A DNA stretch of 64,000 nucleotides from Halopiger xanaduensis SH-6 (GTDB lineage: Archaea; Halobacteriota; Halobacteria; Halobacteriales; Natrialbaceae). The notes beneath the pieces were generated by a model. It had not been told where the DNA came from. It made no database searches and saw only the letters and a program-made list of their open reading frames with translations. The stretch lies in assembly GCF_000217715.1 (NCBI RefSeq), contig NC_015666.1:2368270-2432269 (forward strand). Reading direction: 5' to 3'. A program made the translations under genes and the position numbers. Shown here piece by piece: positions 1 through 64,000 of this stretch. Numbering within the stretch: position 1 is the stretch's first letter; the number at the start of each line of letters is the position of its first letter.

Positions 1-390
1 GTCACCGCGACGATCACGAACCCGAGTGACGCGGAAGCGACGCAGAATATCCAGTTCCGGCTCGACGGTGACCTCATCGAATCGCAAGAAGTCACCCTCG
101 AGGGCGGCGAAAGCCAGGACGTTACCTTCGAGATCGACACGAGCGAGTTCGCCGCGGGCAACTACGTCCAGATGGTCCTGACGGACGCGACGGGCGAAGT
201 GGCCTTCATCGAACTCACCGAAGACGGCGACACGGAGACGGGGACTGACGATACCGATACCGACACCGACGCCGCCGACGGCTTCGATGACGACGAGACC
301 GGCGACACTGACTTGGGGAACGACACTGACGAACTCCCCAACGAGTCCGGCGACAACGAAACGGTCGTCGGCGTCGTTAGCGCGAGCTAA
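1..390 (+). CDS. C-terminal part of a CARDB-like surface/exported protein
   Basis: The reading frame is open from base 1 to the TAA at 388-390, so only the last 129 residues are visible and the start lies outside the window. Residues 1-75 read like a CARDB/Ig-like adhesion module: an N-P-S-D turn, then F-R-L-D-G-D, G-G-E-S and an A-G-N-Y strand. After that comes a low-complexity tail of Asp, Thr and Glu (residues about 75-118) typical of haloarchaeal cell-surface spacers. The protein ends VVSAS with no PGF-CTERM-type anchor. It is probably an extracellular or envelope protein. The family call is from composition and strand pattern only. Confidence 0.6.
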   Translation, partial: VTATITNPSDAEATQNIQFRLDGDLIESQEVTLEGGESQDVTFEIDTSEFAAGNYVQMVLTDATGEVAFIELTEDGDTETGTDDTDTDTDAADGFDDDETGDTDLGNDTDELPNESGDNETVVGVVSAS

Positions 391-525
391 CGGCTCGGAC
401 TCGAACCACTCGAGCAGATCTATTTTTGTCGCCGTCGCGTCTGTGCGTGCTCACCGTCCACTGCTTGAGCGGCGGAGAACTAGTCGGACTCGCGTTCCGA
501 CCGGAGCTGACGAACGGACACGGAC

Positions 526-1029
526 TCAGGTCAACAACCGATAGAGGCTGCTGGCCGCGACCGCGAGCAACACGAGCACGCTCCACAGCACGGGATCGAT
601 ACTCGAGAGGGCCGGCAGTTCGAGGCCGGCGAGCGCGATAACCGCGAGGCCGAGCACGGCGGCGACCAGATGGAGCTGGAGGATCGTCGACGGATCGTCG
701 TCGTGCCCGTCGACGTACGCGAGGACGTCGTCGAAGTGCGGACCGGGACCGATCGTCTTCGCGTCGGAGTCGTACTCGATGACGTCGTCCTCCTCGAGTT
801 GCGGGAGATGCGTCTGCTGGAGGGAGACGTAGACGCTCTTGTAGAGGTTGTTCGGAACGGGCGTGGTGTCGGATTCCGTTTCGGCGATTTCGGTTGCGAC
901 CTGCGAGACGTCGACCTGGCCGGACTCGTTCGCGAGCAACTGGACGATCGCGCGGCGTCTGTCGTTGCCGAGGATGTGAAAGACCTCGCTTTCCGCCAGC
1001 GACCCGGAACGACTCGTCTGAACCGACAT
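526..1029 (-). CDS. Membrane-anchored winged-helix regulator (DUF7344-type)
   Basis: 167 residues. Residues 15-100 form a winged helix that begins FHILGNDRRRAIVQLL and contains the family signature of a central helix followed by Y-V-S-L-Q-Q-T-H-L-P-Q-L and V-I-E-Y-D. Residues about 117-165 are two hydrophobic helices separated by a short loop, so the DNA-binding domain would sit on the cytoplasmic side of the membrane. The layout is the same as at 4957-5505 and in the pseudogene at 33809-34405. Targets are unknown. Such proteins are common next to haloarchaeal surface-glycan genes, which fits here. The upstream 1030-1150 stretch is AT-rich and probably carries its promoter. Confidence 0.85.
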   Translation of the reverse strand: MSVQTSRSGSLAESEVFHILGNDRRRAIVQLLANESGQVDVSQVATEIAETESDTTPVPNNLYKSVYVSLQQTHLPQLEEDDVIEYDSDAKTIGPGPHFDDVLAYVDGHDDDPSTILQLHLVAAVLGLAVIALAGLELPALSSIDPVLWSVLVLLAVAASSLYRLLT

Positions 1030-1482
1030 TGATTAGGAGGAGATCGCGAACGCGCTATCGACGGGCAGTCCATCGCCTACCATCATACACGTCTCCTGTT
1101 TTGCGAACCACTAACTTTAACCTGCTGTATTATTTACAAACGTATTTATGGGAAACGATTGAACTCTCGCCCGAGAAACGAGGGACGAGACGGAGTTATC
1201 GGTCAGTGCGGGCGTTCAGACCGGCGTTCGGAGGGACGCCGATCGGTTGTCCCGTCACGCGCGGTGTTTGTCTCGACTTCGGAGCCGTCCGGCTGCGGGA
1301 CTGGAACTCGTCGTTTGCGGATCGGCGACCGGTCGACTACGTAAGTATCATACTGAAACGTCCGTGATCGGAGAGGAGGCTGTCAGCAGGAACGCGTCGG
1401 TGGCTCGGTCGCGATCGGAAACGCGACGCGTCGGTCGCGGCGACGAGTCGCGACGAACGCGACCCGCACCGAGCCGCGCGGT
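1030..1482. other. Intergenic region, 453 bases
   Basis: The first 120 bases are AT-rich (for example TTATTTACAAACGTATTTATGG near 1130-1152) and probably hold the promoter of the reverse-strand regulator ending at 1029. The remainder is GC-rich with no reading frame of convincing composition. Nothing else recognised. Confidence 0.5.
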
Positions 1483-1683
1483 TCACTCCGGGGTGTCGCT
1501 CGGCAGGTGGCTGCCCGACTGCATCTCCCGATAGGTCGTGCAGCCGGGACACCCGTGGACGACGTCGCCGTTGTCGCCGAAGACGCGGGCGAACTGTTGG
1601 GTGACGTGGGTCCCGCAGTTTCGACAGCGTGCGCCGGCCGTCGACGATTCCATGGGTCGCCATTCGTGTTGGTTCGAGTTCAT
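1483..1683 (-). CDS. Small zinc-finger protein (DUF7563-type)
   Basis: 66 residues starting at the ATG read from 1683. A longer upstream frame exists but has Arg-rich non-protein-like composition. Two Cys pairs, C-R-N-C-G (residues 20-24) and C-P-G-C (residues 45-48), flank the conserved core QQFARVFGDN followed by V-V-H, forming a single treble-clef-like zinc site. It ends Y-R-E-M plus a short hydrophilic tail. A close paralogue sits at 49701-49910. Such haloarchaeal micro-zinc-finger proteins are of unknown function; nucleic-acid or protein binding is an inference. Confidence 0.85.
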   Translation of the reverse strand: MNSNQHEWRPMESSTAGARCRNCGTHVTQQFARVFGDNGDVVHGCPGCTTYREMQSGSHLPSDTPE

Positions 1684-1850
1684 AGTGGATTTGTGATGGG
1701 GGTGTGGACGTGGGCGCGGAGTCGCACCCATCGCGATCGTCGTTCGGTACCGACCGAGTCGGCCGTCGCCCAGGATCGCGGGAACGCGACCGCAGCGGCG
1801 ACGTCGCGTGCAACGGAGTCGTCCGAGCACAGTACAAGGGAGGGTAGCAG

Positions 1851-2030
1851 ATGCGAATAAAGGAGGGCGACCGTTCACCCGACCCGCGGAATTGGACGCC
1901 CGGAAATAGCGTCTTTCCGTCCGACTACGCAGCAGCGGGCTATGAAACCGCCGAATTCGACGATAACGAATCGATCGACCTCAACGTGAATTCACACGGG
2001 TTGTGTTGTGTTCGGTACGAAAAGTGGTGA
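1851..2030 (+). CDS. Small acidic protein, 59 residues, unknown
   Basis: An ATG at 1851 opens a 59-codon frame ending with TGA at 2028-2030. It is preceded by a strong ribosome binding site, GGAGGG at 1839-1844, about six bases before the start. Composition is typical of a real haloarchaeal protein: acidic, with motifs D-P-R-N-W-T-P-G-N, S-D-Y-A-A-A-G-Y and a C-terminal G-L-C-C-V-R-Y-E-K-W with adjacent cysteines. No family was recognised and no membrane segment is present. It lies divergently from the zinc-finger gene at 1483-1683. It could be spurious, but the ribosome binding site and composition argue for a gene. Confidence 0.55.
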   Translation: MRIKEGDRSPDPRNWTPGNSVFPSDYAAAGYETAEFDDNESIDLNVNSHGLCCVRYEKW

Positions 2031-2046
2031 TTGATTAACCGAGATA

Positions 2047-2088
2047 CCCGTCGAAATATCATATTTCCCCGTCGAAATACGAAATTTC
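2047..2088. promoter_or_regulatory. Operator-like repeat cluster: two direct repeats 21 bases apart plus palindromes
   Basis: CCCGTCGAAATA occurs at 2047-2058 and again at 2068-2079, exactly 21 bases (two helical turns) apart. Interleaved are the palindromes AAATAT-C-ATATTT (2054-2066) and CGAAAT-ACGA-AATTTCG (2073-2089). TATA-like TATAAAATAC follows near 2131. The arrangement looks like a tandem dimer-binding site controlling the winged-helix gene at 2291, possibly autoregulation. This is inferred from sequence only. Confidence 0.55.
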
Positions 2089-2290
2089 GTCACTGAATGA
2101 CGGTCCTACGGACTATAAAGTACATCGTTATAAAATACCCGTATCGCTTACCGGTTGTATCGCCGGAACGTAATGGTGGCATCCCCAATGACGGTTTCCG
2201 ACCGACCCGATCGCCGCGCATCGCCCCCTCTCGAGATCGAGAGCGAACGACCGCCCCTCTCACCCACGAGCGTCTAAGCACTGCATCACT

Positions 2291-2623
2291 ATGTCCACGC
2301 AAGCGAGCAACACCCGATCGGAACTGACCGCGGAGTCGACGGCACAACTGGACGTCCTCGGCGACGAGTGTGCGCGCACCATTCTCGTCGCGACGAGCGA
2401 CGGCCCGAAAACGGCCAAGGAACTGACGAAGCGGACCGACAGTTCGTCCGCAACGGTCTATCGACGAATCAACAATCTGCTCGAGAGCGATCTCCTCGCG
2501 GAGTGCGTCCGGTTCGAGGACGACGGATCGCATACGACGGCCTACGAAGCGACGGTCGACCAGCTGCGGGTCCGAATCGACGCGGACGGGATCGACGTTG
2601 CGCTGGCGAATGCCGATCCCTGA
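2291..2623 (+). CDS. ArsR-like winged-helix transcriptional regulator
   Basis: 110 residues. After a polar N-terminus, residues 20-70 form a winged helix: QLDVLGDECARTILVATS, then P-K-T-A-K-E-L-T-K-R and the recognition helix S-S-A-T-V-Y-R-R-I-N-N-L. It closes with a beta wing containing F-E-D-D-G-S-H-T-T-A-Y and a C-terminal amphipathic dimer helix. No metal-binding cysteine cluster of the classic ArsR type is present (only C35 and C77), so it is probably not a metal sensor. It is monocistronic. An operator-like repeat block lies about 200-245 bases upstream. Confidence 0.8.
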   Translation: MSTQASNTRSELTAESTAQLDVLGDECARTILVATSDGPKTAKELTKRTDSSSATVYRRINNLLESDLLAECVRFEDDGSHTTAYEATVDQLRVRIDADGIDVALANADP

Positions 2624-2885
2624 CGCCGACGGTAGTTACCGATCGATCGGACTGCGGACCGACTCGGCGAGCCGAACGACGAACCGACAGCCGACAGCGA
2701 ACGCACGGCGTGATTCTCACTCCTTGATACCGACCCCTGCCGGTGATTTCCCCTCGGAGACCGTTCGTGAAAGGGGATTTTCCGCACCACCGAATCGGTT
2801 CATCGATGCACGATAGTCACGAGAAGCTGTATTTTATTCTCCGTACTATTATTGAAAGATGAGCTAACAGCGCTGTACGACACGG

Positions 2886-2893
2886 ATAACAAA
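2886..2893 (+). promoter_or_regulatory. ATAACAAA element before PadR gene
   Basis: ATAACAAA in gene orientation, 43 bases before the start codon at 2929. One of ten copies in the window, all in front of glycan-locus genes (see findings). The region 2624-2928 (305 bases) otherwise holds only AT-rich sequence. Confidence 0.7.
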
Positions 2894-2928
2894 TATCTCC
2901 TCACTGGAACGATCACTGTGATTGAGCA

Positions 2929-3204
2929 ATGCACGATCTGACCGGCTTCCAGCGGGATCTGCTGTACGTGATCGCGGGCGCTGACCGCCCATCGGGCCAA
3001 ACAGTCAAAGACGAGGTCGAGAAGTACTATAGTTCGGAAATCAATCACGGGCGACTGTATCCGAACCTCGATACGCTCGTCAACAAGGATCTCGTCGAGA
3101 AGGGGCAACTCGACCGCCGAACGAACTACTACGCGATCACGGACGCCGGTCGGCAGCGGATCGAGGAACGGCGCGAGTGGGAAGCACAGTACGTCGATTT
3201 TTAG
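2929..3204 (+). CDS. PadR-family transcriptional regulator
   Basis: 91 residues, essentially only the PadR winged helix. It opens LTGFQRDLLYVIAG and continues P-S-G-Q-T-V-K-D-E-V-E-K-Y-Y. The recognition region is I-N-H-G-R-L-Y-P-N-L-D-T-L-V, the PadR hallmark, followed by the wing L-D-R-R-T-N-Y-Y-A-I-T-D-A-G. It lacks the C-terminal dimerisation helices of longer PadR proteins. Small PadR proteins of this length are widespread in haloarchaea. It carries an ATAACAAA element, as do the glycan operons, and sits directly before the DUF1616 gene, so it is a candidate local regulator. Confidence 0.9.
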   Translation: MHDLTGFQRDLLYVIAGADRPSGQTVKDEVEKYYSSEINHGRLYPNLDTLVNKDLVEKGQLDRRTNYYAITDAGRQRIEERREWEAQYVDF

Positions 3205-3559
3205 ACGGCGCTCGGCACCGACTCATCTCCCGGTCGAACCCCCGGGATTAGATTCCGGGACGCGACGTGCCGGGGACCACAGCCGCGCCACGACCGCCAC
3301 CCGGATCGCTCAAGGACCGACTGATCGATGCAAGCAGTCTGTACCGACCCGCTGACTCTCGAAGGCCGTCGCTTCAACCGAGAACCGCCGGTCAGGACCA
3401 GCATATCGAGGCGACGACGGCGATCGCGTGTTCGCTTCTCGATCGGCCTATTTCCGGCGATAGCCCGGCCATAACAAAACAAGAGCGAATGCACCGTTCG
3501 GCCACAATGGTAGCTGGATCGACGAGCGTCGAATCGACACGACAACCGGTGAGTCAGCG
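3205..3559. other. Intergenic region, 355 bases
   Basis: Contains the ATAACAAA element at 3471-3478 and no convincing reading frame. The spacing of that element to the DUF1616 start (89 bases) allows a short untranslated leader. Nothing else recognised. Confidence 0.5.
3471..3478 (+). promoter_or_regulatory. ATAACAAA element before DUF1616 gene
   Basis: ATAACAAAAC in gene orientation, 89 bases before the ATG at 3560. This is one of the longer spacings among the ten copies. Confidence 0.65.
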
Positions 3560-4558
3560 ATGAGTTTTCCGACGAATTCTCGACCCCAGCTCGGTTTCAT
3601 TCGGAAGTATCCGGTCGATCTGGCGCTCGTTTCGCTGATTGCGGCGCTCGTGGCACTCGTCGTCACCGGGGTTCCGGCCGGAAACGCCGGTCGGCTCCTC
3701 GTCGCGTTCCCGCTCGTTCTCTTCCTGCCGGGCTACGCGCTCGTCTCGGTCCTCTTCCCGGCCGCAGCGCGGGACGGTCGAGACGACGCGGAGACGGCGA
3801 TTGAACGCCGACCCCGGGGGATCGATACGGTCGAACGGCTCGGACTGTCGTTCGCACTGTCGATCGCGATCGTCCCCGTCGTCGGGATCGTCCTCCCGCT
3901 GACCGAGTGGGGGCTGGCAACCGAGTCGGCCGCGGCGGTGCTGGCCGGACTCACCGTCGTGCTCGCGCAACTGGGTGTGATCCGACGGCTCCGGACGCCC
4001 GCTCGAGATCGGTTTACCGTCTCGCTGACGGCAGCACTGACCGGATTGCGCCGGGACGAGGGGACGGTCGCCACCGCCTCCTCGGTGCTCCTCGTCGTCG
4101 CGATCGCGGTCGCGGGCGGGGCGCTTCTCGCCGGGTTCCTCTTCCCGGCGTCGACGGGCGGGTTCTCGGAACTCGCCCTCTACACCGAGGACGAGGACGG
4201 CGATCTCGTCGCGGGCGAGCTTCCGGACGAGGTCGCCCCCGGCGAGTCCGTGCCGGTGTCGTTCGCGATCGAAAACCACGAGGGCGAGGAGACGTCGTAC
4301 ACGGTCGTCGTCCAGGAACAGGTGCTCGAGGACGGCGAGGTCGTCGAGCGGACGGAACTCGGGCAGATCGACGGGACCGTCTCGGCCGATACAACGGGGG
4401 TCGCCGAGCGGGAGATCACGCCGGCGGCCGGCGACGGCGAAACCGTTCGAATCAGTCTCCTGCTCTACCCCGGAGAGCCGCCGGCCGAGCCGACGAACGA
4501 GAACGCCGAGGCGGACACCTACTTCTGGGTGACCGTCACCGAGGACGCGGCCGAGTAG
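3560..4558 (+). CDS. DUF1616 family membrane protein
   Basis: 332 residues. Four or five transmembrane helices occupy residues about 20-195: near 20-38, 45-66, 98-120, 126-145 and 170-195. The short loop with L-P-G-Y-A-L after the second helix is characteristic of DUF1616. Residues about 196-332 form an exported beta-rich domain with E-N-H-E-G-E and Y-F-W-V-T-V, resembling archaeal CARDB/DUF1616 tails. Function is unknown. The family is found repeatedly within haloarchaeal glycan and exopolysaccharide loci, and this copy shares the ATAACAAA element with them. A role in envelope glycan export or assembly is an inference. Confidence 0.85.
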   Translation: MSFPTNSRPQLGFIRKYPVDLALVSLIAALVALVVTGVPAGNAGRLLVAFPLVLFLPGYALVSVLFPAAARDGRDDAETAIERRPRGIDTVERLGLSFALSIAIVPVVGIVLPLTEWGLATESAAAVLAGLTVVLAQLGVIRRLRTPARDRFTVSLTAALTGLRRDEGTVATASSVLLVVAIAVAGGALLAGFLFPASTGGFSELALYTEDEDGDLVAGELPDEVAPGESVPVSFAIENHEGEETSYTVVVQEQVLEDGEVVERTELGQIDGTVSADTTGVAEREITPAAGDGETVRISLLLYPGEPPAEPTNENAEADTYFWVTVTEDAAE

Positions 4559-4956
4559 CTGAATGCGTCGGGGTCGCCGGTCGGTCGTCGGTTGATTCTC
4601 GAGTCCGAGTTCCGTTGGTCCACGACGCGTTTTCGGCTTCTGGTTCCTCCTGGTCGAGCCTGGCCCGTATCCGCTGCTCGAGACGACGCCCCGCTCGTCG
4701 CTACCGCTGCTCGGGTCGACGCTCGCCACTGGTCGAGAATCGATCGCTACTCGAACTCGTGTGGACTCGAGCAACGATCCATTACGGTGCGAGCGACGAC
4801 CGCTGATCGAGACGACCGTGCTCGAGCGACGCAGAACCGCGAGTTAGTAATCGGTACGGAACGGTCACAGCGGCGCCGTCGGATCGACGGCACCGGCTCG
4901 CGGCGACGCTATCGCGCGAGCGGTGAACGATACGGAGGGCAGGACTGAACGCGATC
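4559..4956. other. Intergenic region between convergent genes, 398 bases
   Basis: Lies between the ends of the DUF1616 gene and a reverse-strand regulator. Rich in CTCGAG-like tetranucleotides but with no consistent frame, repeat or promoter signal. Nothing recognised; possibly decayed coding DNA. Confidence 0.4.
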
Positions 4957-5505
4957 CTATCGACCCGCGAGACCGAGCGGGGAATCGAGGTTCGGTCGTC
5001 GCGAGACGTGCTGTGCGATCGAGAGCGCGAGGATGATGCCACAGACCCCCAGCGCGACGGCTGGGGCTGCAGCGGTCGTCACTGGACCCAGCGAGAGCGC
5101 GGCCACCGCGAACGCGACGGCGCCGAGGGTTGCGGCCGCCGCGTACCAGCGGTGCCACGCGCGGCTCGAGCCGTGGTGGCGGTCGAGGTAGGGTTCGAAC
5201 ACCTCCTCGTCCGGCAGCAGGTCGATCTTGTGGCCGTCCGGATCCCAGTCGACGATCCCGTGGTCCTCGAGCATCGGCAGGTGGGTCTGGTACAGGGAGA
5301 TGTAGACCCGTCGCCGCTGCGTCCGGGTCACGTCGTCCGGATCGGTATCGTTCTCCCAGGCCGCAACCTGTTCGACCAGCGGCGCGAGATCGCAGGAGCC
5401 GCCCTGCCGTTTTAGGTACTGAACCGTTCGACGCCGGCGGGCGTTGCTGAACACGTCGAACAGTTCGGCCTGCGTCAGCTCGTGTTCACGTTCGTGTTCA
5501 GACAT
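4957..5505 (-). CDS. Membrane-anchored winged-helix regulator (DUF7344-type)
   Basis: 182 residues. The N-terminal half carries the full family signature: LFDVFSNARRRRTVQYL, D-L-A-P-L-V-E-Q-V-A-A-W-E-N-D-T-D, R-R-R-V-Y-I-S-L-Y-Q-T-H-L-P-M-L and G-I-V-D-W. Two transmembrane helices follow, near residues 118-137 and 140-165. It is the closest intact paralogue of the pseudogene at 33809-34405 and shares the W-E-N-D-T-D block with it. It is divergent from the diacetamido-sugar operon beginning at 6026 and so may regulate it, although only position supports this. Confidence 0.87.
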   Translation of the reverse strand: MSEHEREHELTQAELFDVFSNARRRRTVQYLKRQGGSCDLAPLVEQVAAWENDTDPDDVTRTQRRRVYISLYQTHLPMLEDHGIVDWDPDGHKIDLLPDEEVFEPYLDRHHGSSRAWHRWYAAAATLGAVAFAVAALSLGPVTTAAAPAVALGVCGIILALSIAQHVSRRPNLDSPLGLAGR

Positions 5506-6025
5506 GAGTGCCCTCGCGTTCCCGAATCCGAATCGAATACCGTTCGGGGATGTTCGGATACCTCACACCACCGAATGCCAGTCGCTGACCCTTTACTATC
5601 GCTCGGCTACCCTCCCGAAATCGTATTATACCGGTTAGCTCCCGTGACTGACGGCGTATCCGACGTTTCAGTGATCGTGAACGGAACAAACTCGCAAAAA
5701 CGGTCGATACGGGGGAGGGTTCGGGCGGTTATTGGGGAGAGCGTTCCGGCCGCTCGAACGCTGTAGTTCGTGGCTACGGCGTTGTCAGGGCGGAGATAAC
5801 AAAACCTCGTTACCCGGTGTATCAGCACGATTCCCTCGCGGGTATCGAGTAACCGATGACACAGCATCACCGACGACGACGAGTGCGAGTGCGCGTTCGG
5901 ACGTGTTCGAGAACAGGACCGTCCTCGCCCCCGACGAGTCGCGCGAGCGGGCCGTCCTCCGCCCGCTCGAACCGAGCGACGCGACCGGCGCGACCGACGG
6001 CGGACGTCCCAGGAGGTGTCGCGCG
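5506..6025. other. Divergent control region, 520 bases
   Basis: Separates the reverse-strand regulator from the diacetamido-sugar operon. Holds the ATAACAAA element at 5796-5803, then about 220 bases of possible leader. A frame upstream of 6026 is open but has poor composition and no ATG. The operon's ribosome binding site AGGAGGTG lies at 6011-6018. Confidence 0.55.
5796..5803 (+). promoter_or_regulatory. ATAACAAA element before diacetamido-sugar operon
   Basis: ATAACAAAAC in gene orientation, 230 bases before the ATG at 6026, the longest spacing of the ten. Implies a long 5' leader, which would explain why this operon, unlike most haloarchaeal genes, has a strong ribosome binding site at its first start codon. 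Confidence 0.6.
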
Positions 6026-6631
6026 ATGAGCGAGGCCGTCCGCGACGCGGACGCGGACAGCGTCGTCCGCGGCGAGGACTGCACGATCGACGACGATGCG
6101 ACGGTCGGCTACGGCGAGTTCGACGAGCCGACGCGGATCGGCGACGGCGCGACGATTCGGGCCGGCTCGATCGTCTACGGCGACGTGACGATCGGCGACG
6201 AGTTCGCGACCGGTCACGACGTCCTCGTGCGCGAAGGGACGGAGATCGGCGACGACGTGCTCGTCGGCACGAAGACGGTCATCGACGGGCGGACGACGAT
6301 CGGCTCGCACGTCAGTCTCCAGACGAACGTCTACGTCCCGACCCAGACGACGATCGGGAGCAACGTCTTCGTCGGGCCCGGCGCCGTGCTGACCAACGAC
6401 GAGTACCCCATTCGCACGGACGACGGTCTCGAGGGGCCGACGATCGAGGACGGCGCCTCGATCGGCGCGAACGCGACGCTGCTGCCGGGCGTGACGATCG
6501 GCGAGAACGCGTTCGTCGCGGCCGGCGCGGTCGTCACCGACGACGTCCCCGCGGACAGCCTCGCGGTGGGAACGCCGGCGACGATCCAAGAGCTTCCCGA
6601 GCCGCTCGAGGGGCCGAACGATCTAGCATGA
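6026..6631 (+). CDS. Left-handed beta-helix N-acetyltransferase (WbpD-like)
   Basis: 201 residues. Start chosen at the ATG preceded by AGGAGGTG at a spacing of eight bases. Nearly the whole protein is hexapeptide repeat: I-G-D-G-A-T, I-G-D-E-F, I-G-D-D-V, I-G-S-H-V, I-G-S-N-V-F, I-G-A-N-A-T and I-G-E-N-A-F, with the W-less trimeric fold of sugar N-acetyltransferases. The end A-V-G-T-P-A is typical of the family. Expected reaction: acetyl-CoA-dependent acetylation of the 3-amino group of a UDP-2-acetamido-3-amino-uronic acid. It is the first gene of the operon and overlaps the aminotransferase by ATGA. Confidence 0.88.
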   Translation: MSEAVRDADADSVVRGEDCTIDDDATVGYGEFDEPTRIGDGATIRAGSIVYGDVTIGDEFATGHDVLVREGTEIGDDVLVGTKTVIDGRTTIGSHVSLQTNVYVPTQTTIGSNVFVGPGAVLTNDEYPIRTDDGLEGPTIEDGASIGANATLLPGVTIGENAFVAAGAVVTDDVPADSLAVGTPATIQELPEPLEGPNDLA

Positions 6632-7854
6632 GTAACACGAATTTCGACGCCGAGACCGAAGCGGAACCGGAGCCGACGACCGGCGACGCCGAGCCGGCCG
6701 AGACGGCCGAAGTCGACGCCGAGGCGTCCGACGGCCTCCCGTCGGTCTCGATCGCGGACCCCGACGTCAGCGCGGACGCGATCGACCGCGTACGGGACGT
6801 CCTCGAGAGCGGCGCGCTGGCGGACGGCCCCGAAGTGAGGAACTTCGAGTCCGAGTTCGCCGCGTACTGCGGTGCGGATCACGCCGTCGCCACCTCGAAC
6901 GGGACGACGGCCCTCCACGCGGCGCTCGAGGCGCTGGGCGTCGAGGAGGGCGACGCGGTGCTCACCTCGCCGTTCTCGTTCGTCGCGAGCGCGAACGCGA
7001 TCCGGCTGGCCGGCGGGAAACCGGTCTTCGCGGACGTCGACCCCGAGACCTACACGCTCGATCCGGACGACGTTCGGCGCGTCCTTTCGGAGCGATCCGA
7101 CGTCGTCGGCCTGCTGCCGGTCCACCTCTACGGGCTCCCCGCCGACATGCCGGCGCTGTGCGAGATCGCCGACGAGCGCGACCTGTTCGTGCTCGAGGAC
7201 GCCTGTCAGGCCCACGGCGCGCGGATCACGGGCGACCGCGTCGGCACGTTCGGCGACGCGGCCTGCTTCTCGTTCTACCCGACGAAGAACATGACGACCG
7301 GCGAGGGCGGGATGATCACCACCGACCGCGACGACCTCGCCGAGCGCGCGCAGAGCTACATTAACCACGGCCGCGCCGAGACCGGCACCGGCGGCTACGA
7401 GCACGTCGACCTCGGCCACAACTACCGGATGACCGCCATCGCGGCCGCGATCGGTCGCACGCAACTCGAGCGCCTCCCCGGGTTCAACGAGGCGCGCCGG
7501 GAAACCGCCGCCTTCTACGACGAGCGACTGTCGGACCTCCCGCTCGAGACGCCGACGGAGCCGCGGGGCTACCGCCACGTCTACCACCAGTACACGGTCC
7601 GGACCGCGGACGAGGCCGAGCGCGACGCGCTCGCGGCGACGCTCGAGGAGCGAAACGTCGACGCGGCCGTCTACTACGACACGCCGATCCACCGCCAGCC
7701 GGCCTACGAGACGATCAGCACGGCCGCGGCGGAGTTCCCCGAGGCGGAGGCGGCGGCCGACGAAGTCCTCTCGCTGCCGGTGCATCCGAACCTGACCGAA
7801 GACGAACGGCGAAGCGTCGTCGAAGCAGTCCACGATCACTACCACTCCACATGA
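6628..7854 (+). CDS. DegT/DnrJ/EryC1-type sugar aminotransferase (WbpE-like)
   Basis: 408 residues, PLP fold type I. An acidic N-terminal extension of about 35 residues precedes the core. Visible motifs: S-N-G-T-T-A-L-H (90-97) for phosphate binding, L-E-D-A-C-Q-A-H-G (189-197) with the ring-nitrogen Asp191, and F-Y-P-T-K-N-M-T-T-G-E-G-G with Schiff-base Lys220. Expected to transfer an amino group from glutamate to C3 of the 3-keto-UDP-uronic acid made by the neighbouring oxidoreductase. Start and stop overlap both neighbours by ATGA, indicating tight translational coupling. Confidence 0.93.
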   Translation: MSNTNFDAETEAEPEPTTGDAEPAETAEVDAEASDGLPSVSIADPDVSADAIDRVRDVLESGALADGPEVRNFESEFAAYCGADHAVATSNGTTALHAALEALGVEEGDAVLTSPFSFVASANAIRLAGGKPVFADVDPETYTLDPDDVRRVLSERSDVVGLLPVHLYGLPADMPALCEIADERDLFVLEDACQAHGARITGDRVGTFGDAACFSFYPTKNMTTGEGGMITTDRDDLAERAQSYINHGRAETGTGGYEHVDLGHNYRMTAIAAAIGRTQLERLPGFNEARRETAAFYDERLSDLPLETPTEPRGYRHVYHQYTVRTADEAERDALAATLEERNVDAAVYYDTPIHRQPAYETISTAAAEFPEAEAAADEVLSLPVHPNLTEDERRSVVEAVHDHYHST

Positions 7855-8909
7855 GCACGGAACACACTGAGACGGTCCCCACGACACCCACGCGGGCCGG
7901 CGTCATCGGCGTCGGCGCGATGGGCGAGAACCACGCGCGAGTGTACAGCGAACTACCGAACGTCGACCTCGTCGGCGTCTCCGACCACGACACCGACGTC
8001 GCGACGGAAGTCGCCGACGAGTACGGCACCGAGGCGGTCGACCTCGAGGAACTGCTGGACCGCTGCGACGTCGTCACGGTCGCGGTCCCGACGCACGTCC
8101 ACTACGACCTGGTCACGACCTGCCTCGAGGAAGACGTCCACGTGCTGGTCGAGAAGCCGATCGCCGAGACGGTCGAGCAGGGCCGCCGGATGGCCGAGCT
8201 GGCCGACGAGCGCGACCTCGTCCTGCAGGTCGGCCACATCGAGCGGTTCAACCCGGCCGTCCGGACGGTCGGCGAGTTGATCGACGACCTGGACGTGATC
8301 AGCCTCGAGGCCGAGCGGCTCGGCCCGCCGATCGACCGGGACGCGCCCGGGAACGTCATCTTCGACCTGATGGTCCACGACGTCGACATCGTCGGCTCGA
8401 TGCTCGAGGACACGCCGGACGCGCTCACGGCGATGGGCACCGAGGACGGCCGGTACGCGACCGCGACGATGGAGTACGACGACGTGGTCGCGACGCTGAC
8501 GGCCAGCCGCGTCACCCAGAAGAAGGTCCGCAAGCTCTCGGTGACCGCCCGCGAGTGCTTCGTCGAGGTCGACTACTTGGAGCAGTCGGTGCTGATCCAC
8601 CGCGACTCCTATCCGGAGTACGTCAACGACGAGGGCCAGAAGCGCTACCGCCACGAGAGCGTGGTCGAACGACCGCGCATCGACAACGGCGAGCCGCTGC
8701 GCCACGAGCTCGAGTCGTTCGTCGAGAGCGTCCGCACCGGCACCGAGCCGGAGGTTACGGCTGAGGACGGCATCGAAGCGCTCGAGGCGGTCCAGACGAT
8801 CGACGGGATCGTCGCGGACGACGAGCAGCACGCGCACGGACAGGAGCTACGGCCGAACGAACGCGACCGGGGGGAGCAGGAGCACGACCAGGAGGTGGAA
8901 GCCGAATGA
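7851..8909 (+). CDS. Gfo/Idh/MocA oxidoreductase (WbpB-like)
   Basis: 352 residues. Rossmann motif G-V-I-G-V-G-A-M-G-E-N-H-A at 17-29, the E-K-P signature at 101-103, and conserved V-G-H-I-E-R-F-N-P at 127-135 and M-V-H-D-V-D at 174-179. All are features of UDP-GlcNAcA 3-dehydrogenases of the WbpB type. Residues after about 325 are a charged tail. Expected reaction: NAD-dependent oxidation of C3 of UDP-GlcNAcA to the 3-keto sugar. Its place between the aminotransferase and the 6-dehydrogenase supports this, but substrate specificity within Gfo/Idh enzymes is not readable from motifs alone. Confidence 0.9.
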   Translation: MSTEHTETVPTTPTRAGVIGVGAMGENHARVYSELPNVDLVGVSDHDTDVATEVADEYGTEAVDLEELLDRCDVVTVAVPTHVHYDLVTTCLEEDVHVLVEKPIAETVEQGRRMAELADERDLVLQVGHIERFNPAVRTVGELIDDLDVISLEAERLGPPIDRDAPGNVIFDLMVHDVDIVGSMLEDTPDALTAMGTEDGRYATATMEYDDVVATLTASRVTQKKVRKLSVTARECFVEVDYLEQSVLIHRDSYPEYVNDEGQKRYRHESVVERPRIDNGEPLRHELESFVESVRTGTEPEVTAEDGIEALEAVQTIDGIVADDEQHAHGQELRPNERDRGEQEHDQEVEAE

Positions 8910-10423
8910 CCGAGCGGTCGAGTCCGAGCGACGCCGTTTCCCTCTACGACGCGAGCGTCGACGAGGCCCGCCAGCGCGAGGCGCTGGCCGGCGGCGAGGT
9001 GCCGGTCGCCGTCTACGGCCTCGGCAAGATGGGGCTCCCGCTGGCGGCGGTCTACGCGGAGACGACCGGCAACGTGACCGGCGTCGACATCGATCCCGAC
9101 GTCGTCGAGACGATCAACAGTGGCGAGAGTCACGTCGTCGGCGAACCCGGCCTCGACGAACTGGTCGCCGAGCAGGTCGGCACGGACCGACTCGAGGCGA
9201 CGACCGACGGCGCCGCGGCGGCCGCGGACGCTCGCGTCCACGTCATCATCGTGCCGACGCTGCTGGACGAGAACGACGAGCCGAACCTCGCGACTGTCGA
9301 GTCCGTCGTCGACGATATCGCCGCCGGACTCGAGCCGGGCGACCTGGTGATCGCCGAGTCGACGCTGCCCCCCGGAACCTGCCGGGACGTCCTCGAGCCC
9401 CACCTACAACAAGAGAGCGGCCTCGAGGCCGACGAGTTCGGGCTCGCCTTCTGTCCCGAGCGGACCTCCAGCGGCCGCGCGCTGCAGGACATCCGCGGCG
9501 CGTACCCGAAAGTCGTCGGCGGCGTCGACGACGAGAGCACCCGCGCCGCGACGGTCGTCTACGACGAACTCTCGAGCAACGAGGTCCACCCCGTCTCGGA
9601 CGCGACGACCGCCGAAGCGGTGAAAGTGTTCGAGGGGCTCTACCGCGACGTCAACATCGGGCTGGCGAACGAACTGGGACGACTCGCCGACGAACTCGGC
9701 ATCTCCGTGCGCGAGGCGATCGACACGGCCAACGACCTGCCGATGTGCCAGCTGCACGACCCCGGTCCGGGCGTCGGCGGCCACTGCATCCCCTACTATC
9801 CGCACTTCCTGCTGGGCCGGACCGAGGAGCCGATGGACCTGACCCACACCGCGCGGCGGGTCAACGACGGGATGCCGCGCGTCGTCGTCGACCGCCTCGA
9901 GCGACAACTCGCCGCGAGCGGCGTCGACCTCGCGGACGCCTCGGTCGTCGTTCTGGGACTCACGTACCGCCCCGGCGTCGAGGAGACGCGCGCCTCGCCG
10001 GCGCTGGACATCGTCGACGAGCTGACCGAGCGCGGCGCGGACGTGGCCGGCGTCGATCCGCTGGTCGATCCCGCCGAGTACGGCGCGCGGCCGGTCGCAC
10101 TCGAGGATCTCGAGGACGAGTCCGACGCCCTCGACGCGGCCGTCGTCGTGACGCCCCACGAGGGGTTCGACCGGATTCCGTGGGCCGACCTCGAGCCGAT
10201 GGTCGTCGTCGACGGGCGCGACGCGGTGGATCTCGCCGGGACGGACCACCGGGAGTACACGCTCGCGGGGTCGAGGAGCGGGCAGCCGCCGGCTCCCGAG
10301 GGCGCCGCCGCCGACGCAACCGCGTCCGAGACTCTCGAGAGCGAGGCGGAAACCGAAGCGACCGGCGCGACGAGAACCGACGGCGGGGCCGGAACCGAAA
10401 CCGGAGCGCACGACGATGTATAA
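8906..10423 (+). CDS. Nucleotide-sugar 6-dehydrogenase (WbpA/WecC type)
   Basis: 505 residues. NAD-binding Y-G-L-G-K-M-G-L-P at 37-45; A-F-C-P-E-R-T at 181-187; catalytic Lys240 in A-V-K-V-F-E; Asn250; catalytic Cys294 in G-V-G-G-H-C-I-P. A C-terminal UDP-binding Rossmann domain follows, with L-G-L-T-Y-R-P near 350. The last 70 residues are a low-complexity acidic tail rich in E, T, A and G, longer than usual for the family (about 420-440). Two-step oxidation of UDP-GlcNAc (or UDP-ManNAc) at C6 to the uronic acid is expected. Context favours UDP-GlcNAc, feeding the WbpB/E/D steps encoded just upstream. Confidence 0.93.
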   Translation: MTERSSPSDAVSLYDASVDEARQREALAGGEVPVAVYGLGKMGLPLAAVYAETTGNVTGVDIDPDVVETINSGESHVVGEPGLDELVAEQVGTDRLEATTDGAAAAADARVHVIIVPTLLDENDEPNLATVESVVDDIAAGLEPGDLVIAESTLPPGTCRDVLEPHLQQESGLEADEFGLAFCPERTSSGRALQDIRGAYPKVVGGVDDESTRAATVVYDELSSNEVHPVSDATTAEAVKVFEGLYRDVNIGLANELGRLADELGISVREAIDTANDLPMCQLHDPGPGVGGHCIPYYPHFLLGRTEEPMDLTHTARRVNDGMPRVVVDRLERQLAASGVDLADASVVVLGLTYRPGVEETRASPALDIVDELTERGADVAGVDPLVDPAEYGARPVALEDLEDESDALDAAVVVTPHEGFDRIPWADLEPMVVVDGRDAVDLAGTDHREYTLAGSRSGQPPAPEGAAADATASETLESEAETEATGATRTDGGAGTETGAHDDV

Positions 10424-11534
10424 GGGCAACACGATCGGCGTCGTCGTTACCTCGTACGAGGAGGAGGCGTTCGTCGGCCGCGTCATCGAGACCGTCCCGG
10501 CGTTCGTCGACCGGATCTACGCCGTCGACGACGCCTCGCCGGACGGCAGCTGGGACGTGATCCAGCGCGTGGCCGACCGGATCAACGAGGAGGAGGAACC
10601 GGAGGCGGAACTGGCCCTGGCCGACGGCGGCGACGGCCGGCGCGTCGTGCCGATTCGACACGACGAGAACCGCGGCTACGGCGCCGCCGTCAAGACCGGC
10701 TACGAGCGCGCCGCCGCGGACGGGATCGACGTCGTCGCGGTGATGAACGGCGACGGCCAGATGGACCCCGAGATCCTCGACCGGATCGTCGACCCCGTCG
10801 CCACCGGCGAGGCCGACTACGCGAAGGGGAACCGGCTGCTCTCCCCCGAGGACCGCGAGGGCATGTCGACGTTCCGCTTCGTCGGCAACGCGATGCTGAC
10901 CGGCCTCTCGAAGTTCGCGACCGGCTACTGGACGGTCGGCGACCCGCAGAACGGCTACACCGCCATCTCGCGGGAGACGATCGAGGCCCTCGACCTCGAG
11001 GCAATCACCGACCGGTACGGCTTCCTCAACCACATCCTCACCCACCTGAACGTCGACGAGCGCCGGATCGCCGACGTCTCGATGTCGGCGGTCTACGGCG
11101 ACGAGGAGAGCAGCATCCGGTACGCGTCGTTCGTCAAGTTCGTCTCGCTGCTGTTGCTCCGGAGCTTCCTCTGGCGGCTCAAGCGCCGCTACGTCGTCGA
11201 GGGATTCCATCCGGCGGCCCTCTTCTACGCCACCGGCGCGTCCGGGCTCGCGGGCGGCGTCGCTGGCGCCGTCGGCTCGATCGCCCGGAGTCGCGGCGAG
11301 GACGGCAGCGACGGGTTTGCGGGACTGCTCGCGTCGTTCGTCGCCGTCCTGCTCGGTCTCGTCTCGCTCGGCGCCGCGATCGCGATGGACGCCGACGAGA
11401 ACGAGCCGCTCGAGGTGACGTACTACGACTCCGAGGACGGCGAGACGCGCGATGGTCGGAAGCGAACGGTCGCTCGCGACGACCGGCCGAGCGTCGAGGT
11501 GCGGTCGGAGACCCGATCCGAACCGCAGCAGTAG
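10416..11534 (+). CDS. Membrane-bound family 2 glycosyltransferase
   Basis: 372 residues. N-terminal GT-A domain with V-D-D-A-S-P-D-G at 37-44 and N-G-D-G-Q-M-D (DxD-type Asp113/Asp117) at 111-117, like dolichyl-phosphate sugar synthases. Two hydrophobic segments (about 267-290 and 302-325) anchor the C-terminus, then a charged tail. It overlaps the dehydrogenase by eight bases and closes the operon. It probably transfers a sugar from a nucleotide donor to a polyprenyl phosphate or a growing lipid-linked glycan at the cytoplasmic face. Because it is co-transcribed with the diacetamido-uronate pathway, that sugar is the natural donor candidate (inference). Confidence 0.88.
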   Translation: MYKGNTIGVVVTSYEEEAFVGRVIETVPAFVDRIYAVDDASPDGSWDVIQRVADRINEEEEPEAELALADGGDGRRVVPIRHDENRGYGAAVKTGYERAAADGIDVVAVMNGDGQMDPEILDRIVDPVATGEADYAKGNRLLSPEDREGMSTFRFVGNAMLTGLSKFATGYWTVGDPQNGYTAISRETIEALDLEAITDRYGFLNHILTHLNVDERRIADVSMSAVYGDEESSIRYASFVKFVSLLLLRSFLWRLKRRYVVEGFHPAALFYATGASGLAGGVAGAVGSIARSRGEDGSDGFAGLLASFVAVLLGLVSLGAAIAMDADENEPLEVTYYDSEDGETRDGRKRTVARDDRPSVEVRSETRSEPQQ

Positions 11535-11592
11535 TTGAATCGCGGATCGGAACCGACGACGGACGGCGACCCTTGAGCTACTTGCTGCGCCG

Positions 11593-11820
11593 TCAGTCGA
11601 TCGAGTAGGTGACGATGTCGTCGCTGCCGCAGGCCGGACACGCCGTCGCGTCCGCGTCGACGTTCGTTCCGCAGTTGCGACACTCGTGGAGGACGGTCGT
11701 CGACCGACCGTCGGTCTCGCGTTCGTCCCCGGTTCCGGGCGCGGAGTCGGGGCCGGACGGCGAGTCGGAGTCGGCGGCGTCGTCGGTGAACAGTTCTGAG
11801 AGCAGGCGAGAGATGGACAT
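11593..11820 (-). CDS. Small zinc-ribbon protein
   Basis: 75 residues from the ATG at 11820. Residues 1-45 are acidic and Ser/Pro-rich. Residues 46-75 contain a four-Cys zinc ribbon, C-R-N-C-G and C-P-A-C-G, followed by D-D-I-V-T-Y-S-I-D. The upstream frame extension (to 11913) has no haloarchaeal composition and is not used. Similar haloarchaeal proteins are unannotated. It is convergent with the glycosyltransferase at 10416-11534. Confidence 0.75.
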   Translation of the reverse strand: MSISRLLSELFTDDAADSDSPSGPDSAPGTGDERETDGRSTTVLHECRNCGTNVDADATACPACGSDDIVTYSID

Positions 11821-11962
11821 AGAACGGGTAGCGGTTTTACTACAGTAGCGGCAATAAGCGTTTTGTAGTACCTCTCGAAACGGTCTCCGCAGTCCGATTG
11901 TACCCTCGGGCAACGGCTCGAGACTCGCGTACGGTCGGCGAACGTATCGGAAAAAGTTCCGG

Positions 11963-11970
11963 ATAACAAA
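11963..11970 (+). promoter_or_regulatory. ATAACAAA element before GT4 gene
   Basis: ATAACAAAGC in gene orientation, 40 bases before the ATG at 12003. Upstream GGAAAAAGTTCC (11950-11961) is a perfect palindrome abutting the element. Confidence 0.7.
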
Positions 11971-12002
11971 GCCCGCTCTCCGGCTCTAGTCGGACGACTG
12001 AG

Positions 12003-12932
12003 ATGCACGTCCTCACGCTGACGACGAACGCCGATGCGCCGTTTATGACAGAGCAGATGCGCGCGCTCGAGCGACGCGGCGTCTCGTTTTCCACGCTGCC
12101 GGTTTCGGGGGAGGGCGATTCCGGGAAGACCCGCAGTCCGACCGACTATCTCAAGTACTTTCCCGAGGTGATCGCGGAGGCGGGCAACGGATACGACCTG
12201 GTTCACGCCCACTACGGCCTGACGGCGCCGATGGCGCTCGCACAGGTGCGCAAGCCGGTTGTCCTCTCGCTGTGGGGCTCTGACCTCTACGGCCCGGTCG
12301 GCCCCGTGAGCCGCACCTGTGCACCGCTGTGCGACGAGGTGGTCGTGATGTCCGAGGAGATGCGCGAAACGCTGGATCACGACTGCCGGGTGATCCCCGA
12401 CGGGGTCGACCTCGAGAAGTTCCAGCCCGCGCCGCAGGACGAAGCGCGCGAAGCCGTCGGCTGGGACTCCGACGAGTACCACGTCCTCTTTCCCTACCTC
12501 CCCGAGCGCGAGGTGAAAAACTACCCGCGGGCGCGGCGGATCGTCAACGCTGTCAACGGGCTCGTCGACCGCCCGGTCCGGCTGCAGACCGTCTACGGCG
12601 TCGATCACGACACCGTGCCGGACTACATGAACGCCGCGGACGCCCTGCTGTTGACCTCCCACAGCGAGGGGTCGCCCAACTCGGTCAAGGAGGCGCTGGC
12701 CTGCAACCTTCCCGTCGTCTCGGTCGATGTCGGGGACGTCTCCGAGCGCCTCGAGGGGGTCGATCCCTCGCTCGTCTCCGAGGACGACGAGGAGTTGATC
12801 GAAGGGCTGCGGGAGGTTCTCGAGTCCGGCGAACGGTCGAACGGTCGCGAGGCGGCCCGCGAGGTCAGCGTGGAGCGGACGGCCGACCGGTTGCACTCGC
12901 TGTACGAGCGGGTTGCGTCGGGTGGTCGGTAA
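12003..12932 (+). CDS. Family 4 (group 1) glycosyltransferase
   Basis: 309 residues, somewhat short for GT4 (usually 350-400). N-terminal GT-B half starts MHVLTLTTNADAPF and includes V-H-A-H-Y-G-L. The C-terminal half has I-P-D-G-V-D (residues 133-138) and the retaining-GT motif S-E-G-S-P-N-S-V-K-E-A-L (E-x6-E type) near 221-232. No transmembrane segment, so it acts in the cytoplasm on a nucleotide sugar and a membrane-lipid-linked acceptor. Monocistronic with its own ATAACAAA element. Confidence 0.88.
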   Translation: MHVLTLTTNADAPFMTEQMRALERRGVSFSTLPVSGEGDSGKTRSPTDYLKYFPEVIAEAGNGYDLVHAHYGLTAPMALAQVRKPVVLSLWGSDLYGPVGPVSRTCAPLCDEVVVMSEEMRETLDHDCRVIPDGVDLEKFQPAPQDEAREAVGWDSDEYHVLFPYLPEREVKNYPRARRIVNAVNGLVDRPVRLQTVYGVDHDTVPDYMNAADALLLTSHSEGSPNSVKEALACNLPVVSVDVGDVSERLEGVDPSLVSEDDEELIEGLREVLESGERSNGREAAREVSVERTADRLHSLYERVASGGR

Positions 12933-12953
12933 CGGTAGATAGTGGCCCGCTTG

Positions 12954-13003
12954 CTGTATTCAGAATCGTCTCTTATTTTGATGGAGTCGTGCTGAATACA
13001 CAG
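12954..13003. repeat. Inverted repeat CTGTATTCAG / CTGAATACA, possible element remnant
   Basis: CTGTATTCAG at 12954-12963 faces CTGAATACACAG at 12992-13003 across 28 AT-rich bases. The same CTGTATTCAG occurs at 14730-14739, on the far side of the low-GC lipoprotein gene. No transposase frame is present. Possibly ends or scars of an insertion element, or a stem-loop terminator after the glycosyltransferase. Confidence 0.4.
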
Positions 13004-13085
13004 CGCGAATGTGGCACAGACTATGAGTCAATTTGTGGAGGGGAGTGATCAGACAGTACAGAGAATGTAGTCAGTATGCTTCAAC

Positions 13086-14534
13086 TCACTCGGTGTCCAT
13101 CTCCAGCGTGACGCCGAATGGATGTGCCGTCATATCATCATGAGGGACGTTCAGCCCTACCTCGAGCGATGCCCACCCACGGTAGGTCCCATCGGATACA
13201 GACTCGGGTAACGTGTAAGTTCGAGTGATAGACTGGCCCGCAACTAGGGTGTCACGCTGGCGATTGGCGATCACTCGGTCAGGGATAGCATATTCGGCAT
13301 CTTTTATGTCAACCTCGTCCTGATCCACCTCCTGCCACTCGATGCGGTCATCGACAGGCGTCTCCAGTCGGTGACGTTCGTCCCCATCGCCGACCCACAG
13401 TACACTCGGGAGAAGTCCGTGGCTTTGCAATATTACCTCGTCGTCCTCCCCGACGGTCTCGTCGGGCGAGATCGTGATCTCGAAAGTCGGACGCTCTACG
13501 TCGGAGACCGGAGTAACTGTGAGGTTGATGGGGTGATCGCGGTCGGGTTCCTCGACTCGGACCTCGTACACCTCGCGCTCGTGCCGGACGTACGAATCCA
13601 TAACGTCTCTGGGGGAGGAGGTGACGTATTCCCAGTACAGGTCGGGAATCTCATCCGTCCGATACTCCCGCTGGTCGGTCGAGATGGTCTCAGCACGATG
13701 TGGCGAGGCAATCGCAGTCTCGAGAAATGAGCGAAGTTCGGGACCGAACTCGTCAATATCGATGATTTCCTGCCCCCTCAGATCCCTCTCGGTGAGTTTC
13801 TCGACCCTGATCGTGTACGGGGCGCCGGGGTCCTCAACGTCGGCCTCAATGGGAGCAACCATCTGTGGCGTCTCGAGGTAATCGTATGTCTCGACGAAAG
13901 AAGCAACCTCTTCGGGAACGATCGATCTACGATACGAGTCACGTGGCGAGTGCGGCGTCAGGGCGGCGAGCGTGTCGACAAACGCCTCGACGATCCCGGA
14001 GTCAACATCGTCCTCAAAGTGGGCGATGCGGTCGGGATCGACATCGATGTCGTCGGGATCGCCAGCGTCGGAGTGGTTTATGTCTAATCGGTAGACGTAC
14101 TCCGGAACCGCGGCAGCGAACTTGTACTCCTGGCCATCGAGTTCGACATACGGGAGGTACCGATAGCCGATCCCGAACCGCCGGAACTCGTCGATCGACT
14201 GTAGCAGTCCCTCGGAGGGATCCGCTGTCTGGAACTCGCCGTCGTCTCGAGCTTCCCGTATCGCCGTCTCGAAGTCCGGATGCCGATCCTCAGCGGAGAG
14301 GATGTTTCTTTGATTAATCCCTGTCGGGTGGCTCACCTCGTCGACGTGGACGCGGTACTGTGCCGTCGTCAGGTCGACATCGATGCGGGGATCTTCCGAC
14401 TGGACCCCGGTAGGGGTGTCATCAGGTGTGTCGTTCGACTGTGGACTGGTTGTCTGCTCGTCGGCGACATCGCTACACCCGGCAACGGCGGTGAGACTCC
14501 CGCCGACGAGTGTGAGGAGGGCACGGCGGTACAT
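13086..14534 (-). CDS. Lipoprotein of unknown function, low-GC patch
   Basis: 482 residues from the ATG at 14534 (an upstream in-frame ATG at 14549 adds only five residues). Signal peptide M-Y-R-R-A-L-L-T-L-V-G-G then lipobox T-A-V-A-G-C, so it is an exported lipid-anchored protein, possibly through Tat. The mature part begins with a Thr/Ser/Asp spacer. A long acidic body follows with I-G-Y-R-Y-L-P-Y-V-E and, at the end, beta strands resembling an immunoglobulin-like or CARDB domain (D-G-T-Y-R-G-W-A-S-L-E-V-G-L-N-V-P). GC content and codon choice are clearly lower than in neighbours, suggesting recent acquisition. No family recognised. Confidence 0.75.
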   Translation of the reverse strand: MYRRALLTLVGGSLTAVAGCSDVADEQTTSPQSNDTPDDTPTGVQSEDPRIDVDLTTAQYRVHVDEVSHPTGINQRNILSAEDRHPDFETAIREARDDGEFQTADPSEGLLQSIDEFRRFGIGYRYLPYVELDGQEYKFAAAVPEYVYRLDINHSDAGDPDDIDVDPDRIAHFEDDVDSGIVEAFVDTLAALTPHSPRDSYRRSIVPEEVASFVETYDYLETPQMVAPIEADVEDPGAPYTIRVEKLTERDLRGQEIIDIDEFGPELRSFLETAIASPHRAETISTDQREYRTDEIPDLYWEYVTSSPRDVMDSYVRHEREVYEVRVEEPDRDHPINLTVTPVSDVERPTFEITISPDETVGEDDEVILQSHGLLPSVLWVGDGDERHRLETPVDDRIEWQEVDQDEVDIKDAEYAIPDRVIANRQRDTLVAGQSITRTYTLPESVSDGTYRGWASLEVGLNVPHDDMTAHPFGVTLEMDTE

Positions 14535-14915
14535 ACCTCCGAGGTGCAAACGTCAACATGATAAAATTTTTGTAGTCAGTAAGGCACAATTCGATCGAAT
14601 CGACGAGAATGGGCCCCATACTATCGTAGCCTCCTCTGACTTCAGCGTCCGACCACAAGATCTCTATTGACCAGTTAATTCAGCACAGTTGGTTGGAATA
14701 AATAGAGTCGGTTTACTGCATCCATTCTCTGTATTCAGTACACTGTTCTTGGCAGCTATCGGTGAGGCCGATTGCTGCTCTATCACCTACTCAACCTATA
14801 CTGACCGCGAGTTTCGCGACCGACTCTGAACAAAAACCGTACTAACTACTGGTAAGCCAGCGCCGTCGGCGAATCGGGTCGCAGCCGCGTCAACGGATGC
14901 GGTAACCGCGTGCGC
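14535..14915. other. AT-rich intergenic region, 381 bases
   Basis: Upstream of the lipoprotein gene. Contains AT-rich promoter-like stretches (14555-14575, 14680-14705) and the CTGTATTCAG copy at 14730-14739. No frame of convincing composition. Probably the right flank of the acquired low-GC patch. Confidence 0.45.
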
Positions 14916-15101
14916 TTACCGGCCGCGCCGTTGAAAATAGTACGTCCCGATCGCGAACACGACGCCGCCGGCGGCCCCTTGGACCACGGTCGAAACCACG
15001 TCTCCGTCGAACGCCAGTAGTTCGATCAGACTCGCTACGACGACCCAGACGAGGACCAAGAGGAGGATATAGAGCCACGGACTTTCGAAGTCGAACTCCA
15101 T
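14916..15101 (-). CDS. Small two-helix membrane protein
   Basis: 61 residues from the ATG at 15101 (upstream in-frame extension rejected because of composition). Two hydrophobic helices, [17 protein letters not shown] at about 8-25 and a Gly/Ala/Val-rich one at about 37-53, joined by an acidic loop and followed by Q-R-R-G-R. Positive C-terminus suggests both ends are cytoplasmic. Unknown function. Confidence 0.6.
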
Positions 15102-15276
15102 CGTCGTATCGAATTGTCTCACCCTATTTACAAGTAGGTTGGCTAGAACGCGCGGCACGCAACCGAGCCGAACGGCGAGATCGAGGACGCTCTCCCGCAC
15201 GGAACGACCTCCTGTTGCACAAACAGGGACTCACTTTACCCGACGGCTGGGTGAGAGATGCGACCGGAGATCCACA

Positions 15277-16458
15277 ATGGACGGCACCATGGAAGCGCTC
15301 ACCTGGCACGGCGAAAAGGACGTTCGTATCGACGAGGTTCCGAAACCGGAGATCGTCAACCCGAACGACGCGGTGATCGAGATCACGGCGACCGCGATCT
15401 GCGGCTCCGACCTCCACCTCTACAACGGCTACATGCCCGGCATGCGCGAGGGCGACGTCATCGGCCACGAGCCGATGGGCGAGGTGATCGAGGTCGGCGA
15501 CGAGGTCGAAACCCTCGAGGTCGGCGACCGGGTCGTCGTCCCCTTCACGGTCAGCTGCGGCTCCTGCTGGTTCTGCGAGGAGGACCTGTACTCGCTGTGT
15601 GACAACTCGAACCCCAACGCCGAGGTCGCCCGCGCGGCGATGGGCCAGTCGCCGGCCGGCCTGCTGGGCTACTCGCACATGCTCGGCGGCTACGCCGGCG
15701 GACAGGCCGAGTACCTGCGCGTTCCCTACGCCGACATCGGGCCGATCAAAGTCGACTCAGATCTGGACGACGAGCAGGTGCTGTTCCTCTCGGACGTCTT
15801 CCCGACGGGCTACATGGCCGCCGAGAACGCCGAGATCGAGGACGGCGACACCGTCGCGGTGTGGGGCTGCGGCCCGGTCGGCCAGTTCTCGATCCAGAGC
15901 GCCTGGATGCTCGGCGCCGAGCGCGTGATCGCCATCGACCGCATTCAGGAGCGCCTCGAGATGGCCAGCGATCACGGCGCCGCGGAGACGATCAACTTCG
16001 AGCACGAGGACGTCTACGACCGGCTGATGGAGATGACGGGCGGTCGCGGCCCGGACCGGTGTATCGACGCGGTCGGGACGGAGGCCCACGGAACCGGCCT
16101 GAAGGGCGTCACGGATAAGGTGAAACAGGAGATGCACCTGCAGGACGACCGCCCGATCGTCCTTCGGCAGGCGATCAAGTGCTGCCGCAAGGGCGGCACG
16201 CTCTCGGTGCCGGGCGTCTACATCAGAAACTCGGACAACGTCCCGTTCGGCCCGCTAATGAACAAGGCGCTGACGGTCAAGACCGGTCAGACGCACGTCC
16301 AGCGGTATCTGGGGCCGTTGCTCGAGCGGATCGAGGATGGCGAGATCGACCCCTCCTTTATCGTCACTCACGAGGGAGAACTGAGCGACGGGCCGGACCT
16401 GTACGAGACGTTCAACAACAAGGAGGACAACTGTATCAAGGCCGTGTTAACGCCCTGA
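15277..16458 (+). CDS. Zinc-dependent alcohol/formaldehyde dehydrogenase family
   Basis: 393 residues. Start at the ATG at 15277, which has GGAGA six bases upstream; M-E-A-L-T-W at 15289 is an alternative. Medium-chain dehydrogenase: catalytic zinc ligands in C-G-S-D-L-H and G-H-E, structural zinc cluster [15 protein letters not shown] (residues 88-102), and NAD site W-G-C-G-P-V-G. The family with the long insertion (Q-E-M-H-L-Q) resembles glutathione-dependent formaldehyde dehydrogenase-like enzymes that lack the glutathione site. The substrate is unknown. Cytoplasmic, probably monocistronic. Confidence 0.9.
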
Positions 16459-16497
16459 GAGCTACTGTTTACGGGTTCTACTGGTGGTACCATTTCT

Positions 16498-17019
16498 TTA
16501 CTGAGGGAGAAACCGACGGCGAGTTTCGGCTCTGTCCGCTCGTTGCGGGGATACTGCAGCGGCGAAGGGACACATTCCGTCGTAGTCCCGGTCACAACCG
16601 CTACTGACGGTGGTCATTACTTCATTATCTCGGTACAATACGCCGACGACGGCGCATTCTGTGTCGGGAGTGACTGGCGAATTACCGGGGGTGAGCGACA
16701 GTTCGTTCCACTCCTCGTCGTCCACGCGAGCGGAAATCGCGTATTCGCCGGGATTTTCATCCCAGGTACAACCGACGGCCGTTCCGTGAACGGTCGCCCC
16801 GTCTCTCGACTGAACCTCGTGTGAAGAAGAGTGCACTCGCTTCCCGTCCTTGAACACGCGAACCTCGAATCTGTGGGAGGTCGTATCGAAATTCGCAACA
16901 TCGAGATAGCCTAACTGAATCTTCGCCGCTTCGCCCGTATCTTCGAAGAACGAAAGATATCCGCCCGTAGCGAGGGGGATCGGTATTCCGATCGTTGTGA
17001 GAAGTGTCCGACGGTACAC
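16498..17019 (-). CDS. Exported protein of unknown function
   Basis: 173 residues. N-terminus M-Y-R-R-T-L-L-T-T-I-G-I-P-I-P-L-A-T-G-G is a signal-like segment similar to that of the lipoprotein at 13086-14534, but with no lipobox Cys. The mature part looks like one beta-sandwich: F-E-V-R-V-F-K-D-G-K-R-V-H-S-S-S-H-E-V, then C-T-W-D-E-N-P-G-E-Y-A-I-S-A-R and a later C-A-V-V-G-V-L, with four cysteines that could form disulfides. This layout is common in small haloarchaeal secreted proteins. GC content is lower than in flanking genes. Confidence 0.7.
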   Translation of the reverse strand: MYRRTLLTTIGIPIPLATGGYLSFFEDTGEAAKIQLGYLDVANFDTTSHRFEVRVFKDGKRVHSSSHEVQSRDGATVHGTAVGCTWDENPGEYAISARVDDEEWNELSLTPGNSPVTPDTECAVVGVLYRDNEVMTTVSSGCDRDYDGMCPFAAAVSPQRADRAETRRRFLPQ

Positions 17020-17188
17020 AAGACGGCGTGCGAATTGCGGATCTATATGTCTTCCCCATCGTCATATTCTCACTTCTCTCACTGCCGCAGCCATCGGTTT
17101 GCGGACGTCGTTCTCGAATCCGAAGCCCAGAATCGTCGCCGGTTTAATTCGATCCCACCGCACGGCCGTACACCGAAAGGACCGACGG

Positions 17189-18193
17189 TTACTGGAACTC
17201 CGTCCGGTACCAGGCGACCGTCTCCGGCAGGTGCGCCTCGAGCGGTTCGTACTCGTACCCCAGTTCGTCGGCGGCCTTCTCGGACGTGTAGAACAGCCGC
17301 TCGGTCGCGAGTTTGGCCATCCGGCGGTTGAACGGGAACACCTGTCGGCCGGTGGCGGCGCCGACGGCCTCGGCGACCGGACCGGCCGCGTGGATCGCCG
17401 TCGACGGGACGGGAATCCGGGCCGGCGTGCCGCCGAGGTGTTCGGAGATTCGCGAGACCGCCCGATCGTAGGTGAGGTTCTCGCCGCCGAGGATGTAGTG
17501 CTCGCCGTTGCCGCCCTTTTCGTAGGCCGCGAGGATGCCGTCCACGACGTCCGAGACGCCGACGATGCTCAGCCCGCCCGGTAGGTACGCCGGCATCGTC
17601 GGCTCGAGGCCCATCGAGAGCAACTGGGGGGTGAACGAGCCGTCTCTCGGGCCGAAGACCGAGGTGGGGTGGACGGTGACGGCGTCGCCGCCCTCGTCGT
17701 CCGCGTACCGATCGACGAGCTGTTCGGCCTCGGCCTTCGAGGACTGGTACGCGCCGATGGGCTCGGCGACGTCGCTCTCGTCGGCGAACGGGGACGCCTC
17801 GTTCGGGCGGCGCGTCCCCGCCGTGCTCGTGAAGACCAGCCGGCCGACGCCGTCCTCGCTGGCGCGACAGGCTTTGAGCACGTGGGCCGTCCCGTCGCGG
17901 TTGACTCGCTTGACGGTCTCCGGGGTCGCGCTCCAGAGCCCGACGCCCGCGAGGTGGAAGACGGCGTCCGTCCCGTCGACCAACTCGCGCAGCGTCTCGT
18001 CGTCGAAGACGTCGCCGACGTACCACTCGAGCGCGCCGTCCTCGCCTTCGTCCGCGCCCTCGAGCACCTCGCGATCCGACGACGGCCGACTGAGCGCGCG
18101 GACGTCCCAGCCGTCCGCGAGGAGCCGTTCGCAGAGGTGGGAGCCGAGGAAGCCGGTTGCACCCGTGACTGCTGCAGTCTTGTCTTCGGTCAT
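17189..18193 (-). CDS. NAD-dependent epimerase/dehydratase (extended SDR)
   Basis: 334 residues. Glycine-rich NAD motif T-G-A-T-G-F-L-G at 10-17, H-L-A-G at 80-83, and the active site Y149-x3-K153 in A-Y-Q-S-S-K. Extended SDR fold of nucleotide-sugar epimerases and dehydratases, or dihydroflavonol-reductase-like enzymes. The exact substrate cannot be read. It is third in a reverse-strand operon; the start lies two bases after the DUF362 stop. In a glycan locus it most likely modifies a nucleotide sugar. Confidence 0.88.
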   Translation of the reverse strand: MTEDKTAAVTGATGFLGSHLCERLLADGWDVRALSRPSSDREVLEGADEGEDGALEWYVGDVFDDETLRELVDGTDAVFHLAGVGLWSATPETVKRVNRDGTAHVLKACRASEDGVGRLVFTSTAGTRRPNEASPFADESDVAEPIGAYQSSKAEAEQLVDRYADDEGGDAVTVHPTSVFGPRDGSFTPQLLSMGLEPTMPAYLPGGLSIVGVSDVVDGILAAYEKGGNGEHYILGGENLTYDRAVSRISEHLGGTPARIPVPSTAIHAAGPVAEAVGAATGRQVFPFNRRMAKLATERLFYTSEKAADELGYEYEPLEAHLPETVAWYRTEFQ

Positions 18194-18195
18194 GG

Positions 18196-19152
18196 TTACT
18201 GCTCGAGTTGCGGCGGAACCGCGTCGCCGCCGACGGCCGCGTAGAGGCGGTACGCGGTCGTCACGGCGGGATGCGTTTCGTCCGACGGCGGCAGTTCGGC
18301 GCCGGCGAGTCGGTCACGGAGCGCGTCGAAATCGAGGTCGTCGGCGCCCGCGCCGACGCGCTCGACGGTGATCGGCCCGTCGTCCGTCCCGGCGGCGAGT
18401 CGGAGCACCGGGTCGTCATCGGTCGCGTCGCCGAACAGCGACGCGCCGAGGGCGTCGACGTCCGGCGCCGGTCCCGCGAACAGGGCGTCGGCCGCGTAGG
18501 GGTCGGTCCCGTACGCGGTCGTCGCGTCCATGACGGAGAGCGCGGGGTCGACGGCCTGCGTCGCCGCGACGGCAGTGATCTCCGGGTCAGCCGCGGAGTC
18601 GACGAGATCGGCGAGCCGCCGCACGCCGCCCGCGACCCGCCCGTCTTCGGTCGGCCGCAGCGTCGGGACGGTGACGACTGCTCCCCGTACGAGTCGCGTC
18701 GGGACGGATACTGACACCGACCGGCCGTCGACCTCGCGGACGACGTCGGTTCGCGGCTCGGCATCGTCGGCGAGATCGACGAGTTCGGCGTCGAACCGCT
18801 CGAGCAGGTCCCGATAGCCGAGGTACTGGCCGGTCCGCTCGAGGTCGATGATCTCGTTCGTGGTGCCCGCAACGGCGATGTCGGCATCGGTGCGGTCCTC
18901 GAGGGCGGCGACGAGTGCGCCGACGACGGCGGGGTCGGTCACCGTTCCGGTCGAGGGGTGGAAGGGGTAGTGCGCGTCGGGGACGAGGGTGATCTCCTCG
19001 GCCGTTTCGAGGTCAGTTTCGTCCGAGAGCGCCGACTCGAGCAGCGTCTGCACCGGCGTCTCGAGGGAGGCCATCCGGGCGTCGAGATCCGGAATCCAGC
19101 TGCCGCGCCGATCGCCGCGGTCGACGGCGGCCGCGCGAACGGGTCCGGTCAC
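18196..19152 (-). CDS. DUF362-like protein
   Basis: 318 residues, GTG start at 19152 overlapping the preceding gene's stop by GTGA. The central part has T-L-V-P-D-A-H-Y-P-F-H-P-S-T-G-T-V-T-D-P, an A-G-T-T-N-E stretch and V-P-T-L-R-P, matching the DUF362 fold described in haloarchaeal glycan gene sets. No iron-sulfur ferredoxin tail is present, unlike many bacterial DUF362 proteins. Biochemical role is unknown. Co-transcription with a Gfo/Idh oxidoreductase and an SDR suggests a shared sugar-modifying pathway. Confidence 0.7.
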   Translation of the reverse strand: MTGPVRAAAVDRGDRRGSWIPDLDARMASLETPVQTLLESALSDETDLETAEEITLVPDAHYPFHPSTGTVTDPAVVGALVAALEDRTDADIAVAGTTNEIIDLERTGQYLGYRDLLERFDAELVDLADDAEPRTDVVREVDGRSVSVSVPTRLVRGAVVTVPTLRPTEDGRVAGGVRRLADLVDSAADPEITAVAATQAVDPALSVMDATTAYGTDPYAADALFAGPAPDVDALGASLFGDATDDDPVLRLAAGTDDGPITVERVGAGADDLDFDALRDRLAGAELPPSDETHPAVTTAYRLYAAVGGDAVPPQLEQ

Positions 19153-20249
19153 GTCATCACCTCCGGCGCGAGTTCCTCGCGATCGGTCCGGTCGGCCAGT
19201 TCGTAGGCCGTCTCCGCCAGTTCGAGCGTCCGGCGGCCGACCTCGCCGTCGACCGGCGGCGCCTCGCCCTCGCGGATCGCCTCGAGGAAATCGTCGAGCG
19301 CCCGATAGTGGGCCTGCAGGTAGAACGTCGGGCCGAAAACGTCGCGATCGAGGTCGGTCACGCGGCTCGCGACGTTCGACAGCGCGGACTTGGCCGCGTC
19401 CGCGTAGAAGTTGTTCGGCAGGTGGTCCCGGTTGCTGATCGTTCCGGTGATGCCCTCGAGGCGGAGCCGGGTGTTCACTTCGGGGAGTTGCTCCCACTGG
19501 TAGGAGCCGCAGTGGAGCGTGATCGTCGTCTCCGTCTCGGGCGCCCGCATCATGACCGTCGCCGCGTCCTCGACCGGCACGTCAAGCGTTTCGCCCGTAG
19601 CTGCGCTTTCGATCTCGAGGTCGCCGAACAGCCACTCGAGGACGTCGAAGCAGTGAATGCCGAGCTCAAGCAGGGAGCCGCCGCCGGCCGCGTCGGGATC
19701 GAGCGGCCAGGACGCGGGCGGGTCCCGAACGGGCGGTCGACCGAGCGGCCCGTCGTTGAGCCGCGTCATCGACGCGTAGGGGACGTGGCCGACGCTGCCG
19801 TCCTCGTAGGCCTCCTTGACGCCGACGATGTCGGGCTGGTAGCGCAGCGTGTGGTCGACGCCGACGGCGATGTCGCCCTCCTCGGCGGCCTCGAGCATCC
19901 GGTCGGCTTCCGCGGTCGAGCGAGCGAACGGTTTTTCGACGAACACGTCGACGCCGGCCTCGGCGGCCCGCTCGACGGCGTCGGCGTGGAGGAACGGGGG
20001 TAAGGCGACGACCGCCGCGTCGAGGTCTTCGGCCTCGAGCAGGGCGGCGTAGTCGTCGTACGTGCGGTCCGCGCCGGCGCGTTCGGCTCGCTCGCGGTTC
20101 TCGGGAACCGCGTCGGCGGCTGCAACCACGTCGACGTCTGCCATTGCGCTCGCCGACTTCAGGTGTACCATGCCGATGTTTCCGACGCCGAGAACGCCCA
20201 CGGAGAGGGAACTCGAGTCGGTCAATCGGCGCAGAACTGCGGATGACAT
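19149..20249 (-). CDS. Gfo/Idh/MocA oxidoreductase (second copy)
   Basis: 366 residues. Rossmann G-V-L-G-V-G-N-I-G near 18-26, E-K-P-F-A at the usual position, and active-site region G-G-G-S-L-L-E-L-G-I-H-C-F-D-V-L with the catalytic-type His. Distinct from the WbpB-like copy at 7851-8909: different active-site loop and a longer middle insertion containing S-R-V-T-D-L-D-R. First gene of the three-gene reverse operon. Uses NAD(P) to oxidise or reduce a sugar derivative; the substrate is unknown. Confidence 0.9.
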   Translation of the reverse strand: MSSAVLRRLTDSSSLSVGVLGVGNIGMVHLKSASAMADVDVVAAADAVPENRERAERAGADRTYDDYAALLEAEDLDAAVVALPPFLHADAVERAAEAGVDVFVEKPFARSTAEADRMLEAAEEGDIAVGVDHTLRYQPDIVGVKEAYEDGSVGHVPYASMTRLNDGPLGRPPVRDPPASWPLDPDAAGGGSLLELGIHCFDVLEWLFGDLEIESAATGETLDVPVEDAATVMMRAPETETTITLHCGSYQWEQLPEVNTRLRLEGITGTISNRDHLPNNFYADAAKSALSNVASRVTDLDRDVFGPTFYLQAHYRALDDFLEAIREGEAPPVDGEVGRRTLELAETAYELADRTDREELAPEVMT

Positions 20250-20276
20250 CTGTCCGTGACAGGGCCAGCAGCGGGT

Positions 20277-20284
20277 TTTGTTAT
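20277..20284 (-). promoter_or_regulatory. ATAACAAA element before Gfo/Idh-DUF362-SDR operon
   Basis: On the reverse strand, ATAACAAAAC begins 35 bases before the ATG at 20249. The next bases CCGCT match those after the copy at 11963. Confidence 0.7.
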
Positions 20285-20408
20285 CAGCGCCGTACAGAAC
20301 GAGCCGCGGTTGTAGTCTTCGATTCCCCTGTCTGGCGTGCTGTCTTTTACGGATACTTATTCGAATTCGCCGTTCAGTCAGTCGATTCGATACGTTCGTT
20401 TATAAGCA

Positions 20409-21359
20409 CTAGTCGTCGCCGATCGTGCGGCCGTCGATCGGCGTGACTTGTCCGTCGACGCTCCGAGCGACGTCGACCTTCTGCGCGATGTCGCCGATCG
20501 TTTCGACCGCGAGATCCGTGTTCGAGCGTTTCCGGTCGAGGTACGCGAGGATCGCCCGCATCCGGTGATCGTCCCGCTCGTGCGTGAGGTTATTCGGATG
20601 GAGCCACATGTGGAAGATCCCGTCCGACTCGACGGCTTCGTCGATCCCGCGCCGGGCCTGGACGACCATCGGGTCCTCCCAGATCGACTCCGCGACGGTT
20701 CGGGCCGGCCCTTCGAACCCGAACAGGAACAGCGAGGCCGGCACGTTCACCAGCCCGTACTCGTCGACGACCGGTTGGACCAGCAGCGAGTGGTCGCGAA
20801 ACGTCGAATCGAAGAGGCCGCGAACGCCGTCCCGCGTCGGCGAGCGGCCCCGATACGCCCGGACGCCGTGGTCGGCGAGGACGTCTCGGTGCCCGACGTC
20901 GTTGCGCGGATAGACGAACGTCTCGATCGACTGGTCCCACTCCGACGCGATCTCGGTGCTGCGCCGAAGCTCGGCCTCGGCGAGTTCGCGGTCCGTCTCC
21001 GGCCGTCCGAAGAGGACGTGGGAGAACGAGTGGCTGGCGAACTCGTGGTCGACTTCGGACGAGAGCAGCGCGTCGACCAGATCGGGTGCGAACCGGAGGT
21101 CGGCCCGGTCCGCCCACTCGGTTCGTTCCCGCTCGAACCAGCCCTCCGGCGCGGGATGTTCGGCGTGTCTCCCGTCGCAGGACTCGAGCATCAGGTGGCC
21201 GACGACGGCCCAGGTCGCGGGGATTTCGAACTCCGAGAACAGATCGAGCATGACCGACCAGCCGCGGCGACCGGACTCTACTCGATCCGTCGGCAGGGAC
21301 TCGACGTCGTGAAATCCCCAGCCGAGTTCGGCGTCGAGCGAGACGACGACACTACCCAT
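20409..21359 (-). CDS. Polysaccharide deacetylase family protein
   Basis: 316 residues from the ATG at 21359 (an in-frame GTG at 21371 is the alternative). NodB-homology features: S-L-D-A-E-L-G-W-G at the N-terminus with the catalytic-type Asp, P-A-T-W-A-V-V-G-H, E-F-A-S-H-S-F-S-H with the H-x3-H metal site, and a late H-M-W-L-H-P. Polysaccharide deacetylases of this kind remove N-acetyl groups from amino sugars in glycans. No signal peptide, so it may act on lipid-linked or nucleotide precursors in the cytoplasm. Monocistronic with its own ATAACAAA element. Confidence 0.85.
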   Translation of the reverse strand: MGSVVVSLDAELGWGFHDVESLPTDRVESGRRGWSVMLDLFSEFEIPATWAVVGHLMLESCDGRHAEHPAPEGWFERERTEWADRADLRFAPDLVDALLSSEVDHEFASHSFSHVLFGRPETDRELAEAELRRSTEIASEWDQSIETFVYPRNDVGHRDVLADHGVRAYRGRSPTRDGVRGLFDSTFRDHSLLVQPVVDEYGLVNVPASLFLFGFEGPARTVAESIWEDPMVVQARRGIDEAVESDGIFHMWLHPNNLTHERDDHRMRAILAYLDRKRSNTDLAVETIGDIAQKVDVARSVDGQVTPIDGRTIGDD

Positions 21360-21410
21360 AGCTCCCACCACGCGTGATCGTCATACTCGTGATGGATTCG
21401 ATCGGACGGT

Positions 21411-21418
21411 TTTGTTAT
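21411..21418 (-). promoter_or_regulatory. ATAACAAA element before polysaccharide deacetylase
   Basis: On the reverse strand, ATAACAAAAC begins 59 bases before the ATG at 21359 (47 before the alternative GTG). Confidence 0.68.
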
Positions 21419-21702
21419 TGATCGCCTTTCCATGTCAAGTCCCGTCGTACGGCAACCGATAGCCGACGATACGATCCGGATACGGTCGATCGGCCGTCCA
21501 CAATTGCGCGCCGCTCGGACAGTTGTCAGCCGCGATCACTGGTTGCCGTTTCGGACCGTCCTGTCGGCGGAACATCCAGAAATCGGCAACTGTCGGCGAT
21601 CCTAACGGTAATGTGTTCAAACAGCCGAAAATTCCGCGGTGCAACTCGTTAACGCCACCGAACGCACCGGGAGATGACACGGATGAGGGGTGAACACTCC
21701 CT

Positions 21703-21710
21703 ATAACAAA
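21703..21710 (+). promoter_or_regulatory. ATAACAAA element before alkaline-phosphatase-fold gene
   Basis: ATAACAAAGC in gene orientation, 51 bases before the ATG at 21754. Between them lies CCTGCCCGATAGCAGG, a short hairpin. Confidence 0.7.
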
Positions 21711-21753
21711 GCGGTCATCCGGTATCCTGCCCGATAGCAGGTGTTTTAAAATT

Positions 21754-23349
21754 ATGAGCGGATCTACCCCCACGTCCGAGCGGGCGTTCGTCCTCGGACT
21801 CGACGGCGTACCGTGGCGACTCATCGAGCAGTGGAGCGACGAGGGTGAACTCCCGAACTTCGCCCGGATGCGCGAAGAAGGCGCCTCGGGCACGCTCGAG
21901 AGTACGCGTCCGCCGACGACGCCGCTCGCTTGGCCGTCGATCGCGACCGGCGTCTGGCCGGACAAACACGGGATCTACGGCTTCCAGAACCTCTCGGAGG
22001 AGTACTCCCACGAGATGTACACGAGCCACGACATCCAGCAGCCGCCCCTGTGGGAGCAACTCCAGCCGGCTCACGTCGGGAACGTTCCGATGACGTTCCC
22101 GGCCCGCGATATCGACGGCTCGATGGTGACGGGGATGATGACTCCCTCCACCGATCAGGAGTTCACGCATCCGCCCGACCTCGGCGACGAGCTCGAGTCG
22201 CGCGTCGGCGAGTACGAGATCAGCCTCGACTATCCGGAGTACGCCGACCGCCCCGACGAGTTCGAGGAGGCCGTCTCGAACATGCTCGAGCAGCGCCGGG
22301 AGGTGATGCAGCTGCAGATGGACCGCGCGGGCGACGACTGGCAGCTGTTCTTCTTCGTGTACACCGCGCCGGACCGGTTCCAGCACCTCGTCTGGGACAT
22401 GGACCGGCTGCTCGCCCACTACAAGAAACTCGACGACCTGCTCGGCGACGTCATGGACTACACCGACGAGCACGACGCCGACCTCTACGTCGTCTCCGAC
22501 CACGGCTTCGGCGAGATTCACGACCTGATCTACGTCAACCACATTCTCGAGCGGGAGGGCTACCTCTTCAGACGCGAGGACGAGGGCACCCGCGGCGCGC
22601 TCGCGAGCCTCGGCATCTCGCGGGACAGCATCACGAACATGCTCGAGCGGGTCGGCATCTCGGAGGAGATGCTGGTCTCGAACCTCCCGCGGAGTCTGCT
22701 CGACACCGTCGCCGAGCAGATCCCGGGCGATCACGCCCTCTACGACGTCGACTACGAGCGCACCGTCGCGTTCGTCCACGACGCGGGCAACTGTTACATC
22801 AACGACAGCAGGCGGTTCGAGAACGGGATCGTCTCGCCGAGCGACGTCCCGGAGATCAAAGAAGAGCTCATCGACGTCTTCGAGTCGGTGACCGACGCGA
22901 ACGACCGGCAACTCCTCGAGGTCTACGACGGGGACGAACTGTTCCCCACCGATCCCGACTCGCCGGATCTGATCGTCAACGGGATCGACGGGTACGACGT
23001 CCGCAACGGGATCGAGGACGAGGTGCTCGGCGACACCGGGAACTACGCGGCGAGCCACCGCAGCACGGGGATCATGCTCTGTCGCGGCCCGTCGATCGAC
23101 TCGGGGGCGACGCTGCGGGGCGCGCGCGTGGTCGACGTCGCGCCGACGCTGCTGCACGGCATCGGCGAGCCAGTGCCGGCAAACGCTGACGGTCGCGTGC
23201 TCTTCGACGCGTTCGACGAGTCGGCGACGCCGGCAACCACGAAGGTCCAGCGGTCCGAGGTGTCGAAGGTGGCGACGCCGGACGGCGAGGTCGACGAGGA
23301 CTTCGACGACGTCGAGGACCGCCTGAAGGGCCTCGGCTACATGGAGTAA
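21754..23349 (+). CDS. Alkaline-phosphatase-fold phosphodiesterase/nucleotide pyrophosphatase-like enzyme
   Basis: 531 residues. Motifs of the type I phosphodiesterase family: metal Asp17 in L-G-L-D-G-V-P-W, nucleophile Thr55 or Thr56 in P-P-T-T-P-L-A-W-P-S, K-H-G-I-Y-G-F at 71-77, metal site T-A-P-D-R-F-Q-H at 204-211, and V-S-D-H-G-F-G at 247-253. It ends with L-K-G-L-G-Y-M-E, the same closing signature as its paralogue at 43669-45300. No signal peptide, so it is probably cytoplasmic. Hydrolysis or transfer of a phosphate ester or diester in glycan or lipid-linked precursor metabolism is likely; the true substrate is unknown. Confidence 0.88.
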   Translation: MSGSTPTSERAFVLGLDGVPWRLIEQWSDEGELPNFARMREEGASGTLESTRPPTTPLAWPSIATGVWPDKHGIYGFQNLSEEYSHEMYTSHDIQQPPLWEQLQPAHVGNVPMTFPARDIDGSMVTGMMTPSTDQEFTHPPDLGDELESRVGEYEISLDYPEYADRPDEFEEAVSNMLEQRREVMQLQMDRAGDDWQLFFFVYTAPDRFQHLVWDMDRLLAHYKKLDDLLGDVMDYTDEHDADLYVVSDHGFGEIHDLIYVNHILEREGYLFRREDEGTRGALASLGISRDSITNMLERVGISEEMLVSNLPRSLLDTVAEQIPGDHALYDVDYERTVAFVHDAGNCYINDSRRFENGIVSPSDVPEIKEELIDVFESVTDANDRQLLEVYDGDELFPTDPDSPDLIVNGIDGYDVRNGIEDEVLGDTGNYAASHRSTGIMLCRGPSIDSGATLRGARVVDVAPTLLHGIGEPVPANADGRVLFDAFDESATPATTKVQRSEVSKVATPDGEVDEDFDDVEDRLKGLGYME

Positions 23350-23462
23350 TCCGATTTTGGTTCTCGCGGTCGCGACGTAATCGGAGTAAGAGGACGGCGG
23401 CTCGAGTCGGATTTCTCGCGCGCATCATCTGTGCGGCGTCACCTGCCGGCAGTCCGAAACAG

Positions 23463-24812
23463 CTATCGCGACCGGCCGCGGATGCGATCCAGTCCGTTTT
23501 TCGCCGTCGTCAACATCGGATACGCGGCGTTGTACACCGGGGCCGGTGCGTTTCTCGCGCCCGCGCGGAACAGCCGGTGGGACAGCGGCGGTTCCGCCTC
23601 GTCGACGAGGGCCTCGAGATCGGCCTCGAGCAGCCACTCGAAGAACGCCGCTTCCTCCGGCGACCCGGGCTCTGTCTCCTGGGCGCGATCGCGGATGTCG
23701 GCCCACATGTAGCGCTCGTCCTGTCCCAAGACCCACTCGCCGCCCTCGAGCGCGCGGCGAATGTCGGCGTAATCGTTGTGGGAGAACGGATAGCCGTGGG
23801 CCGTCGGTTCGAGGCCCGACAGCCGGAGGCCGACGGCGGTCCGGTAGCACTTCTCGCACTCGCCGCAGTTGCCGTCCATGCGCACGTTGCAGGTCTGGAG
23901 CTCGAGGTCCGGTGCATCTGATTCAACGTAATCGGCGATGACGTCCAGCCGCTCCTGCCGGGTGAGCTCGTAGCCGTCGTGGTGACACTCGGTGCCCGTC
24001 CAGCGGACGTACTCGTCGATATCGGGGCGCGAGCCCCACTCGAGGTCGATTCCGTCCCAGTGGGTCGCTGCGACGTACAGGTCGCCGATGCCGCGGGCGT
24101 ACGCCATCGGCGCACAGAGGCCGAGCAGGCCGAGTCCGTGGCCGACGGAGCTGTACCAGGCGCCGTCGACGAACCGCTTGTAGTGAGCGAGCAACATTGC
24201 GTGGTCGAGCGCCTCGAGCGCGTTCGTCTCGATAAAGGCGGTCTCGAGGTCGCATTCGTCGGCGAACGACAACACGCGCTCGCGGAGGTGGCGCCAGTCC
24301 TCGGCGCCGGACTCGTCGGGGGCGACGGTCCAGCCGCGGATGCTCACGAGCGTCGGCGATTCGTCGCGGTGGCGGATGTAGGAGCACGTGGAGTCGACGC
24401 CGCCGGTGAAGAGGAGGGCGCTGTCGCTGCCGTCTTCGTCGTCGTCACCGCCCGCGTCTCCACCACCGGCACCCGCCGGCGCGGCGTCGATCGTCCGCTT
24501 CGCGTACAGCGTTCCACCCTCGAGGAAGTCGTACATCCCGAGCAGGCTGGCCTTGACGTCCTCGAGCGCCCGCGCGAAGGTCGCGTCGACCTCGTCGACG
24601 TAGATGTCCGCGCCGTCGGCCCACGCGACCGGACAGACGTTCGCGAGGACGGGTATCGCGAGCACGCCGTCGGGAACGTCCTCGACGGAGCAATCGTAGC
24701 TGGTTCGAAACGGGTTGCCCGTGAAGAACCGCTCGAGGTCGGCCGAGGGACGTACCTCGCACTCGAGGCTCGAGCCGTCGGTCTCGGGATTTCCGATGGT
24801 GACTGATGACAT
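23463..24812 (-). CDS. QueC-like PP-loop ATPase
   Basis: 449 residues, ATG at 24812. A domain of about 130 residues and a Gly/Asp linker precede the PP-loop L-F-T-G-G-V-D-S-T-C-S at 134-144, which binds ATP and adenylates a substrate. A Cys cluster C308-x7-C316-x2-C319-x2-C322 (in D-G-N-C-G-E-C-E-K-C-Y-R-T) closely resembles the zinc site of QueC/ExsB. It is not a tRNA-modification QueC by length or N-terminus. In Pseudomonas O-antigen loci a PP-loop enzyme (WbpG) amidates diacetamido-uronic sugars; a similar role here is an inference from context. It lacks the ATAACAAA element found in front of most neighbours. Confidence 0.82.
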   Translation of the reverse strand: MSSVTIGNPETDGSSLECEVRPSADLERFFTGNPFRTSYDCSVEDVPDGVLAIPVLANVCPVAWADGADIYVDEVDATFARALEDVKASLLGMYDFLEGGTLYAKRTIDAAPAGAGGGDAGGDDDEDGSDSALLFTGGVDSTCSYIRHRDESPTLVSIRGWTVAPDESGAEDWRHLRERVLSFADECDLETAFIETNALEALDHAMLLAHYKRFVDGAWYSSVGHGLGLLGLCAPMAYARGIGDLYVAATHWDGIDLEWGSRPDIDEYVRWTGTECHHDGYELTRQERLDVIADYVESDAPDLELQTCNVRMDGNCGECEKCYRTAVGLRLSGLEPTAHGYPFSHNDYADIRRALEGGEWVLGQDERYMWADIRDRAQETEPGSPEEAAFFEWLLEADLEALVDEAEPPLSHRLFRAGARNAPAPVYNAAYPMLTTAKNGLDRIRGRSR

Positions 24813-25239
24813 GCCACATACTGGAGGACGAATGGCTACAAAAACCACCATTACCGTTGCTCGGTTTGCCGGCCGAAAATCGATGTGTAGGTGACAGTCG
24901 ACCACAGACAACGGCGCCGTACGCGCAATAAGCCGATGCTTCAGCGGTCGGCCGCCGCAACGGGCCGGCTCGAGACGGCGGTCACCGAGCGCTCGATCCG
25001 CGCCAGAGCACGATCGAAACGGGCCATTAGGGAATCCGCCGGCGACCGGCGGTCCAGTCGTAGGCGATAGCGACAGGTGACGTCGAGGAAACGCGAGCAT
25101 CCGGACTCGAACGCGGTGTACGCGGCGCCAGCCGATAGGAGCCGCATAACAAACCTCGCAATCGCTGATCCTCAGACCAACCCATGCCTCTGCGTATCGA
25201 CGCCGATGTCAACCCTCGAGCGGCGGGTGATGACAGGCA
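24813..25239. other. Divergent intergenic region, 427 bases
   Basis: Separates the PP-loop gene (reverse) and the GT-C-like gene (forward). Carries the forward ATAACAAA element at 25146-25153 and an AT-rich stretch near 24830-24870, probably the PP-loop gene promoter. No convincing reading frame. Confidence 0.5.
25146..25153 (+). promoter_or_regulatory. ATAACAAA element before GT-C-like membrane protein
   Basis: ATAACAAACC in gene orientation, 94 bases before the ATG at 25240. Confidence 0.65.
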
Positions 25240-27036
25240 ATGAATCGGACGACACTCGATTCGGTGTTCGCCGTCGGCTTCGTCGCCGTCGCAGTCGGTA
25301 TCCTCGTGGCGCGAGCGAACCCCGCGACCGCGTACGAGGCGTCGGTGTACACGGCGACGCCGACGGCGACGTGGGCCGGGCTGGCGATCGGCCTGGCGAT
25401 CGCTGTCCTCGGAGCGATCGGCTGTCGCGGCCGCGAGCAGGCGATCGCCATTGGACTCGGCAGTTTGGCGGTGACGGCAATCGTGAGCCTCCCCGTGATT
25501 CGGAACTACCGGTTCGCCGGGATGGGCGACGCGCTGACGCACCTCGGGTGGACGCGCGACATCGTCACCGGAAATATGGCGCCTCACGAGTTGATCTATC
25601 CCGGCGTTCACTCGTTGGCGGCGGTCGTCCACTACATCGGAGGCGTCTCGATCGAGCGTGCGCTGCTGTTTACCATCGTCTTCCTGTTCGTCCCCTTCCT
25701 AATCTTCGCCCCGCTGGCTGCTCGAGAGATCGACAATACCGGACTGGCAGCCGGCTGCGCAGCGGTCGTCGCGTGGATGGTCCTGCCGATCAACAACGTC
25801 GCGACGCACATGGGCGTCCACACCAACTCGAACGCGCTGTTTCTCGTGCCCGTCGTGGTCTTCGCGTTCGTCACGTTCCTTCGACGCCGGTCGACGATCG
25901 AACGGCTGCCGTTCGGCCTCTCGCCGTTCAGCGTTCTCGTCTACCTGACTGCCATCGGCTTACTGCTGGTCCACCTCCAGCAGATGGTCAATATCGTCGT
26001 CCTCGTCGGTGCGATCGCCGGCGTCCAGTTTCTCGCCCGGCGCCGGTACGACGACCACCCGATTCTCGAGCATCCGACGACGTACGTCCAGACGGTCGTG
26101 CTCGGCGCGATGTTCACCATCTGGGCGCTCGCCAACGAGCGGTTCCGGAACGCCGCGACGACCCTCGTCGAGGGCGTCCTCTCTGCGGACATCGGCGCCG
26201 GACAGGAGGTCGACCAGCGCGGGACCTCGCTGACCGAAATCGGCGGCAGCATCGCCGAACTGTTCGTGAAGATGTTCCTCGACGCGGCGGTGATCGGCCT
26301 CGTCGCGGGGCTGTTCGTGCTGGTGACCTGGATCGGCTGGACCCGGACCGACCGGGAGGCGTCGACGTTCGTCACGTACTTCGGGCTCGCACTGGTTCCG
26401 CTGGGAATCATGTTCGCCCTCTACTTCGTCGGGACGCCGACGATGGCGTTTCGGCAGGTCGGGTTCATCTACGTCGTCCTGACGATCCTCGGTGGGGTCG
26501 CGCTCGCACACGCGATTACCGGCCTCTCGCGGTACATCACGAGGCCGGGTGCGAACGCGGTGGCGTCGATCGGCCTCGGAGTGCTCCTCGTGCTCGGCCT
26601 GCTGACCGTCTACGCCTCGCCGCTGATCTATAGCCCGACACAGCACGTCACCGACGAGCAGTTCAGCGGCTACGAGTCGAGCTTCGAGCACACGGCCGGC
26701 GATCAACCCTACGTCGGACTGGGCTACGACCCCTACCGGTACGACCACGGTATCAACGGCCTCGAGGGCCAGGAGGAAGCTCCCCTGAGCGGCGCGGCGT
26801 TCTCGAGCGGCACCGTCGACGCCGAACGGTTCGAGGCGGGCAACTACAGCGGGGCCTACCGCGGCGTCGACTACTACCTCACGATCTCGGCGTTCGACGA
26901 AACGCGGGAAACGGAGGTTTATCGGGGGCTCGATATCAGCGAGGAGGCGGTTGCGGGCGTCGAGACCGACCCAGCCGCCAATAAAGTGATCTCCAACGAG
27001 GAGTACGAGATGTACGCCGTTGCTAGCGAGTCGTAA
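25240..27036 (+). CDS. Polytopic membrane protein, GT-C glycosyltransferase-like
   Basis: 598 residues with about eleven or twelve transmembrane helices up to residue 470, then about 130 residues outside the membrane. The first large loop contains R-F-A-G-M-G-D-A-L-T-H-L-G-W (residues 87-100), placed like the catalytic Asp loop of GT-C enzymes. The soluble C-terminal domain is acidic with Y-E-S-S-F-E-H-T and Y-S-G-A-Y-R-G-V. Probably a polyprenyl-phosphate-sugar-dependent glycosyltransferase, or a polymerase/ligase acting on the outer face. No WWDYG-type oligosaccharyltransferase motif was seen, so it is not a standard AglB. Monocistronic. Confidence 0.72.
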   Translation: MNRTTLDSVFAVGFVAVAVGILVARANPATAYEASVYTATPTATWAGLAIGLAIAVLGAIGCRGREQAIAIGLGSLAVTAIVSLPVIRNYRFAGMGDALTHLGWTRDIVTGNMAPHELIYPGVHSLAAVVHYIGGVSIERALLFTIVFLFVPFLIFAPLAAREIDNTGLAAGCAAVVAWMVLPINNVATHMGVHTNSNALFLVPVVVFAFVTFLRRRSTIERLPFGLSPFSVLVYLTAIGLLLVHLQQMVNIVVLVGAIAGVQFLARRRYDDHPILEHPTTYVQTVVLGAMFTIWALANERFRNAATTLVEGVLSADIGAGQEVDQRGTSLTEIGGSIAELFVKMFLDAAVIGLVAGLFVLVTWIGWTRTDREASTFVTYFGLALVPLGIMFALYFVGTPTMAFRQVGFIYVVLTILGGVALAHAITGLSRYITRPGANAVASIGLGVLLVLGLLTVYASPLIYSPTQHVTDEQFSGYESSFEHTAGDQPYVGLGYDPYRYDHGINGLEGQEEAPLSGAAFSSGTVDAERFEAGNYSGAYRGVDYYLTISAFDETRETEVYRGLDISEEAVAGVETDPAANKVISNEEYEMYAVASES

Positions 27037-27063
27037 GCCGTCGTAGAACTGAAAACAGTAGCC

Positions 27064-27071
27064 ATAACAAA
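27064..27071 (+). promoter_or_regulatory. ATAACAAA element before CoA-transferase/GNAT operon
   Basis: ATAACAAAAC in gene orientation, 37 bases before the ATG at 27101. Confidence 0.7.
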
Positions 27072-27100
27072 ACCGCATTTTCCCGTCGGTGTTGACGATC

Positions 27101-28327
27101 ATGAGCGCTCTCGACGACGTCCGCGTGCTCGACCTGACGCGCGTGCTCGGCGGACCGTACTGCACGATGTTGCTCGCCGACCTGGGCGCAGACGTCGTGA
27201 AAATCGAACCGCCGGGCGGGGATTTCGTCCGCGAAACGCCGCCGTTTCACGACGAGGACGATAGCTTCGGCGGCTACTTCCAGAGCATCAACCGCGGGAA
27301 GCGGAGCCTCGAGCTCGATTTCACCGACGAGGACGACCGCGACGATTTCCTGTCGCTCGTCGACGCGGCGGACGTCGTCGTCGAGAACTATCGCGCCGGG
27401 ACGATGGCGAAGTTCGACCTCGAGTACGAGCGCCTCGCCGAGCGCAACCCGCAACTCGTCTACGCGGCGCTGCGCGGGTTCGGCGATCCCCGCACCGTCG
27501 AGAGCCCCAAACAGGACGAGCCGGCGTTCGACCTCGTGGCGCAGGCGATGGGCGGCGTGATGCACCAGACCGGCCACCCGGACGGCCCGCCGACGAAGGT
27601 CGGGTTCGGCGTCGGCGACATCTTCACGGGCGTGTTGCACGCGGTCAACATTCTCGCGGCGCTGCACTACCGGGAGCGGACGGGCGTCGGACAGTTCGTC
27701 GACACGGCGATGTACGACTCCATGGTGAGCCTCGGCGAGCGGGCGGTCTACCAGTACTCCTACACCGGCGAGGTGCCCGAGCGGCGGGGCAACTCTCATC
27801 CGACGCTGTTCCCGTACAACGCCTTCGAGGCCGAGGACGGTTTCGTCGTCATCGCCGCGCTCACCGATCGCCACTGGCGGAACCTCTGTGAACACATGGG
27901 CGAACCCGAGTGGGCTGTCGACTACGCCGACGCCGCGGATCGGCTCGAGCACCGCGAGAAACTGCGCGAGGCGATCGCGGAATGGGTCGGCTCCCGATCG
28001 GCCGCGGCGGTCCTCGAGACGCTCAACGGGTCCGTCCCCTGCGGGCCGTTGCAGGACGTCGCCGACATCTACGACTGCGAGCACGCGAAGCAGCGGGAGA
28101 TGCTCGTCGAGGCCGACCTTCCCGAGGCCGACGAGACGGTGACGATCGCCGGCACGCCGATCAAGATGGCCAAGACGCCGCCCGAGCCGGGCGACCGCGC
28201 GCCGCTGCTGGACGAGCACCGGGACGAACTCCTCGGGGTCGACGTCGCGCGGCCGCCCGAGCCCGACGTCGGCGACGGGGAGACGGAGCCGTTCGAGGTT
28301 TCGCAAGACCAGTCACAGGACGATTGA
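27101..28327 (+). CDS. Family III (CaiB/BaiF) CoA transferase
   Basis: 408 residues from the ATG at 27101 (an ATG at 27089 adds four). Starts V-R-V-L-D-L-T-R-V-L-G-G-P-Y, and contains I-N-R-G-K-R-S-L and V-G-Q-F-V-D-T-A-M-Y-D-S, which holds the catalytic Asp of the family. It transfers CoA between carboxylic acids. The partner acids are unknown. Being in one operon with a GNAT acyltransferase under a glycan-locus promoter element suggests it activates an acyl group used to decorate a glycan, which is an inference. An independent metabolic role is the alternative. Confidence 0.9.
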   Translation: MSALDDVRVLDLTRVLGGPYCTMLLADLGADVVKIEPPGGDFVRETPPFHDEDDSFGGYFQSINRGKRSLELDFTDEDDRDDFLSLVDAADVVVENYRAGTMAKFDLEYERLAERNPQLVYAALRGFGDPRTVESPKQDEPAFDLVAQAMGGVMHQTGHPDGPPTKVGFGVGDIFTGVLHAVNILAALHYRERTGVGQFVDTAMYDSMVSLGERAVYQYSYTGEVPERRGNSHPTLFPYNAFEAEDGFVVIAALTDRHWRNLCEHMGEPEWAVDYADAADRLEHREKLREAIAEWVGSRSAAAVLETLNGSVPCGPLQDVADIYDCEHAKQREMLVEADLPEADETVTIAGTPIKMAKTPPEPGDRAPLLDEHRDELLGVDVARPPEPDVGDGETEPFEVSQDQSQDD

Positions 28328-28333
28328 ACGACC

Positions 28334-29554
28334 ATGGCAACCGACTCATCGAACCGAACGGAATCGAACGCGGAAGCGGCGAATAGCAACCGGGCCACCG
28401 AGAAACAGTCGGAGACAGAAACTGAGCGGGAACGGGACTCACAGCCCAGCGACGTAGAGACCGAAGACGACCCGTACACGATCCGGCCCTACGAACCCGA
28501 CGACAGGGAGGACTTCCTCGAGCTGTACGATCGGGTGCTCGGCGACCGCGACGACGAGTGGTTCCGCTGGAAGTACGAGGACAACCCCTACGTCGATCAC
28601 GTGCCGATGATCGTCGCGACCCACGAGGGGCGGGTCGTCGGCACGAAACCCAGTTTCGCACTCGAGCTTCGGGCCGGTAACCGGACCCTCCGGGCGCTCC
28701 AGCCGGCCGACGTCATGGTCCACGAGGACCACCGCCGGCGCGGGCTCTACTCGCGGACGACCGAACGGCTCAAGGAGCGGTACCGGGACCGGGAGGCCGA
28801 CCTGTTCTTCAACTTCCCGAACGAGGCGACGCTGTCGGGCAGCCTGAAACACGGTTGGCGGATCGTCGAGGAGGTGCCGACCTACTACCGCGTCCAGCGG
28901 CCCGACGCCTTAGTCGACGGTGACGAGCGCCTCGAGGCGCTCGCGACGGCCGCAGGCCCGGTCGCGGCGGCGTACTTCCGTGCGCGCGATCGGCTGGCCG
29001 ACCCGCCGACGGACGTCGTCGTTCGCCGGTTCGCGGACGTCCCCGTCGAGCAGTTCGTCGACTGCTACGAGCAAGCAGTACCGGGGACACTGCACGCACA
29101 CCGCGACGAGACGTTCTACGAGTGGCGCTTCGAGAACCCGAAGTGGACCTACGACGCCTACGTCGCGAGCCGCGACGGCGACCCCATCGCCGGCGTCATC
29201 ACCGGCACCCGAACGCAGGACGGAACGAAAGAAACCTGCCTGACCGATCTCGTCCCGCTGGCGCGGACCCGCGAGCGACGCGACGGCCTCGAGGCGATCC
29301 TCGCGCGCGTGCTCTCCGACCGGCGCGATTCGGCGCTGCTCGCGGCGAGCGGGCGCGCGGTCGACCCCGCCCTGCTCGGCCAGTTCGGTTTTCGGTCGGA
29401 CCAGTCGCTGCCGTTCTCGAATGTGACTCAGCCGACGACGCAGGTCACCTATCCGCTGGCGGACGACGGCGGCCACGAGTGGACCGTCGCCGGGCGGGCG
29501 ATCGCCGACCCCTCGAACTGGACAGTGACCTTCGCCGAACAGGACACCTGGTGA
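28334..29554 (+). CDS. GNAT-family N-acyltransferase with long acidic leader
   Basis: 406 residues. Residues 1-47 are a polar, Glu/Ser/Thr-rich leader. The first GNAT core (48-195) has T-I-R-P-Y-E-P-D-D-R-E-D-F, W-F-R-W-K-Y-E-D-N-P-Y and the acyl-CoA-binding M-V-H-E-D-H-R-R-R-G-L-Y-S. A second degenerate half repeats the theme with F-Y-E-W-R-F-E-N-P. Duplicated GNAT halves resemble FemX/Eis-type acyltransferases. Starts six bases after the CoA transferase, so the two are co-transcribed. Likely acylates an amino sugar or a similar amine. Confidence 0.82.
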   Translation: MATDSSNRTESNAEAANSNRATEKQSETETERERDSQPSDVETEDDPYTIRPYEPDDREDFLELYDRVLGDRDDEWFRWKYEDNPYVDHVPMIVATHEGRVVGTKPSFALELRAGNRTLRALQPADVMVHEDHRRRGLYSRTTERLKERYRDREADLFFNFPNEATLSGSLKHGWRIVEEVPTYYRVQRPDALVDGDERLEALATAAGPVAAAYFRARDRLADPPTDVVVRRFADVPVEQFVDCYEQAVPGTLHAHRDETFYEWRFENPKWTYDAYVASRDGDPIAGVITGTRTQDGTKETCLTDLVPLARTRERRDGLEAILARVLSDRRDSALLAASGRAVDPALLGQFGFRSDQSLPFSNVTQPTTQVTYPLADDGGHEWTVAGRAIADPSNWTVTFAEQDTW

Positions 29555-29680
29555 CCGGTGGTAATTGACTGCTATTCTCTAATTTAGTTGTTGAACTGAT
29601 AGAAACAGTCGTCGATCGACCCGTTTCGACCCGTTCGGCCCACCGTCGGAAATAGGCCCCATAGAACGGTTCTTGAGGGA

Positions 29681-29698
29681 GGTAATAGCGTATTTACC
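29681..29698. promoter_or_regulatory. Palindromic operator GGTAATA-GCG-TATTTACC
   Basis: GGTAATAGCGTATTTACC, an almost perfect inverted repeat, 187 bases before the ATG at 29868. A 17-base version with perfect arms stands at 31205-31221 before the paralogous gene. Confidence 0.65.
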
Positions 29699-29835
29699 CG
29701 GAAAATACGGTGTTACGACGGCTGTCCCGACCGGTATTCGTTCATATATTCGTGAACGAAACGCAGTAGATTGTACCGGAATCTATAGTGTTACAAATAT
29801 ATTCTGTAAATTTAATCCATATCGCCAAGGAAAAG

Positions 29836-29841
29836 TTTATG
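29836..29841 (+). promoter_or_regulatory. TATA box of first beta-helix gene
   Basis: GGAAAAGTTTATG, with purine-rich BRE directly before TTTATG, 32 bases before the ATG. Matches the element at 31393-31398 in sequence and position, consistent with near-leaderless transcripts. Confidence 0.65.
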
Positions 29842-29867
29842 AGTACAAGCCCAGGTTACGCAAGTGT

Positions 29868-30815
29868 ATGGCGCAGAATCCCCGTACGACCGATGCGGAA
29901 TCCGCTCCGACTACAGGCCGTAATTACGGATTAAGCCGCCGCAACTACGTTCGCTCGCTCGCCGCGGTCGCGACCGCAGCAACCTCCCTCGGCGCAGCCG
30001 GTTCGGTTGCCGCCCAGGACGATGGCGACTACGAGGTCATCGAGGCCACGGGCCAGACCATCCAGGTCGGCTCCGGCGAGACGTGGGAGAACAAGCTGAT
30101 CGACATGACCACCGGCGGTGACATCGTCGTCAGCGCGTACGGTACCGACTGGACGATCCGCAACATCGGATTCAAGGGCAAGAACACCTCCGGCACCGGC
30201 TCCGCCACCTTCGGCATCTGTGACGAGGGCGGCTCGAGCACGATCGAGAACATCTACCTCGGCGACGGCACGGACGGCCGCAACGGCGCCGACACCGGGC
30301 ACGGCCAGACCGCCTTCTGGGTCGACCCGAAGCACTCCGGTCACATCGACTTCAAGCACCTGAACATCCAGAAGTTCGCCGACAACGCGATCTACGGCTC
30401 CGCCCCCGGCAGCAACGGCGGCGGCACCCTCCACATCGACCAGAGCTTCGCCGCGAACTGCCGCGTTTCGCACTTCCGCGTGGCGTCCGAGGGCTGTAAG
30501 GTCACGAACTCGAGCGTCTACGTCGACAACGAGGAAGGCTACCAGGGCCGCGGGATCTGGGCCTGGGCACCCGGCACGATCGAGATCGACAACTGCCAGA
30601 TCCAGATGAACGGCGCCCACACCGCGATCGACGCGGGCGCGAACGGCAACCCGACGGAGGTCGTCGTCACCGACTCCGACTACGACGAGCAGGCCGGCAT
30701 CGCCGAGAACGCCGGCTCGAACGTCCAGCTCGAGAACACGGGCACCGAGCCCGAGGCCTTTATCCCGGAGGGCGTCCCGACCAGCCCCGAAGAGGCCGCC
30801 GGCGGCGACGACTAA
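29868..30815 (+). CDS. Tat-exported right-handed beta-helix protein (short paralogue)
   Basis: 315 residues, ATG at 29868 placed 32 bases after the TATA box. Tat signal S-R-R-N-Y-V-R-S-L followed by an Ala-rich hydrophobic stretch and cleavage near A-A-Q-D-D. The mature part begins Y-E-V-I-E-A-T-G-Q-T-I-Q-V and runs through repeated short beta strands (I-R-N-I-G-F-K-G, I-E-N-I-Y-L-G-D-G, I-E-I-D-N-C-Q-I) of a parallel beta-helix, as in pectate-lyase-like proteins. It ends with E-G-V-P-T-S-P-E-E-A-A-G-G-D-D. Exported, probably surface-attached or secreted; glycan binding or cleavage is plausible but no catalytic triad is obvious. Confidence 0.83.
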   Translation: MAQNPRTTDAESAPTTGRNYGLSRRNYVRSLAAVATAATSLGAAGSVAAQDDGDYEVIEATGQTIQVGSGETWENKLIDMTTGGDIVVSAYGTDWTIRNIGFKGKNTSGTGSATFGICDEGGSSTIENIYLGDGTDGRNGADTGHGQTAFWVDPKHSGHIDFKHLNIQKFADNAIYGSAPGSNGGGTLHIDQSFAANCRVSHFRVASEGCKVTNSSVYVDNEEGYQGRGIWAWAPGTIEIDNCQIQMNGAHTAIDAGANGNPTEVVVTDSDYDEQAGIAENAGSNVQLENTGTEPEAFIPEGVPTSPEEAAGGDD

Positions 30816-30883
30816 CGGAAACCGCGCTTCCACTCAACCGACTCCCGACGCATCCCTCGGGGACTCGATCCCCGACCTCCGCT

Positions 30884-30975
30884 GACGCCGACGGTCCTCC
30901 CCCGACTCCCCTCGACGCCGTCGGCCCTCCACCGACTCCCCCGCTGACGCTTTCCCTCCACCGCTCGCCCTTTCC
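30884..30975. repeat. Three imperfect copies of a ~30-base cytosine-rich repeat
   Basis: Units begin GACGCCGACGGTCCTCC (30884), GACGCCGTCGGCCCTCC (30914) and GACGCTTTCCCTCC (30946). The first two continue with CCGACTCCCC. They lie directly after the stop codon of the short beta-helix gene and may mark its 3' end. Confidence 0.45.
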
Positions 30976-31204
30976 GCGATTTCGTCGCTGCTTTTCCCGC
31001 CATTTTTCGTCCGTTAGCACCGTTGCGACGAGATAATGCTCGATAGTTCGCGACGCTTCACGCCGTTCCGATCGCTCCCCGTCGATGAGTTCTCGAGCCA
31101 ATACGATCGTGATTCGGCGGCGCCGAGAGACGTGCCGTACAAAATCGCGGCGGTCACGGCTGCTGTGCGCCGCCGCTTGCCGTCCGCTTCGGTCGAAATA
31201 GCTC

Positions 31205-31221
31205 GGTAATAGCGTATTACC
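31205..31221. promoter_or_regulatory. Palindromic operator GGTAATA-GCG-TATTACC
   Basis: Perfect 7-base arms around GCG, 221 bases before the ATG at 31426. Twin of the element at 29681-29698. The core ATAGCGTATTAC recurs once more at 58228-58239. Confidence 0.68.
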
Positions 31222-31392
31222 GGCGTGAAACAGTCCGCTCGATTGTCCGGATCGCCGCGAATCTATCGGTTCCCGACCCTTTCATCGTGCTAGCAACCGG
31301 TATAATTCCGTGTATGAATATAGATTATTTTCTGAATTAACCCTCAGAATGGACTTACTATATGTAAATTTTAAGTATTTTGAGGCGGAAGG

Positions 31393-31398
31393 TTTATG
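31393..31398 (+). promoter_or_regulatory. TATA box of second beta-helix gene
   Basis: GGAAGGTTTATG at 31387-31398, 33 bases (from TTTATG) before the ATG at 31426. Near-identical to the promoter at 29836. Confidence 0.65.
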
Positions 31399-31425
31399 CT
31401 CGTAGTATAGTATTACCCGATCGCA

Positions 31426-33258
31426 ATGGCACGCGAACCTTCGGTACTGGATGGCGGTAAATCCGACGAGGATGGCACTGAATCGTCGGATAACGGCGGT
31501 AATACTGTATTACTCGATCGGCGATCGTACCTGCGCCTCGCCGGCGTGACGACGGCCGCGGCGGCGGTCACGGGCTCCGCCGCGGCGGCGGGAGACGACT
31601 ACGAAGAGATCGCCGCCCGCGGACAGGTCATCCGGATCGGGCAGGGTGAAACGTACGAGAACAAACTGTTCGACCTCACGACCGGGGACAGCGTCGTCCT
31701 GCTCGTCGAGGGGAGCAACTCCGTGATCCGGAATATCGGATTCAAGGGGCTCCACCGCGGCGACGGGTTCATGATCTCGATCACCGCCCCCGCGGGAGAG
31801 GTCCTGATCGAGAACGTCTACCTCGGCGACGGTTCGACCAAGGAAGGCGAGAGCTTCGTCCACGGACCGGGCGCCGTCTTCTACCACCGCACCGCGTCCT
31901 GCGACGTCACCTTCCGGCAGATGAACGTTCAGGGCTGGCCGAACAACGGCTTCTACTGTTCCAATACCGCCTCCGGCGGCTCGGTTCGCTTCGAGAACTG
32001 TTACGGCAAGAACAACGGCGTCTCCACGTACCGCGTCGCGGGCGGGAACGACGCGATCGTCAACTCCGTCGCGTACAACGACGACACCGACTACGGCCCC
32101 GGCTGGGGCGGCTACACCGAGGATTCGGGCCGCCCGGTCTGGGTTTGGCCCGGCGGCACCGTCGCGATCGAGGACTCGAACTTCGCGGCCGGGAGCTACG
32201 GTCGCGCGATGGTCCTGCGCGGCAGCGGTTCCGCCCGCATGACCGGCGGCGGTATCCGCGGCGGCGTGCAGGGCTCCGGCCTCCAGCGCTCGAGCGTCTC
32301 GAGTTCGCCCGACCTCTCGCGACCCGAGGGCGTCCCGACCAGCCCCGAGGAAGCGGCGTCCGGCGGTTCGAGCGGGTCGCAGCCGGACCCGGACTCGAGT
32401 CCGAGTCCGGACGAGAGCGAAAACGAAGAGGAGAGCGACGAAACCGACCCCGACGAGGACGAGGAACTCCCGAACGTCCTCCTCGTCGAGGGCGACGAGT
32501 CCGACGTCACCCGCTACGAGTTCGACGTCTCCGGCACCGTCGAAAAGTCGAACGTCGACGGCGCCTCCATCGACGCCGAGGACGAGATCGACGGCGGATC
32601 CGTCCACGGCTCCGTCGCGAACTGGAAGGACGCGTTCCGGTTCGACGGCGACCTCGAGGAACTCACCGTCGACGGGCCGGGCACCGTCTCGCTCAACGGC
32701 GAGCGAATCGATCCCGCCGACTACGGTAGCGACCTGCCACACGTCCTCGAGGTACAGGGCGAGGGCGTGCCGACGAGCTTCGAGATCACCGTCGACGGCG
32801 AGATCGAACTCGCCGGCGGCGCGGATCCCGACGACGAGGCGACGACGATCTCGGGCTCGACGGTGCAGAGCGCCGTCACCGACGAGACGCAGACGTTCCG
32901 GTTCGCGGGCGCGCTGACGGACGTGACGTTCACCGAGGGCGAGGCGACCGTGCTCCTCGACGGCGAGGAGATCGATCCGAGCGAGTACGGCGACCACGAA
33001 CTGCTCCCCCACGCGCTCGTCATCGACGGCACCGACGCCGACGGGCCGAGCACCTACTCGTTCCAGGTGAGCGGTGCCGCCGTTCGTTCGGACTACCGAA
33101 ACGCCTCGATCGACGACGAGGACGTCGTCGAGGACCGGGCCGTTCGCGGCGCGGTCGGGAACTGGCTCGACGCGTACTGGTTCGACGGCGACATCGAGGA
33201 CTTCCGGCTCCTCGGCGACGCGACGGTCGACGTCCAGTACAACGCGCGCGATCAGTAA
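31426..33258 (+). CDS. Exported beta-helix protein with three C-terminal repeats (long paralogue)
   Basis: 610 residues. Residues 1-55 hold a Tat-like signal (L-D-R-R-S-Y-L-R-L-A-G then Ala-rich). Residues about 60-300 parallel the short paralogue, from Y-E-E-I-A-A-R-G-Q-V-I-R-I to P-E-G-V-P-T-S-P-E-E-A-A. Where the short protein ends, this one continues with a Ser/Asp/Glu/Pro linker (about 307-345). Then come three tandem beta domains of about 88 residues, starting L-P-N-V-L-L-V-E-G, L-P-H-V-L-E-V-Q-G and L-P-H-A-L-V-I-D-G. The first two end G-E-x-I-D-P-x-x-Y-G. Likely a secreted adhesin or glycan-active protein with a surface-binding tail. Confidence 0.85.
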   Translation: MAREPSVLDGGKSDEDGTESSDNGGNTVLLDRRSYLRLAGVTTAAAAVTGSAAAAGDDYEEIAARGQVIRIGQGETYENKLFDLTTGDSVVLLVEGSNSVIRNIGFKGLHRGDGFMISITAPAGEVLIENVYLGDGSTKEGESFVHGPGAVFYHRTASCDVTFRQMNVQGWPNNGFYCSNTASGGSVRFENCYGKNNGVSTYRVAGGNDAIVNSVAYNDDTDYGPGWGGYTEDSGRPVWVWPGGTVAIEDSNFAAGSYGRAMVLRGSGSARMTGGGIRGGVQGSGLQRSSVSSSPDLSRPEGVPTSPEEAASGGSSGSQPDPDSSPSPDESENEEESDETDPDEDEELPNVLLVEGDESDVTRYEFDVSGTVEKSNVDGASIDAEDEIDGGSVHGSVANWKDAFRFDGDLEELTVDGPGTVSLNGERIDPADYGSDLPHVLEVQGEGVPTSFEITVDGEIELAGGADPDDEATTISGSTVQSAVTDETQTFRFAGALTDVTFTEGEATVLLDGEEIDPSEYGDHELLPHALVIDGTDADGPSTYSFQVSGAAVRSDYRNASIDDEDVVEDRAVRGAVGNWLDAYWFDGDIEDFRLLGDATVDVQYNARDQ

Positions 33259-33808
33259 CCGGCCTCGTTTTTCGACGCGGTCCCGTCAGTCGGCAGTTCG
33301 ATTGCTGTCTTCGGATGTTTGGTCAGTATCGTGTCGCCGATTCGTAGCGGCGGCTTCAATTTGCACCGATCCACGAGTGCGCGTCGCGATCACCCGCAAC
33401 CGGGGGTTACTCGCCTGCAGCGTTTCGAATAGGGGACCCTAGCAGGGAGTTACACCGCGTCGCTCGAGTAATCGAGTATAGAATGGCTCCCGCGCCTGGA
33501 ACAGCAAGCTGGCACGCGAACTGCTCCGGTACTGGATGACGGTCGCCGGGAGCCAACTGTTGCTACGGGCGGGGTGATTAAAAGTCCTTCTCGAGTGAGC
33601 GGTTCAGTTTGCCGAACGGAGGCGTACTACAGGAAGTCAGGTTCGAGACGTCGGCGGTGACGGTCACCACGCGGCGACGGTCGTCACGTAACAGGTCGGG
33701 AACGAACGGACAACCGTGACGTGAGTCGAGTCGCGCCTGCAACGGTCGTACCGGCCGGGGAACGATTCGAATCGTGGTCGGGGGCGCGAGCGTGGGGGCG
33801 AATCGGAC
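33259..33808. other. Intergenic region, 550 bases
   Basis: Lies between the end of the long beta-helix gene and the end of the reverse-strand pseudogene. No promoter, repeat or convincing frame was seen. Possibly contains decayed coding DNA. Nothing recognised. Confidence 0.4.
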
Positions 33809-34405
33809 TCATTCGATCCGAGACAGTTTCCCGTTGACGTTGCGTTCGCGCTGACGATTCGTAACGGCGTGGGCGACCGAGAGGCAGCAGAACGCGGCCA
33901 CGACGACGCCGGCGAGTGCGACCGTCGGAACAGCGGCCACCCCCGGGGCGCCGAGGACCGCGGCGCTCAGGAGGGCGGCGCCGACGACGCTCGTCCCGGC
34001 GTACCACCGGTCCCACCGATCCTGCTGGTGGGTGTCCGTGTCCAGATACATCATCAGCAGGTCGGCGTTGTCCGCGAGCGAGATCAACCCGCGATCCTGA
34101 TCGTACTCGACGATCCCGGCGTCGTCCATCTTCGGGAGGTGGGTTTGATAGAGGGCGACGTAGACCCGTTTTCGCTGGTCGGAGCTGAGCGCGTTGACGT
34201 CCGTATCGTTCTCCCAGGCGGCGATCTGTTCCGCCAGTTAGCCTAACGTTACCGTATCGTCGGCCTCGAGGAGATAGGTGAGGACTTCGCGGCGGCGACG
34301 ATTCTTCAGGAGCTCGAAAATGACGTCCTTCGAGAGGGACTCGTCGTCATCGTCGCCGACCGACGATGCGATTTCGTCGGGGAGCGAGGTATCGATCGAG
34401 GACAT
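33809..34405 (-). pseudogene. Membrane-anchored winged-helix regulator (DUF7344-type) interrupted by one stop codon
   Basis: Reading from the ATG at 34405, the frame encodes 55 residues (V-I-F-E-L-L-K-N-R-R-R-R-E-V-L-T-Y-L-L-E) and then meets TAA at 34240-34238. The same frame continues without a shift: L-A-E-Q-I-A-A-W-E-N-D-T-D, K-R-V-Y-V-A-L-Y-Q-T-H-L-P-K-M, then two membrane helices, ending at 33809. Intact relatives often carry Glu at the stop position (G-E-L-A-E-Q), so one G-to-T change (GAA to TAA) explains it. Either a recent nonsense mutation or a sequencing error. Reinitiation at the ATG at 34129 could give only the membrane half. Confidence 0.82.
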
Positions 34406-35160
34406 TAGTTTGCGCCTCCGTACGTTGTCGTTACGGGCTGGCCCGTCCGCTGCCGTCGCCGGTAGCTGCCGCAATCACCACCGAACTGTCGGGTCGACAG
34501 CGACCGCTGTACTTCCGAACGGCGATTCGCAGTCACGATTGACACACCAAGTTGTACGCCAACACTGATACTCTTAAACACGGCCACGTTTCGCACCGGC
34601 TGCAAAGGCGAGGCCGGTACGGGACGACTTCTGCGCGGCACCGTCGGCGAACGGGTGCGACGGCGACCCGACCCGCCGCTCGAGGCGCGACCGGGGGAGC
34701 GGTATCGGGTCCCTGCGGACGCGTATCGGCGGCGTACGTGCGAAACAGCTATCGAAGACGGAACGTTAGATTCCGCGGTGTAGGTCTGCGACACGGCACT
34801 CACGAAAACGTTCGACTCCATCGACATAAATTCGACCGTCGGTTCGGTCCCGAAATCGAGGTTTACACGATGAACGTTCGGTTTACGCCGCTGGGCGGCC
34901 GGAACGATCGCCGGCTTTCATGTGCCACGTTCACGTTGTCCGTAACGGGTCGAGGCGACCGCGACCGGTCGCTTCGCCCGGAGACGATCGATGGGACACC
35001 GCGTCGGTGCGGGCCGGCCGATCGTTTCGAGCGGGCGATCTGCGCCCGCGCCGACGATCTTTCTCCTCTCCGTCGACCGGCATCGGCGGACGCGGTAAGA
35101 CCGTGTTTCCGGCGAAACCATGTGAGCCCCTTACAGTGGCGGCAGCGTTGCACCAGTGTG
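34406..35160. other. Divergent intergenic region, 755 bases
   Basis: Between the winged-helix pseudogene and TFB. Several frames are open because of base composition but none has acidic haloarchaeal composition. AT-rich TACTCTTAAACACG near 34569-34582 is promoter-like. No known RNA recognised. Confidence 0.4.
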
Positions 35161-36123
35161 ATGACACAGTCTATTATCGGTCGCGCCAGAAACGACCCCC
35201 AGGAGACGAACGCCGAACTGTGTCCCGACTGCGAAACCGATACGATCGTCCACGATCCGGATCGCGGCGAGCGCGTCTGCGAGGAGTGCGGACTCGTCCT
35301 GACCGAGGACCCGATCGATTACGGCCCCGAGTGGCGCGCGTTCAACGCCCAGGAACACGACGAACTCTCGCGCGTGGGGGCCCCGTTGACCCAGTCGATG
35401 CACGACCGGGGGCTGACGACGACAATCGACTGGCGCAACAAGGACGCGAACGGCCACTCGATGTCGGCCGAAAAGCAAGGCCAGATTCACCGACTTCGGG
35501 TCTGGCAGGAACGGATCCGAACGAAAAACGCCGGCGAACGCAACCTCAAGTACGCCCTCTCGGAGATCGACCGCATGGTCAGCGCGCTCGGCGTCCCCGA
35601 CCCCGTCAAGGAAACCGCGAGCGTCATCTACCGCCGCGCCCTCGAGAAGGACCTCATCCGCGGGCGCTCGATCGAGGGCGTCGCGACCAGTGCGCTCTAC
35701 ACCGCCTGCCGGAAGGAGGACATCCCGCGCAGTTTGGAGGAAGTCACGTCGGTCTCCCGCGTCGACCAGCGCGAGATCGGCCGGACCTACCGCTACATCG
35801 CGGACGAACTCGGCATCAACCTCGAGCCGACGAATCCGCGCCAGTTCGTCCCGCGGTTCTGCTCCGAGTTGGACGTCGGCAAGGACGTGGAAACGAAAGC
35901 CGTCGAGATCATCGACGAGACGACCGAGCAGGGCCTGCACTCGGGCAAGTCGCCGACGGGGTTCGCCGCCGCGGCCATCTACGCCGCGGGCCTCCTCTGC
36001 GACGAGACGATCCCGCAGCGCGCCGTCGCCGAAACCGCACAGACGACCGTCGTCACCGTCAGAAATCGGTACCGCGAGCAACTCGAGGCGATCGACCAGC
36101 AGCCGGCGTCGCCGTCTACATGA
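35161..36123 (+). CDS. tfb: Transcription initiation factor IIB (TFB)
   Basis: 320 residues, ATG at 35161. Zinc ribbon C-P-D-C (21-24) and C-E-E-C-G (40-44), B-reader/linker with G-P-E-W-R-A-F and the basic D-W-R-N-K-D, then two cyclin repeats (about 120-215 and 216-312) including R-G-R-S-I-E-G-V-A-T-S-A-L-Y and K-S-P-T-G-F-A-A-A-A-I-Y. It bridges TBP-bound promoter DNA and RNA polymerase. Haloarchaea have many TFBs, some with dedicated promoter preferences. This one lies beside the glycan locus that carries the unusual ATAACAAA promoter element. Its end overlaps the convergent small gene by eight bases. Confidence 0.97.
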   Translation: MTQSIIGRARNDPQETNAELCPDCETDTIVHDPDRGERVCEECGLVLTEDPIDYGPEWRAFNAQEHDELSRVGAPLTQSMHDRGLTTTIDWRNKDANGHSMSAEKQGQIHRLRVWQERIRTKNAGERNLKYALSEIDRMVSALGVPDPVKETASVIYRRALEKDLIRGRSIEGVATSALYTACRKEDIPRSLEEVTSVSRVDQREIGRTYRYIADELGINLEPTNPRQFVPRFCSELDVGKDVETKAVEIIDETTEQGLHSGKSPTGFAAAAIYAAGLLCDETIPQRAVAETAQTTVVTVRNRYREQLEAIDQQPASPST

Positions 36124-36292
36124 TCGACCGCTCGTCCTCGCCGTAGGCGTCCTCGTCGACCAGCGCGTGGAGGTTGGCGTACGGCACGAACCCGATGAAC
36201 TCGTCGTCCTCGTCGTACAGTTCCAGTCCCTCGTCTTCGTGCCCGTAGCGCTCGCAGACGATCTGTCCTTCCGGGAGGATAGCACGGAACAT
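36116..36292 (-). CDS. Small acidic conserved protein
   Basis: 58 residues from the ATG at 36292 (an upstream ATG at 36313 adds seven). Pattern I-L-P-E-G-Q-I-V-C-E-R-Y, G-L-E-L-Y-D-E-D-D-E-F-I-G-F-V-P-Y-A-N-L suggests a compact beta domain with an acidic helix. Such proteins sit next to TFB genes in haloarchaea. No known function. Convergent with and overlapping the end of tfb by eight bases. Confidence 0.78.
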   Translation of the reverse strand: MFRAILPEGQIVCERYGHEDEGLELYDEDDEFIGFVPYANLHALVDEDAYGEDERSIM

Positions 36293-36526
36293 ACGAGTGG
36301 CTACGCCATCCACTCAGATATACTGTTCGCCGGTGGCTCCGTGACAGGGTCGCGACCGGCGACTCCCAGCAGCGCTCACACCCAGTTTGGACCCTCGAGA
36401 TCGTGGAATATCTCCCGCGTCTGTGGCGCCAGCGGACGGCCGTTCGAGGCGTCTCGAAGCGTCTCATGCGGCGGTGTCAAATATCCGGCCAGTACGAATT
36501 TGTGGGTGTCTCGACGACCCGATTGC

Positions 36527-36919
36527 ATGGATCGGCGTCGATATCTGACACTCGCGGGGACGGCAGCGACGGGAGCGCTCGCAGGGTGTGTCGGAGAAGT
36601 CACAGACGTGGTCGAAGGAACGACCAAAGAGGCCAGTCAGGAAGCGAACGAGAGCGTCGACGAGGCGATGGACACCCTCACGCGCCCGCCGTCCGCGGAC
36701 GTGCGGGTCGAACGCGACGGCACCGTGATCGTCCGCTCGCTCGGCGGGGATACGGTCGGCGTCATGTGCGGCTTTCCGGAGACCGAGTCGCCTGTCGAAG
36801 AACTCGAAACGAGCGAGCGCGCCGTCACCGGGCCGGGAGCGCTCGAGAACTGTACCAAAGAGCGGCTCGTCGCGGTGAACGAAGCCGGCGACATCAAGGT
36901 TATCGAACGACTCGAGTGA
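36527..36919 (+). CDS. Small lipoprotein of unknown function
   Basis: 130 residues, ATG at 36527. Tat-like signal M-D-R-R-R-Y-L-T-L-A-G-T followed by lipobox G-A-L-A-G-C. A helical Glu/Ser/Ala-rich segment (V-V-E-G-T-T-K-E-A-S-Q-E-A) precedes a short beta domain with D-G-T-V-I-V-R-S-L and C-G-F-P-E-T-E-S. Anchored outside the membrane. Family not recognised. Confidence 0.75.
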   Translation: MDRRRYLTLAGTAATGALAGCVGEVTDVVEGTTKEASQEANESVDEAMDTLTRPPSADVRVERDGTVIVRSLGGDTVGVMCGFPETESPVEELETSERAVTGPGALENCTKERLVAVNEAGDIKVIERLE

Positions 36920-37030
36920 GCGGAGTTCGGCGGGCGGCGACCGGATACCGGACGCCGCCGGTAGTGTCGCCGTCGGGAGGACGAGGGCCAAGCGAAACCC
37001 GTTTACTCGCGCCGCCGATACGGACCGCCA

Positions 37031-38995
37031 GTGACGGACGAACCCTCCGAAACCGCCGATAGCGACGACAGCGACAGCGACGGCGATAGCGACGGACTCA
37101 CGCTCGCGCAGTTCCACGAAGCGTCCCAGCGGGAGGGCCGGCCCGTCCTCACCGCCGGCGCCGTCGCGCGAACACTCGAGCGCTCCCACGACGCGGTCAG
37201 CGAGCAACTCGACCGACTCGCCGAACGGGGCGACCTCGAGCGACTCTCGGTCTCGACCGACCCCGTCGTCTGGTACCCCAGCGAACTCGAGGACCTCACG
37301 GACAAGGAGCGGGTCGTCGTCTTCCCGAAGCGCCGGGAGATAGTCGTCGACCGCCCGGATCAATTCACGCGCGCGCAACTGGCGCAGTTCGCGCACCTCG
37401 AGGACGGAAACGGCGAGCAGGGCTACCGCTATGTCGTCCGGCCCGAGGACATCTGGCAGGCCCCCCACGACTCCTTCGAGGCGCTCGCCCGGACGATGCG
37501 CCAGGCGCTGGGCCAGCGCAACGAGCAACTCGAGGAGTGGGTCGAGAGCCAGTGGGATCGGGCCCACCAGTTCCGCCTCTACACCCACGAGGACGGGTAC
37601 ACCGTGCTCGAGGCCAAGAGCCCCGAGGTGATGGGCAACATCGCCCGACAGAAGTTAGACGAGGAGCACGTCCACGCGCCGATTTCGGAAACGGAAGACT
37701 GGGTGCGCGAGGGCTCGGAAGCCGCGATCAAACGGGTTCTCTACGAGGCCGGCTACCCCGTGCAGGACCACCGCGATCTGGAATCCGGCGAGGACCTCGA
37801 GATCGATCTCGAGGTCACCCTCCGAGACTACCAGCAAACGTGGGTCGACCGCTTCGCCGAGGCCGGCGAGGGCGTGTTCGTCGGGCCGCCGGGCAGCGGG
37901 AAGACCGTGGCCGCGATGGGGGCGATGGCCCACGTCGGCGGCGAGACCCTCGTCCTGGTGCCGAGTCGCGACCTCGCCCGGCAGTGGGCCGACACCATTC
38001 AGGAGTACACCTCGCTGGGCCCGCACCAGATCGGCCAGTACCACGGCGGCCAGAAGAACGTCCGCCCGGTGACGATCGCCACCTACCAGATCGCCGGGAT
38101 GGATCGGCACCGCTCGCTGTTCGACGACCGCGAGTGGGGGCTGGTCGTCTTTGACGAGTGCCAGCACGTTCCTTCGGACGTCTACCGGCGGAGCACGCAC
38201 CTGCAGTCCCGGCACCGCCTCGGCCTCTCCGCCAGTCCCATCCGCGAAGACGACCGCCAGAAGGAAATCTTCACGCTCGTCGGCCCGCCGATCGGCACCG
38301 ATTGGCAGGCCCTGTTCGACGCCGGCTTCGTCGCCGAACCCGAACTCGAGATCCGCTACGTTCCGTGGGGCGACGACGAGCAGCGCAACGCCTACGTCTC
38401 CGCGGAGGGCCGCGAGAAGTACCGCATCGCCGCCGAGAACCGCGGAAAGGTCGACGAAATCCGGTACCTGCTGTCGGCCCATCCCGACTCGAAGGCCCTG
38501 GTCTTCGTCGACTATCTCGAGCAGGGCCGCGAACTCTCCGACGCGCTCGACGCGCCGTTCATCAGCGGGGAGACGCGCCACCACGAGCGTCGCCGGCTGT
38601 TCGACGAGTTCCGGCGCAACGAGCGCGACCTGCTGGTCATCTCGCGGGTCGGCGACGAAGGGATCGACCTTCCGACGGCCGACCTCGCGATCGTCGCCTC
38701 CGGATTGGGCGGCTCCCGCCGACAGGGGACCCAACGAGCCGGCCGGACGATGCGCCCCGCCGGCGGCGCGCTCGTCTACGTGCTCGCGACGCGGGGCACG
38801 CGCGAGGAGGACTTCGCCCGCCGGCAGCTCCAGCACCTCGGCCGCAAGGGGATGACCGTCCGCGAGCAGACGGTCGAGCGGACGGAGGACGAATCGAAGA
38901 GAGAATCGGAGGAAACCGCCGAAGACGACAGCGAGGACGCGGACGGGGGCGATATCGTCGGCGAGAGGGAGAGCGAACCCGAACCCGAACGCTAA
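37031..38995 (+). CDS. XPB/Ssl2-like superfamily 2 DNA helicase
   Basis: 654 residues with GTG start at 37031. Residues about 20-250 include a winged-helix-like part with V-A-R-T-L-E-R-S-H-D-A-V and the damage-recognition-like region typical of archaeal XPB. Helicase core: Walker A G-P-P-G-S-G-K-T near 283-290, D-E-C-Q box near 374, S-A-S-P (motif III), and motif VI Q-R-A-G-R-T-M-R-P near 565. Acidic C-terminal tail. In archaea XPB-like helicases work in DNA repair or transcription-linked processes, sometimes with a Bax1 nuclease; none is adjacent here. Confidence 0.92.
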   Translation: MTDEPSETADSDDSDSDGDSDGLTLAQFHEASQREGRPVLTAGAVARTLERSHDAVSEQLDRLAERGDLERLSVSTDPVVWYPSELEDLTDKERVVVFPKRREIVVDRPDQFTRAQLAQFAHLEDGNGEQGYRYVVRPEDIWQAPHDSFEALARTMRQALGQRNEQLEEWVESQWDRAHQFRLYTHEDGYTVLEAKSPEVMGNIARQKLDEEHVHAPISETEDWVREGSEAAIKRVLYEAGYPVQDHRDLESGEDLEIDLEVTLRDYQQTWVDRFAEAGEGVFVGPPGSGKTVAAMGAMAHVGGETLVLVPSRDLARQWADTIQEYTSLGPHQIGQYHGGQKNVRPVTIATYQIAGMDRHRSLFDDREWGLVVFDECQHVPSDVYRRSTHLQSRHRLGLSASPIREDDRQKEIFTLVGPPIGTDWQALFDAGFVAEPELEIRYVPWGDDEQRNAYVSAEGREKYRIAAENRGKVDEIRYLLSAHPDSKALVFVDYLEQGRELSDALDAPFISGETRHHERRRLFDEFRRNERDLLVISRVGDEGIDLPTADLAIVASGLGGSRRQGTQRAGRTMRPAGGALVYVLATRGTREEDFARRQLQHLGRKGMTVREQTVERTEDESKRESEETAEDDSEDADGGDIVGERESEPEPER

Positions 38996-39345
38996 CCGAC
39001 GTCGGCGATCGGCGGTGCGTCCGGTTCGACGGCTTCGACTCGTTCGACTTTCTCGACCGTTCGCACGCCCACGCCGTCCTCGAGGGCCGGTTGAACGCGA
39101 TCGGAGTCGGCGCGGCCGGGCGCGACGGCGGCGCGGACGCGGAGGTCGACGGTCGTATCGTTGAGCCCGGGCGAAACGTGCTGGATGTCCGCATTGACGA
39201 CCGCCTCGACGGCCTCGATTCGTTCGACGACGCGGACGGCGCCGTCGGCGAGGTTGCCTGACCCGCCCAGCGGGACGCGGACGGTGAGGGTTGCGACGAT
39301 CTCGGGCTGATTCTGCTGCTGCGGTTGGTTGGACAGGTCGGTCAT
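38992..39345 (-). CDS. Conserved haloarchaeal protein of unknown function
   Basis: 117 residues from the ATG at 39345. A Gln-rich N-terminus, then repeated beta strands: E-I-V-A-T-L-T-V-R-V-P-L-G-G-S-G, V-V-E-R-I-E-A-V-E-A-V-V-N-A-D-I and T-V-D-L-R-V-R-A-A-V. This suggests an alpha/beta sandwich resembling small ligand-binding or ferredoxin-like domains. Its stop overlaps the stop of the helicase gene (convergent). Longer starts are possible but have Arg-rich sequence. Confidence 0.68.
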   Translation of the reverse strand: MTDLSNQPQQQNQPEIVATLTVRVPLGGSGNLADGAVRVVERIEAVEAVVNADIQHVSPGLNDTTVDLRVRAAVAPGRADSDRVQPALEDGVGVRTVEKVERVEAVEPDAPPIADVG

Positions 39346-39577
39346 AGGCCCCCGTCGAGAGTCGAACTCGACGTTCGGCCGCGCCGTCATCCGGACGAGG
39401 AATCGTCCGAGCGGACGCGGCCGCGTGTTGACCGGTACACCACGGGGGTCACGGTCACAGCGCCCCCGCTGGCCGAACGTCGATACCGTCCGAGAATAGA
39501 TCCAAACGCTCCCCTTGCAGGTCGCGAGGAGAATATCCCGAGAACGGCGTCGAACCGTCCGGCCGAGCGGCGACGAG

Positions 39578-39775
39578 TTACGCGGCGCGGACGGTTCCGA
39601 GGTCGAACCCGATCCCGGATAGCTTCGGGATCGAATGAAGCGACCGACGGACCAGCCCACGCGCGCCGGGCTCGAGGGCGAGAATCGCCTCGAGCCCATA
39701 ACGAGTGTGGAACGCGCCACCCGTCCCCAGGTTGCAGGAACCTGCGAACGCGGTGACGAGCGCGGTGGTGGTCAT
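39578..39775 (-). CDS. Possible small protein, 65 residues
   Basis: A frame from ATG at 39775 reads M-T-T-T-A-L-V-T-A-F-A-G-S-C-N-L-G-T-G-G and ends F-D-L-G-T-V-R-A-A. Composition is neutral rather than acidic, so this could be a chance frame in GC-rich DNA. No promoter or ribosome binding site was identified and no family recognised. Confidence 0.3.
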   Translation of the reverse strand: MTTTALVTAFAGSCNLGTGGAFHTRYGLEAILALEPGARGLVRRSLHSIPKLSGIGFDLGTVRAA

Positions 39776-39920
39776 CGGTCGGAACCTACACTGACGGTGT
39801 GGCGCCATTGACATAATAATTTCCACAGTTTGGTAGCATACAACACGGCTGTGGTGATCAGCGAGAGCGACAGTCACCCGAGGCCAATATTCAAGGTACC
39901 GCGTTCGAAGACTAGGTAGC

Positions 39921-39989
39921 ATGAACGACGCGGCCTCGATCGCCCGAGCGCGAATCCGAACGCGGAATCGAGAGGTGGGACGCCGGTGA
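39921..39989 (+). CDS. Possible 22-codon upstream ORF coupled to HerA-like gene
   Basis: ATG at 39921 opens 22 codons ending TGA at 39987-39989, overlapping the GTG start of the next gene as GTGA. An AT-richer stretch (TATTCAAGG near 39890) about 30 bases upstream could be its promoter, giving a leaderless start here. The peptide is Arg-rich. It may serve only to deliver ribosomes to the HerA-like start. Confidence 0.4.
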   Translation: MNDAASIARARIRTRNREVGRR

Positions 39990-41971
39990 GCGACGACGAG
40001 AACCAGCGCGAGGTGCTCGTCGGCGAGACTGACGCCGGCAGGGACCTGTGGCTCCCGGTCGTCGAACTGCTGACCGGCCGCGGGTTCGTGACCGGCAAGT
40101 CCGGCTCCGGCAAGTCGAACACCGCCTCCGTCATCGCCGAGGAACTGCTCGAGGCCGGCTATCCCCTCCTGATCGTCGACACCGACGGGGAGTACTACGG
40201 GCTCAAGGAGGAGTACGAGATGCTCCACGCCGGCGCCGACGAGGAGTGCGACATCCAGATCGGCCCCGAGCACGCCGAGCAGATGGCGACGCTGGCTCTG
40301 GAGGAGAACGTCCCGATCATCCTCGACGTCTCGGGGTACATCGAGGAGGGCGTCGCGGACGAACTCATCCGGAAGGTCGCCCGCCAGCTGTTCGTCAAGG
40401 AGAAGAAGCTGAAGAAGCCCTTCCTGCTGGTCGTCGAGGAGGTCCACGAGTACATCCCCGAGGGCGGCGGGGTCGGCGAAACCGGCAACCTCCTGATCAA
40501 GATCAGCAAGCGCGGCCGCAAGCACGGGCTGGGCATCGTCGGCATCAGCCAGCGGCCCGCGGACGTCAAGAAGGACTTCATCACGCAGGCCAACTGGCTC
40601 GTCTGGCACCGACTCACGTGGGACAACGACACGAAGGTCGTCGGCCGGATCATCGACACCGAGTACGAGGAGGCCGTCGCCGAACTGAACGACGGGCAGG
40701 CGTTCGTCCAGACCGACTGGATGGACGCCGACGTCCGCAAGGTCCAGTTCCGCCGCAAGCGGACCTTCGACGCCGGCGCGACTCCCGGCCTCGACGACTT
40801 CGAGCGTCCGGAGCTCAAGTCCGTCTCCGACGCGCTCGTGGGCGACCTCGAGAAAATCTCCGAGCGCAAGGAACGCGAGGAGAGCCGCATCCTCGAGCTC
40901 GAGAACGAACTCGAGAAGAAGGAAAAACGGATCGAGACCCTCGAAGACGAACTCGAGTCGGCCCGCGACATCTCGAACGCAGCCAAGCAGATGGCCGACG
41001 CGCTGACGCGGCCGGAGACGTTCCAGACGCAGCTTCCCGACCGGGACGACGGGGCCGAGGAGCGCCGACTGCACGACGAAATCGTCGCCCTCGAGGAGGA
41101 ACGCGACGAACTCGAGGAGACGCTCGCGGAGCGAGACGAGCGGATCGAGGCGCTGGAAGCGGAACTCGCATCTCGAGCGGAGACGATCGACCGACTCCGC
41201 GAGGCGAACGAACAGCTTCGCGAGCGGGTTCGCGAACTCGAGGACGGAGACGGTGTCGACCGGGACGGCGAGTCGATCATTCAGGTCGGCGGCGACGACG
41301 TCGAATACGGCTACGCGTCTGTCGACGGCGACGGCGAGGAGGAACTGGTCGTCGCGGGGAACCCCGAATCGGAACGGCGATCGGGAGGCGACGGCACGGG
41401 AACGGGCGCCCCGGAGCGCGGCCCCCTCACCGGTTACGAGCGCGGCGATTGGCCGGACGTCGAGCACGAACGGGCACCGCCCGCCAGCCGAGACCGGAAC
41501 GGCGGGTCGACGAGTCGCGACCGGAACCGCGAGCGCGGTACCGGGACCGTCGGTCGGGAAGAAAGAGCGGGCGATACCGGAACGACCGCGGCCGACGTCG
41601 AGGACGCCGTCCCCGATTACACGCTCGCCGGGCAACACCAGCCCGGCCACCAGCTCGTGAGTAAACTCGAGGGCACGTCGGTCGGCGAGTCGCTCGAGCG
41701 CGCCAGCGAGGGATCGCGGTGCTCGGTCGAGACGGCCGGCACCGTGCTGATCGTGTTAGCGCGCGAGGGGCCGCTCGAGACGAAGCCGATCGCGGCACGA
41801 GTCGATCAGTCGATGATCGCCGTGCAGAGCCTCCTCTCGGAGTTGCGCACCGAATCGGTGCTGGACAGACAGGGCGAGCGGACGTACGCCCTCGCAGACG
41901 ACGCGTCCCAGCAGATCGCCGCGCATCTCGAGGAGAACGAGAAGAACGAAGAGCGCGAGCGGAACGACTAG
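39986..41971 (+). CDS. HerA-like ATPase with long coiled coil and C-terminal winged helix
   Basis: 661 residues, GTG start preceded by GAGGTG at spacing seven. Walker A G-K-S-G-S-G-K-S at 37-44; Walker B with V-V-E-E-V-H-E-Y near 149-155, typical of HerA/FtsK-type hexameric ATPases. Residues about 285-440 are strongly heptad-like (E-L-E-N-E-L-E-K-K-E-K-R-I-E-T-L). A disordered acidic/Arg linker follows, then a terminal winged helix with P-I-A-A-R-V-D-Q-S-M-I-A-V. No NurA nuclease is next to it, unlike classical HerA-NurA repair pairs. Probably a DNA-binding chromosome-associated ATPase. Confidence 0.88.
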   Translation: MSDDENQREVLVGETDAGRDLWLPVVELLTGRGFVTGKSGSGKSNTASVIAEELLEAGYPLLIVDTDGEYYGLKEEYEMLHAGADEECDIQIGPEHAEQMATLALEENVPIILDVSGYIEEGVADELIRKVARQLFVKEKKLKKPFLLVVEEVHEYIPEGGGVGETGNLLIKISKRGRKHGLGIVGISQRPADVKKDFITQANWLVWHRLTWDNDTKVVGRIIDTEYEEAVAELNDGQAFVQTDWMDADVRKVQFRRKRTFDAGATPGLDDFERPELKSVSDALVGDLEKISERKEREESRILELENELEKKEKRIETLEDELESARDISNAAKQMADALTRPETFQTQLPDRDDGAEERRLHDEIVALEEERDELEETLAERDERIEALEAELASRAETIDRLREANEQLRERVRELEDGDGVDRDGESIIQVGGDDVEYGYASVDGDGEEELVVAGNPESERRSGGDGTGTGAPERGPLTGYERGDWPDVEHERAPPASRDRNGGSTSRDRNRERGTGTVGREERAGDTGTTAADVEDAVPDYTLAGQHQPGHQLVSKLEGTSVGESLERASEGSRCSVETAGTVLIVLAREGPLETKPIAARVDQSMIAVQSLLSELRTESVLDRQGERTYALADDASQQIAAHLEENEKNEERERND

Positions 41972-42135
41972 AGCGATCCCGCGAGTTGTCCGGCGGCCAG
42001 TCCGACCGTCACGCCCGCGGCGAGCCGGAGCGCACGCTGCGGTTCGATCCGATCGGTGAGGAGACTGGCGAGGAGGCCGACGAGCGCCGCACCGAGAAAT
42101 CCGGCGATGAGTTGCCTGGGGTCGAGGACGGGCAT
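41968..42135 (-). CDS. Small two-helix membrane protein, 55 residues
   Basis: ATG at 42135 opens a 55-codon frame ending at 41968, its stop overlapping the stop of the HerA-like gene (convergent). It reads M-P-V-L-D-P-R-Q-L-I-A-G-F-L-G-A-A-L-V-G, a hydrophobic helix to about residue 27, then D-R-I-E-P-Q-R-A-L-R and a second Gly/Ala helix to residue 54. Such short alpha-hairpin proteins are common in haloarchaea; function unknown. Confidence 0.65.
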   Translation of the reverse strand: MPVLDPRQLIAGFLGAALVGLLASLLTDRIEPQRALRLAAGVTVGLAAGQLAGSL

Positions 42136-42213
42136 ATCGGTTCTTCCCAGAACGGATACAAGAAGATATCGCGGCGAGCGAGGCGCGTCACAGCCCCGTG
42201 ATCCGATGCTGGA

Positions 42214-43449
42214 CTATCTCGAGAGTCGAGTGCCGATCTCCTCGAGCGTCGACGGCTCGATGTGCTGGTGGACCGGCAGCGCGACGATCGTGCGGGAGAG
42301 CCGCCGCGCGGTCTCGTATGCTGGATCGTTGCGGACGGTCGCCGAGAGCCGCGGCCAGGTGTACGCGCCGACGCCGCGTGTCTCGAACGTCGCGACGAGA
42401 TCGTCGGGACGATCCGCTCGGACCGGGAACGCCTGCGGACAGATTCCCTCGGGCAGGTCGTCGTAGACGACCGCGAGGTCGTCGCGGTCGGCGAGGATGC
42501 GCCGCCACGTGCGGTAGTTCGCCCGCCGTCGCTCCCGAATCCGGGCCGGGTCGGCGTTCTCGAGGACGTACTTCGACAGTTTCGCCATCGGCGTCTTCCC
42601 TTCCTCGTATCGCTCCTCGGGGGTGCCGACGGCCGGCGGGTCCCCGTCGCTCTCCTCGACAATCGTCCCGCCGTCGGGTTCGGTCGCGTCGCGCTCGAGC
42701 GGTTCGGTTTCGATTCCGTCCCGAGCCGCGTCTCGTCGCTCGTTGTCGCCGGCTCCGGCTCTGGTAGCGTCGCCGAGAAACGAACCGAGCGATTGGCTGA
42801 ATCCCCCAATTCCACCGAGAACGGTTCGAGCGGTCGATTTGAGAAGAAACGTGCCGTCGCCGAGACCGACGCGATCGCGGACGCCGGCGCTTTCGGTCGG
42901 CTCGTAGGCGCCTACCGCCGCGTCGCTGTTTCGGTAGAGGACGGCCCCGTTGGGAATCGGGAGCAGTTTCCAGAGACTCGTAATGCCGATGTCCCCGTCC
43001 GTCCCGAGCAATCGCCCATTAGCGACGGAAATCGGGGCGTGCGCGTTGTCGTCGATATGGTAGCAGCCGCGTTCGTCCGCCAGCGCCGCCACCTCCTCGA
43101 GTCCGGGCTGCGGAAAGCCGAAGTAGTTGACCGACATGACGGCCGCGGTCTCGTCGTCGAGCCGGGCCTCGAGGTCGGCGAAGTCGGGGGCGAACGAGGG
43201 GCGGACGCGGTAGTACCGCGGCTCGAGGTCGAGATCGCGGAACGGTTCGGCGACGGCGTCGGGCAGGTAGGCCGGGATCAGGACGTTCTGTCCGGGTTCG
43301 ACGAGCCCGGCGAGGCCGTCCCGAAGCGCGACCTTGCCCGAGCCGTAGTAGGTGTAGGCCCTCGCGTGGTTATCGAAGACCGCCTCAAGCCCCTGGTCGG
43401 CTCGGCTCGCGAGCGATCGGACGGACAGCGTCGGCGTGGCGCGGTGCAT
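42214..43449 (-). CDS. DegT/DnrJ-like PLP-dependent aminotransferase with acidic insertion
   Basis: 411 residues. Starts G-S-G-K-V-A-L-R-D-G-L, the phosphate-binding region, then I-P-A-Y-L-P-D-A-V, D-D-N-A-H-A-P-I with the ring Asp, and T-S-L-W-K-L-L-P-I-P-N-G with the likely Schiff-base Lys. Residues about 225-285 are an acidic insertion (E-R-D-A-T-E-P-D-G-G) not expected in the family. C-terminal domain is regular. Probably a sugar aminotransferase or a relative that has lost the aminotransferase role. Divergent from the alkaline-phosphatase-fold gene at 43669. Confidence 0.83.
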   Translation of the reverse strand: MHRATPTLSVRSLASRADQGLEAVFDNHARAYTYYGSGKVALRDGLAGLVEPGQNVLIPAYLPDAVAEPFRDLDLEPRYYRVRPSFAPDFADLEARLDDETAAVMSVNYFGFPQPGLEEVAALADERGCYHIDDNAHAPISVANGRLLGTDGDIGITSLWKLLPIPNGAVLYRNSDAAVGAYEPTESAGVRDRVGLGDGTFLLKSTARTVLGGIGGFSQSLGSFLGDATRAGAGDNERRDAARDGIETEPLERDATEPDGGTIVEESDGDPPAVGTPEERYEEGKTPMAKLSKYVLENADPARIRERRRANYRTWRRILADRDDLAVVYDDLPEGICPQAFPVRADRPDDLVATFETRGVGAYTWPRLSATVRNDPAYETARRLSRTIVALPVHQHIEPSTLEEIGTRLSR

Positions 43450-43634
43450 GCGTAACGGGCGGCCGATCGGGGACGGCCGCGTAGTACGTAGACTCAGTAC
43501 GCGAATACGGCCTTAGTGATGGGGGTGATACACCCGATCGAGGGTAGACAGGCACGGCTTACAGCCCCCGCGCATGGTGTGAACTATTCGACAGCCGTGA
43601 CTGAAAACCTAACTTACGGTCTGCAAGCACTCGC

Positions 43635-43642
43635 ATAACAAA
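43635..43642 (+). promoter_or_regulatory. ATAACAAA element before second alkaline-phosphatase-fold operon
   Basis: ATAACAAAGC in gene orientation, 34 bases before the ATG at 43669, the shortest spacing of the ten. It occupies the position of a TATA box for a leaderless transcript. Confidence 0.72.
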
Positions 43643-43668
43643 GCGCCGGTAGACGAACGGATCAGTAC

Positions 43669-45300
43669 ATGGTAGATTCGACCGACGAAGATGATCTTCG
43701 CCTTCTCGTCGTCGGGCTCGACGCGGGGTGTCCGCCGATACTCGAGTCGCTGTTCGAGTCGGACGAGGTGCCGACCTTACGGCGGATACTCGAGTCCGGC
43801 TCCAGCGGGCCCCTCGAGTCCCAGATCCCGCCCTGGACGGCCAGCGCCTGGCCGTCGCTGTACACGGGGAAGAATCCGGGCAAACACGGCGTCTTCGACT
43901 TTCTCTCGTTCAACGGCTACGACTGGAACGTCGTGAACTCGACCCACGTTCGGGAGCGGCCGGTCTGGGAGCTGCTCTCCGAGCACGGCATCACGAGCGT
44001 CGTCGTCAACCTCCCGGTCACCCACCCGGCCCGCGAGTTCGACGGGGCGCTGATTCCGGGGATGACAGCCCCCGAAGATCCGGACTGCCACCCCGACGGC
44101 ATTCTCGAGGACATCAAACTGGAGTGTGGCGGCTACCGGGTCTACCCACAGAGCGGCCCGGAACCGGACCGGTCGATCGAGGGGTACGAGCGAACGATCG
44201 AGCTCCGCGGGAAGGCCTTCCGCTACCTCTGTCGCCGGATGGAACCCGAGTTCGGCTTCCTCCAGTTCCAGCAGACCGACTCCGTCTTCCACGAGCGACC
44301 CGGCGACAAGCAGGCCATCGAAGCCGTCTACCGCGAGGTCGACCGCCAGCTCGAGGAGACGATCGCCGAAACCGACCCCGAGAACATCCTGATCGTCAGC
44401 GACCACGGGATGGGAAAGGTCACGGGCCACGAGTTCCGCGTCAACGAGTTCCTCCGCGATCGGGGCTACCTGCGCGCCCACCGGGGCGGCGAGGGGATGC
44501 CCGACTGGTCCAAGAGCTGGGAGAACGACCTGCTCCGCGGCGAGGACGCGGGCACTCACGAGGAGACCACCCTCGAGAGGGCGATGAACGTCGCCGCGCG
44601 GTTCGGCGTCACGACCCAGCGGATCGCCAACGCGCTCGATCGGGTCGGGCTGAAGGAGCCGATCGGCAGGCAGGTGCCCAACGACCTGATCCGGGCGGCC
44701 AGCGAGCAGGTCGCCTTCGCCGATTCGGAGGTCTACATGCGCTCGAAGAGCGAACTCGGCCTCCGGATCAACCTCGAGGGCCGCGAGCCCGACGGCACGG
44801 TGCCCGAATCCGAGTACGAGCGGGTCCGCGACGAGGTCGTCGAGGAGTTGTCGGCGGTTCGGACGCCGGACGGCGAGCCGATGTTCGACGCCGTCGGCCC
44901 CCGCGAGGAGTTCTTCGACGGGCCGTACCTCGACGAGGGGCCGGACATCGTCACGGTGCCGGCGGCGTTCAACAACGCGATCGTCGCCGACCTCGGCAAG
45001 GAGCAGTTCGGCGAGCCGATGGAGTCGTGGAACCACAAGCGGACCGGCGTCGTCGGGGCGATGGGCTCGGCGTTCGACGAGAGCGCCTCGCTCGCGGACG
45101 CCGACGCGTCGATCTTCGACATCGCGCCTACGATCTGCGCGCTGTTCGACGTGCCGATCGACGCGGAGATGGACGGCGACACGCTGCCGATCGTCGAGGG
45201 CGGGCCGGAAGCGGAGTACCCGTCCTACGACCCCGAACCGATCACGGCGACCGAGGATCAGGCCGTCGAGGACCGCCTCTCGGACCTGGGATACCTATGA
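43669..45300 (+). CDS. Alkaline-phosphatase-fold phosphodiesterase-like enzyme (second copy)
   Basis: 543 residues. Same family as 21754-23349: metal Asp18 in V-V-G-L-D-A-G-C, candidate nucleophile Thr57 in P-P-W-T-A-S-A-W-P-S, K-H-G-V-F-D-F, the Q-Q-T-D-S-V-F-H metal site, I-V-S-D-H-G-M-G and the end L-S-D-L-G-Y-L. No signal peptide. It overlaps the following FemAB/GNAT-like gene by ATGA, so the two act together: one probably hydrolyses or transfers a phosphate group, the other an acyl or aminoacyl group. The substrate is unknown. Confidence 0.88.
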   Translation: MVDSTDEDDLRLLVVGLDAGCPPILESLFESDEVPTLRRILESGSSGPLESQIPPWTASAWPSLYTGKNPGKHGVFDFLSFNGYDWNVVNSTHVRERPVWELLSEHGITSVVVNLPVTHPAREFDGALIPGMTAPEDPDCHPDGILEDIKLECGGYRVYPQSGPEPDRSIEGYERTIELRGKAFRYLCRRMEPEFGFLQFQQTDSVFHERPGDKQAIEAVYREVDRQLEETIAETDPENILIVSDHGMGKVTGHEFRVNEFLRDRGYLRAHRGGEGMPDWSKSWENDLLRGEDAGTHEETTLERAMNVAARFGVTTQRIANALDRVGLKEPIGRQVPNDLIRAASEQVAFADSEVYMRSKSELGLRINLEGREPDGTVPESEYERVRDEVVEELSAVRTPDGEPMFDAVGPREEFFDGPYLDEGPDIVTVPAAFNNAIVADLGKEQFGEPMESWNHKRTGVVGAMGSAFDESASLADADASIFDIAPTICALFDVPIDAEMDGDTLPIVEGGPEAEYPSYDPEPITATEDQAVEDRLSDLGYL

Positions 45301-46307
45301 CCGTCGAAGTCACGACGCTCGACCCGTGGACCGACGCGGAGGAGTGGAACCGCTACGTCGAACGGTCGGACGGGACGAACCCCTTCTTCCGCGCCGAAGC
45401 GCTCCGCTTGCAGGCCGAGGACACGGGCACGACGCTGCACCTCCTGACCGGATTTAAGGGTCAGGAAGCGATCGGCCTCTTCCCCGTCTTCGAGTACTCG
45501 AAGGGGCCGATCACCGGCGCCTTTTCCCCCGCGCCCCAGTCGTGGTCACCCTACCTCGGCCCCGCGACGCTGAACCTCGAGAAAGTCAAGCGCCGGAAGG
45601 CCGATCAACGGACCCAGCGGTTCCTCGAGGGCGCCATCCGGTGGATCGAGCGGGAGATTTCGCCGCTGTACACGCGGATCGTCGCCGCCGAGTTCGAGGA
45701 CGTGCGGCCGTTCTCCTGGAACCATTACACCGTCAAACCCGGCTACACGTACGTCGTGGATCTCGAGGGCAGCGAGGAAGATCTCCTGAACCGGTTCAGC
45801 AGCGACGCCCGACAGAACGTTCGCAACGCCGACGAAGACGCCTACGTCGTCGAGGAGGGCGACGCCGACGACATCGAGCGCATCGTCGAGAAGGTCGCGC
45901 AGCGCTACGAGAGTCAGGGCCGGTCGTTCCACCTCAATCCCGACTTCGTCCGCTCGGCGTACGCGGTGCTCCCCGAGGGCTCCGTGCGGCCGTACGTCTG
46001 CCGCGTCGACGGCGAATTCCTCGGCGGCATCCTCGTCGTCGAGTCCGATACGACCAGGTACCGCTGGCAGGGCGGCGTCAAACCCGACGTCGACGTCGAT
46101 CTGCCGATCAACGACCTGCTCGACTGGACCGTGATGCGCGACGGTCTCCGCGCCGGCCTCGAGCGGTACGACCTCGTGGGCGCCGGCGTGCCGAGCATCA
46201 ACCGCTACAAAGCGAAGTTCAACCCGCGCCTCGAGACGAACTTCACGATCACGTCGGGCGCGTTCGGGATCGATCTGGCGATCGACCGGTTCCGGAAACT
46301 CGGCTAA
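45297..46307 (+). CDS. FemAB/GNAT-like transferase (Acetyltransf_6 type)
   Basis: 336 residues. N-terminal half begins W-N-R-Y-V-E-R-S-D-G-T-N-P-F-F-R-A-E and contains L-F-P-V-F-E-Y-S-K-G. The C-terminal half has the characteristic S-S-D-A-R-Q-N-V-R-N-A, R-Y-R-W-Q-G-G, and D-L-V-G-A-G-V-P-S-I-N-R-Y-K-A-K-F-N-P. This is the double-GNAT fold of FemAB-like proteins, which attach amino acids or acyl groups to amines of cell-wall or glycan precursors. Co-translated with the upstream phosphodiesterase-like gene. Confidence 0.87.
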   Translation: MTVEVTTLDPWTDAEEWNRYVERSDGTNPFFRAEALRLQAEDTGTTLHLLTGFKGQEAIGLFPVFEYSKGPITGAFSPAPQSWSPYLGPATLNLEKVKRRKADQRTQRFLEGAIRWIEREISPLYTRIVAAEFEDVRPFSWNHYTVKPGYTYVVDLEGSEEDLLNRFSSDARQNVRNADEDAYVVEEGDADDIERIVEKVAQRYESQGRSFHLNPDFVRSAYAVLPEGSVRPYVCRVDGEFLGGILVVESDTTRYRWQGGVKPDVDVDLPINDLLDWTVMRDGLRAGLERYDLVGAGVPSINRYKAKFNPRLETNFTITSGAFGIDLAIDRFRKLG

Positions 46308-46337
46308 TCCTCGAGTGTCGAATCGGCTCGTTTTCGG

Positions 46338-47621
46338 TCAGTTCGAGGCGCGAGCGAGAGCGTCGGCTTCAGGCTCGTGTCGGTCGGCGTCCCCGAGGCA
46401 CTCGAGAACCGCTCGGGCGTCTCGATCGGCGAGACACGGAATTCGTACTGTCCGCTCGGCGTCCACGGGATCGATCCTGACCGTCGTCGTCTCGAGGCGC
46501 CGATCCGTTCGGGTAACGACTACGTCGACGGTGGATACACCGTCGCCGTCGACGACCCGGTGCGTTCGGCCGGAGAGTCGACCGCTGGCGAGGAGGTTCC
46601 CACGGTCGTCGATTCGGTACGTGATCGCCCAGTATCGTAACGCGCGATCGAGGACGCCGAGACCGGCGACGAGGGCGAGCGGTACCGGGAGCCACCACAG
46701 GACGCTTCGATCGCCCCCGAGGAGCAAGACGGCGATGACGAACGCGGCGAGAAGGGCGAACAGCGCGCCAAGAACCGACGAAAATCCGGCCGAGATTCCC
46801 TCGAGTACGACGCCGATCCGATGCGGGCGGATTCGGGTTGACGCATCGGACGTCGGAGACGACTCGAGCGGGCGCGGCTCCCAGTCGGAGTCGTCGCCGA
46901 TATCGGCGGCTCCGAGCCACCCGCCGTTGTCCGCGTCGAACGCGCGGATCGAGCCGTACGTCGAACGAAGCAGGTCGAACAGGAACTTACCGCCGATTAG
47001 CGCGACGAGGAGAGGCGAACCGGTCGCTGCTTCTTGAACGACGGGTAGTACAGCCATGACGATCAGACCGAGAATCCACAGCGGCCACAGCGCTTCTTGG
47101 ACGACCTGTTGGGCGTTCGCGTCTCGATACCGGCGCTCGCCGACGTACACTGACAGCGTTTCCCAGCCCCGACCGACGAACAGGCAGCCGGCGAAACCGA
47201 GCACCGAGCCCAGCGTTCCGCCGACCGATCGGCCGGTCCCCTGCGCGGCGAGTACCGACTCGAGGCCGATGACTCCGACGAGCGCCCACGCACAGCCGAA
47301 GAAGATCGCGGTCAGCGCGACTATCGGTAGATTGTGGACGTACCACGTCAGCGACGTTCTAGGGATCGAGACGCCGCCGCGCCTGTACCGAGCAGTCCCA
47401 AAGATCAGCATCGCCGGCGAATAGTCGGACGGCCGTTCGGCGATCCCTGCTTCGATAGCCGCCCACCACAGGCCGACGCCGACCTCGAGCCAGTACAGCA
47501 GTATCAGGGCTGCGAGATCCCACTCCCAGACGAGGACGCCGATCAGCGGCAGAACGTTCGCCCACACCGCGCCCGCGAGCTCGATCCGTCGCCGACGCTG
47601 CGGGTTCCCGGGACCCTCCAT
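46338..47621 (-). CDS. Polytopic membrane protein (DUF6498-like)
   Basis: 427 residues. About nine transmembrane helices, including N-V-L-P-L-I-G-V-L-V-W-E-W-D near the N-terminus and I-L-L-Y-W-L-E-V-G-V-G, a motif pair seen in DUF6498 proteins. Residues about 345-427 form a cytoplasmic beta domain with T-Y-R-I-D-D-R-G-N. Function unknown. Convergent with the FemAB-like gene. Confidence 0.78.
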   Translation of the reverse strand: MEGPGNPQRRRRIELAGAVWANVLPLIGVLVWEWDLAALILLYWLEVGVGLWWAAIEAGIAERPSDYSPAMLIFGTARYRRGGVSIPRTSLTWYVHNLPIVALTAIFFGCAWALVGVIGLESVLAAQGTGRSVGGTLGSVLGFAGCLFVGRGWETLSVYVGERRYRDANAQQVVQEALWPLWILGLIVMAVLPVVQEAATGSPLLVALIGGKFLFDLLRSTYGSIRAFDADNGGWLGAADIGDDSDWEPRPLESSPTSDASTRIRPHRIGVVLEGISAGFSSVLGALFALLAAFVIAVLLLGGDRSVLWWLPVPLALVAGLGVLDRALRYWAITYRIDDRGNLLASGRLSGRTHRVVDGDGVSTVDVVVTRTDRRLETTTVRIDPVDAERTVRIPCLADRDARAVLECLGDADRHEPEADALARASN

Positions 47622-47698
47622 TGACGACCGGTTTCGACTCGGGAGTCTTCAATTTTCGTCCGAGAGCGCCACGATACAATCCGTCGGAACGGACGTCG

Positions 47699-47989
47699 TC
47701 ACTCCGCGATCCGGTACTTCGACTGGCGGGCGTCCTCGAGACAGACCCGGCTGGCGATACACTCCGCGTCCTCGAGTTTGCCGAGCGCGTAGCGGACGGT
47801 TCGCGAACAGAGGCGCGACTCGGCGGCGATCTCCTCCTGGGTCATCGCACCCTCGTACTCGAGGACCTTGTAGACGAGCTTCGCGCTCGGCGGAAGCTCC
47901 GCGATCGACGAGGGGGAGGGGACGTCGTCGGCGTCGGAATCGGACTCAGCGGCGGCGTCGCGGTCGGCGTCGTGGTCGGTCGCACTCAT
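47699..47989 (-). CDS. MarR-type winged-helix regulator
   Basis: 96 residues. A charged N-terminus of about 35 residues, then A-K-L-V-Y-K-V-L-E-Y-E-G-A-M-T-Q-E-E-I-A with recognition helix C-S-R-T-V-R-Y-A-L-G-K-L and wing containing C-L-E-D-A-R-Q-S-K-Y. Two cysteines in the DNA-binding half might allow redox or metal sensing (inference). Next to, but divergent from, the phosphohexomutase gene. Confidence 0.85.
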   Translation of the reverse strand: MSATDHDADRDAAAESDSDADDVPSPSSIAELPPSAKLVYKVLEYEGAMTQEEIAAESRLCSRTVRYALGKLEDAECIASRVCLEDARQSKYRIAE

Positions 47990-48216
47990 AGCAATGCTGT
48001 CCCAGCCTACGGGCTCGCTCGTATATACGCTGGCGACAGTTCAGAAATATAGGGAACCGCTAACGGCTGGCGGCGTCGCGAACGGAGCCAGTACCGAAGG
48101 CGGAGCGCACCTGCTCGATCGGGACGGTGCCCGGTCGCGACGCCGCGGGCGCGTTCATCCGGGGCGCCGACGGTAGTCCCCACATAGTAAGGCGCTCGGT
48201 CGCGTCACCGACGCGT

Positions 48217-49560
48217 ATGTTCGGAACCAGCGGTATCCGCGGCACCGTCGGAACGGAGGTCACGGCAGGCCTGGCACTCGACGTCGGCCGCGCGGTCGCA
48301 TCGGAGGGGTACGACACCGTCGTCGTCGGGCGCGACGTCCGCGAGAGCGGCGAACTGCTCGTCGACGCGGTCGCGTCGGGACTGCGCGAGTGCGGCGCCG
48401 ACGTCCTCGAGGTCGGAATCGAATCGACGCCGACGGTCGCGCGGTCGATCGAGCACTTCGGCGCGGACGCGGGGATCGTCGTGACGGCCTCGCACAATCC
48501 GGCGCCGGACAACGGGCTCAAACTCTGGAACCCCTCGGGGAAGGCGTTCGGCCCCGAGCAGCGCGAGGCGATCGAGCGCCGGCTCCGCGAGGACGACTAC
48601 GACCTCGGCGCGTGGGACGAACTCGGCGTCCGTCGCCGGCGAGACACCGCTCGCGAAAACCACGCCTCGGCGATCGAGGCCGCCGTCGATCTCGAGTCGA
48701 CCCCGAGCGTGATCGTCGACCTCGGCAACGGGGCTGGCACGATTACCGCCGAGGTGCTCGCCGACCTCGGCTGTCACGTCCGGACGCTGAACGGCCAGCA
48801 AGACGGCTCGTTCCCCGGCCGCCCCAGCGAACCGAACGAGGAGACCCTCGAGACGCTGGCGGCGCTCGTCGCGGAGACGGACGCCGACCTCGGCATCGCC
48901 CACGACGGCGACGCCGACCGGATGATGGCCGTCGACGAGACCGGGACCTTCGTGCCGAAGGACGCCCTGCTCGCGCTGTTCGCCCGCGAGGCTGCCGGCG
49001 ACGGCGACCGCGTCGCCGCGCCGGTCGATACCAGCCTCGCGGTCGCCGACGCGCTCGCTGACGTGGGCGCGACGCTCACTCGAACCAAGGTCGGCGACGT
49101 CTACGTCGCCGAGCGGACGACCGAGGACGGCGTCGTCTTCGGCGGCGAACCCAGCGGCGCCTGGATCTGGCCCGACGAAACCCGGTGCCCCGACGGGCCG
49201 CTCGCCGCGGCCAAGCTCGTCGAACTGGTCGCCGACCGCGGCCCGCTCTCCGAGCTCGCCGGCGCGATCGAGCGGTATCCGATCCGCCGGACGTCGTTCG
49301 AGGTCGACGACAAGGCCGCGGTGATGGACGCGGTTCGGACGCGCGTCAGCGACCGCTACGACGACGTCGACACGCTCGACGGCGTCCGGGTCGAGACCGA
49401 CGACGGCTGGTTCCTGCTCCGCGCGAGCGGGACGCAACCGCTCGTCCGCGTGACGGCCGAAGCCCGCGACGCGGACGCCGCCGAGCGGGTCTTCGAGGAG
49501 GCGCGGGAGCTCGTCGGCGATGCGCTCGAGGCGACGACGGCGGAGACAGGGACGGAGTAA
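48217..49560 (+). CDS. glmM: Phosphohexomutase (phosphoglucosamine/phosphomannomutase)
   Basis: 447 residues, ATG at 48217 (upstream frame rejected). Begins M-F-G-T-S-G-I-R-G-T. Active-site phosphoserine Ser92 in T-A-S-H-N-P; metal loop D-G-D-A-D-R; sugar-binding G-G-E-P-S-G; phosphate-binding R-A-S-G-T-Q-P-L near the C-terminus. Interconverts hexose 6- and 1-phosphates. With GlmS and a GlmU-like enzyme nearby, glucosamine-6-phosphate to glucosamine-1-phosphate is the likely reaction, although phosphomannomutase activity is common in archaeal enzymes. Confidence 0.87.
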   Translation: MFGTSGIRGTVGTEVTAGLALDVGRAVASEGYDTVVVGRDVRESGELLVDAVASGLRECGADVLEVGIESTPTVARSIEHFGADAGIVVTASHNPAPDNGLKLWNPSGKAFGPEQREAIERRLREDDYDLGAWDELGVRRRRDTARENHASAIEAAVDLESTPSVIVDLGNGAGTITAEVLADLGCHVRTLNGQQDGSFPGRPSEPNEETLETLAALVAETDADLGIAHDGDADRMMAVDETGTFVPKDALLALFAREAAGDGDRVAAPVDTSLAVADALADVGATLTRTKVGDVYVAERTTEDGVVFGGEPSGAWIWPDETRCPDGPLAAAKLVELVADRGPLSELAGAIERYPIRRTSFEVDDKAAVMDAVRTRVSDRYDDVDTLDGVRVETDDGWFLLRASGTQPLVRVTAEARDADAAERVFEEARELVGDALEATTAETGTE

Positions 49561-49700
49561 CGGTCACGACGTTCGGCGATTGCGTCGCTCGTCGGTATTC
49601 TGGGAGCTACAACGTACCGGAGACAATCAGCAGCGGCCGTCGGTCGCGTCGATACGGACGCGATCACGCCCCCGCAGCGCGAACGAGCGAAACGAACCGG

Positions 49701-49910
49701 TTATCTGGCTTCTTCGGGGATGAAATCGGACGTCTTCATTTCGCGGTACGTTGCGCAGTCGGGACAGGCGTGGACGACGTCGCGGTTGTCCCCGAAGACG
49801 CGCGCGAACTGCCGGGTCACCTGGTTCCCACAGTTGACGCAGCGGGGGGCGCTCGTGTGTTCTCGAGACGTCATCGGCGTCCACTTCGCGTCGGATGGTT
49901 CCGTCGACAT
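49701..49910 (-). CDS. Small zinc-finger protein (DUF7563-type), second copy
   Basis: 69 residues from the ATG at 49910. Same core as the protein at 1483-1683: C-V-N-C-G, Q-F-A-R-V-F-G-D-N-R-D-V-V-H-A-C and C-P-D-C-A-T-Y-R-E-M. The two differ in their tails (here K-T-S-D-F-I-P-E-E-A-R). A dispersed paralogue pair; function unknown. Confidence 0.85.
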   Translation of the reverse strand: MSTEPSDAKWTPMTSREHTSAPRCVNCGNQVTRQFARVFGDNRDVVHACPDCATYREMKTSDFIPEEAR

Positions 49911-50297
49911 CAACAGCCCGTAGCCACAGAACGGTATTTACTATAGACCCCATAATTCCGCTTGAGAAGGTTAGTCACTCGTTGCGACGGGTCACGGCCG
50001 GTGATCGAAACGAGTCAGATATCGGCAGTATCACGCGCTAATTCGCGGTAAATATCGTATTTCTGCCGGGTAAGATCACATTACGAGTCGGGATTTCGAC
50101 GGTTCGATCAGTCGCTCCGAACGCCCCGATCCGGGTGGCCGCCCAATCGCTGACCGGGAGTCGTGCGAACCGGTACCGATAGCCATTACCTGACGAGTCA
50201 ACCGGCCGTGACGCCTAACGAGATAGGCATCAGTTCGGCTGGCAACGTGCGAGTAGAACCCGTATAATTATCCCCCGAATCGCCGTACGTTGTTGGT
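49911..50297. other. Divergent intergenic region, 387 bases
   Basis: Contains AT-rich GGTATTTACTATAGACCCC near 49933-49951, a probable promoter for the reverse zinc-finger gene, and GGTAAATATCGTATTTCTGCC at 50047-50067, weakly like the GGTAATA-GCG-TATTACC palindrome. The promoter of the forward gene probably lies near 50262-50275. No other feature recognised. Confidence 0.45.
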
Positions 50298-51479
50298 ATG
50301 AAAGCTGTCGTTCTCACGGCGGGTGAAGGGACGCGGATCAGACCGCTCTCCGCGTCAGTGCCGAAACCGATGCTGCCCGTCGCCGATCGACCGCTCGCCG
50401 CCCACACCGTCGACGCGGCCGTCGACGCCGGCGCGGACGAGATCGTCCTCGTCGTCGGCTACCGGGCCGAGACGGTGCGAGACTACTTCGGATCCGAATA
50501 CCGGGGCGTCCCCGTCAGCTACGCCGTTCAAGAGGAACAGGCCGGCACCGCCGACGCGGTCAACGCCGCGCGCGAGCACCTCGAGGGTCCCTTCGCCGTC
50601 CTCAACGGCGACAACCTCTACGATCCGGCCGCGATCGACCGCCTCTTCGAGGCCTGTCCGGCCGTCTGCGCCGTCGAGGTCGACGAGCCGAGCAACTACG
50701 GCGTGCTGAGCACGACCGACGGGACGATCACCGACATCGTCGAGAAACCGGCCGATCCGCCGACGAACCTCGCCAACGCCGGCGCGTACGCCTTCCCCGC
50801 GGACGCCCGGGAGTGGCTCGACGTGCCCGCGAGCGAGCGCGGCGAACACGAGATCACGGACGTCCTCGGCCGGGTTATCGACGAGTACGCCGTCACGCCG
50901 GTCACCCTCGAGCGGTGGATGGACGTCGGCCGCCCCTGGGAACTGCTCGAGGCCAACGAGTGGAAGATCGGCGAGCTCGAGCGGCGCCTCGACGGCGCGG
51001 TGAGCGACGACGCCCACCTCGAGGGAGACGTGGTCGTCGAGGAGGGTGCAACGGTGAAGCCGGGCGTCGTGATCGAGGGGCCGGCGCTGATCCGCTCGGG
51101 AGCGACCGTGGGGCCGAACGCGTACGTCCGCGGGGCGACGCTGATCGACGAGGGCGCGAAGGTCGGCAACGGCGTCGAGGTGAAAAACAGCGTGCTCTCG
51201 CCGGGCGCGACCGTGGGCCACCTCTCGTACGTCGGCGACAGCGTCCTCGGCCGAGACGTCAACTTCGGCGCGGGGACGACCGTCGCGAACCTGCGCCACG
51301 ACGAGGCCGACATCGAGTTCACAGTCAAGGGCGATCGCGTCTCGACCGGCCGCCGGAAGTTCGGCGTCGTCGCCGGCGACGACGCGAAGACGGGAATCAA
51401 CACGAGCCTCACGCCGGGGCTGAAACTCGATACGGGCGCGACGACGACGCCCGGCGAAGTCGTCGAACGGGATCGATAA
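50298..51479 (+). CDS. glmU: Bifunctional sugar-1-phosphate nucleotidyltransferase/acetyltransferase (GlmU-like)
   Basis: 393 residues. Nucleotidyltransferase half: V-L-T-A-G-E-G-T-R-I-R-P with Lys23 in V-P-K-P-M-L-P, N-G-D-N for metal and sugar binding, and W-M-D-V-G-R-P-W. From about residue 240 a left-handed beta helix: L-E-G-D-V-V-V-E-E-G-A-T-V-K-P, S-V-L-S-P-G-A-T-V, G-A-G-T-T-V-A-N-L-R-H-D. Makes UDP-GlcNAc (or a dTDP/UDP-sugar) from the 1-phosphate, with acetyl-CoA for the acetylation step. In archaea these proteins replace bacterial GlmU. Confidence 0.88.
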   Translation: MKAVVLTAGEGTRIRPLSASVPKPMLPVADRPLAAHTVDAAVDAGADEIVLVVGYRAETVRDYFGSEYRGVPVSYAVQEEQAGTADAVNAAREHLEGPFAVLNGDNLYDPAAIDRLFEACPAVCAVEVDEPSNYGVLSTTDGTITDIVEKPADPPTNLANAGAYAFPADAREWLDVPASERGEHEITDVLGRVIDEYAVTPVTLERWMDVGRPWELLEANEWKIGELERRLDGAVSDDAHLEGDVVVEEGATVKPGVVIEGPALIRSGATVGPNAYVRGATLIDEGAKVGNGVEVKNSVLSPGATVGHLSYVGDSVLGRDVNFGAGTTVANLRHDEADIEFTVKGDRVSTGRRKFGVVAGDDAKTGINTSLTPGLKLDTGATTTPGEVVERDR

Positions 51480-51980
51480 CGGGCGCGTTTCTGCTTCTGT
51501 CTCGAGGGTGCGTCGTTGCCGGTAGCGCCCGCTAGTCGCGGCGATCCGTACTGAACCGTAGCTATCAGGTATTGACTTTATATATTCAGGAAGAGCTAGC
51601 CTATCTGGAGGGTGTCGATCGGTATCAAGCGGATCACCGACCCTCCAGTTCCGATTCCGACGTCGTCGAGTGTGGGTCGTTCGTATCGGGCCGTGGGACG
51701 ACGGCTACGGGGGTGGCCGAGCGTCCTGCGGCCTCGGAGACTCCCACTCGTGACGACTGTTCCCGAACTCGAGAGGCGTTCCTGTGGGGACGGGGAGTCA
51801 GCCGAGGCGCCGACTCGAGGCCGTCCGTCCGCAGTCTGCGACGCGGGTATCGTCCCGGTGACGATCGGCGACCGAAGACCGAAGACGGATCAGGAACAGT
51901 GCAAAACGACGTCCGACTCGGTTTCTAGGAAAAGACCGACTCGAGCCCGAGAAGGGTGACCGCCGACCGCGACGGCGCCG
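51480..51980. other. Intergenic region with orphan promoter-like signal, 501 bases
   Basis: Between convergent genes, yet TTTATATA at 51577-51584 looks like a good TATA box. A long inverted repeat CTGGAGGGT...ACCCTCCAG (51605-51613 and 51640-51648) begins about 21 bases downstream. Forward frames here have non-haloarchaeal composition. A non-coding RNA is possible. Confidence 0.4.
51605..51648. repeat. Inverted repeat CTGGAGGGT / ACCCTCCAG
   Basis: Two perfect nine-base arms separated by 26 bases, starting about where a transcript from the TTTATATA box at 51577 would begin. Could fold at the 5' end of a small RNA. Confidence 0.45.
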
Positions 51981-53792
51981 TTACTCGACCGTGACGCTCT
52001 TCGCGAGATTACGGGGTTTGTCGATCGGTCGATCCAGCAGGTCGGCCGCGTAGTAGGAGACGAGCTGGAGCTGGACGTTCGCCAGCAGCCCGGCGAGGTC
52101 GGGGTCGGTCTCGGGAATCTCGAGGTGGGCGTCCGCGACCTCGACCGCCCGGTGGTCGTCGGGACAGACCGCGACCACCGGCGCGCCGCGGGTCTGGGCC
52201 TCCTCGGCGTTTTTCAGGGTCTTCTCGTCTTCTTCGCCGGTGAAGACCGCGAAGACCGGCGTCTCCGGCGTCACCAGCGCCAGCGGGCCGTGCTTGAGTT
52301 CGCCGGAGGCGAATCCCTCGGCGTGCTCGTAGGTGATCTCCTTGAACTTCAGGGCGCCCTCGAGCGCGACGGGGTAGCCGAGCCCGCGGCCGATGAAGAA
52401 GTACGACCGGCTGTCCTGGTAGCGGCTGGCGATCCACTCCGCGTCGGAGTCGGCGAGTATCCCCTCGATCTGCTCGGGCATCGCCGCGAGGTCGGGCAGC
52501 AGCGCCTCGAGGTCGGCCGCGGGTTCGCCGGCGGCGTCGTCGGCGATCCGCTGGGCCAGCAGCGTGAGCATGACCGCCTGCGAGGAGAAGGTCTTGGTCG
52601 CGGCGACGCCGATCTCGGGGCCGGCGCGGATGAACAGCGCGTCGTCGGCCTCGCGGGCGGCCGTCGACCCGACGACGTTCGTGACGGTGAGGGTGTCCGC
52701 CCCCTCCGATTTGGCCTGGCGGAGCGCGTTGAGCGTGTCGGCGGTTTCGCCGCTCTGCGTGACGGCGATGACGAGGGTGTCCTCGTCGACCGGCGGCGCG
52801 GCGACGCTGTACTCGTTGGCCAGCAGCGCCGTCGACTCGACGCCGGCCTGGTTCAGCGCGAGCGAGCCGTACAGCGCCGCGTGGTAGGAGGTGCCGCAGG
52901 CGATCAGCTGGACGCTGTCGATCTCCTCGAACGCGCCCGGCTCGAAGCCGTCGAGCGCGATCCGGCCGTTCTCGGGATCGATCCGACCCTCGATCGCCTG
53001 CGCCAGCGAGGTGGGCTGCTCGTGGATCTCCTTTAACATGAAGTGGTCGTACTCGCCCTTCCCGGCCTGTTCGGGATCCCACTCGACGGTCTCGGGCTCG
53101 CGCGCGATCGGATTTCCGTCGAGGTCGGTGAACTCGACGCCGCTCTCGTCGACGACGACGACGTCGCCGTCCTCGAGGTAGACGACGCTGTCGGTGTACT
53201 CGAGGAAGGCGGGGACGTCGCTGGCGAGGAAGAACTCGTCGTCCTCGACGCCGACGACCAGCGGGGAGCCCTTACGGGCGGCGTAGAGGACGTGCTCGTC
53301 CGAGAGCATCGCGGTCACGGCGTAGCTTCCTTCGAGGTCCTCGACCGCCTTCCGGAACGCGGCTTCGTTGTCCAGTCCCGAGTCGAGATAGTACTGAATG
53401 AGATGCGGGATGACTTCGGTGTCGGTGTCGCTCGTAAACTCGTGGCCCTTGGCCTGGAGCCACTCCTTGAGTGTCGCGTAGTTCTCGATGATCCCGTTGT
53501 GCACGACCGCGACGTCCTCGGTGCCGTCGGTGTGGGGGTGGGCGTTCTCGTCCGTCGGCGGCCCGTGGGTCGACCAGCGCGTGTGGCCGATGCCGACGTC
53601 GCCCTCGAGCGGGTCGTCGATCGCTTCCTTCAGCTCCTCGACCTTCCCGGAGCGTTTCTCGACGTCGATGCCGGAGCCGTTCTGGATCGCGACGCCGGCC
53701 GAATCGTACCCACGGTACTCGAGGTTCTCGAGGCCGGTCAGCAGCGTCTCGAGCGCGTTGCCGTCGCCGACGTGGCCGATTATTCCACACAT
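51981..53792 (-). CDS. glmS: Glutamine-fructose-6-phosphate aminotransferase
   Basis: 603 residues. N-terminal nucleophile Cys2 in M-C-G-I-I-G; glutaminase domain with Y-R-G-Y-D-S-A-G and H-T-R-W-S-T-H-G; two SIS domains from about residue 285 (A-C-G-T-S-Y-H-A, T-Q-S-G-E-T-A-D-T); C-terminus P-R-N-L-A-K-S-V-T-V-E, the diagnostic end of GlmS. Makes glucosamine-6-phosphate from fructose-6-phosphate and glutamine, the first committed step to UDP-GlcNAc and thus to the diacetamido-sugar operon. Full length; cytoplasmic. Confidence 0.97.
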   Translation of the reverse strand: MCGIIGHVGDGNALETLLTGLENLEYRGYDSAGVAIQNGSGIDVEKRSGKVEELKEAIDDPLEGDVGIGHTRWSTHGPPTDENAHPHTDGTEDVAVVHNGIIENYATLKEWLQAKGHEFTSDTDTEVIPHLIQYYLDSGLDNEAAFRKAVEDLEGSYAVTAMLSDEHVLYAARKGSPLVVGVEDDEFFLASDVPAFLEYTDSVVYLEDGDVVVVDESGVEFTDLDGNPIAREPETVEWDPEQAGKGEYDHFMLKEIHEQPTSLAQAIEGRIDPENGRIALDGFEPGAFEEIDSVQLIACGTSYHAALYGSLALNQAGVESTALLANEYSVAAPPVDEDTLVIAVTQSGETADTLNALRQAKSEGADTLTVTNVVGSTAAREADDALFIRAGPEIGVAATKTFSSQAVMLTLLAQRIADDAAGEPAADLEALLPDLAAMPEQIEGILADSDAEWIASRYQDSRSYFFIGRGLGYPVALEGALKFKEITYEHAEGFASGELKHGPLALVTPETPVFAVFTGEEDEKTLKNAEEAQTRGAPVVAVCPDDHRAVEVADAHLEIPETDPDLAGLLANVQLQLVSYYAADLLDRPIDKPRNLAKSVTVE

Positions 53793-54592
53793 CTATCGAT
53801 CACCGTGCATCGTGGCGGCGAGCGTCGGTTGTCGGATGACTCGATGCGTCGGTCGGCGCAGCCGAGTCCGAAGCCGGACTCGATTCCGGAGCGGAACTCG
53901 CGCGTGCGGAGGTATCGCTGGCCGTCCGGGACGATCGCGCTGGCGGCGTGCGTGGCCGATCGTCCGCGGGGACCCGTCGAGATCGGAACTGATACACGGA
54001 CATGAGAGGAACCAGGCAAGCCGAGCCCATTACTATAGATTGGCTACCGATCCCGGTAGCGTCGGGGTACTCTCAAACGGTCGCTCGGTCAGCGCGCGAC
54101 CCACATTCTACAGACAGTAATTTAATTCGACCAGTATTGTGATCGTATGTTCCCTTCGACGTTTGCATTCGAACAGACGAATCCAAAATACGGAGATCAA
54201 CTGAAGTATGTCAACCAAACACGACCGGGCTGAAACCGTACGGCCTCCCGAACGCGCATATAACCCCCGATGAATCGACGGTTCACGCGGCAAAACATCG
54301 GTTAAACGATGCGGGAGATCGCTTGCCGGAGCCAAGGCGAATACGGAGATAGCCGCATACAATCCGATTTGTCGTTCGAAAAGTGGTCAGATATAGATTT
54401 CTCGTCCTCTCCGGGATACTATTTCGACGCGATTGACGTGCATTCGTTGCGTACACGACACAGATCGAGTATCCTACCTGAAACCCGTCGTTTTATTACG
54501 CATCCGTCCCTCGTCGGCGACTACGATTCGCGGTTCACGCCGTACAGATCGCGTTCCACCCGTTTCGACGCTCGCCCCGAGTTACGATTCAG
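53793..54592. other. Divergent intergenic region, 800 bases
   Basis: Between glmS (reverse) and the antiporter (forward). The half nearer the antiporter (54020-54480) is AT-rich and promoter-like; frames there are open but lack haloarchaeal composition. No known RNA or repeat recognised. Confidence 0.45.
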
Positions 54593-56650
54593 ATGGTTCA
54601 GCCGCTACTCACCGACGTCGGACTCCCGCTCGAGCAGCCGGTGCTGGTCTTTACGGTCGCGATGGCGGTGTTTCTGGTCGGCCCGTTGCTGGTCAAGCGC
54701 CTCGGGCAGCCGGGCATCGTCGGCGTCGTCCTCTTCGGCGCGGCGATCGGCCCGGACGCCCTCGAGTTCGTCAGCCACTCGGACGCGATCGTCCTCCTGG
54801 GCGAGGTCGGCCTGATCTACCTGCTGTTTACCGTCGGCCTCGAACTCGACATGCAGGGGTTCAAGGAGGCGCCCGAGAACGCGGCGATCTTCGGCCTGAC
54901 GAGTTTCGGGCTGCCGTTCGTCGTCGGCGCCGCGGTCGTCTACGCGGTGCTCGGCCTGAACCTCTGGGCCGCGCTGTTGCTCGCGTCGGTCTTCGCCTCG
55001 CACACGCTGCTGGCGTACCCGATCGTCAACCGGCTCGGCGTGACGAAAAACCGCGCGGTCGCGGCCGTCTTCGGCGGCATCCTCTTTACCGATACGCTGG
55101 CACTGATCGTGCTCGCGATCGTCACCGGCGCCGTCGGCGGCGATCTGACGCCGTGGCTGTTCGCACGGGTCGGCCTCTCGCTGGTCGTCCTGTTCGGCGC
55201 GGCGCTGTTCGTGCTCCCGCCGGTTTCGCGGCGGTTCTTCCAGACGTTCAGCGAGGAAAGCTACTTCGAGTTTCTGTTCGTGATGGTCGCCATCTTCGCC
55301 ACCGCGAGCCTCGCCGAACTGCTCGAACTCGCGCCGATCCTCGGGGCGTTCATCGCCGGCATCGCCTTAAACCGGCAGATTCCGGAGGGCGGCACCCTGA
55401 TGAACCGAATCGAGTTCGTGGGGAACGCCTTCTTCATCCCCTTCTTCCTGCTGCACGTCGGGATGTTCGTCGATCCGACGGTCATCCTCGACGGCCTCGA
55501 GACGCTGTGGATCGCCGCCGTCATCACGGGGATCATGTTCGCCACGAAGTGGGCCGCCGCCTGGCTCGTCGCCGCGGTACAGGACTACACGCCGACCGAG
55601 CGCACCGTCATTTTCGGGCTCTCGACCGGCCAGGCCGCGGCCGCGCTGGCGATCACGCTCATCGGCTACGACCTCGGGTTGTTCGGCGCCGCCGTGCTCA
55701 ACGCCGTCGTCCTGATGCTGGTCGTCACCGCCGTGCTGAGCCCCTGGCTCACCGAGCGGAGCGCCACGGCGCTGGCCCTCGAACGCGACGTCGCCGGCGA
55801 CGACGGGACGAAAGATCCCACGATCTTACTGCCGCTGTCGCACGATGCGGACCTGCAGCGGCGGCTCGTGGAGCTGGCCCTCGTCATCAAGGGCGACCGC
55901 AGCGCCGAGCCGATCCACGTGCTGACCGTCGTCCAGCCCGACCGGGACGACGATGCGACCGAACGCGAGATCGCCGCGGTTACCGAGGACCTCGAGAAGC
56001 TGGCCGCCGAGGGCAGCGCGGCGGAGGTCCCGGTCGAAACCGAAGCGCGGGTCAACCACAACGTCGCCTCGGGAATCGTTCAGGGCGCCGTCGAGGTGCA
56101 GGCAGACCAGATCGTCATGGGCTGGGACGCCGCGCGGAGCTTCCGCCACCGGATCTTCGGCAGCATCATCGATCAGGTGCTCGAGGGGACGAACCGGCCC
56201 GTGCTGGTCTCGCGGCTCGGCCACCCGATCAATACGACGCGGCGCATCCACGTGGTCGTCCCCATCGGCGTCGACCACCACGAGGGATTCTACGAGGCCG
56301 TCCACCTCGTCAAGCATCTCGCGGCGACGCTGGGCGCCGAACTGAACGTGATCGTCGTCGACGGTTCGGCCCACCAGTTCGAGCACCTGTTCGAGCTGGT
56401 CGACGAGGAGGCCGCCGCCGAGTTCGAGTCGATCGACGGCTGGGCGCGGCTCATCCCGCGCCTCGAGGCCGCGACCGACGACGACGATCTCATCGTCGCG
56501 CTCTCGCCGCGCCGCGGCGACGTCGGCTGGCGGCCCGAACTCGAGGGGCTGCCGGCCCAGTTGGCCGAACTCCCGCCGGCGTCGTTCATCGCGATCCATC
56601 CCCGGCGCGGGAAGCCCGAGTACGACCGGCAGTACCTCCGGTTCAAGTAG
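54593..56650 (+). CDS. CPA2-type cation:proton antiporter with Usp-like C-terminal half
   Basis: 685 residues, ATG at 54593. Residues 1-390 are about twelve transmembrane helices: G-P-L-L-V-K-R-L-G-Q-P, L-F-T-V-G-L-E-L-D, and F-T-D-T-L-A-L-I with the membrane Asp. This is the Kef/Na_H_Exchanger architecture. Residues about 400-685 are soluble and hold two universal-stress-like halves (A-D-Q-I-V-M-G-W-D with R-P-V-L-V-S-R, and H-V-V-V-P-I-G-V-D-H-H-E-G). The tail probably senses nucleotides to gate Na+ or K+ exchange for protons. Monocistronic. Confidence 0.9.
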   Translation: MVQPLLTDVGLPLEQPVLVFTVAMAVFLVGPLLVKRLGQPGIVGVVLFGAAIGPDALEFVSHSDAIVLLGEVGLIYLLFTVGLELDMQGFKEAPENAAIFGLTSFGLPFVVGAAVVYAVLGLNLWAALLLASVFASHTLLAYPIVNRLGVTKNRAVAAVFGGILFTDTLALIVLAIVTGAVGGDLTPWLFARVGLSLVVLFGAALFVLPPVSRRFFQTFSEESYFEFLFVMVAIFATASLAELLELAPILGAFIAGIALNRQIPEGGTLMNRIEFVGNAFFIPFFLLHVGMFVDPTVILDGLETLWIAAVITGIMFATKWAAAWLVAAVQDYTPTERTVIFGLSTGQAAAALAITLIGYDLGLFGAAVLNAVVLMLVVTAVLSPWLTERSATALALERDVAGDDGTKDPTILLPLSHDADLQRRLVELALVIKGDRSAEPIHVLTVVQPDRDDDATEREIAAVTEDLEKLAAEGSAAEVPVETEARVNHNVASGIVQGAVEVQADQIVMGWDAARSFRHRIFGSIIDQVLEGTNRPVLVSRLGHPINTTRRIHVVVPIGVDHHEGFYEAVHLVKHLAATLGAELNVIVVDGSAHQFEHLFELVDEEAAAEFESIDGWARLIPRLEAATDDDDLIVALSPRRGDVGWRPELEGLPAQLAELPPASFIAIHPRRGKPEYDRQYLRFK

Positions 56651-56749
56651 CGTTCGCGGGGCGAGACCGCACAACGGCTCGAGTGTCAACGACTCTCGGA
56701 ACTCCCCCCGAACCGCCACACCTTTGAGGGGCGGCGTCGTGGTTCACGT

Positions 56750-56938
56750 ATGGGTTTTGGTAGCTACGACGAATCCGAGCAGCAGCAACAGACGAACGAC
56801 GACGATGACAACGCTGAAGCTGTAAACATCCACGAGAACGACCACAACGGGGAAATGTCCTTCGAGTCGGACGTCTCGACCGACGAACTCGTCTCCCAGC
56901 TCGGCTCGATGAAGGACGAAGCCGACGACGAAGCGTAA
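56750..56938 (+). CDS. Small acidic protein, DUF5786-like
   Basis: 62 residues. N-terminus M-G-F-G-S-Y-D-E-S-E-Q, then Gln/Asp runs, and a C-terminal helix D-E-L-V-S-Q-L-G-S-M-K-D-E. The G-F-G-S-Y-D-E-S opening is the hallmark of DUF5786, an abundant haloarchaeal protein of unknown role. Own promoter probable; not coupled to neighbours. Confidence 0.85.
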   Translation: MGFGSYDESEQQQQTNDDDDNAEAVNIHENDHNGEMSFESDVSTDELVSQLGSMKDEADDEA

Positions 56939-57163
56939 CGTCGACCGTCGTCCCCGGCCGCTTCGGTTCAGCGCTCGCGATACTCGGACGCGAGTTCGCG
57001 GCTTCGGAGCCACACTCGAGTCTCGAGTTGCGAGATCAAACTCGAGTCCGCGTCCTCGGTCGGCTGCTTTTTCGCTGCCCGCGCTCGGAATCTCGTCGTG
57101 CTGGTCGCTCCTCGAGCGACTACTGGGTGGTCTTCAAATACGAACTCGAGCGACGACCGGACG

Positions 57164-57970
57164 TTAGCGGCGGGACAGCGTCGACTCGCAGAGTTCGCCG
57201 ATCGCCCGGCGAAGGCGCTGGGAGACGGCCGACTTCGAGACGCCGAGTCGGTCCGCCAGTTCGTCCTGCGAGATGCCGCGGGGGACGTCGAAGTACCCCT
57301 CTTCGTGGGCGACCGCGAGCAGTTCCTGCTGTTTCTCGGTCAGCGCGACGACGCCGTCGTCCTGGTCGTCCGAGACGCGGAGGTGGTCCACCGTCAGCGA
57401 GATTCCGCGGTCCCGACAGTACTCGTTGAACGAGACGAGGTCGTCGCGGCTCGGGAACCGCAACTGGACGCACCAGCCGTCCCGGCAGCTGGTCATCTCG
57501 AGCAGTCGACCGCCGACGGCGGCCGTCCGCTCGACGAACGTCAGCGTCCGATCGGCGACGGCGATCCGGTAGACGCGTCGATCCGTGTACCGGTCGACCA
57601 GGACGGGATCGGCGGCGGTCGGGTCCGCCTCGAGGGCGGCCTCGAAAGCGTCGAATTCGGCCCCGTAGACGGTCAGAAAGACGAAGGTGCGGTCGTTTTC
57701 GACGCTGGTCCAGTACTCCGGTTCGACGGTGACGTCGGTCGCGCGTCGGAGGGTGGGGCGGAGGAAGAGGTCGGCGTGGTCGAGCCGGAGCTGCGCGACG
57801 ATGCCGCCGTCGGCTTCGGAGCGGACGCCGGTGCGCTCGACGTCGGCCGCGGCGTCGGTCGGCGCCTCGGCATCGGTCTCCGCGGACGCGTCGGCCGCCT
57901 CGGCGTCCGGGTCGGTTCGAGCGGCGGACTCGACGTCGGAGAGATCGATGCTCACAGCAGCATCCGCCAT
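57164..57970 (-). CDS. Bat-type (HTH_10) transcriptional regulator
   Basis: 268 residues from the ATG at 57970. Residues 30-190 resemble the Bat regulatory domain (E-P-E-Y-W-T-S-V-E-N, F-V-F-L-T-V-Y-G). The C-terminal HTH_10 domain has L-T-E-K-Q-Q-E-L-L, G-Y-F-D-V-P-R-G-I-S-Q-D-E-L-A, L-G-V-S-K-S-A-V-S-Q-R-L-R-R. No receiver or PAS domain. Targets unknown. Confidence 0.87.
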   Translation of the reverse strand: MADAAVSIDLSDVESAARTDPDAEAADASAETDAEAPTDAAADVERTGVRSEADGGIVAQLRLDHADLFLRPTLRRATDVTVEPEYWTSVENDRTFVFLTVYGAEFDAFEAALEADPTAADPVLVDRYTDRRVYRIAVADRTLTFVERTAAVGGRLLEMTSCRDGWCVQLRFPSRDDLVSFNEYCRDRGISLTVDHLRVSDDQDDGVVALTEKQQELLAVAHEEGYFDVPRGISQDELADRLGVSKSAVSQRLRRAIGELCESTLSRR

Positions 57971-58240
57971 CCGGATGGACGACAGGGGTAGGTGTAAGTT
58001 CGCATTACCGGGGACACGCTCATCGAATGCGTGATTCGACCGCGAATACATGGTCGTAGACGCTATATACGGAACCGCTCAACCGCCTGTCGTCAATACT
58101 GATTCATCCGTCGTCTCTCCGTCAGCTCCGCGCTGAAAGAAATAGACTCTTACCGGCCATCGGCGGTGAGATAATCCCGTGCTACGCTCGTCGAACGGCG
58201 TTCTCCGGGATCCGCTTCCGGGAGAAATAGCGTATTACTC

Positions 58241-61200
58241 TCACTCCTCATCCCGCTCGTCGAACAACAGTTCGAACAGCTTGTGCTGGGCCAGCCGAAG
58301 GTGGCGGCTGAACGTCGGCTGGGAGACCCCCAGCGTTTCGGCGACCTCCTCGCCGGTGCTCTCGCGGGGCCAGTCGAAGAAGCCGCCGTAGTAGGCGGCC
58401 TCGAGCGTTCGCAACTGTCGATCCGAAAGGCGGTCGCGGAGTTCGGCGTCGAACGGGCGCGCGGGCGGGACGGACCGATCTCGCTCGCGGCGCGCGGCCA
58501 GTTCCGTCCCCGGATGGGTGCGCTCGATCGTGCGGACGAACGAGCGCACGTCGACCGTGCTCGCGAGTTCGATCACGAGTCGGGCCCGGTCGTCGACCGG
58601 CGCGATCGAGCGCAACACGCCGCCGTACTCCGCGAGGGTTTCCGCGACGGTCGACTCGGACAAACGGATTTCGAAGGGTGCGCGATTGCCGCCGGTTCCG
58701 CCATTTGCGTCATCCCCGTCATCCCCGTCGTCTTCGTCGCCGACCTCCCGAAACGACTCGACTGCCGAAATCCCCTCGAGCGTCGTCCGAATCGTCTCCG
58801 CGTCGGCGTCGGCGACCGTGCAGTACACCGTCGAGCCGCCCGACGTCCGCGGGACGACCGTCCGGACGTCGATCCGACCGCCGACGCCGCGAGCGATCGC
58901 GGACAGCGGCTCGGACTCGTCGCGGACGACGATCTCGAGTTCGGCGACGCTGTCGGCGAGCAGGGCGCGCTTGCGCTCGAGCGCGCCGATCGCGTGGCCG
59001 GCGACGCTCGCGAGGTGCGTACAAGCGTCCCGCAGGTCCTCGTCGAACGCCGCCGGCCGGGTCGCGTACGCGGTCAGCGTCCCGTACTGGAACTCGTCGT
59101 GCTCGATCGGGACGCTCAGCGCCGCGCGGAAGCCCCGCTCGAGCGCCTCGCGGTGCACGTCGGCGGTGGCGACCGCTTCGAGATCGTCGACGATCGTCGG
59201 CTCGCGGCTCGTCGCAGTCCGGACGGCCGGATCGTCTGCATCCGACTCGAGCGGGAGCGACGCCGACTCGAGGAACTCGCCGTCGCGACCGGCCCACGTC
59301 GCGGCGATCAGCGTCTCGCGGCCCGCAGCGGTTCGGCCGATCCACGCCAGTTCGACGCCGCCGCCGTCGCGGTCGCGGTTGCCATCGTCCGCGGACGAGA
59401 GCGACAGCACGCCGTCGCAGAGGCGCCGTTCGACCCCCTCGCGAGTCTCCGCCGCGAGCAGGTCGCGCTCGCACGCCCGGAGTTGCTCGTCGCGGGCGAG
59501 AGCCGACTCGAGACGCGTGCGGTCGCGGCGGCAGTCGCGAGCGCGGGCCCGCTCCGCGAGCCGGTCGAGGGCGAGCGACGCCGCGTCCGCGAGCGCGGCC
59601 GGGGCGTCGAGATCCAGCGCCTCGAAGGCCATCGGCTCGGTGCTGGTCGCCAGCGCGACCGCGCGGTCGTCGACCGGGACGGCGAGCACGCGCTCGGCCC
59701 GGATTCCGGAGCGGGCCAGCGCCGGCTCGAGCGCCGAGCGGTCGTAGACGGTCGGCTCGTCGACGGCGAAGGGGTCCGCGCTCGCGCCAGCACTGCTCTC
59801 GTCGCGATCGCCGTCGTCGAACGCCGGCGGGTCCCGCTCGATCGGCGGGAGTTCGACCGCCGGCCGTCCGTCGCGGGTCGTCATCGCCGCGGGCCTGAGT
59901 CGGTCTTCGTCGACGAGGTACCAGGCAGCCAACTCGGCGTCGGCGGCGGCGCGAAGCCCGTCGACGACGGCCCGGCGGACGTCCGCCTCGGTCTCCGCGC
60001 GAGCCAGGTCGGCGAGCGCGTCCCGAACGGACGAGAGCGCGGCGGCCCCGGACCGACGTCGGTCGCGGACGACGCAGAGCGTCCGCTCTCGCTCGTCGTC
60101 GGGCAGCGGCGCGACGAAGACGTCGACGGGCCGTCCGTCTCCCGCCTCGAGACCGCCGGACTCGCTCGACTCTGCCGCCGCGTCCGACTCGAGCCGTCCG
60201 GTGATCGGTTCCATCCAGCGAACGATCGGCGAGCGTGCGCGCTCGCGAACCGTCGCCGCGAGATCGTCGTCGAACAGCGCGTCGACCTCCCGGCCGACGA
60301 GCGTCGTCGCGTCGGCGAGTTCGAGCAGCGCCGCGTTCGCCAGTTCGATCGTGTCGCCCTCGAGGACGGCCACCCCGTCCTCGAGCGCGTCGATCGTCGA
60401 CTCGAGGAGGTCGAGGCGGTCGCGCTCCCGCCGTCCCCGCGCCGGCTCGCCCGCCGACGTCTCGGGTGGCTGCACGTCGCGAGCGAGGACCGTCAGCCCG
60501 TCGTCGTCGGGTGCGGCCAGCACCTCGAGCCGGCGGTCGTCGATCGCCGCGTCGAACCGGACGGTCGATCCGGTCGTCGCGGCCTCCCGAAGCCGACTGG
60601 AAAACGTTTCACGGACCGTTTCCGGCAGCAGACGCCAGACGAGGGTCCCCGGCCGCGGCTCGCCGTCGAAGAACTGCCGCGCCGCCGGGTTCGCGTACCG
60701 GAGCTCCCAGTCGGGTCCGAGCGCGAACACCGGTCCCGGGAGGCGGTCGACCGCTGCTCGAATGCCCTCGTCACGTCCGGCGAGGCCGACGGCAGTGACG
60801 GTGACGACGAGCCCGTCGATCGACGGGTCCGCGAGGCGATCGGCACAGGTCAGTTCGACGAGCCGCCACCGCCCGTCGGCGTCGCGCAGCCGCAGCGTCC
60901 GTCGCTCGCTCGAGCCGAACGGCGCCGCCGCGACGGCAGCGAGCAGGTCTCGAACGCCGTCGCGGTCGTCGGGATGGACGAGCCGGGGGAACGCGGTGCG
61001 CTCGAGTTCGTCCGGCGTGTACCCCAGCCGCGACTCGACGGCGGGGCTCGCGTACGTGATCGCACCGTCCTCGTCGACGGTCAACACGAGCGCGTCGGAC
61101 CCCTCGAGGACGGCGCGGGCGCGCCGGTCCGTCTCGGGCGTCTCGGCGGCGAGTCGGCCGCGCTGTGCGGCGTTTCGAACGCGAGCCGCGACGACGGCGC

Positions 61201-61555
61201 TCGAGTCGTCGGTTTCGACGACGTCGGTCGCGCCGGCCTCGAGCGCCCGGTCGGCCGACGCGCCGTCCGCGACGGCGACGATGGGCGCGTCGGTTCGTGC
61301 CGCGAGGCGCTCGAGCCGGGAGGGGCCATTCCCGCGGTCCGCGTTAGCGCGGTCGGCCCGAAACTCGCAGACGAGACAGTGAACGTCGGTTTCGGCCAGG
61401 CGCTCGAGTGCGTCCGCAACCGACCGTGCCCTGACCAGCGCGGCCGAATCGAACGCCGCGGCGAGAGCGTCCACCGTGCGGTCGATCCGAGGCGAGTCGC
61501 CGACGACGAGCACGCGAACGACGTCGCCGACCGTCGCGGTAGCGCCGTCGCTCAC
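58241..61555 (-). CDS. Very large PAS/GAF-Bat-HTH_10 sensor-regulator
   Basis: 1104 residues, GTG start at 61555. N-terminal receiver-like domain (V-L-V-V-G-D-S-P-R-I; the usual phospho-Asp region is degenerate), then a PAS with V-L-T-V-D-E-D-G-A-I-T-Y-A-S-P-A, a second PAS (P-V-F-A-L-G-P-D-W-E-L-R-Y-A-N), a third, then two GAF-like domains (one with A-A-L-S-V-P-I-E-H), a Bat domain, and a C-terminal HTH_10: L-S-D-R-Q-L-R-T-L-E-A-A-Y-Y-G-G-F-F-D-W-P-R. No histidine-kinase core. Such Bat relatives sense light, redox or ligands and act directly on DNA. Confidence 0.9.
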   Translation of the reverse strand: MSDGATATVGDVVRVLVVGDSPRIDRTVDALAAAFDSAALVRARSVADALERLAETDVHCLVCEFRADRANADRGNGPSRLERLAARTDAPIVAVADGASADRALEAGATDVVETDDSSAVVAARVRNAAQRGRLAAETPETDRRARAVLEGSDALVLTVDEDGAITYASPAVESRLGYTPDELERTAFPRLVHPDDRDGVRDLLAAVAAAPFGSSERRTLRLRDADGRWRLVELTCADRLADPSIDGLVVTVTAVGLAGRDEGIRAAVDRLPGPVFALGPDWELRYANPAARQFFDGEPRPGTLVWRLLPETVRETFSSRLREAATTGSTVRFDAAIDDRRLEVLAAPDDDGLTVLARDVQPPETSAGEPARGRRERDRLDLLESTIDALEDGVAVLEGDTIELANAALLELADATTLVGREVDALFDDDLAATVRERARSPIVRWMEPITGRLESDAAAESSESGGLEAGDGRPVDVFVAPLPDDERERTLCVVRDRRRSGAAALSSVRDALADLARAETEADVRRAVVDGLRAAADAELAAWYLVDEDRLRPAAMTTRDGRPAVELPPIERDPPAFDDGDRDESSAGASADPFAVDEPTVYDRSALEPALARSGIRAERVLAVPVDDRAVALATSTEPMAFEALDLDAPAALADAASLALDRLAERARARDCRRDRTRLESALARDEQLRACERDLLAAETREGVERRLCDGVLSLSSADDGNRDRDGGGVELAWIGRTAAGRETLIAATWAGRDGEFLESASLPLESDADDPAVRTATSREPTIVDDLEAVATADVHREALERGFRAALSVPIEHDEFQYGTLTAYATRPAAFDEDLRDACTHLASVAGHAIGALERKRALLADSVAELEIVVRDESEPLSAIARGVGGRIDVRTVVPRTSGGSTVYCTVADADAETIRTTLEGISAVESFREVGDEDDGDDGDDANGGTGGNRAPFEIRLSESTVAETLAEYGGVLRSIAPVDDRARLVIELASTVDVRSFVRTIERTHPGTELAARRERDRSVPPARPFDAELRDRLSDRQLRTLEAAYYGGFFDWPRESTGEEVAETLGVSQPTFSRHLRLAQHKLFELLFDERDEE

Positions 61556-61772
61556 CTGCCGTTCACCCCGGTCGCGGCGCTCGTGGCCCCGTTCTCACGC
61601 GGGCGCTCGAGGTGCGTTCGATCGTCGGTCCCCCCGGAACGGCGGCCCACAGTGTGGACCGATTCCGTCGCCGGCGGGTTAATTATCGATCTCGTATCGA
61701 CGGGTAGCACCGGATTACGGGGACCGCCGTCCCGGCGGGCCGGACGAGCGATCGGATCGACCGACGATACCG

Positions 61773-62192
61773 CTACGTCTCCCGAACGACGACGACCGGA
61801 ACCGGCGAGTTCCGGACGACCTCCTCGGCGACGCTGCCGACGACCAGTTGGTCGAGGCCGGAGCGCCCGACCGTCCCGACGACGACGAGGTCGATCGGGT
61901 TCTCCTCGGCCGCCTTGACGATCTCCTCCTGCGGAACGCCGTGGCGGACGGTCGACGTTACGTCGAGGCCCGCGTCGGCCGCGGTCCGTTCGGCCGCCTC
62001 GACCGCCCCCACGGCTTCGCCCTCCTCGTCGTGGCGCATCTCGTCTCGAGTGTCGGTTGCGTGAGGTCCGTCTTCGGACACCGAGAGGATGTGCAGATTG
62101 GCCTCCAACTGTCGCGTGAGTTCGATCGCGTGCTCGGTCGCCTGGCGCGCACCCTCGCTGCCGTCGGTCGCGAGCATGATATCCTGATACAT
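61773..62192 (-). CDS. Universal stress protein (UspA family)
   Basis: 139 residues from the ATG at 62192. Starts Y-Q-D-I-M-L-A-T-D-G-S-E-G-A and ends with the ATP-binding motif G-T-V-G-R-S-G-L-D-Q-L-V-V-G-S followed by V-P-V-V-V-V-R, matching G-2x-G-9x-G-S/T, so it is expected to bind ATP. Single-domain and cytoplasmic. Stress-linked regulator with no direct neighbour relation. Confidence 0.95.
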   Translation of the reverse strand: MYQDIMLATDGSEGARQATEHAIELTRQLEANLHILSVSEDGPHATDTRDEMRHDEEGEAVGAVEAAERTAADAGLDVTSTVRHGVPQEEIVKAAEENPIDLVVVGTVGRSGLDQLVVGSVAEEVVRNSPVPVVVVRET

Positions 62193-62283
62193 CGTTGTCC
62201 GTAATTCGACGGACGGAGGGATACCTTTCGGACCTGCGGGTGCCGGGGAGACGCCGCGGTTCCGGGCAGTACGCGGATAGCGT

Positions 62284-62442
62284 TCAGAAGGTGACCGCCC
62301 ACTCGAGGCCGCAGTTTCCACACCCGAAGCGCCGCTCGAGGCCGGCGTCCGTGAGCCGTCGATCGACCGTTTTCCCGGCCGCTTCCGGACGATCGGGACA
62401 GCGCGCGCTACTCACGACACCCCGTTCAGAGACGGCTGACAT
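62284..62442 (-). CDS. Small zinc-finger protein, 52 residues
   Basis: ATG at 62442 opens a 52-codon frame ending TGA at 62284. A Cys at residue 15 (S-S-A-R-C-P-D-R-P), then A-A-G-K-T-V-D-R-R-L, and a C-terminal F-G-C-G-N-C-G-L-E-W-A-V knuckle. With the third Cys this gives a partial zinc-ribbon; a fourth ligand is not evident, so His/Cys from a partner may be needed. Good coding composition. Short zinc-finger proteins like this are common and largely unannotated in haloarchaea. Confidence 0.62.
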   Translation of the reverse strand: MSAVSERGVVSSARCPDRPEAAGKTVDRRLTDAGLERRFGCGNCGLEWAVTF

Positions 62443-62491
62443 AAACTCTCGCGCAACACACGTTGGTAGTGGCGCGTTCGTTGCGGCCGGA

Positions 62492-63166
62492 TCAGAGCAC
62501 GTCGAGGATGACCACCGCGAGGTAGAGTTGCCCGAGGCCGGCGACGATCATGATCGCGCCCGCGAGGCGTTTGAGGCGCTTCCCGTGGGTGACGAACCGG
62601 CCGGCACCCGCGAGCAGCCCCATCCCGGTGGCGACGGTCAGCGAGACCATCAGGACGACGATGCTGCCGACGTACGTCCCGATGACCGCCGCGGCCGACG
62701 CCGCCGGCAGCGACAGCGCCTGCGCGACGACCCCGACGAACAGCGGCGCGACGCAGCCCGCCGCGGCCAGCGCGTAGCCCGCGCCGAAGACGCCGAATCC
62801 GAGCACGCTCGAGCGCCGCTGCGGCAGCGGCACCGACAGCGACGGGGCGCGGTCGAAGACGACCAGCAGGCCGAACCCGACCAGCAGCGCGCCGATCAGC
62901 GGCTCGAAGTAGACGATGTTCGACAGCGTCGCGTGGCCGATCCAGAACGCGGAGCCGAAGAGCACGGCGAACGTTCCGAGCGTGCCGAGCCCGGCGACGA
63001 CGCCGCGGCCGAGCGCGCCGCCCAGCGAGGCCCGCTCGCCCTCGGTCTGGTTCACGTAGAAGCCGACGTAGCCGGGCAGGAGCGGGTACGCACACGGGGA
63101 GAAGAACGTCGAAATGCCGGCGATCAGCGCGAACGTCAGCGACTCGAGGGCCGGCGCATCGACCAT
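62492..63166 (-). CDS. ccdA: CcdA-like thiol-disulfide membrane electron carrier
   Basis: 224 residues from the ATG at 63166. Six transmembrane helices. Conserved Cys in F-F-S-P-C-A-Y-P-L-L-P-G-Y near residue 20 and in A-A-A-G-C-V-A-P-L-F in the fourth helix; these two shuttle reducing equivalents across the membrane. Starts one base after the TlpA-like gene's stop. Together they serve extracytoplasmic thiol reduction, for example for cytochrome c or copper-site maturation. Confidence 0.9.
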   Translation of the reverse strand: MVDAPALESLTFALIAGISTFFSPCAYPLLPGYVGFYVNQTEGERASLGGALGRGVVAGLGTLGTFAVLFGSAFWIGHATLSNIVYFEPLIGALLVGFGLLVVFDRAPSLSVPLPQRRSSVLGFGVFGAGYALAAAGCVAPLFVGVVAQALSLPAASAAAVIGTYVGSIVVLMVSLTVATGMGLLAGAGRFVTHGKRLKRLAGAIMIVAGLGQLYLAVVILDVL

Positions 63167-63167
63167 G

Positions 63168-63740
63168 TTAGCCGTCCGCGCCCTCCGCGCTGGCGTCGAT
63201 CGCGGTCTCGATCCTGTCGACGAGTTCGTCGGTCGACTTGACGCCGTCGTCGGCCCACAGCACCTGTCCGGACGCATCGATCGTGACCGCGGTCGGGTAG
63301 CCCGACTCGAGGTAGCGCGCGCTCACCTCCGCGGCGGGGTCGACCGCGATGGGCCAACTGCCGTCGTGTTCGTCCCACCAGGCGGCGAGTTCGTCGTGAC
63401 TGATGCCCTCGTTCGTTACCGAGACGAACTGAACGTCGGCGTCGGCGACCTGCTCGTGGGCCTCGGCGAGCGCCGGCATCTGTTTCTCGCAGGGCGAGCA
63501 CCACGTGGCGAACAGGTCGATAAAGGTCGGCCGGCCCGGTTCGGGAACGAGCGTCTCGCCGGCCTCGCTGCCCGGCGCGTCGACCGTCTCGAGCTCGAGC
63601 GGATCGCGCGGCTCATCCTCGTCGCTCTCGGCCTCGCCGGTGAGTTCGTCGACCGATGGCAGGCCGTAGACGGCGACGGCTCCGGCGCCCGCGAGCACGC
63701 CCGCGCTTCCGAGTCCGGTGAGGACGTCGCGTCTGCGCAC
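63168..63740 (-). CDS. TlpA/ResA-like exported thioredoxin
   Basis: 190 residues. Tat-type N-terminus M-R-R-R-D-V-L-T-G-L-G-S, hydrophobic stretch, then a Glu/Asp spacer. Thioredoxin fold with active site F-A-T-W-C-S-P-C-E-K at about residues 74-83, and cis-Pro region G-Y-P-T-A-V. Acts outside the membrane as a thiol reductase fed by CcdA. Forms an operon with ccdA and, probably, the SCO gene upstream. Confidence 0.92.
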   Translation of the reverse strand: MRRRDVLTGLGSAGVLAGAGAVAVYGLPSVDELTGEAESDEDEPRDPLELETVDAPGSEAGETLVPEPGRPTFIDLFATWCSPCEKQMPALAEAHEQVADADVQFVSVTNEGISHDELAAWWDEHDGSWPIAVDPAAEVSARYLESGYPTAVTIDASGQVLWADDGVKSTDELVDRIETAIDASAEGADG

Positions 63741-63746
63741 GATCGA

Positions 63747-64000
63747 TCACCCCTGCGCGACGGTTCGCGCGTCGTCGACGATTTCCTCGATGGGGGCGAA
63801 GTCCGTGTTCAGCGCCTGCGGGTACGACCGCTCGACGATCCCCTGCTTGTTGGCCAGCAGGATCAGGTTGATGTGCTGGAACGTGTACTCGCCGTGGTCG
63901 TGGCCGTCGTGGCCGCTTTCGTTGCCCGCGTGGCCGTCGGTCTCGTTGCCTGCGTGGCCGTCACTCTCGTTCCCCGTGTGCCCGTCCTCACTCTCGTTAC
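63747..64000 (-). CDS. SCO1/SenC-like protein, C-terminal part, with His-rich repeats
   Basis: Frame open from the window end to TGA at 63747. The visible 83 residues hold tandem Asn-Glu-Ser/Thr-Asp-Gly-His-Ala-Gly units, then G-H-D-G-H-D-H-G-E-Y-T-F-Q-H-I-N-L-I-L-L, and finish with the SCO-like tail N-K-Q-G-I-V-E-R-S-Y. The rest of the gene lies outside the window. SCO proteins deliver copper to cytochrome oxidase. The His-rich insertion is probably an extra metal-binding tag. Confidence 0.72.
   Translation of the reverse strand, partial: NESEDGHTGNESDGHAGNETDGHAGNESGHDGHDHGEYTFQHINLILLANKQGIVERSYPQALNTDFAPIEEIVDDARTVAQG
63921..63995. repeat. Tandem 24-27 base repeats encoding His-rich units
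   Basis: GTTGCCCGCGTGGCCGTCGG (63921), GTTGCCTGCGTGGCCGTCAC (63945) and GTTCCCCGTGTGCCCGTCCT (63969) begin successive units; the last is three bases longer. Read in reverse they encode N-E-S/T-D-G-H-A-G. The array may continue beyond the window. Confidence 0.65.

Follow-up and report, generated by a model that had tools for sequence, protein, structure and literature searches.

QueC uses ATP to turn a carboxylate into an amide and then into a nitrile, in an ammonia-dependent reaction; the available text of PMC13329287 gives YxQxHxxE, VPxRN, and YPDC as its motifs and reports the mutants Y35A, R99A, and Y131A as inactive. Cap9, which belongs to type IV CBASS, shares this activation and joins CDG to a protein N terminus (available parts of PMC13329287 and PMC13279940); it is about 185 residues long and has kept the QueC motifs (PMC13329287, same parts). 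QatC, of the qatABCD anti-phage system (PDB 9y01 and 9y02), has lost the CDG-recognising Tyr/Asp (PMC13279940, same parts) and is described in the available text of PMC13329287 with the zinc variant C(x)19CGxCxxRR. That text gives no Pfam model for qatB, and the paper, a 2026 survey of the QueC superfamily, was itself built on PF06508. Here, we compare these systems with P0001, a PP-loop protein encoded in a haloarchaeal window (the whole stretch of DNA that was analysed, 64,000 nucleotides).

Sequence and predicted structure of P0001

The open reading frame of P0001 was confirmed on the minus strand and is open up to a stop. Its ATG at 24812 is the same start as in the haloarchaeal orthologues of the fetched loci. 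The gene and its motifs are as follows.

23463..24812, minus strand: P0001, the subject gene, a PP-loop protein of 449 aa
24483..24812, minus strand: N-terminal domain, residues ~1-110, a confident RNase H-like alpha/beta fold by AlphaFold, with weak matches to solved folds
24390..24407, minus strand: PP-loop ATP-binding motif TGGVDS, residues 136-141 (TGGVDST, 136-142)
24135..24158, minus strand: family signature W219-x5-H225-G226, opposite the QueC VPxRN region by hhalign
24024..24038, minus strand: WGSRP, residues 259-263, in the region of QueC YPDCRP, exact register unsure
23958..23960, minus strand: R285, invariant in 25/25 aligned relatives
23847..23891, minus strand: QueC-type cysteine cluster C308-x7-C316-x2-C319-x2-C322, a putative zinc site

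The PP-loop GGVDST and the C-x7-C-x2-C-x2-C cluster pointed out in the initial annotation are thus both present. The QueC-type PP-loop SGGxDS occurs in P0001 as TGGVDS, with serine changed to threonine, and many relatives have the serine. The QueC zinc motif C(x)7-8CxxCxxC is also found, as a sequence motif with predicted zinc, and its four cysteines are kept in 25/25 relatives. These 25 archaeal and bacterial proteins show no variation at A63, G138, D140, R285, or any of the four cysteines, and the WGSRP motif has the form WGS[HR]P in most of them. In 14 haloarchaeal orthologues, the PP-loop, the cysteine cluster, and more than 100 other positions are all invariant, indicating that the motifs are not due to chance.

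P0001 matched nothing in Pfam at E 1, no NCBIfam model, and no PADLOC model, and a sequence search of the PDB gave no meaningful match. Its relatives are labelled hypothetical protein in 26/26 plasmid records, and we found no paper in the PMC literature that describes the family.

We then compared the AlphaFold model of P0001 (pLDDT 80, pTM 0.80) with known folds. QatC came first (Z 12.8, rmsd 4.5, 303 residues aligned), followed by QueC (Z 12.1, rmsd 3.4, 183 residues) and Cap9 (Z 10.2, rmsd 3.3, 168 residues), while other PP-loop enzymes began near Z 8.9. Foldseek gave 6.4e-6 for QatC and 9.6e-4 for QueC. In hhalign, the family aligned with the genome's own QueC at Prob 97 and with five haloarchaeal QatC at Prob 96, both being single-pair comparisons run without an unrelated control. 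Among the model searches, PF06508 (QueC) was weakly matched by 10/25 family members (best E 1.1e-3), and the three relatives among the matches listed with scores did not reach its cut-off. The PADLOC QatC model gave nothing for P0001 at E 1 and matched 2/25 relatives (best 8.4e-4).

P0001 shares with QueC the PP-loop core, the C-x7-8-C-x2-C-x2-C site, and the lack of a glutaminase subunit. However, it is twice as long and has no PF06508 match at E 1, none of the motifs YxQxHxxE, VPxRN, and YPDC was found in it, and a true QueC is encoded separately in the same genome (C3:2007389, 253.5 bits). With G138 and D140 of the PP-loop and all four cysteines retained, the three QueC motifs gone, and a separate QueC in the genome, P0001 represents a diverged lineage within the QueC superfamily and not QueC itself. 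An exact register of WGSRP on YPDCRP (R-P on R-P, by eye) was dropped, as hhalign aligned the region differently; the argument is independent of this register.

Cap9 has the QueC core fold in common with P0001 but is a protein of about 185 residues with the QueC motifs, against 449 residues without them, and no CD-NTase family was named among the ten neighbours of P0001 scanned. QatC, the best fold match, resembles P0001 more closely: both appear to have a QueC core with N- and C-terminal additions, are about 430 to 450 residues long, carry the PP-loop and four cysteines, and lack the CDG-recognising Tyr/Asp motif of QueC. Unlike QatC, P0001 has its own signature (W-x5-HG and WGS[HR]P), a glycan context, and no match to the PADLOC QatC model, and its zinc-type stretch reads C-x7-CGEC-x2-C-YR instead of C(x)19CGxCxxRR.

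The AlphaFold prediction for residues 1 to 132 has a core pLDDT of about 95. Its best VIA match was the HIV RT connection domain (Z 5.7, rmsd 3.5, 84 residues). RNase H-like hits of this strength, none above Z 5.7, may simply reflect a common arrangement and are too weak to assign the predicted domain. The idea that it is the QatC domain was not confirmed either: the whole model matches QatC at Z 12.8 over 303 residues, whereas the N-terminal domain alone gave RNase H-like folds at Z 5.7 or less and no QatC among the matches listed. The domain had been called unique in the initial annotation. No Pfam model indeed matches these roughly 110 residues, but "unique" is too strong, since they are conserved across archaeal relatives. 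The description of P0001 as a QueC-like PP-loop protein was upheld by the fold matches to QatC and QueC. Overall, the structural model, profiles, and motifs place P0001 in a previously undescribed branch of this superfamily that carries an extra N-terminal domain of predicted RNase H-like fold.

Distribution and gene context

By profile search, the P0001 gene is present in 76/292 genomes of the class, namely in 67/74 genomes of its own family, Natrialbaceae, compared to 9/218 other haloarchaeal genomes; it is therefore nearly universal in one archaeal family. A search of the phylum, made with another profile and threshold, found it in 23 of the 392 genomes sampled, two of them from outside the order. 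Bacterial relatives lie on plasmids of Priestia, Pseudobutyrivibrio, Azospirillum, Gloeothece, Gemmobacter, Nostoc, and Paracoccus. In a tree of 29 rows, the archaeal rows group with Bacillota rows, and the Natrialbaceae-type rows form one supported clade together with the copy at L025.

Relatives were also found in four viral contigs. In three IMG/VR contigs, members of the bacterial branch stand beside phage-like ORFs (L108:1591-2706, L109:1059-2234, and L111:5611-6834). A search of the phage records turned up none of the bacterial-type relatives.

To describe the context within the family, we fetched 26 haloarchaeal loci with flanks of up to 10 kb, some shorter, and counted homologues at any identity shown. 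Neighbour functions here and below were assigned by family only. The neighbours in the window are listed below.

12003..12932, plus strand: GT4-type glycosyltransferase
17189..18193, minus strand: NAD-dependent epimerase/dehydratase (PF01370)
18196..19200, minus strand: DUF362 protein (PF04015)
19149..20249, minus strand: Gfo/Idh/MocA oxidoreductase (PF01408), conserved neighbour in 16/26 loci, starting the Gfo/Idh-DUF362-epimerase cassette
20409..21371, minus strand: polysaccharide deacetylase-like protein (PF01522, just under cut-off), conserved neighbour in 20/26 loci
21754..23349, plus strand: type I phosphodiesterase/alkaline-phosphatase-superfamily protein (PF01663), conserved neighbour in 20/26 loci
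25240..27036, plus strand: divergent multi-spanning membrane protein (weak PF20176, DUF6541), conserved neighbour in 23/26 loci

The whole Gfo/Idh-DUF362-epimerase cassette was found in 16/26 loci, and in Halorientalis the same cassette also adjoins a P0001-type gene, with an ATP-grasp gene next door. This conserved set of glycan genes bears out the earlier placement of P0001 in a glycan region. Three further genes were noted near P0001. A CoA-transferase family III gene (PF02515, window 27089-28327) lies among the conserved glycan genes and occurs also at L007 and L079, with none seen in the other fetched loci. Two proteins without a Pfam match (window 29673-30815 and 31426-33258) are conserved near the P0001 gene, and the corresponding part of Halomontanus has an annotated beta-helix protein.

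For the archaeal copies outside the main type, we compared 16 non-main copies from ten genomes, a set that leaves out G164 (L072) and both G059 copies, with the sites of PF00534 (GT4). Six of the 16 lie within 10 kb of such a site, compared to 0.73 expected, and 7/16 lie within 15 kb, compared to 1.0 expected (nominal P 5e-6). The remaining 9/16 are more than 15 kb from any GT4 gene. For distant loci, we assessed glycan context by looking at gene clusters and at those neighbours that had been scanned. A UDP-sugar dehydrogenase gene is found near the copies at L024, L025, L069, L070, L080, and L082, in the window, and on two Priestia plasmids, and an ATP-grasp gene adjoins the copy or stands one gene off at L068/L095, L069, L070, and L088 and is near the copy at L077. 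Other copies are away from glycan genes. Several in Haloarculaceae and elsewhere stand by housekeeping genes (TiaS/DRG, ProRS, dapD, or polymerase Y), for example by TiaS and a DRG GTPase at L063, by BrkB and ProRS at L029, and by dapD at L065. In one haloarchaeal genus (L065 and L066, about 7000-15300), the dapD-adjoining copy is part of a cluster with lookalikes, by eye, of dapA, dapB, lysA, and dapF.

In bacteria, a polysaccharide pyruvyl-transferase gene lies at most five genes away in 11 of the 14 places read and in 5/7 genera, as a raw count. The 3/14 places without it are one Nostoc copy within a complete exopolysaccharide locus that also contains an alkaline-phosphatase-family gene, another Nostoc copy among insertion sequences, and the Paracoccus copy, which has no glycan neighbours. 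Adding the Nostoc exopolysaccharide locus to the 11, 12/14 bacterial places are in or by polysaccharide genes; context counts such as this one are not phylogenetically independent, as they include a tandem pair in G161, four Azospirillum, and one genus for both G041 and G114. Pyruvyl transferase was also considered as a partner in archaea and rejected: PF04230 occurs in 5/17 genomes, never beside a P0001-type gene.

Proposed function and its alternatives

The best explanation of these observations, to which we would give a probability of about 0.42, is that P0001 carries out ATP-driven carboxylate activation and amide formation on a surface glycan or its precursor. By analogy with the chemistry of QueC and Cap9, P0001 would bind ATP at the PP-loop and adenylate a carboxylate, ammonia or an amine would then displace AMP to give the amide, and the Zn(Cys)4 site would be a structural element. 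As the family retains its ATP site and its cysteines and has an altered substrate region, the most economical interpretation is that of an enzyme that adenylates a new substrate and forms an amide from it. Gene context suggests that the substrate would most likely be a surface-glycan building block or polymer with a carboxylate, for example a uronic acid produced by the UDP-sugar dehydrogenases encoded close to several copies; the glycan context, these dehydrogenases, and the ATP-grasp genes all point to a carboxylated sugar. The nitrogen donor would presumably be free ammonia or an amine, as in QueC and Cap9, so that no glutaminase partner would be needed. We counted against a glycan role the 9/16 non-main archaeal copies without GT4 within 15 kb, the absence of the pyruvyl-transferase link in archaea, and the 3/14 bacterial places without it.

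Tentatively, and with less confidence than in the amide-forming reading itself, we suggest that the QueC scaffold, already known to serve nucleobases and protein N termini, may have a third role, in which a surface-glycan carboxylate would be turned into an amide, conjugated to an amine, or even taken on to a nitrile by a family common to archaea and bacteria that lies outside the PF06508-based map. This branch is probably missing from the QueC map because the survey was built on PF06508 and those family members that we scored lie below its cut-off or are unmatched. If P0001 acts on glycans, QueC chemistry would reach a third substrate class, and the family would offer a way into the nitrogen-bearing sugars found in surface polymers of archaea and bacteria.

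Because some copies are outside glycan loci, a metabolic or RNA-related role deserves serious weight, although we consider it unlikely. P0001 would then be an ATP-dependent ligase or a sulfur/nitrogen transferase that is not glycan specific, and its glycan neighbours in Natrialbaceae would be incidental. This would agree with the copies by TiaS/DRG, ProRS, dapD, and polymerase Y and with the nine non-main copies far from GT4 genes, but it is at odds with the enrichment of GT4 genes near archaeal copies and with the polysaccharide genes at 12/14 bacterial places.

It seems improbable that P0001 acts like QatC or Cap9, joining a small acid to the glycine at the N terminus of a partner protein encoded among the glycan genes. 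Among the fold matches, QatC ranks first and is alone in aligning over more than 300 residues, and it likewise lacks the CDG-recognising Tyr/Asp (PMC13279940, available parts). The QatC partner qatB has an N-terminal MGTS tail. A candidate partner was at hand in the neighbouring deacetylase (20409-21371), which starts M/V-G-S in 25/25 fetched orthologues. However, an M/V-G-[ST] start is equally found in the deacetylases of four genomes of the same family without the PP-loop gene (G263, G265, G239, and G215). This start is therefore a feature of the deacetylase family and not a modification tag, and the deacetylase was rejected as an N-terminal-glycine target of P0001. The deacetylase also has no tail before its first predicted strand motif. 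Furthermore, no KAP ATPase (qatA) or TatD nuclease (qatD), the operon partners of QatC, was seen among the ten neighbours scanned, and P0001 is unmatched by the PADLOC QatC model.

Returning to amide formation on a glycan, the initial annotation had linked P0001 to diacetamido sugars and to the amidino chemistry of WbpG. The window does encode the set on which that link was based.

5732..10423, plus strand: WbpD/E/B/A-like set (hexapeptide transferase, DegT aminotransferase, Gfo/Idh dehydrogenase, UDP-sugar dehydrogenase)

While this set is real and lies 13 to 18 kb from the P0001 gene, the linkage is loose. WbpD-like proteins occur in 191/292 genomes, compared to 76/292 for P0001. In the 67 same-family genomes, the best listed WbpD match lies within 25 kb of the P0001 gene in 36, at 25 to 60 kb in 7, at 60 to 150 kb in 7, beyond 150 kb in 6, and on another contig in 8; G005 and G087 have no match, and the place in G270 is not listed. 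WbpG/WbuX (NASAT) proteins have a HisH/HisF-like ammonia source alongside. The earlier remark that no such donor is present here holds as far as tested: the GATase domain PF00117 has 8 sites in the genome but none inside the window (nearest listed, C3:2211582), and the amidotransferase domain of GlmS is the only one among the window proteins scanned.

Like P0001, WbpG/WbuX are PP-loop proteins with zinc-type cysteines in sugar loci, but their cysteine motif is different. The NASAT tetracysteine motif is CXXCXn[GN]XCXXC in the available text of PMC10607449, and its first CXXC pair is missing in P0001. In addition, TIGR03573 (WbuX/WbpG) matched neither P0001 nor any other protein of this genome, which thus has no WbpG/WbuX gene. 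The model and the cysteine motif argue against P0001 being WbpG, and WbpG-like amidino chemistry found no support. Even with the PP-loop, the zinc-type cysteines, and a WbpD/E/B/A-like set in the same region, an N-acetyl-sugar amidotransferase that places an acetamidino group on a diacetamido sugar is therefore very improbable, given also the loose linkage and a window without GATase.

Finally, P0001 might be an additional QueC that uses 7-carboxy-7-deazaguanine as its substrate on the way to archaeosine or a similar base. The QueC core fold and zinc pattern would fit, but we rejected such a tRNA-modifying role as very unlikely, given the true QueC in the genome and the absence from P0001 of three QueC motifs, at which Y35A, R99A, and Y131A inactivate QueC (PMC13329287, available text); clustering of P0001 with tRNA-modification enzymes was not found.

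DUF6395 and haloarchaeal QatC-like proteins

DUF6395 (PF19932) is a separate Pfam family with a weak profile link to that of P0001, being weakly matched by 9/25 members (best E 0.023). One Priestia plasmid that carries two tandem P0001-family members also encodes a DUF6395 protein (L083:18558-19874), in which we found SGGVDS and a cluster of cysteines. From its motifs, DUF6395 looks like another uncharacterised PP-loop family, and no paper on it was found in the PMC literature.

QatC-like proteins were present in 8/194 haloarchaeal genomes at E <= 1.4e-21 (L096-L103). The five that we read carry T-x-T-x-HP and CGECxxC, and archaeal Qat-like systems may be worth examining.
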